Source: Patiria pectinifera (taxonomy: Eukaryota > Echinodermata > Asteroidea > Valvatida > Asterinidae). Taken from it: a stretch of 64,000 nucleotides of DNA. Under the pieces are notes generated by a model. It was not told the DNA's origin, did no database searches, and was given only the letters and a program-made list of their open reading frames with translations. The translations under genes were made by a program, and so were the position numbers. The stretch is from positions 1,178,001 through 1,242,000 of the forward strand of contig CM057141.1 in the NCBI GenBank assembly GCA_029964075.1, given 5' to 3'. How positions within the stretch are numbered: position 1 is the stretch's first letter; each line of letters begins with the position of its first letter. Below, piece after piece: positions 1-64,000 of this stretch.

Positions 1-96
1 AAACAAACTATAAGCTGAGTTTTGTCATTACAACGGCCGGGGTGATTGGGCAAGGGTACTTCAACCGAGTCTAGGCCCCTGAGTGTTCTTGTCGAA

Positions 97-821
97 TTTA
101 ATATACATTTGCTTTTGCTGTAATTTCCAGAAAGGGATGGATTCGGGGTTATTATGTTATGACAAATGTTGATACACTAATAAAGTGGCGCACCCATGAT
201 AAGGCTGGGGGCGCTCACAATTTTTTTTCAATCTTTTTTAGAAGTTAGATTTTTTCTCAAAAATGCTGCCGCAGATTTTTTTTTTTTTTTTGGGGGGGGG
301 GCGACTATTTTGACGTTAGTTGCGCCATTTGCCCCTATTATACTACTCGAAAATAAGCCACATACGCATCACCACGGTTAAACTGTGGGACTAAAAAAAA
401 AAGGGGGACTCCTTGGATGTGCCACTGGATACACTGACCTTCTCTGGGAAAAAAGTGATGTTATTGTAGTCTGGTTCCCTGATCGACCCTACTCCAGACA
501 AAACGGAGCAGTTTATAGATTGTCAGGTCAGGGAACCAGACTGAAAGCCTTGCACCTATTCACCTATGTAGGATTCAAACAACATGTTGACTAACTAAAT
601 TTGGTAAATTGAGGGCAGTATTTCCAAAAAAAGTCGGGTTTTGACCATCGTTTGAAATCGATACAAAAAAAAATACTTTTCTTGAAAATGACAGCACACC
701 ATTTGGTGCCATGGTTTCACAGGATGTTTGAGACTATGATTAACTAACAACCGGTATTTCATAATAGTTTCATACTTTTGTTTTTTTGATGTTTGCAAAA
801 ATATTGTACACTGCCTTTTAA
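97..821 (+). mobile_element. Dispersed short DNA transposon, family A, copy 1 (diverged)
   Basis: This copy shares its order of landmarks with copies at 32,314, 57,464, 58,900 and 63,283: 'gcttttgctgtaatt' near the start, an inverted pair around 'gtctggttccctga' and 'tcagggaaccaga' (about 469-541), and 'gatgtttgcaaa' near the end. It finishes with a degraded 'ccttttaa' terminus. It has extra sequence compared with the roughly 530-bp copies and has lost most of the central palindrome. No coding capacity is seen. Confidence 0.6.
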
Positions 822-918
822 CAAAAAAAATAAATGCTTTCTAACTGACAATATGACTGCGCACTGTTGGCTGATGAAGATGCACCTCAGGAGGGGGAGG
901 GGTGACTAATGTACATAC

Positions 919-1245
919 CTGTCGGTTTGTCCTCACCGCAGATGACCCCAGCATTGTCACTGGGAGTGCAGGTCCGTGTATCGTATTCCTTACTGCAGTC
1001 TGCCAATTTGTCCTCCGCCCCCGAGCAATCCATCTTCGTCCAAAGTGTCTCCCCGCTTCCCCGGCCAAAGTACGACGATCCAGGGGCTGAGATGGCCTTC
1101 GGGTAGCCAAGCTGCCAACACGCAACTGTAGCATCGGCGATGTCCCATCCGTCATCGCAGACTGTTTCCCAAGAACCGCCTCGGTACACTTCCACCCGGC
1201 CTTCCATAGCGCTGCTACCATTCACTACACGTACGTCATATAGCT
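919..1245 (-). CDS. SRCR gene exon 8: SRCR domain 7
   Basis: 109-codon exon, LYDVRVVNGSS to VICGEDKPTG. Six cysteines, TVCDDGWD and CWQLGYP motifs, acceptor TTTTAG|AG, donor CAG|GTATGT in phase 1, so at least one more exon follows outside the window. Confidence 0.92.
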
Positions 1246-4200
1246 CTAAAATATCAAAACACGTCGGAGATCGTCACTATCATCGCTGAGATGTGCACAG
1301 TTAACATGGTAAGGGCCAACCTCGTCCCCAGGGTGTCGAGCAGTACGCGCCCACCACTACCTGCTCTCTCACCCTGGTATTGGATCATTTGCATGTGCAA
1401 GATTTTTGCACACGTATGCAAATGAGGAACAGTCTGGTGCCTGGATATGCGTTACACATTAGCGTTTGTTTTTGTATGGGGTGTCTGGGGTAAAAACAGA
1501 GTCAATTTGTAGCAGCGCGAGCACGGCGTGAGTTACGAAAACACGATTTTTGAAATCAAACTGTTAAGATCTTATCGAGACAACATGCAGTATCATATTT
1601 CATATTAATATGAGCAAATTGGAAAGGAAATTAGTATTTTCGAGAAGGCGTGGACGAATGATCGCGAAAACACGTACTGCACATTGTGAATATATAGCAC
1701 CAAGTACACGATCAAAATCCATTACTAGCCAATTGCGGTATCCAATCAGGATACAGGAAGAAAGTTTCCTATCCAGGGTTTACTATTGGAAACGCGGTTA
1801 AAAATAAAGTAAGCACTGGGGACGAGGTTGGGTAAGGGCATGGTCTCGAAATGTTGGCTGATATTTGACCGCCTCCCAACACGAAGCGGAGGAAGGTTTA
1901 GTCAGAATCAACCAACACCGAGGGACCATGCAGTATAATTTCACACTACTTACTTGAAATATATCATGCATTGCTTGTTTTCATTATACCTCGTACTCAA
2001 TTATCAACGTTCGACAAAGTTCCGTTGGAAATCCCTCCCATGATGATGAATGCGTGTATGCACTAATTCGTCTGTCGTGAGGGCTACAGTCTTGCAGCTG
2101 ACGGGCGGTCACAACCGTTACATAGTTAGGAATCTAGGAGCTAACATCTTGATACTAATTCCTTACACTTCCAGGGGGTAGCTGTTGACGCGTTGGAACA
2201 TTGACCAATGAAAGAAGCGCTATTGGCTCATTGATAATGTTTGAGGTGTGGAAATATCCCCTATCGGTCTCAACGCCCCATCCCTAATAAAACAAAATAC
2301 ATAATGCACCACGGACACTTCCACCAAATTGCGGAGCAATTTTTTACCTAACGAAGTACACGTTGCACCAGAATCTTCAGTGTGGTTGCAGTTGTTACTT
2401 GTCTCTGATGGGCAGTCACGTAAGTTGTTCTCTATGCCTGTACAGTTTACATTATGAAGAACAATTTCCCCGCTGCCCTGGCCCCAATACGCCCATCCAG
2501 GGGCCAAGGATGCTTTGCCGTAACCCAATTGCCGGCAAATCACCAAAGCATCGTTGATATCCCATCCATCATCGCAAATTGTGCCCCACACACCGTTCAC
2601 GTACACCTGCACAGTACCCGCTGGAACGCTGTTATGAGGCATCAGATTCAAGTTGCTGAGAGAAACATCATATTCCTCTACAGAAATGAACGAGAAGACA
2701 GACAGACACTAAGTTCGGCGCCATCTTATATCGACTTTGCTCGGTTAAAAAAAAACAAAATCGAGTAAATGAAAAGTCAATCACGAGTCAATCACAAGCA
2801 ATTCCTAAGACTTGTGATAACTTGTGATTGACCTTTGATGACTTGTGGTTGATTTTTGATGACTTGTGGCTGACTTGAGTAACCGGGTGAGTATTATGAC
2901 ATTAAATTTCCATATAGTTTTGCTTGCGATTCGACCTTTGATGACTGGTGATGACATGTGATTGACTTGTGATGGTGTGTGATTCACTTATGATGACTTG
3001 CGATTTGCTTGCAACTGACTGGTGATTACTTGTGATCATGAGACTGTGATTCGACTCATGGTGACTTGTGATTGGCATGTGATGACTTGATATTGACTTG
3101 TGATGACTAGTGCTGACTTATGAGGGAGGACTTCCTTTGAAAAGGTTGAATTCGGGCGATTCACAATACAGAGCGCACCAATAGTTTGCCACGGAGAGTT
3201 CATTTTTCCCAGTGCATTGTGGGAGATGGTCGACAAATTCGCAGCGTGGGACATTTGAAATTGTTCGTTTTTTTTCCAGTCGGTAGTTTCGTAAGCGTAT
3301 GATTCGAGTGTATGTTTGTCCTTTTCTTTTCTTTGTATCACTATGGTGATTTTTGGTAAGGCGGCAGAACGCTATGCCCCAATCTACTGACACTCATTCA
3401 AATGGGCCATATTTTGTCGACGGTAAACTTGAAAAGTTGACTCTCCATGGCCAACTCTTGGTGGCGCACTGCATTGTGAATCGCCCGAATTGGTTGCATA
3501 CCAGTAGGATGGTTACTACAGACGACACCTGCGTCTTGCCAGTGTCCGAATGTGCAGGTGGTGTTCCTCTGTTTTGGGCAGTACTGCAAGCTACTCTCCG
3601 TACCTTTGCAGGCAACCTTGTCTAGAACAACATCCCCGCTGCCCTGACTGAAATGTGCCGACCTGGGGGCTGCAGTAACACTCTGAAAGCCTAACTGCCG
3701 ACACACCACTTCGCCATTATTCATCCCCCATTGATTATCACAGACCGTTCCCCAACTACCATTCACATAAACTTCCACGCGGCCTTCCATAGTGTTGCTT
3801 CCATCGATGAGTCTTATGTCATATTCGTCTACAAAAAAAGACAAAAAGTTAAGATACATCAGAAATTACCTGTGGAGCCAAACGAAGTGACTGCAATTAA
3901 AAATGGTACTGAATGTGAAACAGTCTGATACACTTACAAAAAATCAGCTGGTTAATATCAAAACACTATTTGGCAGGCAAGGCATTATGTGAATAATGTG
4001 TCCGATTAATGTACGATGTGAACCCTGATGAGGATCATATTGTTTGTGTTCTTGGGCAAGACACTTTACTTCACTTTCCTCTCTCTCTCTCCACCCAGGA
4101 GTACAAGTGGGTGTAGGTGAAAACCAGATTGCGCTGATCTCGAGCTGCTGCAGATAACTGGCATCATGGTCTGACAAACATGGGGTAACAATAAACTGAA

Positions 4201-7200
4201 GTGCTTCAGACTTTGACAGAAATGAAGCACCAGAGTTCCGTCCCTCTAAGAAACCTGGATCGTACCTGGATGACTGCAAACAACCCCAGCATCTCTATAG
4301 TGGAGACAGACCGGAGCGTCGCTTTCCTGGCCTTTGCAGAGACCCAACTGCTTTTCTGTCCCCTTGCAGTCAGCATTGCCAAAAACTATGTCCCCGCTGC
4401 CCTGGCCAAAGAACGCCGATCCGGGGGCTGAGGTTGCCTTGCCGTAACCTAGCTGCCAACAAGCCACGGTAGCATCTGTCATGTCCCATCCATCATCGCA
4501 GACTGTTCCCCAAGCATCGTTTAAATACATCTCCACTCGGCCCTCCATATGACTACTGCCGTTCCTCAACCGTAAGTCAAATTTCTCTAAAAGAAATTGA
4601 ACAAAGTATAAAGCCAAGCAGTGTTAACAGCATGTGACTGATTAATTTAGCAATGTGCTAAGCACTAAGCTTTCTGCTATAAAGGCAGGTAAATGGATTT
4701 GGTCTTAATTAAGAAGTCCCTTTTTTACCTACCTGGGAGTGCACAGGTAACCCAAGCGGTAGTGGACTGGGTACAGCTGACGTTGGCGTTCCGTGGACAT
4801 TCCAGCAAGCTACTCTCTAGCCCTGCACATGAGACGCCATTCAATGCTACATCTTCGTTGCCTTGACCAGTATATGCTGATACAGCCTTACCATAGCCCA
4901 ACTGCGAACAGACAACGGTAGCATCGTTGATTTCCCAGCCACTACCGCAGACTGTTCCCCAAGTCTCGTTTACGTACACCTCCACGCGCCCCTGAAGTTT
5001 GTCGGTACCATTCACGAGACGAATCTGGCCTTCGAAATTACGTATACCTATTTAAAATGAGAAAAAGGAACATAATTTTGCACTTTTTTGCGCATTCGTT
5101 TACAGCATTTTCATGGAGTTTCGGTTTTGTTCGAGGACGTGCAAAATGGTCTCTTACCAGGTGTCCCAGTACAGATAACGCCAGCATCCTCTGAGTGGCT
5201 GCAGTCTTTATTCATATCTAGCGGGCAGCCGTACAGATGTGTCTCCGTTCCTCTGCAGGCAACATCATCAAAAACAATGTCGCCGCTTCCTTGGCCAAAG
5301 TAAGCGTTAGACTCAGCTGCTGAGGCCATGCCGTATCCCAGTTGTTGGCATACCACTGTAGCGTCTTGGATGTCCCATCCATGGTCACAGATTGTCCCCC
5401 AAGATTCGTCCACATACACCTCCACCCTACCCGATACGCCAGTGCTACCATTAACGAGACGCAAGTCATATTGACCTGAGGAGGTAGTTGACAGAGAAGG
5501 AAATAATGATTTCGATTATGCTAACAGAACGCTTAATACTTTTACAGATGACATCGATGGCTTTGCGAGTATTCACGAAAGTTCAGCTTGACCAAATTAA
5601 CCAAATTTGGAAGACTCGTTCGTTTTTTTCTGCAGGATGAACGAGTGGAACATGTTCTGCAAAAGCTTTGAAAATGTAATTCAAAATTGTGCCAGGATGA
5701 AACATTTGTTCGGGAACTTATTATCTCTCATTCTTTTTTTAATTTTTGTTTAAAATAAAATTGAAATTGTAATTAAAAACATATTATGTGAGGAGAATAG
5801 ATCAACATACTTGGCAGTTTGGTTCCCTGGCAGACGACGCCAGCATCTTGGGAGTGATTGCAAGATGACATATTGTTGAACGTCACCGAGCAGCTAGACA
5901 AGTTGCTTTCTAACCCCGTACAGTCCACGTCCAATATCCGCCCTTTGCCCACGCCAAAATACGCCCCTCCTGGGGCAGACGCGGCCATGCCGTAGCCCAG
6001 CTGTTTGCAGACTACGATTGCATCGTTCATGTTCCAGTCATTACTGCAGACGGTTGCCCAAGAACCGTTCATGTAGACCTCCACCCGGCCCCTAGTAATA
6101 AGGTGTCCGTGCACAAGACGTACATCATAGTCCTCTACAAGAAAATATTGAAACAAAGTTTAATGCATACCAAAACAAATTAATGCAATCGGCATGTGTT
6201 CCCTTGATATTAGTTTGACTGCGATTATAGGGTGAGCTAATAGTTATAATTTTTGAATCACTTTCGTGTTATAGTTGGATTTATGTGGGCTGATCAGGTA
6301 CACTGTAGTTATTTCGGTATTTTTAAGTTAAATTTTGTACCTCATGTGGTCAATTTCCAGGTGTTTTATTGAACAATTTTATTTCTAAATTTTCTACTAT
6401 ATTCTGTTGCCCCTCGAGGACAAGCAGAGGTAGACAATGATTTTTCCAACTGTAAAATTGAAGGGGGGGGGGGTGGGTGGTTGGGCACTATTTCCTATGG
6501 GGGCGCTGTTCAACCCGACAATCTGAGGCACTATAGGGCAATAGGTGGCGCATTTTGTTATCGTGAAAAAGTGCACTAGCCTATCACCCAGATGGTATAC
6601 TATGCCATTGCAGACTACCTAATGTTTTTCGGTCGCTTATCAGAAACCAAACATTGAATACCCATTTATATCTTTCACTTGACTCTGATACTTTTAGACC
6701 ATAGTTTGCAATTTGCGTCAATGCATGACTGTATCAACATGCTATCTTTATAACAGAGATATTGAGATCTTGGTCCAAAGGCAAAATCTTTATATTTTCA
6801 GTTTTGGTTTTGTGTTTTCGTTTTGCTTCAAATCCTAATGAGAATCGCGTTAACGTCAACATATGTCACTGCGCAAATGCTGATTAGATTTTGCAGATTG
6901 AAATTAAGAAAAGAAAGGCAAAGAATATTTTCCTTGCGTAAGTTGGAAATACCAACGTTAGGCCAAAAAAAGGCTCCGGTTTCTGGTATGGAGCTTGCCC
7001 AAAAAGTGGTGCGGCGACGCGGCTTTTTTTTTTACCTGATTTTTTTTGCTTCAAATGTCAGCTGATGACTGCAAATGGTGCTCGACTAAACTTAGTGCAA
7101 ATATATAATATGGGAGTCCACATAAAGGCCACATAAAGCTTATTCTCGACCATAACCCAATCTAAAAACACGTTAAAATTGTGCAGCAGCAGGATTCCAG

Positions 7201-10200
7201 TCAAACCAGTGAGTTTGGCGGTTTTGAGACATCATCTTTCATTGAGAAAAAAAACTTTTTCATTTTCCCGACGCGCCTGGCTACGGCGACGCGCGCGCAT
7301 ACCAGAAACCGGAGACTTTTTTGGGGGGCCTTAAAGTTGACTTATAGATAGGCGTACCCTCCAGAGGCAACGAAATTCCGCATCATGATTGTCCCAGTTT
7401 CTCAGATGAAATCACAGCATATTGCTGCACGGAGACAAGTTGTCCACCAGCAATTCTACTGTGCAAACCAGTAAATCGACTCCCTGATAATTATGCGCAC
7501 TAACAAAAATTATTTAAAAATACTCATAACTCTACAAGGTGTTTGAGACACCCATCAAATTAAAGTTTTTTTCATCATCTTTCATTTTCTGTTCAAGGTT
7601 AGTGTGGTAAGGGGCCATTCAGAATTTTCAATGTTTTAAAATTTCGGCTTTTTTTCCAAACTATTTTGACCCACCCACCTACCCCTAATTTCGATTAATA
7701 AAAAACTGAACATGTACATGTACATGCACTTGCATGTACATGTACTTGAACACCATGTACATGTGTGTCTAGTTCAGTGACGGCGTGAAGTTGTCGGTCT
7801 TCCTCTTTTGCACTGGTGACCTTCAGTTTTCTTGTGTTTTGCCAGCTGATATGCTGTTGGGAATGACAGGTTGCAGTTTTGGAAACCACACCGTGGTTTT
7901 GTCGTTTTCTGGATGAGGTGGATGACATGTGACATACGAGGTTGTGCCTGTCACGTGAGGTAGCTGAGAAAAACATTCGCTCGTACACCCCCCCCCCCGC
8001 CCTGTTTGCAGGGCGGGGGTACGAGCGAAAGAAAACATCAGGTTTGGGCAGACATCACATCACAGGCTGCGGTCCTCGTAGTCTTGGAGTCCAGTGGTTG
8101 AATAGTCCAGTTTGTATAGCGATTGGATACACGTAGGCCTACATGACGTACATGTACAGTACACAGTGGCGTAGCCACGGGGGGTGGGGGGGGCGTCATG
8201 AAACCTTGTCGCCCCCCAGTCGGCCCCCCCCCCCCACTGAGATTTTGAGTATCTAAAAAAAATATCATTGATCTACATGACGCCCCCCCCCATGAAATGT
8301 TCCAGCCCCCCCCCCCCAACTGAAAAATTCCTGGCTACGCCACTGGCCCCGGTTGACCATGCACACCTTGCCTCGAACTATAGTGTGATCCGGTACACTC
8401 ACTGGCCCCGTCCAGCTGTTGCTTCCCCGTCACTGTAGCGGTCCGCTCCCCCTTCAGTCCGGCCGTCTCTGCGAAGCGAAAGCTCGTGCTGTGCCCACTC
8501 GGTTCAGCTAGAATCTTTGGCATACTTGGTTCCCCCAGTTAGTGTTGTGAGACTCCGAGTCTCCGACACCGATGTTGAAACCAAGGAAAAGCCTGACGTT
8601 GGAGCAATCCCCACGAAGTTAAATAAACCAGTAAAGTCACTGTGTGAAAGCTCTGTTTAGATAATAATGTTGATTCTAATATAAAGTTAATGAACTAATG
8701 GAGAATGCAACAATAATTTCAGGAATGAATTGCAGGGCAGCTCCGTCGCACAGCCTTTAACGTTTCACCACTTGAAACTAAGAACTGATATAGACACATG
8801 GATTACAAGATAAGAGAACTGTTCAATTGCCTCATTGATGTTCTCCGAAGTCACCGTGTTAAAATTAGAAACAGTTTTAACTATGGAAGGTTGTGAATCT
8901 TTTCTTCCAAACTGAGGGAGGAATTATTGCAGTCATATTTATTTTATCGTCAATGTAAAATTGTGTCTTATTTCATTTTGTTCCCGGGTATTTTCTTGTT
9001 GTTTCTTTAGTGTGTGTATTTAATGTGAGTGTAGACCTATGTATATCAAATAGGTTGTTTGTTTTTATGGTTTGCATTTTTCTCTCTGGGGCTATAAAAA
9101 TAACATCTTCATGGATTCCCAGCACAACTCCTCACAATAAGCCAAGTGTTCACAATATTTCTCGTTGTGGGTCTGAAAATGAAAATTGTCGGTTCGTGTA
9201 TTATGAATATGATCAAGTGAACTTATTTATGCAGTATTTTGCACATTTCCCTCAAAATTGCATATTGTAATATTGTACATTTTTATCAATTTGCTAGAAT
9301 ATGTGATACCTCACCAACAAGTATCTTTTAACGAAATTCAATCAGAATGATCAATTTAAAAAAAAAAAATTTAGTTGTTGCGTTACTTGTTGGTGTCCCT
9401 GCCACACTGTACGATGGTGTAGCCGTGCATTATGCATGTGGATTGTTCACTTTCGTTTTGACGGCGTTTTTACTGAATAGAGTCTGGTGACTGTACATAG
9501 AAATTTCTTTGAATAAAAGTCGAATCGTTCATGCATGTGCACTTGTTATGCAAAGCACGGGCAGTGGTTCAAGGATATCTATGTCGACTTGCACAAAGTG
9601 TGTAAGAACGCGACTGGTTGCTTTTACGTGTTCACAATACAACGACGCTGTTTAGTTATTTCACTGTGTGACACAGTGAGAAATTTTGGAATCATAATGG
9701 CGTCAGCTATACTTGCTGGGGAGCTCTTGCGTACAAAAGTACGACTTTCTGTACTTTGGTACTGCTGTTTCCAGGACAATTGTGTGTACGGTAACCCGAC
9801 GTACCCAGATTTTTAAAGACGAAATTGCCGACCTCAAACTGTTAGTGCCATATTTGGCAACTATATGTGCGTTATTAGTTTAATTAAACAAATGAACAGG
9901 TTAATTAAACATAGTACCATTGAAGTTACCTACAAGTAAACATAACAGCATAGAAGACCGACATGAAATGTTACAAAATAAACATATTTGTCTGGATAAT
10001 TTTTTAGGGCGTTACCGGCAAGTTAACACAAACTTGGTGTCAAATAGATCATGGGAGTTACTTTTCTTTGACTTTTCCTACCAGTTTACATAAATTTAAC
10101 TGTATGACCTGCAGTGGCGTAGCCACGGGGGAGGGGGCGTGGGGGGCGACAGCCCCCCCCCCCCCCATGAAACCTTGTCGCCCCCCAGTCGCCTCCCCAC

Positions 10201-11168
10201 TGAGATTTTGAGTTTCTAAAAAATTATCATTGATCTACATGACGCCCTCCCCCCATGAAATGTTCAAGCCCCCATGCAGCGCCCCACTGAAAAATTCCTG
10301 GCTACGCCACTGACAGTACATACAGGGGACGAAGTTGGAAAAGAAACACGCATCACGATATCGTCAAAAGATCTATCTTTCTTTGGTTTTTTTAATCTTT
10401 TTTTTCCATGGAAAGTGAATTTCGATTTTCAATTATTTAGCTTGACCCACCCACCCACAATTTGGAAAAAAGATCGAAATTTTAAAATATTGAAAATTCT
10501 GAATGGCCCCTAATCCGATTACTTTTGGGAGAAACTTCTATACAGAGATTATCACCCCTAAATTGTCCTGTGGCCCATCGCCATTTTGCAAAATGATGCC
10601 AACGCCCCATTGCAGAATAGAGCACAGAATCTTAGGGCACCATTTCCGAATTTCACACAGAAATAGAAGCTCGCAATCCAGTGCACGGCTTCCACCCGGC
10701 CCATCTTATTTTTTTGACAAACCTTCAAGTTCATGGCCCACAAAATGTCTAATAGCAAACAAAATTTAATTGAAGGCACGCGTAGGCAATTTTGGGCCTA
10801 TTTACCTTTTTGGTCTGCATCCTTTAGCCATGATCTATGATATTTGAGCAGATCATGTTGCTGATTATGCAAGACAAACGCCTCTTGACCTCTAGATTTT
10901 GACCAAAAAGTGGGCCCTTTCTATTCGCAGAATGGGGTTTCAGGCCACATCCTCTAAAACTGTAATTTCTTCACATTGTCTTCTCTTTACTGGACCCCAT
11001 GGGAGCCCAGTGGTTTACACTGAATGAGCTACCCAGTTAAAATAAGAAATAAGAAAAATAACTACAGACTATGAATTGAACTGTTGGGAATCAATCATAC
11101 TTACTATGTCGGCCCCACGTTCCCACGATGAGCGTGATCAAAACGGCCATCAACATCAGTATCTTCAT
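919..11168 (-). CDS. Secreted multi-SRCR-domain scavenger-receptor-like protein (5' complete, 3' end off window)
   Basis: Minus-strand gene with exons 11168-11105, 6134-5811, 5475-5158, 5047-4733, 4586-4266, 3828-3502, 2677-2348 and 1245-919. Exon 1 encodes a signal peptide. Each other exon encodes one complete scavenger receptor cysteine-rich domain of 105-110 residues. Every exon boundary is phase 1, so the domains are interchangeable cassettes, and all lengths divide by three except the 64-nt first exon. Each domain has six cysteines (group A pattern) and typical GRVEVY, W.TVCDDGWD and C.QLGYG motifs. Exon 8 ends at a consensus donor (CAG|GTATGT), so transcription continues past the left edge. 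Membrane anchoring or further domains cannot be judged. By family knowledge such proteins bind microbial or endogenous ligands outside the cell; the ligand here is unknown. The order exon 1 to exon 2 across 5 kb is inferred from phase, strand and the absence of another signal exon. Confidence 0.88.
1316..1832. mobile_element. Short DNA transposon with 16-bp terminal inverted repeats, in SRCR intron 7
   Basis: Left end CCAACCTCGTCCCCAG (1316-1331) and right end CTGGGGACGAGGTTGG (1817-1832) are exact inverted copies. A direct repeat including TAAGGG flanks both sides (1310-1315 and 1833-1838) and extends to GGTAAGGGC if terminal bases are shared, so the target duplication is 6-8 bp. The interior has no transposase-like reading frame. 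An 8-bp duplication would fit a hAT-type MITE. Confidence 0.7.
2348..2677 (-). CDS. SRCR gene exon 7: SRCR domain 6
   Basis: 110-codon exon, EYDVSLSNLNLMPHN to ATCTSLG, with acceptor CTGTAG|AG and donor TTAG|GTAAAA. The first strand is divergent (AGTVQVYVNG instead of GRVEVY). Six cysteines, TICDDGWD, phase 1-1. Confidence 0.9.
2775..3120. repeat. Degenerate 10-bp minisatellite (TTGTGATGAC-like)
   Basis: Repeated 'acttgtgat', 'ttgtgatgac' and 'ttgtgattgac' words run through this SRCR intron. The same motif, in the complementary orientation ('atcacaagtc'), recurs at 29,692 and 43,545. Confidence 0.75.
3149..3491. mobile_element. Short DNA transposon with long terminal inverted repeats, abutting an SRCR splice donor
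   Basis: Both ends start AATTCGGGCGATTCACAAT (exact for 19 bp); similarity of the two arms continues for about 55 bp. A 5-bp direct repeat GGTTG flanks the element (3144-3148 and 3492-3496). No coding capacity. The right end lies 10 nt downstream of the exon 6 donor of the SRCR gene. Confidence 0.72.
3502..3828 (-). CDS. SRCR gene exon 6: SRCR domain 5
   Basis: 109-codon exon, EYDIRLIDGSN to VVCSNHPTG. Motif TVCDNQWG, six cysteines, acceptor TGTAG|AC. Its donor (CTG|GTATGC) is followed after only 10 intronic bases by a short transposon (3149-3491). Phase 1-1. Confidence 0.92.
4020..4190 (+). mobile_element. Possible SINE tail fragment
   Basis: The segment carries 'tcttgggcaagacacttta' and 'ccacccaggagtacaagtgg', which resemble the conserved body of tRNA-derived SINEs of marine animals. 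Similar words ('tccttaagcaagacactta') follow the tRNA-like heads at 29.8 kb. No A or B box is seen here, so it would be a 5'-truncated copy. Confidence 0.45.
4266..4586 (-). CDS. SRCR gene exon 5: SRCR domain 4
   Basis: 107-codon exon, KFDLRLRNGSS to VVCSHPG. Canonical TVCDDGWD and CWQLGYG motifs, six cysteines, acceptor TTTTAG|AG, donor CAG|GTACGA, phase 1-1. Confidence 0.92.
4733..5047 (-). CDS. SRCR gene exon 4: SRCR domain 3 (shortened loop)
   Basis: 105-codon exon from GIRNFEGQIRLVNG to VTCALPG. It is shorter than its siblings because the segment between LGYGKA and GQG (normally about SAPGSAYFG) is cut to SAYT. All six cysteines remain, as VCGSGWEIND and ACAL-type ends show, so the fold is probably kept. 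Acceptor AAATAG|GT, donor CAG|GTAGGT, phase 1-1. Confidence 0.88.
5158..5475 (-). CDS. SRCR gene exon 3: SRCR domain 2
   Basis: 106-codon exon, QYDLRLVNGS to ICTGTPG, with acceptor CTCAG|GT and donor CTG|GTAAGAG. Six cysteines, TICDHGWD motif, phase 1-1. Confidence 0.92.
5811..6134 (-). CDS. SRCR gene exon 2: SRCR domain 1
   Basis: 108-codon exon starting DYDVRLVHG after acceptor TTGTAG|AG and ending before GTATGT. It has six cysteines. The usual TVCDDGWD reads TVCSNDWN. Phase 1 at both ends. Confidence 0.9.
6961..7330. mobile_element. PIF/Harbinger-like MITE, copy 1
   Basis: A 370-bp element starting GGCCAAAAAAAGGCTCCGG and ending in the inverted equivalent; the arms match over about 30 bp up to TTTCTGGTATG. 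A TTA target duplication flanks it (6958-6960 and 7331-7333). A second copy lies at 45,040-45,407 with TAA. GGCC-type ends and a TWA 3-bp duplication are the PIF/Harbinger signature. The interior includes 'gtggtgcggcgacgcgg' and a CGCG run and encodes nothing recognisable. Confidence 0.75.
7605..7700. repeat. Left member of an inverted repeat pair (partner at 10,425-10,516)
   Basis: The stretch 'gggccattcagaatttt' to 'gacccacccacctacccc' is the reverse complement, with few changes, of 10,425-10,516. The pair encloses about 2.7 kb of the SRCR gene's long first intron, including one 'GGCGTAGCCA' element in full and almost all of the other. Confidence 0.6.
7710..7765. repeat. TACATG simple repeat
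   Basis: Interrupted runs of 'acatgtacatgtacatg', a self-complementary hexamer. Confidence 0.7.
8164..8345. mobile_element. Small MITE with CAGTGGCGTAGCCA ends, copy 1
   Basis: Ends CAGTGGCGTAGCCA and TGGCTACGCCACTG are exact inverted repeats around a C/G-homopolymer-rich interior containing 'gaaaccttgtcgcccccc' and 'ttgatctacatgacgc'. A second copy is at 10,112. No clear target duplication is visible. Confidence 0.75.
8403..8523 (-). other. Candidate alternative first exon of the SRCR gene
   Basis: ATG at 8523 opens 40 codons (MPKILAEPSGHSTSF to KQQLDGA) ending in a near-perfect donor, CCA|GTGAGTG, in phase 1, the phase needed to join SRCR exon 2. It is richer in G+C than its surroundings. 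The peptide has no signal sequence and no family I recognise, and an upstream acceptor in the right phase is missing, so it could only be a first exon. It may equally be chance. Confidence 0.22.
10112..10312. mobile_element. Small MITE with CAGTGGCGTAGCCA ends, copy 2
   Basis: Same ends and internal words ('gaaaccttgtcg', 'tgagattttgagt', 'ttgatctacatgacgc') as the copy at 8164, 201 bp long because of longer C and G runs. Confidence 0.75.
10425..10516. repeat. Right member of the inverted repeat pair with 7605-7700
   Basis: 'cgaaattttaaaatattg' to 'ttctgaatggcccctaat' mirrors the left member on the other strand. Confidence 0.6.
11105..11168 (-). CDS. SRCR gene exon 1: signal peptide
   Basis: ATG at 11168 opens 21 codons reading MKILMLMAVLITLIVGTWGR-H, a lysine followed by a hydrophobic core and a small-residue exit, as in a secretory signal. 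It ends in a strong donor (CATA|GTAAGTATG) in phase 1, matching the phase of all SRCR exons on this strand; the joined codon would be AAG (Lys). A TATA box lies about 155 bp upstream. Confidence 0.78.
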
Positions 11169-11320
11169 TTTGTTCTCAAAATGTCGACCTCTACTTTATC
11201 TAGAAACGGCAGCAAACCCCCCTTCCACCCGAGTTCTTTGAGCTTTTCTCGTAGACTAAAAGTTTGTTGCGACAAATAAAGGACAATTTTCCATACGGTG
11301 GAGCTTTTGTCGTGATTGAC

Positions 11321-11328
11321 TTTATATA
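11321..11328 (-). promoter_or_regulatory. TATA box of the SRCR gene
   Basis: TATATAAA on the minus strand in the context gcTATATAAAg, about 155 bp before the start codon at 11168. Initiation would be expected near 11,295, giving a 5' leader of about 125 nt. No other core element is obvious. Confidence 0.55.
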
Positions 11329-12007
11329 GCCTGATCGTGGCAAACGGACTAAAGTTCAAGTATGCCACACAGTGTCCATAACGCACACACGTCATACAGT
11401 ACACGTATTTTGTATTTTGGTCAGAAGGCCAAATCATTTTTCACCGGTATGGATCGATATTAATTAAAATATTTAAGGGGGGAAATGATTGCATGTACAA
11501 CCAAATGACATGTTTTCAGTAGTTTAATCTTTAGGTCATTTAATCAGCATATTTTGACTTGGCATTTGGCACATCCTGCCAGTTATATTGGATTTTTTAA
11601 AAATTAGTTACACTGATTTCCTTTATTCAAGGGTTTGGATCGCGTTCGGAGGCAGATGGGTGGAAGGCGCCCCCTGCAGTTTGCCTTCACACACTCACTC
11701 GGTATGCTCAAATGCCCATGGGCCTCCTGATCCTCTTGGTGTACTTCGCAAGCAGATCTGCCGCCGGAAAATGACGGCTGGATCGACTCGAAATCGTCTG
11801 TGCTCCGCGGAGAATCTTGGAAACCTTTATTTAGTGCATGCATTTTTTCTTAACACAGCAGCTATTCGAACCTGCATGCCTCACTGACAGAAAATATATT
11901 TCGGGTAGTAAAACAAAGCACAAAGGTAATAATGTTGACGTATTGGATGAATATGCATTTTAAGTCAAGATAATGCTGAAGGGTATTTCTTAGCTCCATT
12001 TTTGGTA

Positions 12008-12490
12008 CAACTATAGAATGCAGGGCCACTTTACTCTACATCCGCGCCTCCGTACGGCTGCGTGGAGGCGTGGAGCCGCAGTCGACCTACCTCCGAAAAT
12101 CGATCGTGGAGTCGTGGAGCCGCAGTTGATGTCTCCGATATGGATGCTTCGTTCTCAAAAAAATTCCGCCGAGAAATGCGCCCTCTATCGGCGCGAGTCT
12201 CTGCGATTCCGCGACTCCGCCCCTCCGCCACTCTAGTGCCCCGCGTCTCCGCGACTCTGCGACTCCACGACTCCGCGCCTCCGCCACTCCGCGACTCCGA
12301 TCCGTACCGTGCCCCCAACATATTTACAAGCACGCCCTCCCTTCCGATCCTTCATGAGAAGCTTAGAAGACAAGTGCATTCGCTGTATTTAGCACTTTTT
12401 GCAGGTTTGCATATCTATTACTCCTATCCATCCGAGCCTCCAAGCAAAATAAAAAACCTTGCTCCGGCGTGGCCCTGCATTCTATAGTTG
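12008..12490. mobile_element. Transposon-like element with 22-bp inverted ends and a CG-rich tandem core
   Basis: Left end starts CAACTATAGAATGCAGGGCC (12008) and the right end is its exact inverse finishing at 12490. The core (about 12,180-12,300) consists of tandem variations on 'cgcgactccgc' and 'ccactccgcg', a sharp CpG-rich island in AT-rich surroundings. Open frames on both strands are products of the repeat and are not called as genes. Confidence 0.65.
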
Positions 12491-12999
12491 CTCCATATTT
12501 TTTCCAGATAAGCCTACATGCACTATTCAATTTGATTGACAGCGTCGCCAAAGAAATTCACACTTACGGTGTTCTGTTGGGGCCACCATACACCTTCAAC
12601 GACAGCGCCCTCTAGTTATTTGAGTTGACATGTGATTATTTGTTGTTTTACTTCCGTACCGTGCGCACACAAAATATCAATAATCACATACCGCATAACA
12701 AACACACAATTCATTGTTAGGACGTCCCGTCCATCATCACATCGGCATTTCGATTATTTAATTTTGACTTTCGTCGGTCCTGAAGTGTCATTCGTGTGTT
12801 GACTACCCCTCTTAACATGCTTAAGCAACGGTGGATTTGAGAAACAATTTTGGCCGGTTATTTGTGCCAAGTCCTAGAAAAGGTTGGTGCTGACTGCTCA
12901 TGCTTTACTTTAGCTTTAGTTTTTACTTTTACTTTTAATAATAATAGCCCCATTCTGTAGCCAAGAACTAACAATTATGAATACATGCTCAACTTTTCG

Positions 13000-13213
13000 G
13001 AAAGATTCCCATATCTGGCCATCACTAATTTGTCCCTTCAGTGACCTATCGTCAGCCATCAGAAAGTGACAATAATATGTCATAAAAGTCCAATTTAGCA
13101 GGGAAAATATTGAAGTATTTACTGAGAAAACACTTAGAAATTTTCAGACCAGTCTCACTCTCATAGGGTTTGTGCACAGGGTGATAAGTGATGGCCAGAT
13201 ATGGGAATCTTTC
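13000..13213. repeat. Inverted repeat with about 26-bp arms
   Basis: 'aaagattcccatatctggcc' (from 13,001) and 'ggccagatatgggaatcttt' (13,193-13,212) are complementary, and the match continues through 'atcact'. The loop is about 160 bp. It may be the remains of a short transposon. Confidence 0.6.
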
Positions 13214-14004
13214 TGTAAGTTTAATACGCCTCATTAACAACATTAACATCGATAATTAATAATCATAATATTATTATTTTGATGGACTTGGTACACACGG
13301 CTTATCTGCAAAATATCCCCCCAAAAGGGGGGGGGGGGGATTTGGATGGATTTGGGAAGGTTAGGGTTATGGAAAACCAAATGTTTTTTTCATCAAAATT
13401 GTTCATTTTACACAAACACTGGTCACTGGATCAGATTTTCATGAAATTTAGTGTTGAAGCTCTGCATGCAAAAAAGTGTTTTGCAATATAGCATTGTGAT
13501 ACTCCCACACCCTATAAGGCCAAAAAATAAAATAAGTCGGTCTCTGGTCAGCGCGCGCGTCGATTTTAATCATGCGCGTCGATCTTTTTTTTTCTCCAAA
13601 ATGTTCCACTGTAGCTCCAACAACGCCCTCTATTTCTGCACCTCCTCAAATTTTTTTTACCAAAGAGCACTAAGGAATGGGAAATTGCACCAAGGCAAAT
13701 GAACGAAAGCACCAAGGCAAATAATGGAGGACACCAATGTACATGAGGACACCAAAAAAGCAAAATAGTACCCCACCTTGTCTGTACAATCCAAGCTAGA
13801 AGAAGAACAAAAAAAAAGCCGCATGGCCGCGTCAATTCCGGAACTTTGGTCTGACCAAGAATATGTTTCTTTTTTGACCTAACTAGATTTATATAAAGCA
13901 TACTTCCAATTTCTGTTGTCTCAAATGTTTGGCTATTTCCTCCTCAGTGAAGTATATTTCTATGGATATATTCTTTTTGATACTGTCAGGTAGCCTGTGA
14001 AAGA

Positions 14005-17000
14005 ATGGAAAGAGAAGTAGATCACCACGGCATTGATGGTACTTCTGCAATGACAGATGTGGCAGTGGACGCGTCGTCAGAAACACGTCCTCAAAAAACT
14101 GCAGCAGCCCTGGCAGCTCTGTCCATGTCAATGCCGTCGTCAGTTAATGATCCAGACGTCCAGTCTTTGCCCAGAGAAGTTGTCGACTGCCAACCGGAGG
14201 CCAGTGCCTTGATGACATCTACCCCGAATTCCTCCTTCGCAGCACCGCGACCCAGGAATTTACCCGGTAGACTGGTTGCTGCGCCGGGTACCAGCGGCCA
14301 ACACAGGAGCTCGGGTTACAGTGCCAGCAGTCTTGGCGTGGGTACGTGCGTGAATGTCGCCGTGGAGGATGCGGCCGGGGAAGAGATCACTCTCAGAGCA
14401 CCAATTGTTGGCTATGAAGTCATGGAACAGAGAGCTAAATTCACGGTAGGTTGGATGCTGCGGAGTAGTTTGGTTGAAATGGGCGTGGGTTTTATGATTT
14501 GAATCAATATGAAACTCACAGAATGTGCACAGAAAATACTTTATTTTAAAGGACTAAGTACCGGGGGAATATTACATGTTTTCTGTTTTGCGAAAAACAT
14601 TTTAGACTGTTCTCTCTGTTTCTTTTTTGTTTTGACCAGTCAATTGAGCACTGGATGACAGATAGCAAATAATTTTTGGAAATTTTGGATGAATTTTTAA
14701 TCTTTGCAGGTTTTCAAGATCCTTGTCCGAAAGTCAGAGCAGGACAGCTGGTTCTTATTCCGCAGGTATACAGATTTTGTGCGAGTCAACGCGAAGGTAA
14801 GACTCTTGTACTGTTAAAAGGCACGTGGGAACAAATGTTGGTATTTACCCGAAATGAAAAACACCTTGCGTAAATGAGAATAACCTTGCTTGAAATGACG
14901 AAAAGACTGGTACCAAAATGCCCTGTCACGTGGATGATTTGAAATGGCTGCTTAAACACTGGCCAGCCTTAAAACTGTTCTCAAGATGCTGCATTCTGCA
15001 CCACATTCGGGCAGTGCGCGCCCTGCCGCCTACTAGTACTGATATTATCTCCTTGTAAGGAAAATCAGATGTCAAGCAAACCACACGACTCGCACCATAG
15101 AAGTAACCTAAACATGGACAAAACATCATCGGAATTTTGCCCCAAAACTTATTTTTGAATTGGAATACTAGTGTGGTGGAACAGTTTTCAACATCTGAAA
15201 TAAAACCGACTAGGGGCCTGGTTGCCAGTAATTACCCTCGCCAGACATTTAAAACTGCTCTGCCACACTATGAGTTTCTTGACCCTAACCGAACTCAACC
15301 CATCAAAGTTCAACAGCAGGTTTTGTTTAAATCTGTTGGGATAGGTTCAGTACCCCTAAACAGATGGTCTTTTACACTGGGGTTGGCATACCTCCAGAAA
15401 CTAAGTCCAACAGTGTGTGTGCACAATTTCCCATGTGGGTGTTGGAATTTGCCAGAATGGGTATGGTTCCTAGTAAATTAGGCTGGGGAGTTTGGGTTAA
15501 TACATTGTCAGAATTGTTTAAAGTAACAACCTTTCCCTGTGTTGGTTCTGTTGCAGTTGCGACAAATCTTCCCTATGTTCAGACTAGCCTTGCCGCCCAA
15601 GAGGTGGTTTGGAAGCAACTTTGATCCCAACTTCCTGGAGGACCGACAGCTGGGCCTGCAGGCTTTCATCGATAACATCATTGGTCACAAAGACATCGTA
15701 ATTAGGTGAATAGTAGTCATAGATGCTTAGTCCACAAACTGTAGCCATTGTGGGGGGAGAGGGGAGAGGGGGGGGGTGGCAATTTAATACCACCTTCAAG
15801 GCCGGTTCAAACTTGGTGCGAAACCCAACGCAAGCGCAAATTTGTAATGTCACAGCAAGTAATCACACTGCGAATTAGCAAAATTGAAGGCATTTCAACT
15901 TCGGCGAATTTCCCTGCAGATGTTTTGAGACATCAAATTATTTTTTTGCACATTTCAGTATGCGCATTTTCAAATCTGTTGTGTGCCTGTTGTGTTGTTA
16001 TGCCTAGATACATGTATGGACTATGGACAATAGGGAGCATTTTGTAATAGACCAAAACTGCACTTGAAATACACGAACGGAAATATACTTGTTTGCAAAT
16101 GGACTTTCCTAGGCTCAGATTTCAAATCTGCCTAGTAAATGTTGCTCAATCCTCATACTATCTAAACAGTCACAGACAGTCAAAATGTCCATCCACTTCC
16201 CCTGCTATTTAACACAGGCTAGTCACCAGCAGTCAGATCATATATCAAGCAAGCACTCAGACTAGTCAAACTCAGTCAACAGACCATGAACAGACAAAGC
16301 AGGCAAGTTGTTGGCACAGCTGGCTTATCAATCACTCACACTTCAAAGCTGTATCAAGTTACATAAACAGTCACAGCCAGTCAATCCTGCTTTATGTAGG
16401 CTGAGCATTCTTTTTTGTTGAAAACAGTCACTTGATTGATTTTGACTGAAAGGACAACTTGGCACAGAATGTGTTTGCATAGGAGGGTTAATAGCCAATT
16501 AAAATAAGCCAATTTAGACTTGTGTGAATGACCATCAATTTTTTGGATGCCATAATGCATGAGAAAATATTGTTATTTCATCAAATTAATTGTAGTTAAA
16601 CTAAGGTTTCATGTTAAAAATGTGTGTTTTTGTATTACTTTCAACCCTAGTGGTCCAGTGAGAGAGTTTCTCTGTCTAGACGATCCACCCGGTCCCTACG
16701 ATAATCTAGAGGAAAGTAGGGTAAGTGCAGTGAGAAAAAAAACCAAGTGAAAAATGTCAGATTTCAACAATTCACAAAACAGTGAGGCTACCTTGAGAGG
16801 CACAAACCCTGCCTTGATGTGTTTTCATTTTGTGCTAGACGTCAACGATGCGGCAGTTTTTGTATTAATCAGTTTTCCATAACAGGCTTCAGAATGTATT
16901 TGTTTTTGTGTTATCAAAAAATAACTAGGCTAACCCAGTAGAGCTGGACCCAAAGCCTCATACTCAGTGAATCGGTCAGTTAGTCGCCAGGTTGGTCCAT

Positions 17001-18580
17001 CCATCAGTCTGTCCATTTGTTGGTCAGTCAGTCAGTAACTCAGTCAGTTTACAGCAAAAATGTTTGAGATCATAATCGTTATTTATAATCTGTGTCTCAG
17101 TCAATCAGTCGGTCTGTCTGTCTGGGAGTCAGTCAATTAGACAGTAGTAAACTCAGTGGACGGTAGGCTGCCTTTTCGGGTCCTTGGAAAAATGAGTTTG
17201 GAATCATTAACTGCAGGTTATTATGCATTAGAAGTCAATTATGAAGTGGCCTTCTTGAGGCCTTATTGGAGACCCTTCTATATATAAGTAACATTGAGAA
17301 GTAAATCTTATTTTTGCCATGATATGTCCTTCAGGCACTGTGTGAGTCGTTGGATGAAACTGTGTACAACCTTCGCCTGGAATTAGCTGAACGAGACCGG
17401 CAAATAGCTGCCCTGAGTGCCGAACTGGAAACTGCTCAAGAACACATCAGTCAACTGCAAAACAGGTACCGTAAAAATCAGTCTGGAAATAAACAAACAA
17501 AAACGAATTTTGCTTTGCAAAATTGTATATGAAATCACTCACTGCAACACTCATAGCATAAGCAATTAGCAACTTTTGAAATTGCAGGCAGGGGAATCAC
17601 ACAACACCAGCGCAGTGGTCACATAAATATGGGGTCCAGTCAATTTGGAAATTGATGGAAAATGTGCTGATTCAATTCCCCTTGTGATTTATTGATTTAT
17701 TTGTTGCTAGCATTGATTAAAATGCATCTTGAACCTTCAAATTAATGTATTTTTCTTGCGACGTTTTCATTCATTTCTGTAGCAGTGGTGGTAAGAGTAA
17801 ATCTGAGAATGTTCCGAACTCCTCCACCCCAGTCTCTGGTGAAAGCTCGACCATAGAGGGCGACCTTCATTCCCAAGCTGAGGCCGATCAGTCGATGTCA
17901 TTTCCACAGTCAGAAATTCAGCATAGGTATGCCTACACAGGCAATCACAATTTGCCTGTTGCTTTTTTTTTTAAACGAGGGGGGGGGGTGTATCAAAATG
18001 ACACCTGTTTTATACTTTAGTACGACCGAAATAGATTTTGGTTTGAGACAGTTGAACACATTTTTCAGTTGCTCTTAATTGTTGCAGATATTGAACATTT
18101 CATGAACATAATTCAAATCTTCAGAATACTGTTGTTTGTTTGACTCTGAAATGAAGCTTTAAACAGGCTTGATCATCTTTTGTACGATTCTCATTTATTT
18201 AATCGGGGGGTGGGGGAGGGGGTGGGGATTGATCTTTGTAATGAATTATACTATTTCTCAAGGTTGGGGCCTGGGGACCTCGTATCTACTGACACAGCGT
18301 GGCTTTTTAGTGCCTGCTTACATCCAGCTTCACTCTTGTCTCATTTTCTTTTAGAGTTGTGTTGAATCATCGACAAATTTTCGTGTGTTTGCCTTTTGCT
18401 CACATTAATCTTGATTTTCGTGGTTTTTATAGTCCCGAAACGTCGGTCAACAAGGGTTCGATTTCAGCCAACGACACAGAAAGCGAGCCTTCCCCGACAC
18501 CAAGGAAGGGGACCGGTCACAAACAGGGTGAGACGAGAGAGGACGACCAACAGAGAAATAACATCATCAGTGTCACATAG
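14005..18580 (+). CDS. SNX16: Sorting nexin-16 (PX domain plus coiled coil), complete
   Basis: Exons 14005-14445, 14710-14796, 15557-15705, 16651-16720, 17335-17465, 17783-17926 and 18433-18580 give 389 codons plus TAG. The residues around [18 protein letters not shown] (165-170), LPPKRWF (188-194), [12 protein letters not shown] and [12 protein letters not shown] match vertebrate SNX16 closely. Residues 1-130 are a low-complexity Ser/Ala/Pro-rich tail, about 134-245 the PX domain, about 250-295 a coiled coil ([20 protein letters not shown] region), then a Ser-rich acidic tail. The PX Arg-Tyr pair and PPK loop for PI3P binding are present. Family role: PI3P-dependent trafficking from early to late endosomes, with oligomerisation through the coiled coil. 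The ATG follows a likely acceptor at 13,988, so an untranslated first exon is expected. Possible poly(A) signals AATAAA lie at 19,818 and 20,676. Confidence 0.93.
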
Positions 18581-20981
18581 TCGGGAACAAAGGGTCCTCC
18601 TGCACGAAGGGAATGTATCGCAAGAGATTAACTGGAGGTAAGCGATGGTGCCGGGGTGGTGAACCATGGAAGCATCCCCCCCTAAAAACTGCAAGGTTGT
18701 TCAAAATCAGGGTTGGAAAACTTAAATATTCCTCCAAAATGCCCCTTTTGGGGGTGGGAAATAAGATCTGATAAACTTTAGTTTTTAGTTCCAGCAGTGC
18801 TTAAAATATTCATGTAATGTTGTACATGAAAAGGGTGATTTTTTTTTTCATTGTGTGTGTTTGTTTTGTCTTTTGGTGCTGTTTTGTTTTGTTGCAAGTG
18901 CAATTTGGTATGTGAGCAATCTATGTGATGTATCTGTGTTTTTCTAAAGTAAACACATTTCCAACATCGACCAGCAGTAATATTTTGGTAATTACCATAC
19001 AGGCCTCCTATGCGCCTCTCTGCATTTTCGGGATTAAATGAAACCGAAAGATTTATGATTTCTGTTGTCAAGTATTGTTAACATTTGACTATGTAAAACA
19101 GGGTCATATCAATCAGTTGAGGCCAAAAGGTCATCTGAGGTCAATGCCAGAGATATATTGGCCCTTTTCTTTAAATTTGCATTAAACTGTGCTGAAAAAA
19201 GTTTGGTCATTTGAGAAAACTCGAAATTTGGATGTCAGTATACTGTCTACATGTACATTAATGTCAGACCAAGATGATTTGTATTTAAATTAGAGTTCTT
19301 AATGTAAAAAAGTATCTGCTTTGCTTCCAATTCAGTGAAGCAGAAATTGAGCGAAGTAAACTTTAAGTAAAGGATGCTTTCAACCAGTGTGATCTCACAA
19401 TCTTTTCCGCTTCAAAAAAAAAAGTTGTACGTAACTTCAGTAGATCACAAAATTATTTTTGATACAGATTAATCTTTTCAGTCTTGAGAATTCACTGACA
19501 TAGGTCGAAAGTTCAACAAATATCTTGCATACCCGGCACATGGCCCAAACTAATACAATTTTGGATTTGGGGTTTTCTCATAATTACGACCAAACTTTTC
19601 TAGCCAATTTAAGGAGAATCTGAGAGTTGCGATGATTGTCACAAATTACCCATCATGCACTCTTACCTACATGTATATATATTAAAAGGTTAACAATATC
19701 TGTGAATGCACAATAGTGTTTAATTAAAAAAGCACCTTCACAACAATGCAATGAAATATAACAGTTTGTATAAAAGATTTTCTTAAAAGTGCCTGTAAAG
19801 TATCGAACAAGGATAAAAATAAATATCAACTTATATTTTGTGGTTCTTAAATTTTGCTATTACTTAAAAATGCAAACAGCTGTGTATATTTGACAAATAA
19901 CCTGTCTTGCCTTTTGATTTTACAATTAATATATGTAATTTGAGTCACGTTTAACGAAGCAATGCTTTCCTGTGAGTAGTACACTTTCTGGAACCACTAT
20001 AGACGCCGTGCACAAGCAAAAGAGGGCGCTCTTTGACCCCTTTTTAGAGCACCCATGGGAGGGACACACCATGTGTGCGTACTGGTTCGTGTCCTTGTGC
20101 CACAAAGTGTGTGCTTTTGTTGTGAAAATATGCGCAAAACCCCAGAGCACTTTCGCATGAGCGTCAGGCGCTCTCTGCAATGCGTTTAAACTTAAGGTCC
20201 TCCCCAACTCTCCATTTATATTCATTGAGGGGGTACTTGTGCACGGAGCCTTTAATGCCATTAACCAGTTCGCATCGGAGGACATAATAACACTCACTGG
20301 CTGTTTTGTGTGAAAACGTCAAGATTGCCTCAACTCGCCTCCGGGTGATTCCTCGTGTCTTTTGTACACACATACAAAGTCTGTGAATGCGTGAAGTCTG
20401 TGGAGGCGGACCGTGTGTTGATCTTGAATTGGCCGCTGTGCACCGTTGTACAATTTACGCTCAAGTACACACCCCAGAGTATTGTAACATGAGGTTTTGG
20501 CAAGAAGTATAAAAAAAAACCAGTTGAAAATACTCTTGCGAATCAGTATCTGTATATCAGAAGTTGGCTGAAAAAGTTTGCCTTTTGAGAAATTTTTGGC
20601 AAAAATAATCCCGGCGCGAAGTGGTTAAGGCAATCTGTGGTAGGGTATAATTTATGTGGTGTTATGTACATGTATAATAAACCAATTATCGAGTGATGGT
20701 TTATTGTGTAACATTGCAATAGATTTTAAATAAATAACAGTGAATATTTTGAGTGTTATAAATCCTGAAAATTTTCGTCTCAGATCTAAGCTGGCGAGGG
20801 TGAAATACAGGGAAAATTTACATCACTTTTTCATGACTGCTTTCTTGTTGCTTCGGTTTGTACTACTGGAACACTCCCAGTTTCTGCCTTGACAGACTTG
20901 GATTCCATGTCGGCAAACCAAACAGATTTGGTAATTATTATTAAAAAAAAGGTATTTGTGCTTAATTTGTCTTATATCCTA
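18581..20981. other. SNX16 3' untranslated and downstream intergenic sequence
   Basis: No further exon is recognisable. The interval is AT-rich and contains two AATAAA hexamers (19,818 and 20,676) that could end SNX16 transcripts, and a dispersed repeat at about 19,995-20,605. Confidence 0.5.
19995..20605 (+). repeat. Dispersed repeat, family J (longest copy)
   Basis: Its left half ('gagggcgctct', 'gggagggacaca', 'ccatgtgtgcg') matches 28,588-28,890, and its right half ('tggaggcggaccgt', 'tgttgatcttgaa', 'atgaggttttggcaag') matches 49,545-49,835. The three places therefore appear to be parts of one element. No coding capacity is seen. Confidence 0.65.
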
Positions 20982-23900
20982 AAAGGTTAAACCCTTACAA
21001 TTAAAATTTTCCAAGAAAAATCAAATTTGGCCCTATTTTGATGAAAATGCAAGGTTTAACCCCTTACAATTTAAATTTTCCAAGAAAAGTCCAATTTGCC
21101 CAATTTTGATGAAAATGCAAGGTTTACCCCTTACAATTTTAATTTTCCAACAAAAGTCAAATTTCACCCTATTTTGATGAAAATGCAAGGTTAACCCCTT
21201 ACAATTTAAATTTCCCAAGAAAAGTCAAAGTTTGCCCAATTTTGATGAAAGTGCAAGGTTAACCCCTTACAATTTAAATTTTCCAACAAAAGTCAAATTT
21301 TGCCCTATTTTGATGAAAATGCAAGGTTAACCCCTTACAATTTTAATTTTCCAACAAAAGTCAAATTTTGCCCAATTTTGATGAAAGTGCAAGGTTAACC
21401 CCTTACAATTTAAATTTCCCAAGAAAAGTCAAAGTTTGCCCTATTTGGATGAAAATGCAAGGTTAACCCCTGACAATTTTAATTTTCCAACAAAAGTCAC
21501 ATTTTGCCCTATTTTGATGAAAGTGCAAGGTTAACCCCTTACAATTTAAATTTTCCAACAAAAGTCAAATTTTGCCCTATTTTGATGAAAATGCAAGGTT
21601 TACCCCTTACAATTTCAATTTTCCAACAAAACTCAAATTTGGCCCTATTTTTATGAAAATGCAAGGTTTACCCCTTACATTTTAAATTTTCCAACAAAAG
21701 TCAAATTTTGCCTAATTTTGATGAAAGTGCAAGGTTAACCTGTTACAATTTAAATTTTCCAAGAATAGTCAAATTTTGCCCTATTTTGATGAACATGCAA
21801 GTTTACCCCTTACATTTTAAATTTTCCGAGAAAAGTCAAATTTTGCCTAATTTTGATGAAAGTGCAAGGTTTACCCCTTACAATTTAAATTTCCCAAGAA
21901 AAGTCAAAGTTTACCCTATTTTGATGAAAATGCAAGGTTTACCCCTTACAATTTAAATTTCCCAAGAAAAGTCAAAGTTTGCCCTAGTTGGATGAAAATG
22001 CAAGGTTAACCCCTGACAATTTTAATTTTCCAACAAAAGTCACATTTTGCCCTATTTTGATGAAAGTGCAAGGTTAACCCCTTACAATTTAAATTTTCCA
22101 ACAAAATTCAAATTTTGCCCTATTTTCATGAAAATCCAAGGTTAACCCCTTACAATTAAAATTTTCCAAGAAAAGTCAAATTTCCCCAATTTTTATAAAA
22201 ATGCAAGGTTTACCCCTTACAATTTAAACTTCCCAACAAAAGTCAAATTTTGCCAAATTTTGATAAAAATGCAAGGCTAACCCCTTACAACTATAGTTTT
22301 CCAAGAAAAGTCAAATTTTGCCCTATTTTGATGAAAATGCAAGGTTTACCCCTTACAATTTTAATTTTCCAACAAAAGTCAAATTTCCCCAATTTTGATA
22401 AAAATGCAAGGTTAACCCCTTACATTTTAAATTTTCCAAGAAAGTCAAATTTTGCCTTATTTTGATGAAAGTGCAAGGTTTACCCCTTACAATTTTAATT
22501 TTCCAACAAAAGTCACATTTTGCCCAATTTTGATGAAAATGCAAGGTTTACCCCTTACAATTAAATTTTCCGCGAAAAGTCAAATTTTGTCCTATTTTGA
22601 TAAAAATACAAGGTTTACCCCTTGCATTTTAAATTTTCCAAGAAAAGTCCAATTTTGCCCTATTTTGATGAAAATGCAAGGTTTACCCCTTACAATTTAA
22701 ATTTTCCAAGAAAAGTCAAATTTTGCCCAATTTTCATAAAAATGCAAGGTCAACCCCTTACATTTTAAATTTTCCAACAAAAGTCAAATTTTGCCTTATT
22801 TTGATGAAAGTGCAAGGTTTACCCCTTACAATTAAAATTTTCCAAGAAAAGTCAAATTTCCCCAATTTTTATAAAAATGCAAGGTTTACCCCTTACAATT
22901 TAAACTTCCCAACAAAAGTCAAATTTTGCCAAATTTTGATAAAAATGCAAGGCTAACCCCTTACAACTATAGTTTTCCAAGAAAAGTCAAATTTTGCCCT
23001 ATTTTGATGAAAATGCAAGGTTTACCCCTTACAATTTCAATTTTCCAACAAAACTCAAATTTGGCCCTATTTTTATGAAAATGCAAGGTTTACCCCTTAC
23101 ATTTTAAATTTTCCAACAAAAGTCAAATTTTGCCTAATTTTGATGAAAGTGCAAGGTTAACCTGTTACAATTTAAATTTTCCAAGAAAAGTCCAATTTTG
23201 CCCTATTTTGATGAACATGCAAGGTTTACCCCTTACATTTTAAATTTTCCAACAAAAGTCAAATTTTGCCTTATTTTGATGAAAGTGCAAGGTTTACCCC
23301 TTACAATTTAAATTTCCCAAGAAAATCAAATTTTGCCCTATTTTGATGAAAATGCAAGGTTTACCCCTTACAATTTATTTTTCCGCAAAAAGTCAAATTT
23401 TGCTTTATTTTGATAAAAATACAAGGTTTACCCCTTACATTTTAAATTTTCCAACAAAAGTCAAATTTTGCCCTATTTTGATGAAAATGCAAGGTTTACC
23501 CCTTACAATTTCAATTTTCCAACAAAATTCAAATTTTGCCCTATTTTCATGAAAATCCAAGGTTAACCCCTTACAATTAAAATTTTCCAAGAAAAGTCAA
23601 ATTTCCCCAATTTTTATAAAAATGCAAGGTTTACCCCTTACAATTTAAACTTCCCAACAAAAGTCAAATTTTGCCAAATTTTGATAAAAATGCAAGGCTA
23701 ACCCCTTACAACTATAGTTTTCCAAGAAAAGTCAAATTTTGCCCTATTTTGATGAAAATGCAAGGTTTACCCCTTACAATTTTAATTTTCCAACAAAAGT
23801 CAAATTTCCCCAATTTTTATAAAAATGCAAGGTTAACCCCTTACAATTTAAACTTCCCAACAAAAGTCAAATTTTGCCAAATTTTGATAAAAATGCAAGG

Positions 23901-24125
23901 CTAACCCCTTACAACTAAAGTTTTCCAAGAAAAGTCAAATTTTGCCCTATTTTGATGAAAATGCAAGGTTAACCCCTTACAATTTAAATTTTCCATAACA
24001 AATTCAAATTTTGCCCTATTTTGATGAAAATGCAAGGTTTATCCCTTACAATTTAAATTTTCCAAGAAAAGTCCAATGTTGCCCAATTTTGATGAAAATG
24101 CAAGGTTAACCCTTTACAATTTCGA
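20982..24125 (+). repeat. Satellite array of about 46 units of 67-68 bp
   Basis: The unit is close to TGCAAGGTTTACCCCTTACA / ATTTAAATTTTCCAAGAAAA / GTCAAATTTTGCCCTATTTT / GATGAAAA. Variants alternate at fixed places: GGTTTACC or GGTTAACC, CCAAGAAAA or CCAACAAAA, GCCCTATTTT or GCCCAATTTT. Marker variants such as 'taaacttccc' recur at 22,225, 22,901, 23,646 and 23,849, that is at spacings of about 10, 11 and 3 units, so blocks of units were copied together. The unit length is not a multiple of three and the short frames through it are not genes. Confidence 0.95.
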
Positions 24126-26689
24126 AGTTGCCGGAAAAGTGCCAAATATTGTGTGTGAAAGTTTGTAATTTTGTGCTTTGTTTTACAAATGAGAATAGAG
24201 CTTTTGTAGTGTCCTAGTTTTTGAATTTAGTTTTGTGTCCTGACTGGACCAATCCAATCAAGGGCAACAAATGGGTACTTTGAAAGAAAAGAAGGCATTA
24301 CAATTTTATATATATAACTTAATGGATAAAGTATTGCAAATATTTCAAATTGAGGACTTTTGTAAAATTGTTGACCTCGGCTTCCGATCACGCACACAAT
24401 TGGGTAGTACATTTAAACATAAATTTCAATAAAGTCAGAGTTTGGTACCAAGACATTCAAAGAAATAGTGAACGTGGACTGGCGAGACTAACATACATGT
24501 ACAAGTATGCTTTGTAGACATTCATTCTAAGCTTTAGTTTTGATGGGTTTGGCAACATTCTAGCATGCTTTAAAATTTTTCAAATAATGTGTTTGCTTTT
24601 GTTGGATTCGGGTTAGTAAAGTCTAATAGCCTACATGTACACATTTTTGTCACTAAATGCGAAGGGGGAGAAAGCATTCCTATTCCAACAGAATTAAGTA
24701 TTACCAAAGTGGTGCAATCGTGTTGAGTAAACAAAACAATCTTTAAGATTAGCGTGCTTCATGTTTTGTTGTAGAAAACTCCTTAAAAGGAGTATAACAC
24801 TTGCCAAATTTGAGTACACACTTACTCCGAGTTAAAAACTCCAAGTTAAACATTCATGAAATAACGCGCAATGCAATGACTAGCAGATTATCACTGCAAG
24901 CAAAGCTGTGTTTGGCACAAATATTTTGTATATTGTTGTGAGTCGGCATTATGATTTGGTATTTGTTTATAGTTTTCAGCATCATCATAAGTTTGATTTG
25001 TTTTTGGTATTTTTCATCAGTCCTTTGTACTTGTGTTTATTACTTGTACTGTTTATTACTTGTATTGCTGTGTTTTTGTTCACATTTGGTTTACGCAAAA
25101 CAGTAAGATTGTAGACTTTCTAACTTTGTGTTTATTGCTTTGGAAAATTGTAATGTCCATGTACTTAAAGTACTTTTACTGATGAGGGTGTTATAAATTT
25201 GTACAAAAAAAAGTAATACAAGAAAAACGTTAACAAAAGAAATTATTTCATTGATGTTTTATAACAGACATTTCTAGGGTTTATCATTTTGCAAGCAGTT
25301 TTAGAACCAATATGTACAACTCAATGGCTGTTCTTTAGGAATATCGTAAGTGATCATTTTTTAGAGAAAACTGTTCCAAAATTCCAAGAGAATTTGTGTG
25401 CCTGTTAGAAATGAAATGTCTAAAATGTCAACTGGAATCAGGACTGAACAGATGAATAAATACAATCCATATTTTATTATTGAAATTTTGTTTGGATATG
25501 TGCTTTGCCTTGTTTTGTCAAAAAAAGTGAGGTGTGTTTCTGGTAAACTGACCGACCCTAAAAGCTTGTTGTGCATTAGGATGGCAGTTGAATTTCCCCC
25601 TTTAATTTTTATACGTGTACATGTATGTTTCCTTTTTTTTAAGTGACAAAATACAGAAAGAATGTTGCATCCTGAGGAATTTATCCCAAAAGTAACCTAC
25701 CGAATTACTATCAAAAAGCCTACTTGGATTAAAGATCCTTTGAAATGATTCCGTCTGGCTTGCTGTCATTACATAAAATCATGAAATGTAGGTGATTTCC
25801 AACGATCAGTCAACTGACTGATTTTTGGAAATAAAGAGTGCTATTGACGAAATCGTGTTTCGTGATCAAAAGGTTGTGCATGGTTTTTCACTGTTTTCTT
25901 GAAAAGTGTAATATCCACTGAGCTGAAACTTCAACAGGTTAGGTTTGGAACATTCTTCTTTGGATTTTGAGTGGTGTTATCATTGGAAACGAACAAAATG
26001 CATGAACAGCAACAGATCCTATATTCCTCTAAGGTAACACAATGTATACATTTAAGCACTAGAGACTCTGACATCTTTGGCTCTTTCTTTGTTACGAAGT
26101 TACAAAGTCCTTTTTGTCCGAGATCCTACAAATGTTTCAGAAACCACTCGGATTATATAAATATTATTCTTTAACCCTTGATCTACTACCACCCTCCAAA
26201 ACACTTCGACGTCCGCCAAGAGAATGCCCTTGGACATGGACATAGACACAGCGGTGAGCAGTCCAAACTACAAGCTTAACCTCTGAACATCAGATGAACA
26301 TCCATATCATTCCACAGGAAATGCTTGCTGATTGAGGTTTGCATCCTCCAATGCACTCCACGCATATTGGCATATTCAGCCAACGGGTGAAACATTTTGC
26401 CTTATCCCTCCTGGTGCCATATTCATTAAACCTTACTAAGGTCTAGTTGGCTGCTAAGTTAGTAAAGTTTCATGAATATGGCCTAGAGATCATTACCGGA
26501 CTGACAGATAATAAGCCCTCTATTGGCATTTTTTTTATGCGCACCAGAATTCACTTGGCTGGCGAGTCAAAGCGTCCGCCAACACACTTCAGCTGGCGTG
26601 GGTTGGCAACTTGGCATGTCCAGCTGACTTGTGCTAAGATAACATGAGTTAAAATACATTGCTGGTCCATTGGGGCTTGGCTGCTTCCC
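24126..26689. other. Intergenic region between SNX16 and CCNDBP1 3' ends
   Basis: AT-rich sequence with no recognisable exon on either strand. It holds the dispersed repeat at 25,735-25,985. A canonical AATAAA for CCNDBP1 on the minus strand is not obvious close to its stop codon. Confidence 0.5.
25735..25985 (+). repeat. Dispersed repeat, family K, copy 1
   Basis: Shares 'actgagctgaaacttc', 'caggttaggtttgg', 'aaaaggttgtgcat' and 'cagtcaactgactgat' with an inverted copy at 47,085-47,300, and the 3' part with 41,555-41,990. Confidence 0.65.
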
Positions 26690-29600
26690 TTATCTGTCGT
26701 CGTTCGGTGCAGGGTCAGTCAGCTGCGTGATTTTCTCCAGGTTGTGGTCCACGGCTTTGCTTAGGAAGGTCAGCCAGGCATTGTCCGCCTCCTTAGCAAC
26801 ATGACACGTCTTGGTTCTATCTAGAAGACTCAGGAGGACCTCAGCCAATTTGTTAGCCTGAGACAGAGAAAAAGAGAAAACAAAAATCAAGGAATTATGT
26901 CTTGAAGACTAGGGCTTGGTGTGAATTGAAAAGATGACAAAAATCCTAAACGGGCAACAACTTAAAGGACCACTAAAAACCCTCTTTAGTGGCTGTTTCA
27001 TAACGGCTGGTTCAATATGCAAATTGCATTGTGAAGCAAACTCCCCAGGATAATAGCCAACGTCAAAATGAAACTTGACTTCATGAAATCTGCTTCGATT
27101 TTACATTCGTGTCAAGTATGAACTAGCCTTAACATTTTAGTACTCAGTTAGCAGAAAATATTCCACGTCAACTGAAGAAATAGTTGGTCATACATTATGA
27201 ATCAGAAATGTCTGAAATGCTTTTGCTCCGGACAAAATGCTTAAAACGTGAACAGTAGTGATTATATTTCAGACATTTGGTCACCATTTTGCAATCCCCT
27301 CTTACGTTTCAGACATTTCAAATGTCTGAAACTTTCAGTCTCCTTGAAATTTCTGAAACATAACATGGCCGGTTTCTTGACAGGCTTTAATACCTTTCAG
27401 ATATTTTGAGGAGAACAGAATGTCGGAAACGTAAGTGGTTATAACAGGTTAACGTCTCAGACATTTTGTCTGGAGCAAAAGTGTTCCAGATATTTCTGGT
27501 TCATAGAGTAACTTTCCAGCAATAATAAGTCATCATAATTTTGAGAGCTTACGTTCTGCCCGACATCCTGATGTCTGATTTGTGGATACAGGCACATGAC
27601 CATGTCGTCGGCAGCCGGGCTGATCCTCTCAGCGATCTCACCCAAATCATCCAGCTGTGCCGCCAATGATTCCTCCTCCCACTGACCGTTAGCTCGTACT
27701 GCACCAGAGACTTTCTTGACGCAGGACTTGGCGGCTTTCAGGAGTCCCATGCTAGGAGGAAGCAGGGTCCTGTCATGCTCACTCCAGCCCTCCTCCTGCA
27801 GGTTGGAGTCACTAGAGGGCGTCCCGGCGATAACTGGGTCAAGGTCTTCCCAGTCTTGTGATTGGCCACCTGTTTCCTGGAGCTACAGGGTGGAGATCAA
27901 TTGATTATGAGTATGGCCCTGCCCATATCTCTTAGTTAGAACTACTGTCTAGGTCTTCACCAATTACAACTACATGGGAACATGCTGACAATCGACGTAG
28001 CTCTATAGCTACGTGGCTCTACAGCTATTACTAAATAAGGAGAGCGTTAATTCTTTCCCTCGACTAGAATAGTTTCGGACAGGTTCTGGGCGCATTTAGT
28101 GTAGTCCAAATATATTGAATACTCAGTGCTGCGCATTCCAAGAGCTTGTTGGAAAACTTTTCACTTCAAATATGAACTGCAAGACATTATGGTTTTTCCC
28201 TAGGGAACTTGATCTAGGAAGGTTCATTACTTTATTGTCAGTAAATCCTCAATTTTTTTTATACCTCTGTGAGTTCTTCCACCGCATCATTAACAAGTCC
28301 TCCTGCTTCCCTCAACACTCCTAGGAGGGCATCCCTGTTGTTCCTTGGGAGTGTCTTGATTGCATCGCAACACTCCCACACATTGCCTGTCCGACGCAGC
28401 TGGCTCTCACTACTGGTTATTGCAATTGTTTTTAAAAAGGATAATTAATTAAACCTAGAATCTTCCGACTTGACAGATATTCAGAAACAGGGAATCCCCA
28501 AATATTTGGCCCGACAGCTCGATCGGTGTTGCATCAATAGTATGGACTTCTGGGGTTGAAGGATTAGTCTATTGGCTCTGTGCATAAATATAGAGGGCGC
28601 TCTGTGATCTCTTCCGACAGCCCTGGTGGGAGGGGCACACTATGTGTACGCTTTGGTTTGCGCATGTAAGATGCTTATTTTGCATGTGCACAAAGCACAG
28701 CATCTTGGCGTGAGCGTCAGGCGCCAGCATCTTGGCTAGAGCGTCTTGGCGTGAGCCTCTTGGCGTGAGCGTCTTGGCGTGAGCATCTTGGCGTGAGAGT
28801 CAGGCGCCACAGGCAATGCATTCGAATGTCCCTCCCACTGGTCTGCCCCGACTCCTCCTTTGTAACTGTTGAGGGGGGTACTGGACTGGATTGCAAACTA
28901 AGCAATGTTACGCAGGGTTAGATTTAGACGGACCTCTGGCAATAGAAACAGACCAACCTGTGATAGTGGTCATCTTTGATTTGCTTGGTGAGCGCCTTCA
29001 TTCCTTCCACTACTTCAGTCACTGCATGCCGCGTGCCTTTGCGGAGAATTACTCCTGGTTCGTCATAATTGGAGGAGAAAGAGCACAAGAACAAAATGTC
29101 AAAACAGTGAATTATGCCATGATGGGTCATTCTAAAAATTTGGCGTCCACTTTTTTCCTGTCTCTGTTACATCTGACATCTATTTCTTAATGCAGTCGTC
29201 CTCCAAGAAGGATTATGAAATTTATGGAGTGTCATGGCCTAGCAGTTAAGAGCACCGGGGTTCGCCCCGGTGTCCTGGCAGTGGCCGCAGCACCTTGTAA
29301 ACCCTTATAAGGTGCTACATAATGGGTTTCATATTTCTCATGTACTTCATTCATGTAACAATAGACATAACTCCCAGTGCCTTGAGTAACTATACTCCGT
29401 TGCGATAATGCCTGAATAGGTTTCTGCAACGTAACCATACAGATAATAGACAGAATAACGGTCTACCTACCCAACATACAAAATAAAATCAGTTGAAGTC
29501 ATTCTGAATGATACTTGAAGACAAATTACAAAGTATCAAGGTAACAGGGACAGAAAAAATGTCACACTTTGGACTCGCAATTTATAGAAGGACCCACATG

Positions 29601-31242
29601 TGACTGCAACTGAAAAGATGCTATGGGTTTTGGCACATGAAAGTTGGTCATGCACACTGCACATGAGTCTCACTCACTGACGGTGTTGTAATGGATCACA
29701 AGTCATCACAAGTCATCACAAGTCCATCACAAGTCCATCACAAGTCCATCACAAGTCATAAGCTGAAAAGGGCAATCCGTTGATATTGTTCATCCCCTGT
29801 TACTTGTGACTGGGCTTGTGATGGAGTGTCATGGCCGAGGGATTAAGAGCTCCGGACTCATTCTCTGGTTGTTCTGATCATCAGCGTGTGGGTTTGAGTC
29901 CCGAAATTGACACCTGTGTCCTTAAGCAAGACACTTAACCATTATTGATTCGGTTAAGAGCACCAGACTCAAGCCCTGGTGTTTCTGGTCAGCAGAGTGT
30001 GAGTTCGAGTCTCGGTCTTGACATTTGTTTCCTTATAATTAACCAAACACTTAACCTTTATTGCTTCATCCTTCGGATGGGACGTGCAGTCACAGTTCCC
30101 GTGAGTTGTATAATGCACGTAAAAGAACCCAGTAACACTTATCGCTAAGAGAAGGGGTTCGTCCCGGTGTTTCTGGCAGTACATTTATCCTCATACACAT
30201 GAGGCTGCACTTTCAATGAAGGAAGGCAGTACCATGCTGCCCACAGGTTTCCATAATTCTAGCGCCATTTACTGTTTCCACATTACCTTTCTCTTTAGGC
30301 AGCCCGTAGAACGCAGACACTAAGGCTATGGCTGACATCTCAACGCTGGCGATAAGCGACTGGCATTCGTCTGGCTTGGGTAATGGCGGCTTACTAAACC
30401 AAACGGCTAGCTTTGTGGCTTCCGTTGAAACGGACTCAAACGCAGTTCCTGTACAGCAAAGAGAAAATACATTGATATCAGAAACTATTTTAAGAATCTG
30501 GTGTTGTACAAAGAAGTGGTATGGCAATACCAACATGGTTTATAAAGTCTTTACAGAAAAATGTCTTTACAGAAAGCATCATGTAGAAAAACAAGTTTGC
30601 CAGTTACATCTAACTTCTAACCAGACAAATGCATGTTCTTTTTTTTTTACTTTTCCAAATCGCATCTTTAAAAGTTCAATGCTTTTAGTTTTAACAATGT
30701 TTTTGTCTACAAAGAGGTACTTTAAGTTAACATATCATGTAAAGTATGCAGATTATAAATGATATTTGTAAAGAAACTCACCAAGTTTCTTCCAGAAATC
30801 TTCTAAGTTGTAAGAAGGTGATGTAGGTCGAGGCGAGTCCTCTTCTGCCAAAAAAATATTGATAAAATGGTCTTAAAACAAAATACAAAGTTAACCTTAT
30901 AGGCCTCCTAAACATGTCAAATATGAATTAATAAATTTTCTTTTTTAGAACAATGATGAGGGCGGTACCTACATTAAATCCCCCTCAGTGTGACTAAAAG
31001 TAATAAGTTTTTCAAAACATATTCTTTCCAAAAAAAAGAAGTCAAAGATGAAATTTCAGAATTTTAGTGCGACATCCCAGTGGTCCCACCACACCCATCA
31101 TAAATATCCAACCTCCACCATGTCCACATTGGCGTTTAAAAGAGCAAAGAAAGACAATACACTTACCCTTCAGCTTGTCGATCACCATATCTAGATTCTC
31201 AATGAATGTATCAAAGATGTTGTCCAGCTGTGATGAAGCCAT
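26690..31242 (-). CDS. CCNDBP1: Cyclin-D1-binding protein 1 (GCIP/HHM homolog), complete
   Basis: Exons 31242-31167, 30844-30782, 30448-30287, 29054-28958, 28409-28265, 27882-27553 and 26857-26690 give 346 codons plus TAA; human CCNDBP1 is about 360. Boundary phases (1,1,1,2,0,0) all agree. Recognisable conserved stretches are the aromatic ...LEDFWKKL near the N-terminus, FSKPPLP, GVILRKGTRHAVTEVVEGM, NVWECCDAIKTLPRNN, the acidic linker followed by GWSEHD, AAKSCVKKV, AQLDDLGEIAERISPAADD and the final AVDHNLEKITQLT. The protein is largely helical and in vertebrates binds cyclin D1 and bHLH factors and restrains cell-cycle entry. The start is the ATG inside GAGCATGGCT; a GTG just upstream is not needed. 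Introns carry a 16-bp minisatellite, SINE heads and a 10-bp minisatellite. Confidence 0.92.
28588..28890 (+). repeat. Dispersed repeat, family J (left-half copy) in CCNDBP1 intron 4
   Basis: 'gagggcgctctgtgat', 'gggaggggcacactatgtg' and 'ttgaggggggtact' match the left half of the copy at 19,995. Its middle is expanded into the minisatellite at 28,690-28,815. Confidence 0.6.
28690..28815 (+). repeat. 16-bp minisatellite (GCGTCTTGGCGTGAGC)
   Basis: Five to six tandem variants of GCGTCTTGGCGTGAGC, with 'catcttgg' alternates and two 'gtcaggcgcca' boundaries. It looks like local expansion inside the family J repeat. Confidence 0.8.
29226..29300 (+). mobile_element. Fragmentary tRNA-derived SINE head
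   Basis: 'gtgtcatggcctagcagtta' (A-box-like), 'agagcaccgggg' and 'ttcgccccggtgtcctgg' resemble the complete copies at 29.8-30.2 kb, fused in a shortened order. It lies in CCNDBP1 intron 3. Confidence 0.5.
29692..29762. repeat. Minisatellite of ATCACAAGTC units
   Basis: About six tandem units of 'catcacaagtc' (10-11 bp), the complement of the motif at 2775-3120 and the same orientation as the one at 43,545. Confidence 0.85.
29822..30185 (+). mobile_element. tRNA-Leu-derived SINEs (two copies in tandem)
   Basis: Copy 1 (about 29,826-29,945): GTGTCATGGCCGAGGGATTA (A box), anticodon arm CCGGA-CTCATTC-TCTGG, long variable arm, 'gtgggtttgagtccc' (B box) and TGACAC pairing with the initial GTGTCA, then 'tccttaagcaagacactta'. 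Copy 2 (about 29,946-30,185): 'cggttaagagcaccaga', loop CTCAAGC with a Leu CAA anticodon, 'gagttcgagtctcgg', then 'cttcggatgggacgt' and 'gcacgtaaaagaaccca'. The long variable arm and CAA anticodon point to tRNA-Leu ancestry. The trailing bodies show these are SINEs and not functional tRNA genes. Confidence 0.7.
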
Positions 31243-31536
31243 GCTCACAGGACTCGCTGATATAATCTTACAACTTCAAGTTCAATTGACACTGTGACAG
31301 TTTTCAGATTTTTCGAAGATGCTTCTTTGACGTTGTCGAGTTCAAGTTAGTGTGGCTTCAGTCTAAACTCCAAGTACGAATTCAGTTATCAATGTCAAGA
31401 ACAGAAGTAAGTAAATTTAATGGGAATGTATTGCACAAGAACTTGCAAAAGTCAACACATTTCATCAACACTCTGTCTCATAATAAATGCGTGCGTGGTC
31501 TGCTAATTGTAAACAGCGCCCTCAATAAACGTACGT

Positions 31537-31567
31537 ATGGCGGCTCTTGTCGATCGGGGGCGGGGCG
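31537..31567 (-). promoter_or_regulatory. Probable CCNDBP1 promoter elements
   Basis: A YY1-like ATGGCGGC (31537-31544) and a double GC box GGGGGCGGGGCG (31556-31567) lie about 300 bp upstream of the CCNDBP1 start codon in otherwise AT-rich DNA. No TATA box is seen. This is the pattern of a housekeeping promoter; the start site is not determined. Confidence 0.4.
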
Positions 31568-33424
31568 TGTGGCAGGGGGAGGGAAGGGGATGTACATGTG
31601 TTAGGAACATGGTGGGGAAATGGTTTGTAATTTTGGTGGGCGGAGGGATTGTAGGTCAACGATGGAATTTAGTAAATTAACTTTTTATTAGTTTATATTT
31701 AACTAAAATTCACGTAAAGCATCATCCCAACGATAGCTGAGAAGTTCCCAACTTTCGGGATATCTTTGTTGTTTGGGCGTACGGTTGCAAACTATTAAAA
31801 TGCTATGCTAGCTAGAGAAAAAGACAAACCAGAAATTAAACAAATTGATAATGCAATGTCCGTCATTTATTTTTATTTTTTGCTTTTAGTAATTTTGAAA
31901 AACAAACAAGAAAGCTGTTATTTCAACAAAATATTATTACATAAATTATGCACCATAACATCAAAATTCAATTTGTGATCAAACACTATTTTCAAGCATT
32001 AATTACTTGATCAGAAATATTAGTCTATCAAAAAGATATCTTTGCATGAATAGAAAACTTCTATCGTTTTTGCATATATACACATTTAGTGTGCATTACG
32101 AAAGCCAGATACCATTTTTTAATTTTTTTATTTAAAATGCACCATATTAGAAATACGTAAAAAATTGTACAAAAATAATGCCATTTTCCTCACTTCCACA
32201 TACTCGACATTAATCAAAATTAAATACTCTTAAACCATTTCTTAATGTGTAGTAAATAATAGCTTCTTACAGAAGAGGGGCTTTTAGAAAATTTACAACA
32301 AGGAATACGTTTCTTAAAGGAAATATACATACATCATTTGCTTTTGCTGTAATTTTCAGAAATGGATGGAATTGGGGGGTTGGAAATATATAGCAAAAGT
32401 AGTTACACTGACTTTTTTGAGGTTTTGGGTTCGAAAATGCTATAAAAACTAAGAAAAACAATCATTTTCCTGTAGTCTGGTTCCCTGACTCCATATAAGA
32501 AGAAACAGAGCAGTTTACATACATTGGGGAATTGTAAGGTCAGGGAACCAGTCTAGCTGGCTCGTACCCGTTCATAGGTGTGTAATCGATTGCAAACAAG
32601 CGCGATGGTCAATTGGGGCCAGTATTTGAAAAAAAGCCAGTTTTTTTCCAACGCTGGTCGGCCGACCAGCGTTGGAAATTGATACAAAAATACGACTTTT
32701 CTTGAAAATGACAGTATACCAGGTGCCTTGATTTTACAGGATGCTTTACACTGTCATTCACTAACAGTCCAGCAAGGTATTTCAAAATGATTTGGTAGTT
32801 TTTATTTTTTGATGTTTGCAAATGTTGTATTTTCCCTTTAAAGAATAATCCGTATTAACTATTAATTTCAAAAGTCTTGGACTCCATACTGTCTTGACAT
32901 ACCAGTCTGCAGTACATAAGTTTGCATTTTTGTCACACAGAATCGACCAGTCTATGCAACAAGGTAACAAAGATGAAGCAGCTGAGTAAAGTTGTGTAAT
33001 TTATCCAAAAAACAAACCACAATCACCATAAATTCCCGTCATTAAATTATAAGAAAACAATACATAAAAAATATAATCCGATTTAACATTTAAAAGCATA
33101 CTTTCAAGAAATACATCCAATTTCGAATCCAATTTTGAATTCAAGACTGATAAATGAAACACACAAAATGATTCAAGTGAATCAATATACTGGATAAAAT
33201 ATGTTTTCCCCAATTTCTTTGACATATTGTTTGCAAAGACTTTTACACATAAAGCTTGGTGAATTCAGTCGGTGGGTACAGATTTAAAACTGGAAGAAAT
33301 CTTTTGTAGGAAATAAAAGTAAAAACAAACAAGATTCAAGTTTGTCAAAATACTGAATACTAATTTTTTTCCTGAATTCTTCGACTTATTTTGATATAAG
33401 AATGTTACCATGAAGTTTGGTGAA
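31568..33424. other. Spacer between PDPR stop and CCNDBP1 promoter
   Basis: Both genes read leftward, so this holds the PDPR 3' untranslated region. It is very AT-rich, with no exon recognised. The family A transposon at 32,314-32,841 contains an AATAAA on the minus strand (32,806-32,801), about 620 bp after the PDPR stop codon, which could serve as its poly(A) signal. Confidence 0.45.
32314..32841 (+). mobile_element. Dispersed short DNA transposon, family A, copy 2 (near complete)
   Basis: Starts TTAAAGGAAATATACAT and ends TTTTCCCTTTAA, so the ends are inverted repeats bounded by TTAA, which could be a TTAA target duplication as in piggyBac-type elements. Internal landmarks are an inverted pair (gtctggttccctga / tcagggaaccag) and a perfect 28-bp palindrome at 32,648-32,675 centred on GGTCGGCCGACC. 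No coding capacity. Confidence 0.8.
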
Positions 33425-36400
33425 TTACTTAGGCGGGTAGAGATTGACCTTAGCTGGGAACATCTGTCCAGCGATATCAATCTCATACTTAGCCTTGGTC
33501 ACATAGTCGTGAGTGACCACTTGCGTCTGACCGGTCTGAGGGTCAGTATTGTTCAGCCAGCCTAGACACAGCATGGAGCCTAAGGTGGGGCTGAAGCTAC
33601 TGGACGTGGTCATTCCGGCCAGCTGACCGTTTCGATAGATGGGTTCACTGCCCCAACACCAGAGATCTTTGTCCACTTTGTGATCCTCCATGACGAATGC
33701 GACTAACCGACGATGGATGCCCTCACGTTGTTGCCTTAGCAACGCTGACTGACCTATGAACTCCAGTTTCTAATTCCAAAACAGAAACAAAAAGATCAGA
33801 TTCAATCAAATGCCAAATCCAAACTGAATAGTTATGCAAAGAAATAAATGTATTTAGGTTTATTCTGAAATGAGGAACCATGCAACAACACTTGCTCCCA
33901 GTGGCAGCGCAAACATTTTGAAAGTGGGGGGGGGGGGAACTGCAGTATATGTCGACCTTCCCGATAATCAAAAGCGACTATTTCATCCTATTACTTCCAG
34001 AGACAGTAGACTACAGAATTTTTTTTTTTTTTTATGTTGATCCAAATATAGGGCCTTAGGTACACTATTTTGTGATCTGCCAAGAGGATCCCCCCCCCCA
34101 CCCCCCACCCCGGTGGAAAAATCGGGAGAGCCAATGGCCCCCCGTTGCTTGCTCCCCAAATCTTACTTTGTCATATTTCACTGCCGTCTCATGTCCAATT
34201 TCCAGTGGGGTGTCTTCGTTGCCGAAGTCGACGCCCCAGTTTGGGTAGAACTGTTCCACAGTCAGCCATCTTAGGGCGTGGTATCCAGCTGGACGTATAC
34301 CGTACTCGCTGCCGGCAGACATCAATGTGGCGTATACATGCCTGGCAGACTTGAGGGAGAAACAAGTTGAAAATCAAGATTGATATCTTGTGTGAAGATG
34401 CTGGTTATCATTATGGAAGATGTCAAAATGAAGTTACTTTTGTAAGCGGCATGAGTGTCAACTCTCCTTTTATCCTTGCGCCAAGTACGAACTCATGCAC
34501 TTCCTGATAAAATGTCTCCACGAGAAAGATCTACAATACACCACGACAAAGCCATTACAACAGACTCTTAGAATTGCCCAAGACATTCATCTTAACACAG
34601 AAGTTCAAGAAGGGCAACTCCCATACCTCATTAGGAATAAACAGCATCATTCCATCCTCATCTGTGTCTGTTACTGTCATGGCGCGAACCCCTGACGCAA
34701 AACCAAAGTTTAGCTCCTGAAAAAAGCAGACATTTTTAAATTGAAAGAATGTCACCCCTTTTTAGATATTGTCTTAAAACTTTCTTGCATGCTGTTTAAA
34801 AAGATGGGCTTTTAGGAACAAGCAGGGTTCAAAGTTTTCAGATGGACAAGCCGTGACAAGAAGTGACACTTCTGCCTTATTTTCTATGTAAAGCAATGAC
34901 AGTGATGGACAAGCAATGACAGCAACAACTTCCATCTGACCTTGTAACAGAATGGTTTGAAGCTTGCTGTGTCGAGTGGCGTGTTGGTCAATTTCTGCAA
35001 GACATCTCTGGCTTTTGGTCCCAGGACATTCAGACCGGTCAACTGACCGGTCACATCTCGTAGCTTGACCGAGCCGTCATTAGGCAGATGCCTGGCGATC
35101 CAGTGATATCCCGTGACTTGCTGAATAGTGGGACAGACGATGAAATACCTAGAATTGAAGACAAAATGAAAATCCATCTGTTGAGATTTGATTTAGACTA
35201 CAGCACTCAAAGGAATAAGTGTTTTTGACAGCTGAAGTGATCTTGTAAAAACTGCCGTTGAAATGTGTTCAACTGTTGCAAATGTCTAAAGTAAAAACTT
35301 GACGCAACAAAAACATGATGTAATGCATTTCCATATGTGCTGATTATGAAAAGGCCGCGAGGCAAGGTTGAAAAGGGAAGGGGGGGGTTGGGATTTCAAA
35401 ATGGACCAACCTATCTTCCTCCAAGCGAGCTATACTGCAATAGACCTCATAACCACCATGCTCATTGAGCATCCCAGAATGCACCACACTTCCTACAGGA
35501 ACGTCTACGTCATTGGCACACAATGTCTGAAGTAGGGACGTTACCATCTCACCCTAACAAATTAGGAAAAAATGCCAAACATTAAACAGTTCTGAGAACT
35601 TAACAATGCTAACATTCTGGTTGGGCACAAATGACAGCACTGTTTTCCCAATTAGTCTTTTGTTTTACTGATCACGAGTGAATTCTAAAAACAAGCACTG
35701 AAAGTAGCAGTTTGTAAAGCACGATGAACCAAATAAGCCTTTAAACTGGACTTTTGCCAGGTTTTATTATCTAAGAAATATGAGCGGTGGCAATTTTTTT
35801 TTAGTTTTCATACCTCCAACTCAAATGTTGTGACAGACGACACATCGATCACGGCGACCGCTTCACGGCAAGCTAGATACTCTGCCTTGACCTGATCAAA
35901 CCAGACCGGCTTAGTAAACGTCCCTCGCTGTATGTCCTCAACCATGGCCTCTGAAACAAGACCACTCAAATTGAATTTCTGCGTGTTCTCAACCATGGCC
36001 TCTGAAACAAGACCACTCAAATTTGAATTTCTGTATGTCCTCAACCATGGCCTCTGAAACAAGACCACTCAAATTTGAATTTCTGTATGTCCTCAACCAT
36101 GGCCTCTGAAACAAGACCACTCAAATTTGAATTTCTGTATGTCCTCAACCATGGCCTCTGAAACAAGACCACTCAAATTGAATTTCTGTATGTCCTCAAC
36201 CATGGCCTCTGAAACAAGACCACTCAAATTTGAATTTCTGTATGTCCTCAACCATGGCCTCTGAAACAAGACCACTCAAATTTGAATTTCTGTATGTCCT
36301 CAACCATGGCCTCTGAAACAAGACCACTCAAATTTGAATCCCTGGTTTAAATGTCTGTTTCCACTTATTTTTCACACAAAAAAGTCAAGCTGAACACATA

Positions 36401-39400
36401 GTTACAGTTTTTATGTTAGTGAGACTTCAAATGCAGAAAGAGTGACAGAGAATGGATGAATTGAAACATACCACTGGCTCCCTCTCCCAGGTACAACTGG
36501 GGTATCTCCACTCCCATGCACTCCTCAAACACCGCCCCCGCTTGCACATGCTGGTCATGCAGCGTAGTACACCGTAGGTTTCTTGCCGTCTGGCATTGCC
36601 TAAAAGGGTAGCCTATTTTGAAGGCCATTCCTGAACAAAATAGAAAATTATGTCATATCCAGAGGAAAAGTTCAAACAAACTGAATTTGGAGGGAAGAGT
36701 ATAATACTAAGGGACCGTGACCATTCAGCCCTGGTATGAAAAGGGCCCCCCAGTACCTCGTCCGGTCCAGAGCCAGTCCGGTCTTCAGCCCAGTCTCATC
36801 CGGTACATGGTCCTATCTGACCAGAAGTTTTGAAGTCAGTCAGGCGCATCAATTTATTGCCCTGCAGAGAACCTCCAGAGCAGAACAATAGCAGACTTAC
36901 CAGATTAAAGATAAAATCCTTCCAAACGCCTTGGTAATTTACGGTCCCATTGTGTGCGAAACCGCATGGCAGGGGTTTTGATCTGTGCCGACGAAAGTGT
37001 TCTATTGTTTCGCGCTGAGAGATGAAAACCACAAGCGGGTTTCTTCTGGGATAAATTACATGTGTCAATACTTGCAAACAATAGACCCGAGTATAGACGA
37101 GTTCCTGATCAGCAACCGGATCAGCTCCTGGGCCGGTAGCTGGGACGGTACGAGAGGACTTCTTGGGAGGGGACGAGCTTACCGGGGGGCCCTTTTCATA
37201 CCGGGGCTGAATGGTCACGGTCCCTAACCGACACAGATTGTTGCTATGTTTGCCTGCTCGGTTTTAGAGGGTTTTCCATACCTTGTGTTGGGCCTTGTCT
37301 TTGTCCTCAAAAGATATTTTGGCCCCTGATTTGGGGACTCTGGCTCAATGTGGGTCCGTGGTCCACTTCAGGGACATTAAATCGTAGATAATGAGGCCAA
37401 ATTTTAGAGAATTAAAAACATGTTTACAACTTGCCAAAATGGACACCACCTCAATGGTGCCATCTCAGCAACATGGCTTCTTAATTGTGGTGTCCAAAAC
37501 AGACTATATACCTTCGATTTCTGCAACCCTCTCTCTAAGGTACACCTTGTTGTTCTGTTGCGGTGAGAAGCGTTGAGGGTTGACTGACCAGTTTCCGAGG
37601 AAAGTCTCTCCTTGAACGATCAGCTCAGCTAAGAGTTGTCCCAAGCCGCCAGACATGGTGACCCCAATCATGCTAATCCCAGTCATCAGGTAGTAGTTTC
37701 TCATCTAGGAATAAGCCAGCAGTACAGACTAAGCTCAACATCATATTTTTGAATCAACAAAATTAGTGGGCATTTCTCCGCGTCCTCTAAAATCCTCTAC
37801 TGTGCAGGAACCCAATGGCACACTCTTTGTACCTACCAAGTTTCAAGGAGCATCAAGCTCCATGTAAAGTAAAAGTGGCGGGGTTATCTACCTTCCTCAA
37901 TCCTACAAAATCCTCCACTTTGCAGGAACCCAATGACAAGCTCTTTGTACCTACCAAGCTTCAAGGAGCATCAAGCCCCATGTCAAGAAATAGTGGCTGA
38001 AGTTCAATTTTCATTGATCCAATAAAACCAATCAAACCTTTCTGTTGGATTCTGAAAGATCTAGGAGGGTCAAGGGCGGATCCAGAACACAATTTTGGGG
38101 GGGGCCAAAAAATTTTTGGTGCCCCAAAAAAGTGGGTCAAAAAAATTACGGCGTGGGGTTCGGGGCCCGCTTAAGGGCCCCGAAATTTTTTTGGATTCTA
38201 GATGCTCTGTGGTGCGATCTGAGGCAATTTCTGACCACTTTAACCAATGTTTTTTTGAGGAAAAAATGGTGGTGTACTCATTGCCTGCCTTTATTGCGAT
38301 GTCACATAAAAAAAAAAAAAATGGTTTCGTTTTGGGGGGGGCCATGGCCCCCTTTGGCCCCCCCCTGGATCCGCCCTTGAGGAGGGTCAGAGTTCATGTG
38401 TAGTGTAATGTGGTAGGCATAAGTGTATACAGAGTGAGCGCGACAAATCAAAAATGGCCGGCATTACTTGATATCGTCAGGGTATCACCGTCAAGGTTAA
38501 AAAAGATTTTTGGATTTGACGGATTGATGGTTACCTCTGCAGCTTCACCGAAAAAAAACTTTGAATCCGGAGTGAAGCACTCTGGTCCCAGAAAGAATTG
38601 CCGCACTTCCATTCGTTCCCCCGATGGAATCCGGTGGAGAAACTTTTCCATTACAAAGTCTTTGCAAAAGAAGGTAGAAAAGAAAATTACACTGTCATAG
38701 TATTTGTCGAAATGTTTTTATGCTTATTCTCCAAAGCAAAGGGATCCTTAACTCTAGATACATCGTGAGCTTCAAAACAGCTCCATTATTTTTTAATGGC
38801 TGTCCAGAATGTAATGCCAACGTGAGCACCTTAACGTTAGAAAATTGTCAATAGTGGCAATATAAAAATTGTGACTCAAAGTGGATGCTCGAAGAGGTCT
38901 GATTGGGAGTTACAAAGCAGACAATATTTTTCTGACAGACTTACTGAAAAGATCCGGGTCCTCTGGAAGAGATAAAAACTCGGACTTCTCAGGGATTCCT
39001 TCGTGGAAGATTGGCACGGAAACAGGAGGAATGAGGCAGCACAGGACACCACCACTCCACTCACGGAACAAGATGTGGCTATCAAAATCACGGACATCTG
39101 TCCAAGAGTTGAAGGAGGATGAGAGTAGGTATTAACCATTAGCGCCTGTGTGATACTGTATTACATTGTAACGTATTAAGCACATTGTATTTACATTGTA
39201 AGGTATTAACCACTAGCACATGTTTTAAATTGTATTACATCAGTTTGTTTTTGTCCAGCCACCCATAAATAAAAATATGAATGCGTGTGCATACATGGAG
39301 TCATGTGATTTAGATCCAGTCCTGGTAGCGGCTTAGTGATCAGGTATCCGTGTGCAGTGGAGTGCATTGGTACATTGACTATGGGTCGACTCATCAATCC

Positions 39401-42400
39401 AACATCTCGACTCCACTGAAACAACAAAAATATGAATCAAAAATGGTTCAAATAATTATGGGCAGTAATGACACATTTTATTAGCATTTAATCAATTGCT
39501 GGTTTGGGGTTGACAAAATTGGAAAAAAAACTGAAAAAGCTGACCCTATTGCTCAAAATTTTATGTGCTTTTCAGAATGTGTACGTTCTTGTAAATTAGG
39601 CTGTATGCTGCCCTCTACAGTCCCTGCATGGAGTCAATTCCACATTGACAGTTCCTTACCTGTCCTGCTGCATTGACAAAGTAGTCACATTGGATGTCAC
39701 CCAGGGACGTCTGAACTTGAGAAACCTTTCCATCTTCCGACAGCACAGCTTTGACTTGGACCCCTTCTAAGATCTTGACACCTATCCAGAAAATTGTTTG
39801 AAACAAGACATCACAACACAAACTAACAGACCAAGTGAAGACAAAACGACAAACACACACATAAAAAACAGCCAAAAGCACAACAAAACACATTCCACGG
39901 AATCATAATGTCACTGATTTAAGCAACTTTTTCAGCTTAAGGTATATATGCCTTTTGCTATGCTAACTGCCTACTGTTTCCATGAAATAGACAGAGGCTC
40001 GATTAGCAGAAATTAATGCACTTAGCCATCGCATCCTAACCTAATTGGGAATATGTTCCCAATTAAGAATGGGCCATATTCCAATGTAAGACCATATCCG
40101 AATTACTTGGCTGCGAATGGAAATTACAAACGGGTCTATGGTAGCCGCTGCAGCCACTTCCAATAGACTCCTGTGTTACTTCCAAGGGTAGTACAGTGTA
40201 GTACAGTGTAATACAATGTAGTACAGTGTAATACAATGTAGTACAGTGTAATACAATGTAGTACAGTGTAATACAATGTAGTACAGTGTAATACAATGTA
40301 GTACAGTGTAATACAATGAAGTACAGTGTAATACCATGTAATACAATGTATTACAATGTAATACAATGTAGTACAGTGTAATACACAGTGTAATACAATG
40401 TAGTACAGTGTAATACACAGTGTAATACAATGTAGTACAGTGTAATACACAGTGTAATACAATGTAGTACAGTGTAATACAATGTAGTACAGTGTAATAC
40501 AATGAAGTACAGTGTAGTACACAGTGTAATACAATGTAGTACAGTGTAATACAATGAAGTACAGTGTAATACAATGTAGTACAGTGTAGTACAATGTAGT
40601 ACAGTGTAGTACAATGTAGTACAGTGTAGTACAATGTAGTACATTGTAGTACAATGTAGTACAGTATAATACAATGCAGTACAGTGTAATACAATGTAGT
40701 ACAGTGTAATACAATGTAGTACAGTGTAACACAATGTAGTACAGTGTAATACAATGTAGTACAGTGTAATACAATGTAATACAGTGTAATACAGTACATT
40801 ATAATACAATGTAGTACAGTGTAATACAATGTAGTACAGTGTAGTACAATGTAGTACAGTGTAGTACAGTGTAGTACAATGTAGTACAGTGTAGTACAAT
40901 GTAGTACAGCGTAGTACAATGTAGTACAGCGTAGTACAATGTAGTACAGCGTAGTACAATGTAGTACAGCGTAGTACAATGTAGTACAGTGTAGTACAAT
41001 GTAGTACAGTGTAATACAATGTAGTACAGTGTAAAACAAGTAGTACACTGTAGTACAATGTAGTACAGTGTAGTACAATGTAGTACAGTGTAGTACAATG
41101 TAGTACAGTGTAGTACAATGTAGTACAGTGTAATACAATGTAGTACAGTGTAATACAATGTAGTTCAGTGTAATACAATGTAGTAGTACAATGTAGTACA
41201 AGGTAGTACAATGTAGTACAGAAGCCAATATGGCAAAGACTCTCGCTGACCAACCTCTGTTTTTAGCACCCTTTGCCAGAGACAATGCAGTGTTTGTTGG
41301 GTCAGTCACAGCGTCATCAGGTAGAAACATGGCTCCCTCGAGATCATCCGTCCTTACCCACGGAACAATGGAGTGAACCTCGGAGGGTGCCATCAACGTG
41401 CAGTTCACATTCCTCGTCCTTGGAGGAAACGAAACACACATCAAAAACACGACTGAAATGTGCTATGTTCTGTCACCAACATAACGCAAGCCTAATAAAG
41501 CTGGTCCCAGAGTGCACACAATTATCTTAAAGCTACAGTCCATTATTTGCAGCGATCCAAAAAGTAACTGACGTAATTATTGTTGAAAAGCATACTTGGT
41601 TTAAAGATAGTAATGGGACTTAACTCCCCATTTCGAACAATGCGTCTAAAGACGCATCCTTGGAAATTCCCGTTGGTAGTTCGTGTCTTATTCGGCGAAA
41701 CGCGCACAGGCACATGACTCACATGTGCCCGCGGTTGCTATGATTCGTAGGTCCAGTGTGCGACATTGCGTAGCTGCAATCGGCTCAGTGAGAACGTGTC
41801 TCGGACGCTGAATTCTGGTCCAATTCAAAACATGACTCAGCAACTTTTGATTTGAAATCGAGATCCTAGAATATTGTTTTCTTGGAATATACAGCATTCA
41901 CTGAGCTGAAACTTCATCAGGTTAGTTGTTCAGCACCCTTCTTTAGATTTGGAGTACTTTCGTTGCTTCAAACGAACATAATGCACAAATAACAAATGAT
42001 TTACGATACCTTAATTGACTGTGAATGGATGTTCAGTGGAAATCTTTTCATGCATCTGGTCTAAACAATAATCGAAATACAAGTGAACACAGAAATTGGA
42101 GCGGAATTTATTAAGGACTGTTCAGTAATACTTACTTGGCCAAAGCAGCAATTCTCTTGATGTCAATCATGCGATCTTTGGTTTGTGCTAGGAGCACGCA
42201 TCCCACTTCTCTATATCCTACACAGAACAAGTTTGTAATTTCATTTTCTCAGACTATAGGAAAAACTCAATTATTAGTGCATTGTCTGCTTTTAAATCGA
42301 AACATGTAAACATTTGGGAAATTCTTTTTTCATTTTATCAAAGGAACAAATTATGTGAGTATAGATCATCAACTTGTCAGTGATGTGTGTCATGTAAACA

Positions 42401-44163
42401 CAAACAAAACCCGCCTCTTCAAATTTTTGTAATACAGAAATTAAAGTAGTGGCTGTGTATGATGAATACATGGGGGAGTCATTGACATTTTCATATTTCT
42501 GATAACATTTGAAAAGTCTAAGAATTTGACGTGTTCCTGTTACACCACAGATTTGTGCATATTTTGTAGAAAATTGGTTGTACGCACTTAACGCCATACA
42601 TGCACAAAATGAACCAGAACATGTCCACGATGTGTCCTAGTCCGAAAATTGGGACTCTCAATACTGTGTATGAGAGTCCCAAAACTTAAGGTATCCATAT
42701 CATGCAAAAGTTTGTGCTGCATAATAAAACCAGTGTGAATCAAATTTGCAAGCTTCTTACTCACTACAGTTTCCTCAATAATCCCCGAAACTTCTGCCTC
42801 GCAAAGTTGCTGTTGTGAGCATTGTATCACCAAAAATTCAGTTTTTAATTCTAATTTTGCAGAGAGTTATCGAAATCCAAACGTGAGACATCACGTTGAT
42901 GTGTACTGCAATGCATTGTGCAAAAAAAACTCCCTAGCTAGAACATTTTCATCTTGTAGATAAAGCAGCGCCCTCTTGTTGATCTGGGTGAATGTAGAAT
43001 GTTTCATTTTTTAACAGAGGGCGCTATGTTCATTTGGCTATCAATTAAAAAACAAGTAAGCTGCAAGGCTCTTCCTACACCTACCCAGAATACATTGGGA
43101 ATCACACACCCATTTCCAGAGCATGGAGATTGACGTGGATGGTTTTTGAACTGCCAAAAACTTGCCTTAAAATTGGATTTAAGGTCTCAAATTTCGCAGA
43201 TGACATGCTTGCAACTATATCATTTTGATGTATGTGTTGTGTGGGCATTAATTAGCCTAATGGTGAGTAAAAAAACGTCAGTAGTAATTTTGCACATTTT
43301 TATGCACTCACGGTCCCAGAGCTGGATGTGCCCTAGACTTCCCGCTTGGAGATAATACCTGTACTGAGACCTGTTTCCTCTTCCAGCGTTTTGTAAAGTC
43401 TGGCGCTCATGGTTGAGAGTGCGGGCAATGCTGGCTTTCGGAAGTGACTGATGATTCCGGCTGAATGCCATGTTGTTCCAGAGGTTAGTCTAGTGAAACA
43501 AAAAACACCGATGCAAACACAGATGTATGCAGAGATGTTAAAGAGTAAATCGTATGTCAATCACAAGTCAATCACAAGTTAATCAAAATTCCATCACAGG
43601 TCAATCATAAGTAATTAAACAGTTTCTCACAAGCCCATCGAACAAAAGCCGATCGAGAGTTGATCACACGTCAATCAGAAGTCAATCAAAAGTCAATACA
43701 AGCCAACAACAAGTCAATTAGAAGTCATTCATAAGTTAATCACAACTCAATCACAATAACTCACAAAGCAACCAAATGTCACATCATAAAAGAAAAGGAA
43801 CTCCTTTGAACAAATCCACTAAAATTCCAACAATGTCTGTGCAGTAGTCATTTTCTGAATACATCAAAATCATTCAAAACCAAGCAACTGATTGTGGTAG
43901 ATTTTTGGCAGTACCGGTACTTGGTCTAACCTTCCTTGTTCCAGCAGCACGACGTCTGTCTCTCCCAGTTTGGCCAGGTTATAGGCCGCTGACAGACCCG
44001 CTATGCCCCCTCCACAGATAACAACTCTAGCCTGCTGGGGTACAGCTTGTTCATCAATCGACGTCGAGCTGAACCTACTGTAGACTTGTGGGGTGTCTGT
44101 AACATATCTGCTGGGAAGTCGGATTCGTCGACTCAGCCAACTTGCAATTTGTGTGCGTAACAT
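33425..44163 (-). CDS. PDPR: Pyruvate dehydrogenase phosphatase regulatory subunit-like flavoprotein (PDPR), mitochondrial, complete
   Basis: Sixteen exons: 44163-43931, 43489-43359, 42217-42136, 41418-41255, 39781-39660, 39415-39295, 39097-38945, 38659-38535, 37704-37512, 36630-36472, 35950-35814, 35553-35411, 35148-34941, 34716-34627, 34349-34167, 33769-33425; all phases close, giving 862 aa (human PDPR is about 880). Order of parts: Arg-rich mitochondrial presequence (MLRTQIASWLSRRIRLPSR), FAD-binding VVICGGGIAGLSAA (48-61) and LLEQGR, DAO-type oxidoreductase domain, then a GCV_T/aminomethyltransferase-like C-terminal half with VVHSGMLNEHGGYE, GIRPAGYHALR and the ending YEIDIAGQMFPAKVNLYP. 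These match PDPR better than DMGDH or SARDH. PDPR lowers PDP1 sensitivity to magnesium in vertebrates. The motif TTWHSAG after exon 1 keeps a His that I do not recall in mammalian PDPR. Introns hold a hAT MITE, a decamer array and duplicated acceptors. Confidence 0.9.
35928..36338 (-). repeat. Eight tandem 51/52-bp repeats carrying the PDPR exon 11 splice acceptor
   Basis: Copies start at 35928, 35979, 36031, 36083, 36135, 36186, 36238 and 36290 (the last is partial). On the minus strand each unit holds a pyrimidine tract, TTGTTTCAG and then AGGCCATGGTTGAGGACATA, which is the first 20 bases of exon 11. Copies 1 and 5 are 51 bp; the other full copies are 52 bp because of one extra base in the AAATTTGAATTT segment. 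Copy 1 is the acceptor joined to the conserved exon body. Confidence 0.95.
38071..38379. mobile_element. hAT-type MITE in PDPR intron 8
   Basis: Ends CAAGGGCGGATCCAG and CTGGATCCGCCCTTG are exact inverted repeats. An exact 8-bp target duplication AGGAGGGT flanks it (38063-38070 and 38380-38387), as expected for hAT. The interior is G-run rich and encodes no transposase. Confidence 0.88.
40188..41220. repeat. Decamer array (TGTARTACAR)n in PDPR intron 4
   Basis: About 103 tandem decamers alternating 'tgtagtacag' and 'tgtaatacaa', with a few 8-bp interruptions ('cagtgtaatacacag'). The unit is nearly self-complementary. Reading frames on the minus strand stay open because the unit has no stop in any phase there; they translate as YYTVLHCTTL-like decapeptides and are not called as separate genes. 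Confidence 0.95.
41555..41990 (+). repeat. Dispersed repeat, family K, copy 2 (PDPR intron 3)
   Basis: 'actgagctgaaacttcatca', 'cttctttagatttggagt' and 'catacttggtttaaaga' correspond to the copy at 25,735. It is interrupted by unrelated sequence in the middle. Confidence 0.55.
43545..43760. repeat. Degenerate minisatellite of TCAATCACAAG units (PDPR intron 1)
   Basis: Repeated 'tcaatcacaagt', 'tcaatcagaagt' and 'tcaataca' words with a period of about 10-11 bp, the same family as 2775-3120 and 29,692-29,762. Confidence 0.8.
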
Positions 44164-45039
44164 TGTCAAGCTTGCAAATTACTTGATTGTCACTTGTCTT
44201 GTGAAACCTAAAGTATGAAAAGAGCTGACCATTAAAAAAAATGCACACAAATTTTTGGGATAGAGATTTTGTGTTAAGGGAGGGAGAGAATGATTGGCAT
44301 ATTGCCAGTGAAAACAAAACAATATATACAAATATCAATATCAACAAAATTAGATGGCATATCCAATTAACACAGTACAAAGTCAAAAGAGAATGAGTAA
44401 AAGATGCACTCTTTACTTTCAAACCCCTTCCACCCGCCCTTCCTTCCTCCGTGCCTCAACATGCTAAAACAATGTCCCCCTACCCTGCCTGACCCCGCCC
44501 CACCGTGACCTTCACTGGCACTGCTGCACTGACCATGCTGACCGGCCGCCGCACAATTCACCACGGACCAGTCACAAAACCATATGTCATGTTAATTGTC
44601 AGTACCTGAAACTGGATGTCTTTAAATCACAATATCAGGCCCTCGTTGCCTACTCATCGTCCGAGAAAATTCTCAAAAGTTTCCACCGGCATCAGTGTTT
44701 CACCATGGAGGAATGTTCTTATTCCTCCATCAGTCCATGTTTTCACCCACAGAGAAATAAGCCATTTAAAAAATTAATTTTAACGCATGAGGGCGCAGGT
44801 GCAGGGCGCATATAATCAGCAGGTGCCTCTGGCGATGGTGACCGTTTTAGCCGAATTTCGGCTTAACTTGACCATGTTGACAGAAGTTTCTTTAAAAAAC
44901 CGAGTTTGACAGAAAATTAAGCAGACATTCTATAACATCTACCTGTGAGAATAATAGTGTATTTCTGGATGATTCGGCCTTCACGATCAGGACACCTCTC
45001 TAGTTTTTATGAGTTCTGTTCAAAACTTTTGCGGGCTAA

Positions 45040-45407
45040 GGCCAAAAAAAAAAAGGCTCCGGTTTCTGGTATGGAGCTTGCCCAAAAAGTGGTGCGGCGA
45101 CGCGGCTTTTTTTTTTTTTACCTGATTTTTTTTTGCTTCAAATGTTTGCTGATGACTGCAAATGGTGCCCGACTAACTTAGTGCAAATATATGGGAGTCC
45201 AGAGAGGCCACATAAAGCTTATTCTCGACCATAACCCAATCTAAAAACACGTTAAAATTGTGCAGCAGCAGTATTCCAGTCAAACCAGTGAGTTTTGCGG
45301 TTTTGAGACATCATCTTTCATTGAAAAAAAAAACTTTTTCATTTTGCCGACGCGCATGGCTACGGCGACGCGCGCGCATACCAGAAACCGGAGACTTTTT
45401 TTTGGCC
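45040..45407. mobile_element. PIF/Harbinger-like MITE, copy 2
   Basis: Same ends and interior as 6961-7330, in the same orientation, flanked by TAA (45037-45039 and 45408-45410). Differences from copy 1 are mainly A/T-run lengths and a few substitutions. Confidence 0.8.
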
Positions 45408-47084
45408 TAAAGCAGTCTCTTTTTCTTCAGACAAACTCTTGTTTGTTGTAATGTTGTAATTTTGTAAGCACTTTCAAAGAAAATGTGACTTTCTTTAATG
45501 CTGCACCTTTTTTCTTGTAGTTCTCACAAGTGAAAGCCCGTTGCTACCTTTTACCCACAATTTCCCTCAAAAATCAAAGCCCTGCCTTCTTTTCACAAAA
45601 TCAAACCTGCTGATATTCAAAAAGGTGTCATTACCAACTGTTCAGTTGTGTCAAGAAATATCAGAACATCGCTTTTAAGTATCATTTAGTCAGTTGTTTT
45701 TGATGAGTCTTTTAACCTATGGGAACGGGGTCCTAATTTAAGATTACCGTAAATTGACTTTGTAGTAGGCCCCTTCGTCATCTGGTCATGTACCGCGTTA
45801 TGTTGTGTTAAAGGGGAAATGTACCCTGCAAGCCATATCCATGACATCACTGATACTAATAAGTTTGGTATTAGCCAATGGGCAAGTCAAATAACCTTAA
45901 ACCTAGTAGATTTTTTTCATAGTTAAACTTTATAACTTATGAATTAGGCAAATAAAAAAAAACATGTTTAGCGTCCTGCCTTTATGGGAAAAAAAGGAAG
46001 GAGGCCCTTTCATAATGGCCGCCGACTTTTTTCCAAAACAACCGGCCGGCTGGCCAGGCTATTTTCCAAGATGGCCGCCAGCTTTGTTTTTGAATGGCCG
46101 CCACTTGGACTCAGAAAATGACATACCAGCTTTATATAGGCTAGATGCAACAGACAAAGAGGCCAAAATGATGTCACTGTTTAAAATTTATCATTTTTTG
46201 CGTTTTTTTTTTCTTCTTCTTCAAATTAAAAAAAAAGGAGGTGGCCTCCAAAAAGGAAGCGGGCGGGGACACTAAACATGTCTTTTTTTTATTTGGCCTA
46301 ATACATGTATTTTTTTTGGTTCTGTTGTGTAATTTTTTCACTCTGTTGATCTTTTGGAAAGCTACCATCATGTTAAATGTTATTAAAAACAAAATAAAAG
46401 GAAACAAAATGACAGACATAGCAATTCAAATTTCTTTAATCTCTGTGTTTAATATTCTCACTGTCAAGCCATGCTCTACAAATCATTAACTGGAAACAAA
46501 ATATGAAAATGTATTTCTCACAAAGGTAAATATTCATGCAAATGTGGATCATGCTGTCCTTGATATCGAGAAGGAACGATTACATGGATTCAATAAAAGC
46601 AAAAATAATAGTGTTTTTTCTCACCAAGGCATTTTGTAACAAATTGTCACAGTTGCAACGATCTACACAAATGCACAGCATTTGTTCTAAACATTTTATG
46701 CCATATATCGTTGGTTTGGCACAGGGAATGGTGGGTACCAGGCACTCGGGTTTCACTGGTAGACATTGGCTGTTCATTGATTTATATGTGGGAATCAATG
46801 CACGTATACCATGGAAATTGAAGTTTGATTAAGCAGAGCTGAAGACTGGTTCCCAGCTCCTCATTATACTAAAGACTTCAAATGTTGGAGCGGAAACCAG
46901 TCTGAAAGTGAGAGATCACTGGTTCCTGATTAGAGAGCAGCTGGAACAATGCCAAAGAACGAAATTCCATTTTGGCTTAACAAAACTTGTCCAATTCACA
47001 ATAACTGTGAGCAGTAAGCAAGGCAAAGACTGCGCTTACTTTGAAAAATGAATATGCTTAAAGGCAAATAGGATCATTTGTTCC

Positions 47085-47300
47085 CAAGAATAAAACCACT
47101 CAAATCCAAAGAAGAATGTCCAAAACCTAACCTGTTGAAGTTTCAGCTCAGTGGATACTACACTCTTTTCGAGAAAACAGTGAAAAAGCATGCACAACCT
47201 TTTGATCACGAAACACGATTTTGTCACGAAATCAGTCAATTGACTGATCATTTGAAATCGCCTACATTTCTTGATTACTTCTAAATGATAGCAAGCCGGA
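47085..47300 (-). repeat. Dispersed repeat, family K, copy 3 (inverted)
   Basis: Reverse complement of 25,735-25,985: 'cctaacctgttgaagtttca', 'gctcagtggatac', 'cacaaccttttgatcac' and 'cagtcaattgactgatc'. Confidence 0.65.
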
Positions 47301-48203
47301 CAAAATAATTTAAAGGGATGTTTAAATCAGTATGATCTCCAATCCAAATAAGCTTTTTAATAATCATTTGGTACATTGTAGGTTGCTTTAATATTGGGAT
47401 AAAATGCACATGATCCTATATGCCTTTAACATACATGTGACATATAGCACATCACAAGTGATCCCACTTGCATAAAACTAATGCAGACAAAACTTTAAAT
47501 GGTTCATTTTGGTTCAACTTGTGACATAAATATATGAAGCAACCAAATAGATTTTTAAAAAATTGATACAGTAATTTCTTATGTGAAAAATATCTTTTTC
47601 TAAAATACTATGTAGATATACATACATGTACATAACGACATTGTATTCACAAACTGATTATAACTTATGTACAGAATATTACAAGAAAACACGCAGATTT
47701 GGTTTACATTGGTCAATACCTTTGCAGTCCCTAAACCCTCATACCCTAGATAAAATGATTTATTTCCCTTTTTTGCACGTGCAATTGGGCATATGTGTAT
47801 TTCCGTGTATTTTTTAATTCCTAATGGATGAATCCAAAAGATTCATTTAGTTCTTTAGCCAATAAGTGCACCCCCCCCAAAAAAAAAAACCTTTGAAAAT
47901 GAACCTCAAAACTAAGTGGACATCAGGAACTGTATTATAAAAAAAACCAGTTGGACACTTTTTGCAAGCTGTTTCTAAATGTCTCTTCAAACCATCATTA
48001 ATGTACATTTGTAACACCCCCCCCCCCATAAAACCTAATGTCCTTTAATCCATTTGGTTTGGTGGCTAAAGTGATCTAATACAACTCAAAGTTGACAAAT
48101 CAGTAAGACTCCAAAAAGTCACTAATTTCTTGCCAGAGCCTGCTGTCATCTGCAATGCATGATGGGAACTGTCGGTGTGACTTTCTTCGTGTCGTACTTC
48201 AGG

Positions 48204-48215
48204 CTACCTTGTTTC
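48204..48215 (-). other. Candidate last coding exon segment of PSKH1
   Basis: A strong acceptor (long T tract then CTGTGCACAG) opens at 48215 with GAA ACA AGG TAG. If the donor after DYKK at 49931 is used, the protein would end DYKKETR; both sites are phase 0. The following sequence would be 3' untranslated, with ATTAAA near 48,049. It competes with simple read-through to the stop at 49,916. Confidence 0.3.
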
Positions 48216-49544
48216 CTGTGCACAGAAAAAAAAAATTAAATGAATATACATTGTAGGCATTGTTTATTTTTTGTTCAATTAAGCTAAAATCTATACACTT
48301 AAGTAAAATACATTGTATATAAAGTTTTCAAACTCAATATGTTGCACTTTTTTGGCCTTTCTTTGTATCAAAAGCTTGAAAGAATGGAAACATTTTGTGT
48401 CCATTTTACTCAACCCACAAAACAGGATCAGAACCAACGGTTCATGATGCAATCTCATTTTGCATTGTCCTGATTTTGAGCACAAAATGTAATTTATCAC
48501 TTGTGGGGACGGGGGAGGTTTTATAGCCAACTAGCCTTGTATGGCGGGATAATCTCAATGTGCTCGCAGGGAAATACACATACTCCCAGAATAACAGGGG
48601 GGAACCCTCCAAGGCAGCCAGACTGAGCCTTAATGATTGATTTTGTCCGGGGAAAAAAGAAATCCACCCACGGAGCTTTAATCCTACCGAAACTCAAAAT
48701 GGCATGTCCTCTGTCTTTTCCTTTGGAAAAAGTGAGACCGAAAAACACTTGTTTTTCAGTATTTCTGGACTGCGGGACTTTTTGGCTAGCACCCAAGCTC
48801 ACACAGTGCAAAGCCTCAGGCATCTCAACCAAATACTTGGGCCACCACGCTCAATCCTTTTCAGGTGTTATTTTTTTTTTTTTTTACTTTTTCTTATCAT
48901 GTCTTGATCTCTTTATTTGGAAATACACTTGGAGATTGAACAATGGGTAAAGTGCAACTACACCGAGGGATCAGTTTGGGGCCTGGAAAGGAGCCATTTT
49001 TAGATTGAGATATGGCAAGGACAAGACCACAAAAAGGGTCTTTTGTGGTTGGGGTTTCAAGCTGTCTTTGTGGCAAAATTTTACTTAATCTTTCACAGAT
49101 CCATGTTACAGAACAGAGATTCAAAACCTTTTATCTTTACGTTCACAATGTCAGATCAAACACAGCTCAGACAAAGCCTAATTCAAGAAGGGATACTTCT
49201 GATGATTTCCCTCTATTTTATACCACAAAAGCAAAAAACATTTGTAAAGACTATCAAGAAAATCGATTACGGGGAAAAAAAAACTCAAAATGATACAATT
49301 TTGATACTATTTTTTTAAATTTTTTTTAATTTCCTATAAACTTTGTGCCCAAAATCATGCATTGCATGAGAGTAAGACTGAGCCCAATTTCTGGAATCCC
49401 ATAAAGAAAATAATGCTTCACAAATTTCAGCACTAAGTTAGTAAATATCAGCTAAAAACCAGTCAAAAGGAATACATATCGCCTCACATTTCAACTGGTA
49501 ACCCTGCTTTCGCTCGGCAAATATCTTCTCTTCAGTTTGCTATT

Positions 49545-49835
49545 AACCAGTGATAACATGCACTGGCTGTTTTTATACACAGCACGGCCGACGGGTTTAA
49601 GACGTCCAGAAGTCTGTGGAGGCGGACCGTATGTTGATCTTGAACTGGCCGTTGTGCACGGCCTATTGTACAATTTACACTCCAGTCCGCACCCTGGAGT
49701 ATTGAAACATATGAGGTTTTGGCAAGAAATATCGTACAAATACTGTTGGAATGACTCTTGCGAATTAGTATTTGTTCGTTTGGCTGTATATCAGAAGTTG
49801 GCTGGAAAATTTTGCTTTTTGCGAAAATGGAAAGT
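49545..49835 (+). repeat. Dispersed repeat, family J (right-half copy)
   Basis: 'tggaggcggaccgtatgttg', 'ttgtacaatttacactcc' and 'cagaagttggctgg' match 20,285-20,605 in the same orientation. Confidence 0.7.
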
Positions 49836-49915
49836 TATAACAACTTGTATTTTCTATGCGTAACCATTTTTTGTCCTCAGCACATCCACTAATTTGGCAC
49901 CAGAGTATTGTAACT

Positions 49916-50257
49916 TCAGACGGACCATACCTTTTTGTAATCTTTGGTTAGATCTGTGAGTTCGTTCAACTGCACTCGGTGCTTGTCTGACTTGTTGGAG
50001 CGGTTGGACCTGCTGGATCGGTTGGACCGAGCTGACCGGGCTGACCGCGCCGACTTGCTTGACCGGCTCCGCGTGGAGGTACGTTTCAGCCAGTTATGAC
50101 TGATAGAGCGATGGAGGTTTTTGAGGCTGGACTGGGCAGCGTTGGTGACAATCCATGGGTGTTTGAGAGCCTCGGCCGCTGGTAACCTCTCGCTAGGGGA
50201 GATGAGTAGTAGCTTGGCGATGAAGTCCTTACCGGATGCTGTGATGTCCTTCCATGG
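49916..50257 (-). CDS. PSKH1: Serine/threonine kinase PSKH1, C-terminal exon only
   Basis: After acceptor ATTCTGCAG the frame reads PWKDITASGKDFIAKLL, then SPSERLPAAEALKHPWI, the last helices of a CaMK-type kinase domain with its conserved Arg, then AAQSSLKNLHRSISHNWLKR and a tail of RS/SKSARS repeats ending NKSDK...LTKDYKK. The LKNLHRSIS and Ser/Arg tail are diagnostic for PSKH1, a Golgi-, centrosome- and speckle-associated kinase. Either the exon stops at 49,916 (DYKKVWSV, TGA) or it splices from 49,931 (AAG|GTATGG). The catalytic HRDLKPEN and DFG exons and the myristoylated N-terminus are not in the window on this strand, so they should lie to the right of 64,000 behind an intron of at least 13.7 kb. 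Confidence 0.85.
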   Translation of the reverse strand, partial: PWKDITASGKDFIAKLLLISPSERLPAAEALKHPWIVTNAAQSSLKNLHRSISHNWLKRTSTRSRSSKSARSARSARSNRSSRSNRSNKSDKHRVQLNELTDLTKDYKKVWSV

Positions 50258-52479
50258 CTGCAGAATAAAAAATACAATACAAAACATAGTAGGGCTGAAA
50301 CGATACACCTGGGTCATGATACGTATCACAATACATGCCAAACGATACGATACATATTAAAACAACGTTCCATGCTGCAAAAAAATCCTGATCCGAGATG
50401 ACTAATGGGTAAAATGAGCGATGATTGCAATGGACTAAGACTAATGCACAGCCAAAGTGCTTAAAGGCATGTACAAGTGCATTCTATGTTTAATTGGAAA
50501 GGAACTTGTCACTCTGAAAGTGACCACTAAAAACTTACTGTGCAAATGGCCCAGTTTACATGTACATTCAAAAGCAAGTCAATAAATGCAATATTGGTAG
50601 GATTCCTCAAAGTATTAAAAGATCAACCCCCCCCCCAAAAAAAATGTGGGAACATGTCTTAACATACATATCTGTGATCCTTGTAGGTCACACCAGCTGG
50701 GGGTGAAACAAAAATTATGCTTTGTTTGCCCAAGCTGACTTCACATCCCAGTTCTTAGACAAAGACTTGAAATATTCCACTCAAACAAGTCAAGGGTCAC
50801 TCGGTCTCCATGGCGACCCGAACGGCAGTTCACAGGTGGAGGAACAAAAATAGATCATGTGAACAAAAAAAAAATGGTCCAGTCCAGACAGGAAAGATTG
50901 ACTACACAACAGACTGTGAACTTGGATTGAACCAATATGTCAGATTTTTTTTTTTCATTTTTCCTGCCAATAAAGATTAATACAGAGCAGGTAAATCAAG
51001 TGAAACAAAAACATACCTTAGGTCATAAATCAACTACAAATCATTTCAACGTGGACCTCACATCAACAATATAAACTAGGTCAGGCCTATGTTCCCTGAA
51101 AGTATCAGACTAGACTGGTCATCGACCGCTACGGCATCTTAGCGCTTTGGGTCTCGCCTCCAATCCAAGTTGAGAAACACGACACCGCTTCCGTGACAGC
51201 CAAAAACAATAGGCAAACATTAACAGGGAACAAAAGGTACCAGGAATGGAGGTAGACAAGAAAAAAAATTTGGAGGGTTGCCAACTGCTTCAAGTCCGCT
51301 CCTGCGTCTTTTCTCCTGAGGTGTTTACAAGAAAGAGGTCGGTTCAGGTGCTGTGAGGCCCTCTCAAGGTGTCCTGAGAAAGTCTGGAGTCAGCCCAAGG
51401 AAACAAACAAGATTAAATCCGGTTGGTTTTTGCCAAGGATCTGATGGTAGCCCCAAGCTACTTCTGAACCACAGAAAAACAGGTTTTCAGTGTGCTGTCC
51501 AACAATTGGAAATCAACAGCGAAAAAAACTTGGAAAGGAGTAGCTTTTGGATAAATAAAAACTCACCATTCACCAAGCTCAGGGTTTTTTGGTGTAATCA
51601 ACAGCTGAAGAATAACATGGACGATTCAAAATCAGAAAAGCGGCTAATACCCAGGGCTGTAAATGCATAACTTTCGACTTGTAAGTTCATAGAGCAAGGA
51701 ACAGAAGTTCAACCTTTGAATCTCAGGTAAACCAGACAAGAAATAGTGACAGCCAGCAGCACTAACAAATTCCACCATTCTGAGCCCCAAGAAAGTTTAC
51801 TCCATAATTAACATACAGTACAATGCACAGACAGGGATATACAGGTACTGCACAAAATGAGTGTCAACTTCATTTCAAGCTTTTTTATGCTATTGCCCCG
51901 TTCTCCCAGATAGACATCAACTTTGGTCTAGTTTATTATCAGCGGCCGACATTCCAGCTTTTTATCTTATCAAACCTGTCCATTCCTAACAATGATGAAC
52001 AAGAATTTCAATTATCTGAAATGAAGTGTGAAGAATTCTTAATAAAATGGGACAAAACATACATGACTAAGAATTAGCACCTGTTTATGTTTCCGCTGTT
52101 TAACACACAAAAAATTAAAATTTGCAAATAGATTTTAAAAACCTGAAACAACATCTAAGCTGTTAATTACATATTTTACAGATTTCATGAGGAATGTTGT
52201 TTTCCGTTTCCAACTGTTGCCTCCCGCGGAGGAAAGGCCAAAAATCAGCGGGCAAGGTGGAACTAGAACGATTTCTGCCCCCTGAGGCCGGTAACCTTTG
52301 ACCTTTTGAGGAGTTTGGTGACATTTCAGCCGTGTCCGGGCATTGACCGAATGGACATCTTGTTGTGACAATACTCACCGAGCTATGACTCTACTTGAAA
52401 AATTGCAGAACGAAATTAACTCAGTGATATTTTATGTGTATTATATTCCTCCACACTTTTTTTGTGCAAAAAGAGTTTA

Positions 52480-53608
52480 TTGGGTGAGTATTTTGTGTAC
52501 GTTTTAAAGAAAAAAACCACCAACACTTATTGACGTACCAAACTTATTGACCTACCAAAACTAAATACTGTCAACAATATTGTTACCAATTTATGTGTGA
52601 TCTAATAATCACAGCTTTTTTCTTGTCATATGAGTTCTCATCCGAATACGTGCTTTTGTACATAAATGTATAGTCCCATTTTTACAGAGAAATTTAGTGA
52701 ATTTGTCCTTATTAGTGCATATTTCTTGATCTGGTTGTATGTCACACTAAGATTCTACAGTATATGCACCAAACAAAGTACCAGAATCTTTTTAATTGTT
52801 TATTCCATTATTATTAAATTACAAACATGTATCTGAAAGACAAATTGTCACTTTATTCTATTAAGGTATCAACTGCAATCATATTTTGTGGAAGCGCTAA
52901 GTGGGAAACATTAAGCAAAAAAATATTTCCTATTCAAAATTGTAAATCTATACTTAGCAAATTTGATTTTAAATCAATAACCTGGGTTCCTGGAATTCCC
53001 GCCCCCCCCCCCCCCCCCCCCAGCTGGGGGACTGAACTTTATTTTCACTGACCCAGGATTTATCGGACAGCTAGACTAACACTGCATCAATCATGGAATG
53101 TCCAGGGGTCATAGTTCCAGGTCATGCAAAATATCTCGGCTCGCAACCGTCACCCTGTATTGCATTGTTTCTGGTGCTCATTTTGCTGTTCTCAAATGGG
53201 CAGCCTAGAGTCCTCTTTGTATTATCTCGCCGACTGACTCACTCGCCCATTGTCACTTGTGACATAGCCTGGTTGTTGGCTGGTGAATAGAGCCGGGCAG
53301 TCCTGTTGTATAGGATTACCCCGTAATGAGCTAAATCCGGCTCATTGCGTAGCCATTCGCTGACTGACTGACTGACTCGCCCATTGTCACTTGTGACATA
53401 GCCTGGTTGTTGGCTGGTGAATAGAGCCGGGCAGTCCTGTTGTATAGGATTACCCCGTAATGAGCTAAATCTGGCACTACTAAAGATCAAAGTAGTGCTC
53501 ATGGCACTACTAAATAGTGATCAAAGTAGTGCTCATGAAGTATCACAACAACTGTGTAGCCATTCCGAATAAATTGAATAGTATTTTGTGACTCTGGGGC
53601 CAGCTCGC
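52480..53608. repeat. Tandem duplication of about 1,126 bp, unit 1
   Basis: Matches 53,609-54,734 almost throughout, for example 'tgtgtgatctaataatc', 'catcaatcatggaatgtcc' and 'gccgggcagtcctgttg'. It contains a long C run (about 53,002-53,022) that is short in unit 2. Inside, a segment of about 120 bp beginning 'gactgactcgcccattgtc' is itself duplicated (about 53,235-53,470). Confidence 0.92.
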
Positions 53609-54734
53609 GTATGTGTATGTATGTTTTAAAGAAAATAACCACCATCACTCTGTCAAATTCAGCTTAAAACTTATTGACCTTCCAAAACTAAATACTGTCA
53701 ACAATGTTGTTACCAATTTATGTGTGATCTAATAATCTCAGGTTTTTTCTTCTCATTATGAGTACTCATCCGAATACATGCTTTTGTACATAAATGTACA
53801 AATGTATAGTCCCATCTTTACAGAGAAATTTAGTGAATACGTCCTTATTGGTGCATATTTCTTGATCTGGTTGTATGTCACACTAAGATTCTACAGTATA
53901 TGCACTACACAAAGTACCAGAATCGTTTTAATTGTTCATTCCATTATTATTAAATTAAATACATGTATCTGAAAGACAAATGGTCACTTTATTCTATTAA
54001 GGTATCAAGTGCAATCATATTTTGTGGAAGCGCTAAGCGGGAAACATTAAGCAAAAAAATATTTCCTATGCAAAATTGTAAATCTATACTTAGCAAATTT
54101 GATTTTAAATCAATAACCTGGGTTCCTGGAATTCCCGTCCCTCCCCCAGCTGGGGGACTGAACTTTATTTTCACTGACCCAGGATTTATCGGACAGCTAG
54201 ACTAACACTGCATCAATCATGGAATGTCCAGGGGTCATAGTTCCAGGTCATGCAAAATATCTCGGCTCCCAACCGTCACCTTGTATTGCATTGTTTCTGG
54301 TGCTTAGTTTGCTGTTCTCAAATGGGCAGCCTAGAGTCCTCTTTGTATTATCTCACCGACTGACTCACTCGCCCATTGTCACTTGTGACATAGCCTGGTT
54401 GTTGGCTGGTGAATAGAGCCGGGCAGTCCTGTTGTATAGGATTACCCCGTAATGAGCTAAATCCGGCTCATTGCGTAGCCATTCGCTGACTGACTGACTG
54501 ACTCGCCCATTGTCACTTGTGACATAGCCTGGTTGTTGGCTGGTGAATAGAGCCGGGCAGTCCTGTTGTATAGGATTACCCCGTAATGAGCTAAATCTGG
54601 CACTACTAAAGATCAAAGTAGTGCTCATGGCACTACTAAATAGTGATCAAAGTAGTGCTCATGAAGTATCACAACAACTGTGTAGCCATTCCGAATAAAT
54701 TGAATAGTATTTTGTGACTCTGGGGCCAGCTCGC
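53609..54734. repeat. Tandem duplication of about 1,126 bp, unit 2
   Basis: Offset 1,126 bp from unit 1. The internal duplicated segment (about 54,361-54,597) is essentially identical to that of unit 1. Both units end at 'ggggccagctcgc'. Confidence 0.92.
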
Positions 54735-57463
54735 CTTATCTCCTATGAAAAAAAAATAAAATAAAATCACTGTGGTGGAACGTGTTATGATGTGATTCGT
54801 CTTGGAGTAATTTGAGTGTTGTGTGCAGTTTCAACTGTTTTTGTTAATGTGTATGACAACAGCGAATTTTGGATTTAAGCAAAAAGCGTTTGATTGTTAG
54901 AGGCACTGATGAAAGCTCCAATCTGCTTGGAACTTTGAGAATTACTACTCAGTAGAAATTGAGCCAACGCACAAAAAATGGAAACATTATTCTTGGCATA
55001 TTAGAATGTATTTCAGTGCGATTCTAAGGAGGGTATAGGCTAAGTATTTTGTAGACTGCATTTCAACCCACAGCAACTTTTCACTGCACATGTGTATAAA
55101 CAAAAAATTCAACAATTTTTCTCTCTCTCACACAAAGTCCTCTTCCAGCGCACTTGCTACACACTTCCGACAGACAGACTCTTGAGATACAAACATACGA
55201 GAGCTGGGGACGCTTCGGGCTGACCCTAACTTCAACTTGTCCAACCAACCAGCGTGCAGGATGCAATGATTTAATGATTGATCGCGTGGGTTTGGATGAC
55301 TACAAGTGCTGCAGCGATGCATTCACTGTCGAACCGCAAAGCTGACAAGTAGCGTTTATCACGCCAGTCCTAACAAAACATCCGGTCTTCCAGGCACGAA
55401 TGTAAACTATTCCGTCTGACTGTGAAACCCAGCACAAGCGAGAAAATATGTAATAACAAATGTTGAATTTTTTTTTTCTGAATGGCTGGGGTGTTGATTG
55501 GTACACACACAATAAGTTTTCTCAAATTTTAACTGGAAAAATTGTGAAATCTATTGGGAAAGTACAAAATATGAGAATGAATTTTTCCCAGGATCTTGAG
55601 ACTTTGGTATGGCATTCCACTTTCCAGGGGGTTAGGTGTGGGGATCTATTGGGTAGTGGTCCAAAGTCCAAACACAGGAAAATTTTGGCCCCCCTTTGAA
55701 GAATTCTTCCCCCCAGGATAGCTGCTTGTGCCCACCCTCAAGTAAAGTTTAAAATGTTAACAACAAAATTGGAGCATAAACTCATCCATAAACTGTATTA
55801 AATTTCGGGGTGTCAAATGTATACTGGTTCCGGTACAGGAAAAGGCAGGGGAAGGAATGCGTTTTTTTTTAAAGTGCACATAAAGAATCCGAAAAATGTC
55901 GTCTGCAGTCCAATTTTGATTTTGGAAATGCACCACCTGCGAGTTTAGGGCCATCACATGGCACATTTTCACGCTCAAGCGATAAATCAGAATACCGGTT
56001 GGATCACCCCCCTGAAAGAAATGTCAGTCTGCGACATTGCTTTACAGATAACAAGAGAAAGGTTAAGACTGATATTAAAAAAAGGGCCAGGAATTCCAAC
56101 GACAGACATTCTTTGTGAAACTCAATCCCGACTGACTGAACAGAATGACGGTGAAGGGCACAGAATTTGGGTCAGCCGATATAGATCCAGGATCTTTCAA
56201 CAGTGCAACGTACTGTGCTAGTCTTCTGCCCGTGGAGAGGGGGCATCTAGATATCTGTCCCCCATCCCCACCCTTCATCCCCTTTGCCAAGTGCAGCAAG
56301 CAAGTATACGTTTAGATGTCAATCTACTTAAGTAGAAACAGTATGCTATTTAGAATATAAAAAGTAACGATTATTTCTTAATCATTTCATAACCCTGGAC
56401 GACATGAAAATATCATGCCTAGTATAAGCGCACCTTTTTGGGGCATTAATCTGTGTGCCGCAAATCAGCAATGCACCGACAACTCAAGGTACATACGCAT
56501 TGTAAGAATTTAAGACTTCATTGCAATCATGGAAGGAAGCTCATATGTATACAACAAATTATAGCTTACAGCTTTTTCATAAATGTGATTGAATTCCAAC
56601 ATGTGAATATCATACTATCAGAATCCCTTGTACTTGGCAGTGCACAGCCACAATGGGTCTCCTACTCACTCACCGTCACAAACATGTTACCATGGTTACT
56701 AACAATGCTTGGCAATGGCTCAACCTTGACCCTTGACCTCAAACCACAGAAATCAGGTCACCTCCTGTCATAAACAGGCACAAGGGGATCAGGGTGGAGG
56801 TCTCAGGAGACCAGACCATAAAACCAAGGATCAAGAGGGCTTTCCTGGATAAAAGTTCAGAAGGTCAGGAATCACAAAGGAGGTCAGAAGATTGGGCAAC
56901 ATCTAAGGCCAACTCCAAAAACGCGAGGCCTTTTTTTTTACTCGCTGATTGTTGACAGTTGACCTGTTATGATGTAAAAAGAGCACTTTAGAGCAGCACA
57001 GAGAAAAATGAATGTTTGGCAATGTTTCCAGCCAATTGCTTGAGTGGTTTGCTGTCACATGACTACATGACTAAATCCAAGCCAAGAACCAAAACAAGTT
57101 GGTTGTAAAAGATTTAAAAGAATGCAAATAATGTCCAAAGCTGCATTGAGGAACTCCTTTTTGGCGTATTGTCTGGGCCGAGTGTTATTGCATGAGCAAT
57201 GCCTGAAACACGGTAACAGTTGGCCACAGAATTTCATCAATTGTATACCTACATTTTTCTGGGCCATAAAATTGATTTCAACAGTAGTGTGACATAAAGG
57301 ACTTCATGTGCAAATTGGAATATCCCCTAAGCACTGGGCCTTTTCTCAGTATTGTCGCGCTCACTCATGTTGAAATCAACAAGGTTCACCTTCAGGGGAT
57401 AGATTTTGGATTTTTTTTACCTTGGTAGAACCTGGTCACGTCCAGGGTTGGATTTTTCCTGCC

Positions 57464-57963
57464 TTAAAGGGAAAATACAACATTTGCAAACATCAAAAAA
57501 TAAAAATACCAAATCATTTTGAAATACCCTTCTGGACTGTTAGTGAATGACAGTGCAAAGCATCCTGTAAAATCATGGCTCCTGGTATAATGTCATTTTC
57601 AAGAAAAGTGGTATTTTTGTATCAATTTCCAATGCTGGTCGGTCGACCAGCGTTGGAAAAAAACTGGGTTTTTTTTCAAATACTGGCCCCAATTGACCAT
57701 CGCACTTGTTTGCAATCGATTACACACCTATGAACGAGTACAAGCCAGCTAGACTGGTTCCCTGACCTTACAATTCCCCAATGTATGTAAACTGCTATGT
57801 TTCTTCTTATATGGAGTCAGGGAACCAGACTACAGGAAAATGATTGTTTTTCTTGGTTTTTATAGCATTTTCGAACCCAAAACCTCAAAAAAGTCTGTGT
57901 AACTATATTTGCTATATATTTCCAACCCCACAATTCCATCCATTTCTGAAAATTACAGCAAGT
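57464..57963 (-). mobile_element. Dispersed short DNA transposon, family A, copy 3 (inverted, one end truncated)
   Basis: Opens TTAAAGGGAAAATACAACAT and runs in reverse order through the palindrome (57,629-57,656, one mismatched centre pair and one arm mismatch) and the 'ggttccctga' pair, stopping at 'aattacagca' without the far terminus. Confidence 0.8.
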
Positions 57964-58899
57964 GCCAGACCCATGTTGAAACCATGTTGAAGAATGAAGT
58001 GGTGGGATTTAAATCCGGATTTTCAAAAATTTGGTTTGAATTCCACTATTCGGTTTATGTTGAAAACCGGATATTCGAAACCAACCTAAAAAAAAAAATA
58101 AGCCTTCTAACTTTTGTGACGCGGCTACAGAAAGCAACTGGAAAATCCTCCAATTTGCTCCGTGGTCTCTGATTGTAACTGTGTTCACTTCACATCACGT
58201 TTTCAACATTACAGTTCTGGAGTGTTTTTGTAAAGGCCCAGTGGTTATTGAATCCTACAAACTATACCCAATCAATGGGAGGGCATTTGCATGCAGCACC
58301 TCACCCATCACTTTTTGTTGGCATGACTGTGAGCAGAATGGGAACTTCCGGTGAAATTGGTGAAAATAGTTTGGATAAAGGATTTTGAAATCTCCGTTTT
58401 CTCCCACCACTATAGATGAAAGGGCTTCCGGAAATCTCCAAGTTCGACCTGGTCCAACTCAGATATTTTGGTTAGTGCTTGTTACTAAAATGTGAAATAT
58501 TCCAATGTCAATCCACAGAGAAAGTGCTGTGGCATCAAATCTGCTACCCAGACAAGAGCAAACAATGCAGGTCAGAAATTCCGGAGAATTTTAAAAGATC
58601 TGTTCCACTGCCGAAAACCGATCCTTTGAAATGTATAAAGGCTTCAGTTGTCCCTGGAGACCTGATATGTGTGCCTGACTCAAGACTAGAGACCCTGGAG
58701 AGATGCAAAAGCAGGCCAGATAAAAGATTATATCTGCCAAGCAAACAAGGCTAGGACTTAAGAATAAAGCCCGATTCTGCGAAATGAAGTGCTGCAGTGG
58801 GTGGACTAGTATTATTCCTCCATGGTATTACGTAGTTTCAGTTGTTATAATAAAGTATAAGCTTTGTGAATTGGGAAATGGGGTCAATCCTTTTACAAC

Positions 58900-59401
58900 T
58901 TTTGTCTTATATAAAACATAGATCAGCTTTTGCTGTAATTTTCAGAAATGGATGGATTTGGGGGTTATTGTTTTATAGCAAAAATAACGTTACACTGACT
59001 AGTTTTGTGTTCACAGATGCTGGAAAAACCAAGAAAAAAATTGCTGTTCTTGTAGTCTGGTTCCCTTACCCTACTTCAGACAAAACAGAGCAATTAATAG
59101 ACGTTTACAGACTAGCTGGCTTGCATCTGTTCATGGATGTATAACCAATGCAAACAAAATGTGGACTGACTACATAAATTGGGGGCAGTATTTAAAGAAA
59201 ACAAAAGATCAGTTTTGTTTTCAAAGATGGTCGGCCGACCGTCGTTGGAAGCTGATACAAAAATTGCACTTTCCCTGAAAATAACAGCGCACCAAGGTGC
59301 CATGATTTCACTGAGACTGTTATTCTCTTACAGTTAAGTAAGGTATTTCATAATAATTCAATAGATTTTTTTGAAGTTTGCAAATGTTGTATTACCCTTA
59401 A
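58900..59401 (+). mobile_element. Dispersed short DNA transposon, family A, copy 4
   Basis: 'gcttttgctgtaattttcag' at 58,926 to 'gttgtattacccttaa' at 59,401. The palindrome near 59,223-59,248 is degraded outside GGTCGGCCGACC. The left terminus is unclear. Confidence 0.75.
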
Positions 59402-61845
59402 GCATTATTAACTTTCCCAATGTGAAACACAAAACTTGTACAATCTACTGGCACCTCCCTCTCCAAACAGCAACCCTGAAAGGTCCTTAAAAAGTACAGC
59501 AGAATTTCTTCTTGTGCATATATATGGCTCCTTCTGCAGCATCCCTTTACCCATTTCTCCACCTTGTCCTATGCACCCACCCCCACTTAAAAGATCCAAG
59601 AATTTATTTGCATACCTCAAAAAAATTGAAGACCATCAAGTTAGAGATGGAACCTCCCCCCCCCCCATTCCAACCCACCTACCATTTCAGCTGGGCCAGC
59701 TACATTTACTTCAGTGACAGCTGAAGTCTGTTAGGTCTGTTTTATGTGACACTTATAAGAAAACAAGTTCATAATGGATGACTTGGGCTTTAGAGGGATC
59801 AGAAAGATTAGGGATTGGGCGCTACCCAGTATGGTCAGCAGGTCAGAGGCAGGTCAGAACAAGTAACATGTACCTATAACGGCATGTCTAAATAACTATT
59901 ACACCTGTGTGTCACTTTTATGTTAATTCTCCAAAAAAATTCAATTTGTGTTTTGTGAAATCGAAATCCATTAATCTGTAACACAATTTCTCCGCCCTTT
60001 TCGAAGAACTTTATGTATCATAATCAAGGCCTGCATGTAGAGTAAAAGTTGAAGACCATCCAAATTTCAAAATGTATCCCTGCACCTCCTTATTTGGTAC
60101 TTGTGATAAAAGATTTAATGTCAACATTCATAGCCTTGAAGCCATAACCATATTTAGAAACTTTTTTTTCAAGTTTTTTTTACAAGCCCATTCAAACAAG
60201 TGCAGCTCATCGGATATTTCAAGCAAACAACTAGGTCCTTACGTAAGCACAATATTAAGCACAATAGTAAGCACAATAGCCCTGAATCACTGCGTCATTC
60301 AAGCAATCTGGTGAACTATAGGGACTTCCAACTCATACTGAATGACTGTAACAGTTCCCCCCTTCCTTCTTGTCCAATCATCAGCACCACGGATTAGCCT
60401 CTCAATGCCACACAGCCGAGCTGGTCCTTGTGACTCAAGTCGAGTCAGATCCAGAGAGGCCGTTCGGTGGGACGAAGGAGTCTAGAGCCAGAACCGTGTG
60501 CAGTCAAGCAAGCCAAGGGTTGCGTGCAGAGCAAGAACTTTAAGCACCTCAAGAACAACAAACACAGACTACAGCTTTGTCTTTTGGCTTTGTGGCCGGA
60601 CAAAGCTTGGAATGCAGGGACAATAGGCAGCCTACGGGCTCTCCCCGCTCTTTGCACGCTAGCACACTTACAGGTGCTTTGGTAAACTATACTGTACACA
60701 CGCAAGGCATGTGGGCCAAATCAGAACCTGCGCTGATTTTTTTTCTTGGGGGGGGGGGAGATGAGGGGCAAGGAAGACTGGGAGCTTTGAGCGCCAGTGG
60801 CTGGATTAAGCTACCATTGTTCCTACTCAGACGTCAACTGGTGGCCGAGGGGGTGGGGGGAAAATGGATTGGTCAGGTTGCACGCGAGGGGGGGGGGAGG
60901 GTTTGTTTTCTGATCAGCCGTCAGAAACTCTGCGTGACACACACAACAGAAAATACAGTGTCGGAGAACAACACGGCAGGGAGTGTATTTACCAGCGAGA
61001 AAACAAAAAAGTCACAGCAAATACAATGCACACAAGGCTCTCCTTTTTTTGTGTAAAAATAACTTTTTTTTCATTTGTTGATACACAATAGGTGACAAGT
61101 TGCTTGCCCAAAATAGATTGCCTTCTACGAGAGTCAAAACAGGAGGGGAAAAAAAGGAAAACAAAAAAAGGAAACAAATTGGTGTAATGCAAATGTTTGA
61201 TGTGAAGTGACAGCCAGACAGCCGGTGGATAAAAAGAGATTCCAATAAAGCATTTGTACTTTTATTGTAGACCAACAGGCCCTACATTCCATCACAGCTA
61301 CAGATTGTTGCAGTCCCATTTCACTGAAACTTTCAGTTTTGCAGATGTCATTAATATCAAACATTACTTTTCCATCATTATCAACATATGAAAGAGAAAG
61401 GTCTTGCTTAAGACACAGGTCTCCTCATGATGAACAGAGCAAGCTGTTCGAAACATCGAGTTAAAACAACTGGTTCTTCACAGAACCACACATCTCAAAA
61501 GAGATAACATTCACATGGTGTTACCGCAAACCTTCCATACTTTGTTCATGTCCACCCATGCAAACCTACAAGATTCATCCAGTTAATTTTGTTGAAAAGT
61601 TACCTAGTATTCCATGTATGGTTACCTATTACAAAATATCCTCCAAAACACTCAATTCCTAAGATCTCATTCTTTGGCAGGCTTTCAAAACGTTGCTTTT
61701 CAATTTTAAATAAAAGTCTGTTTTAGACCTACTTCTGTTGAATTCGAGTTTCAAATTCTCCCAAGTCCCAACTGATAAACAAACGAATATTGATATCTGC
61801 AGAGCTGGACTGATGACATGTCTACTGGTAAACATGTCCACTTAC

Positions 61846-61941
61846 CAAGGATCCTGTTTTAATAGCTCCATGTTTCAACCTTAGTGTAAGGTCCTCTGCT
61901 CTATGTTCCAAGTAAATGTCCCAAACAATTCCCCCAGAGCC
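61846..61941 (-). other. Weak candidate exon of unknown product
   Basis: A 32-codon open segment (GSGGIVWDIYLEHRAEDLTL...TGSL) sits between a good acceptor (GCCGCCTCCTAG|GG) and a good donor (TTG|GTAAGTGG), phase 0 at both ends, on the PSKH1 strand. It does not resemble the part of the kinase expected before PWKD. Chance, an alternative exon or an unrelated gene are all possible. Confidence 0.2.
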
Positions 61942-63282
61942 CTAGGAGGCGGCAATAATTGGGGTCCCATGGGGTGTTTTCCAATTAAAGTTTCAGCGAG
62001 TAATTTGTCATTTGCTGGACCACAATAAGTAACATGTGGGTTGCCTCATGTTAATTGTTACGACCTACGCTCACCTTAGTCCAACTTTCCCATGGACTGT
62101 CCTGAAATATCAGGGAGGAAACCTTGGTTTTTTATCAGGTATTCTTTGAAGGTTTGGGTCAAAAAATCTCACCAAAAATGCCAAAGAAAATGCAGGAAAT
62201 AGGATATCCAAATAGAAAACGGTAGAATACAAGCCCGGCTTTTATACTTGACATATATGGGTCATTCTATACATTTCGGGTTCCAAATGTGCCATTTTTC
62301 CTGTCCCTGATTCCTGCATTTTGTTATTTTAAAATTTGAAGACCACATTCGGCCAAGAATTCTTCAACTCTTAAGCGCCAAGTTCATGTGAAAAAAAGTC
62401 AAAACTGACGACTTTTCCCTTTTCAATGTTTCTGTTGTGTTAGCTGAGTTAACAAACCAACTGGTCCAATTTTCACCACTGCAGTTTAAAAAACTGTTCC
62501 AACTGACTACAAAACTGAAGCGCAAAACCTAATATTAATTTACATCACCCCAACACAAATTCCATCTTATGAACAATCTAGTATACTAGTATATATTTCA
62601 CAATTTTTCAAACAGACCTGCTACAATGTAGTCAGGCTACTGCTCTCAAAAAAAAGCTAATTTAATATAATACAGCACAACAGTCAACAGAGTGACACAG
62701 GTTATGCAATTAACTTGTTGATTGCTGTTACCAACGACAACAAATATGTTTAGATTTAACGATTGAATCCTTGAGAAGAATGCAAGTGACTGAGCCATAA
62801 GACTTGGGATAGGTGAGCTATTGTTTGAGATTTCAGCCCGATCACGATCAGAAAGTAGTCCGACTTCTCCACGGAAGTGTGTGATTCGGCCTTTCTGTGT
62901 CGCGGCGCTAAATGACGCGGAAAACTGATCCGGTTGCTTCCTGTGCAATGTTTACCTATGGAATCAATCCCTGGTCATGTGTAAGCGTGAACTTATTTGA
63001 TTCCTTCCCGACTAATGAATGCACGCACGATAGCTCACCAACAGGCCAAAAAAAGACTAAACAACATTTAAGGCATGCCGTTTGTCTTTCTTCAAAGACA
63101 GACACAAATAAAATTGAACATTCATGAGTAACACAATTGCTTACTGATATTTCTTTGCGTTAAATTTTCGGTGAAATAGTAGCAGTTTGCATTCTTATGT
63201 TCATTTCTCAAACAGTGGCCTCGTCTCTGGCTTTGCCTAGGGCTCCAGTTTCAACTTGTACTAATGACTCTGAAGTTACAGA

Positions 63283-63818
63283 TTAAAGGGAATGTACATC
63301 ATTGGCTTTTGCTGTAATTTTCAGAAAGGAACTATTTGAAGGGCGAGTATAATAGATCAAATTTTGTTACACTGACATGTTTGAAGTTTTTTGGTCAAAA
63401 ATGCTGAAAAAAAACCAAGAAAAACAAAAATGTTCAAGTAGTCTGGTTCCCTGACTCCACTAAAGAAAAAATGGATCAATTTCCAGATGCCGGAAAATTG
63501 TAAAGTAAGGGAACAAGTCTAGCTGGCCTGCACCTGTTCATGAATATGTAACCAATAGTAAACAAAATTTGAACTGAATAAAAAATGGTAAATTTGGAGC
63601 AGTAGTTGCAAAATAGTTAGGTTTTTCCAGCGGTGGTCGGCCGACCACCGCTGGAAACGTATACAAAAATACCATTTTCTTGAAAATGACTTCACTGCAG
63701 GTGCCATAACTTTACAGGATGCTTTTGACTGTCATCTACCAACATCCTAGTAAGGTATTTCGTAAAAGCTTGGTAGTTTTATTTTTCGATGTTTGCAAAT
63801 GTTGTATATTCCCTTTAA
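63283..63818 (+). mobile_element. Dispersed short DNA transposon, family A, copy 5 (near complete)
   Basis: Starts TTAAAGGGAATGTACATC and ends TGTATATTCCCTTTAA, giving a terminal inverted repeat of about 16 bp with TTAA at both extremes. A perfect 28-bp palindrome lies at 63,627-63,654. Confidence 0.85.
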
Positions 63819-64000
63819 AGCCAGAGCTGCAGATAAAACCAGGGTTTGACAAATGCCTACACTTGATCACAAAATGAAATAAAATCAAATTCTCAAAGCT
63901 TAAAACTCTAACCCCCCCCCCCCCCCGAACCAAAAAAACACACCAAAATCACAATTCTGGCAAAATCTTACAAGACCCAAAGACCCATGTCATGAAAGGA

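What the first reader, a model, noticed from the sequence alone, without database searches (positions are those of the whole stretch)
35928..36338. Eight tandem copies of a PDPR splice acceptor
The repeat unit contains the end of intron 10 and the first bases of exon 11, so eight nearly identical 3' splice sites lie in a row on the minus strand. By reading frames, only copies 1 and 2 are productive: copy 1 gives the conserved protein, and copy 2 adds 17 in-frame residues (EAMVENTQKFNLSGLVS). Copies 3 to 8 pass through at least one 52-bp unit, shift frame and reach a TGA in the next unit. The array could act as a splicing rheostat that diverts transcripts into decay, or scanning from the branch point could silence all but one site. 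Array length probably varies between individuals.
Basis: partly seen in the sequence, partly recalled or inferred. Interest (0 to 1): 0.72.

Follow-up and report, generated by a model that had tools for sequence, protein, structure and literature searches.

The report
Eightfold repeated splice acceptor in PDPR
In an echinoderm, most likely a sea star, a short tandem repeat has copied one intron-exon border of a mitochondrial enzyme-regulator gene eight times in a row, a kind of structure described before in amphioxus; most copies would ruin the message if used, so it is a natural test of how cells choose among identical splice sites.

Summary
The array is real: TRF gives 35928-36339, period 52, 8.0 copies, 97% match. 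Eight identical TTTCAG|AGGCC acceptors lie on the minus strand of a PDPR-like gene. The frame claims hold: copy 1 gives the conserved protein, copy 2 adds EAMVENTQKFNLSGLVS, copies 3-8 all reach a TGA. Splicing from copy 1 gives one open frame over 13 exons, aligned to dimethylglycine dehydrogenase at E=2.7e-64 with no room for 17 extra residues.

This is a "mirage": a minisatellite spanning an intron-exon boundary, described in amphioxus Adh3, troponin C, globins and PGBD5. There it was reported or inferred not to disturb normal splicing; in one globin its length differed between haplotypes. The window is not amphioxus: the genome carries bindin and about 22 chromosome-sized contigs, hence an echinoderm, probably a sea star.

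The scanning idea fits poorly: from the nearest consensus-like branch point, three AGs come before the array. Each unit looks like a self-contained acceptor. I favour exon definition choosing copy 1, with unknown leakage to decay. The rheostat is untested. New member of a known kind, new host group; interest modest.

The parts
35928..36339 (-). 52/51-bp minisatellite, 8 copies, spanning the intron 3' end (28-29 nt per unit) and the first 23 nt of the exon
   Evidence: TRF; units compared
35814..35950 (-). exon spliced from acceptor copy 1 (137 nt), conserved product; coding exon 10 in this model (11 if a mini-exon is missing)
36472..36630 (-). preceding exon (159 nt), ends GCCAGTG, phase 1; donor GTATGT at 36471
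35951..35956 (-). acceptor copy 1 TTTCAG (exon length 137): productive
36002..36007 (-). acceptor copy 2 TTTCAG (exon length 188): in frame, +17 residues
36054..36059 (-). acceptor copy 3: +103 nt, TGA
36106..36111 (-). acceptor copy 4: +155 nt, TGA
36158..36163 (-). acceptor copy 5: +207 nt (multiple of 3) but TGA inside
36209..36214 (-). acceptor copy 6: +258 nt (multiple of 3) but TGA inside
36261..36266 (-). acceptor copy 7: +310 nt, TGA
36313..36318 (-). acceptor copy 8 (nearest the 5' donor): +362 nt, TGA; intron would be 159 nt
36340..36471 (-). unique 5' part of the intron, with consensus-like branch points (YTNAY; branch A at 36457, 36420, 36416, 36385)
33428..44163 (-). PDPR-like gene (DAO + GCV_T + GCV_T_C domains) that holds the array
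   Evidence: Pfam; open frame over 13 exons; PDB dimethylglycine dehydrogenase E=2.7e-64; the PDPR name itself rests on recall

Best explanation
A minisatellite has expanded across the 3' splice site of one intron in a PDPR-like gene of an echinoderm (most likely a sea star). Each unit carries the last 28-29 nt of the intron (weak branch-point-like TTCAA, short pyrimidine stretch, TTTCAG) and the first 23 nt of the exon, so each is a complete acceptor of equal strength. It is the same kind of object as the amphioxus 'mirages'. SHOWN: the array, the identity of the eight acceptors, the frames, conservation of the copy-1 product. INFERRED: the spliceosome mainly uses copy 1 because exon definition (pairing of an acceptor with the downstream donor over a normal exon length) favours the acceptor next to the body of the exon; use of copy 2 would add 17 residues in the linker before the GCV_T domain; any use of copies 3-8 yields a premature stop and would be removed by nonsense-mediated decay. 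The array is most likely a tolerated by-product of repeat turnover, not a regulator.
For: Array and acceptors. Frames. With copy 1, 13 exons in consistent phase give 713 residues and a stop, matching dimethylglycine dehydrogenase over residues 8-680 (E=2.7e-64); at the junction the protein already has 5 residues more than that enzyme, so 17 more are not part of the conserved product. Exon size: 12 internal exons measured, the copy-1 exon among them, are 90-208 nt, mean 150; copies 1 and 2 give 137 and 188 nt, copies 3-8 give 240-499 nt. Equal acceptor score at all 8 copies (7.9 bits on a recalled weight matrix; 13 other acceptors of the gene 2.3-12.6). [quoted passage not shown] Adh and TnC mirages are said not to generate aberrant mRNAs in PMC3902484 (passage). 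The array has one place in the genome, so it is not a dispersed repeat.
Against: No RNA evidence of any kind was available. All eight local acceptors are identical, so sequence alone does not say which wins; copy 8 is nearest the 5' donor and proximity could favour it. The array acceptor is atypical in this gene: AG-free stretch 12 nt against 22-81 nt in 12 other introns measured, and no YTNAY branch point in range, against 7 of 12 others with one, so splicing here may be inefficient. Predicted folding gives copies 1 and 2 only slightly more open acceptors (0.50 against 0.36-0.38), weak support at best. The gene model has one unresolved frame break in the second exon, so the allele might be non-functional and then under no constraint. 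Paralogues that could relieve the gene were not tested (search did not complete).
Confidence: 0.68

Rival explanations
1. Splicing rheostat or hypomorphic allele: a sizeable share of transcripts uses copies 3-8 and is destroyed by nonsense-mediated decay, so the number of repeats sets the amount of PDPR-like protein and varies between animals.
For: Acceptors are equal in score; 6 of 8 lead to a stop 21 or 38 residues after the junction, upstream of further exon junctions, which by established rules makes such mRNAs decay substrates; five of seven spacers are identical, so the array is young or freshly homogenised; globin mirage BflGb6 has 6 and 3 units on two haplotypes (PMC3087553 passage).
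Against: No expression data; amphioxus mirages were reported or inferred not to disturb regular splicing; nothing shows selection on the stops: four out-of-frame outcomes (copies 3, 4, 7, 8) follow from 52 not being a multiple of 3, and the two in-frame ones (copies 5, 6) still stop because a 52-bp unit shifts frame within them.
Confidence: 0.17
2. Scanning model: one branch point in the unique intron selects a single array AG and silences the others.
For: Consensus-like YTNAY sites exist only in the unique part of the intron (36457, 36420, 36416, 36385).
Against: Downstream of 36385 AGs end at 21, 30, 43 and 58 nt, before the copy-8 acceptor at 72 nt; linear search takes the first AG beyond about 12-15 nt (PMC1431707 passages), i.e. 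none of the eight array acceptors, and products from those four AGs stop after 5, 2, 4 and 43 residues.
Confidence: 0.08
3. Assembly artefact: the true locus has one or a few units and the array was expanded in assembly.
For: Only one assembly was seen, without reads; a globin mirage in the amphioxus draft appears mis-assembled (PMC3087553, supplementary-file legend in the main text).
Against: Chromosome-scale assembly; the 412-bp array is shorter than one long read (sequencing method not known here); it holds distinguishable units (51-bp and substituted ones) in a regular order, and collapse rather than expansion is the usual error (general knowledge).
Confidence: 0.07

Closest known systems
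Amphioxus 'mirages' (minisatellites over exon-intron boundaries: Adh3, troponin C, globins BflGb6 and BflGb9, PGBD5)
   Same: Tandem units spanning an intron-exon border, carrying the splice signal, inside a conserved gene; unit length in the published range (10-160 bp); near-identical units, as expected from homogenisation.
   Different: Host is an echinoderm, probably a sea star, not a cephalochordate; gene not among those named; splicing outcome and length polymorphism unknown here.
Variable internal tandem repeats at exon-intron boundaries of human segmental-duplication genes (PMC2812944, passages)
   Same: Minisatellite units at an exon-intron border that can alter splicing.
   Different: There they are in young primate paralogues and can create new introns. 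Here the unit holds four GT dinucleotides that were not scored as donors, so a new intron inside the array is untested.
Distant-branch-point, AG-exclusion-zone introns (PMC1431707, passages)
   Same: Also concern choice of the 3' AG by search from a branch point.
   Different: Defined by a long AG-free stretch; the array acceptors have the shortest one measured in this gene, 12 nt.
NAGNAG tandem acceptors (PMC3250501, search listing and abstract start only)
   Same: Competing acceptors in a row.
   Different: 3 nt apart and frame-neutral; here 51-52 nt apart and mostly frame-breaking.

Membership tests
Mirage (minisatellite-like tandem duplication of an intron-exon boundary) | Tandem units that span an exon-intron boundary | tested here: met
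   8 copies, each unit 23 nt of exon plus 28-29 nt of intron
Mirage (minisatellite-like tandem duplication of an intron-exon boundary) | Units carry AG/GT splice signals ('many, but not all' in the description) | tested here: met
   8 of 8 carry TTTCAG|AGG, 7.9 bits each
Mirage (minisatellite-like tandem duplication of an intron-exon boundary) | Regular mRNA splicing continues | not testable with these tools
   No RNA data; only that the copy-1 product is open and conserved over 13 exons
Mirage (minisatellite-like tandem duplication of an intron-exon boundary) | Length instability between haplotypes | not testable with these tools
   One place in one assembly; near-identical units only suggest recent turnover
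Scanning-type intron with distant branch point | Long AG-free zone between branch point and 3' AG | tested here: not met
   AG-free stretch 12 nt at every copy; 22-81 nt in 12 other introns of the gene
PDPR (pyruvate dehydrogenase phosphatase regulatory subunit) | FAD-oxidoreductase plus GCV_T and GCV_T_C architecture, related to dimethylglycine dehydrogenase | tested here: met
   PF01266, PF01571, PF08669; 4pab E=2.7e-64
PDPR (pyruvate dehydrogenase phosphatase regulatory subunit) | Orthology to vertebrate PDPR rather than dimethylglycine or sarcosine dehydrogenase | not tested
   No PDPR sequence turned up in the tools; the C-terminal motif resemblance is recalled, not computed

The most novel reading that the evidence does not exclude
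The array is a copy-number-variable splicing rheostat in a metabolic gene: the number of identical acceptors sets the fraction of transcripts sent to nonsense-mediated decay, so length alleles give graded PDPR-like dosage among animals.
Probability: 0.1. Interest if true: 0.68.

Novelty: new member of a known kind. Interest (0 to 1): 0.36.

Why it matters
Eight equal acceptors with the same local sequence, most of which break the frame, make a clean natural experiment on how a 3' splice site is chosen: branch-point scanning, proximity to the donor and exon definition predict different copies. It also takes boundary-spanning minisatellites, which I saw described mainly for amphioxus, to an echinoderm, where they could be a source of hypomorphic alleles or of new introns.

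Tried and rejected
Amphioxus as the source: considered first because of the mirage papers; rejected because the genome has bindin, a pattern of about 22 chromosome-sized contigs and no GFP-family match (weak, since none of the 14 control genomes matched either). Mitochondrial COX1 as a label of the phylum: no match in the assembly. Rfam on the window: 0 matches at gathering threshold.

In 0 of 40 did an array of period 10 or more cross the edge of the kinase match; arrays within 60 bases of an edge were listed. Edges are those of the domain match, not of proven exons, and some matches are pseudogene-like. In L076 a 7-bp array touches the edge by 2 bases; in L059 two arrays lie 46-49 bases away. 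Such arrays are therefore not very common at exon borders, with wide error. Within the PDPR-like gene arrays cover about 16% of the length, and of the exon edges tested only this one lies in an array.

RNA folding of the region separates copies 1-2 from 3-8 only slightly; not used as proof. Second-haplotype search: the flank 36340-37263 matched elsewhere only through a mobile-element-like segment, with 40 of 268 candidates scored. A search for PDPR-like paralogues by protein was asked for eight times and never answered, so paralogues are untested. One intron (second exon's acceptor) dropped out through a coordinate slip, leaving 12 others.

Full report
OBSERVATION. Tandem Repeats Finder reports an array at 35928-36339 with period 52, 8.0 copies and 97% matches. 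On the minus strand the string TTTCAG|AGGCCATGG occurs eight times, with first exon bases at 36312, 36260, 36208, 36157, 36105, 36053, 36001 and 35950. The seven spacers are 52, 52, 51, 52, 52, 52 and 51 bp. All five 52-bp spacers are identical. Both 51-bp spacers lack the same single base, and the one that starts at copy 2 has three further substitutions. Period 207 scores slightly above period 52 (803 against 789), which suggests a later duplication of a four-unit block. The upstream flank reads CCAGGGATTCAAATTTGAG and the units read TACAGAAATTCAAATTTGAG, so a shared CAG may have seeded the first duplication (inference). This is far beyond chance.

GENE. The array lies in a gene on the minus strand. 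Pieces of its product match the FAD-dependent oxidoreductase domain, the aminomethyltransferase folate-binding domain and its C-terminal barrel. Splicing the third to the last exon, with acceptor copy 1, gives 13 exons in consistent phase and one open frame of 713 residues with a stop. That protein aligns with dimethylglycine dehydrogenase 4pab over residues 8-680 at E = 2.7e-64. The name PDPR fits this architecture and the C-terminal sequence as I recall it; no PDPR sequence turned up in the tools, so orthology is not tested. At the array junction the copy-1 protein already has five residues that dimethylglycine dehydrogenase lacks, so the 17 residues added by copy 2 are not part of the conserved protein.

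FRAMES. Joining the preceding exon (last base 36472, phase 1) to each acceptor gives an open frame for copy 1 and for copy 2 (+51 nt, EAMVENTQKFNLSGLVS). Copies 3, 4, 5, 7 and 8 stop 21 residues after the junction and copy 6 after 38. Copies 5 and 6 add a multiple of three bases and would return to frame, but contain stops.

ORGANISM. The window is part of a 613.5-Mb assembly. I first thought of amphioxus. The genome contains bindin (E = 1e-33), a sperm protein of sea urchins and sea stars (PMC4063459, passages). Of contigs C1-C22, the lengths of 19 were shown and are 15-55 Mb, and the other three (C5, C8, C17) have matches beyond 14 Mb; C37, C434, C584 and C753 are 50 kb or less; C23-C36 were not seen. 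About 22 chromosomes fits sea stars: the Plazaster borealis assembly has 22 chromosome-scale scaffolds, a number its authors call consistent with other Forcipulatida (PMC9270726, passages). GFP-family genes, of which amphioxus has 16 (PMC2679011, abstract start in the listing), gave no match (weak, because no control matched either). I therefore take the source to be an echinoderm, most likely a sea star; the species is not identified.

PRECEDENT. Tandem repeats over exon-intron borders are known in amphioxus as 'mirages'. [quoted passage not shown] PMC3902484 (passages) adds PGBD5, where undisturbed splicing is inferred, and troponin C. PMC2812944 (passages) describes minisatellites at exon-intron borders in young human paralogues that can create introns. 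The paper that I looked up as the original Adh3 report (DOI recalled) was not held. My searches of this open-licence library showed no report for an echinoderm; only named echinoderms (2 papers listed: one on bindin, one the PGBD5 paper), while searches were on the structure or on amphioxus.

MECHANISM. All eight acceptors have the same local sequence and the same score, 7.9 bits on a recalled weight matrix, within the range 2.3-12.6 of 13 other acceptors of the gene. [quoted passage not shown] Consensus-like YTNAY sites in the intron lie only upstream of the array. From the one nearest the array (36385) AGs end at 21, 30 and 43 nt, before the array, and at 58 nt, in its first unit, ahead of the copy-8 acceptor at 72 nt; products from these four stop after 5, 2, 4 and 43 residues. 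Scanning from there would therefore not select an array acceptor. Inside each unit the only candidate is TTCAA, 22-23 nt from the CAG, with a GAG so close that it should be bypassed. Each unit thus looks like a complete, rather weak acceptor: the AG-free stretch is 12 nt, against 22-81 nt in 12 other introns of the gene, and no YTNAY is in range, against 7 of 12 others that have one.

With equal local signals, context must decide. Twelve internal exons of the model, the copy-1 exon among them, are 90-208 nt; copies 1 and 2 give exons of 137 and 188 nt, copies 3-8 give 240-499 nt. Exon definition therefore favours copies 1 and 2; nearness to the 5' donor would favour copy 8, with a 159-nt intron. 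The conserved protein needs copy 1, and the precedents say that regular splicing continues. I conclude that copy 1 most likely dominates, that upstream copies leak to an unknown extent and are removed by nonsense-mediated decay, and that the array is mainly a tolerated product of repeat turnover. None of the splicing steps is shown here.

LIMITS. There is no RNA, no second haplotype (one place, 40 of 268 candidates scored, the others only through a mobile element) and no second individual. Paralogues are untested, because the search did not complete. The second exon of the gene has a frame break: the conserved-looking continuation YYLQAGSLGHIQLWD lies in another frame than ...ETGLSTG, and the phases of the second exon's donor and the third exon's acceptor do not match (donor 43311, exon start 41418), which suggests a missing mini-exon or a damaged allele. 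If the gene is damaged, the array may be under no constraint.

VERDICT. The rheostat reading stays open at about one in ten.

Noticed in passing
43489-43312 (minus strand), second coding exon: Frame break...EETGLSTG in one frame, the conserved-looking YYLQAGSLGHIQLWD in another; and the donor at 43311 does not match in phase the exon that starts at 41418. Sequence error, damaged allele or missing mini-exon.
   Followed up: partly
36707-37228 (minus strand), in an intron of the same gene: About 520-bp high-copy element: 39 other places among the 40 scored (of 268 candidates) at 94-96% identity, with roughly 55-bp ends that also match in inverted orientation; MITE-like.
   Followed up: partly
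40188-41221 and 29695-29757; also L059 1167-1452 and 1771-1839: A 10-bp TAATACAATG-like and an 11-bp ATCACAAGTCC minisatellite of the window both recur on either side of a kinase exon match on another chromosome: dispersed minisatellite families.
   Followed up: no
20983-24122: 3.1-kb satellite-like array of a 68-bp unit, 46 copies, with a 203-bp higher-order period.
   Followed up: no
844-6159 (minus strand): Several SRCR-like ORFs (by eye); two of them tested and matched Pfam SRCR.
   Followed up: no
27460-30539 (minus strand): ORFs with GCIP N- and C-terminal domains (CCNDBP1-like), downstream of the PDPR-like gene.
   Followed up: no
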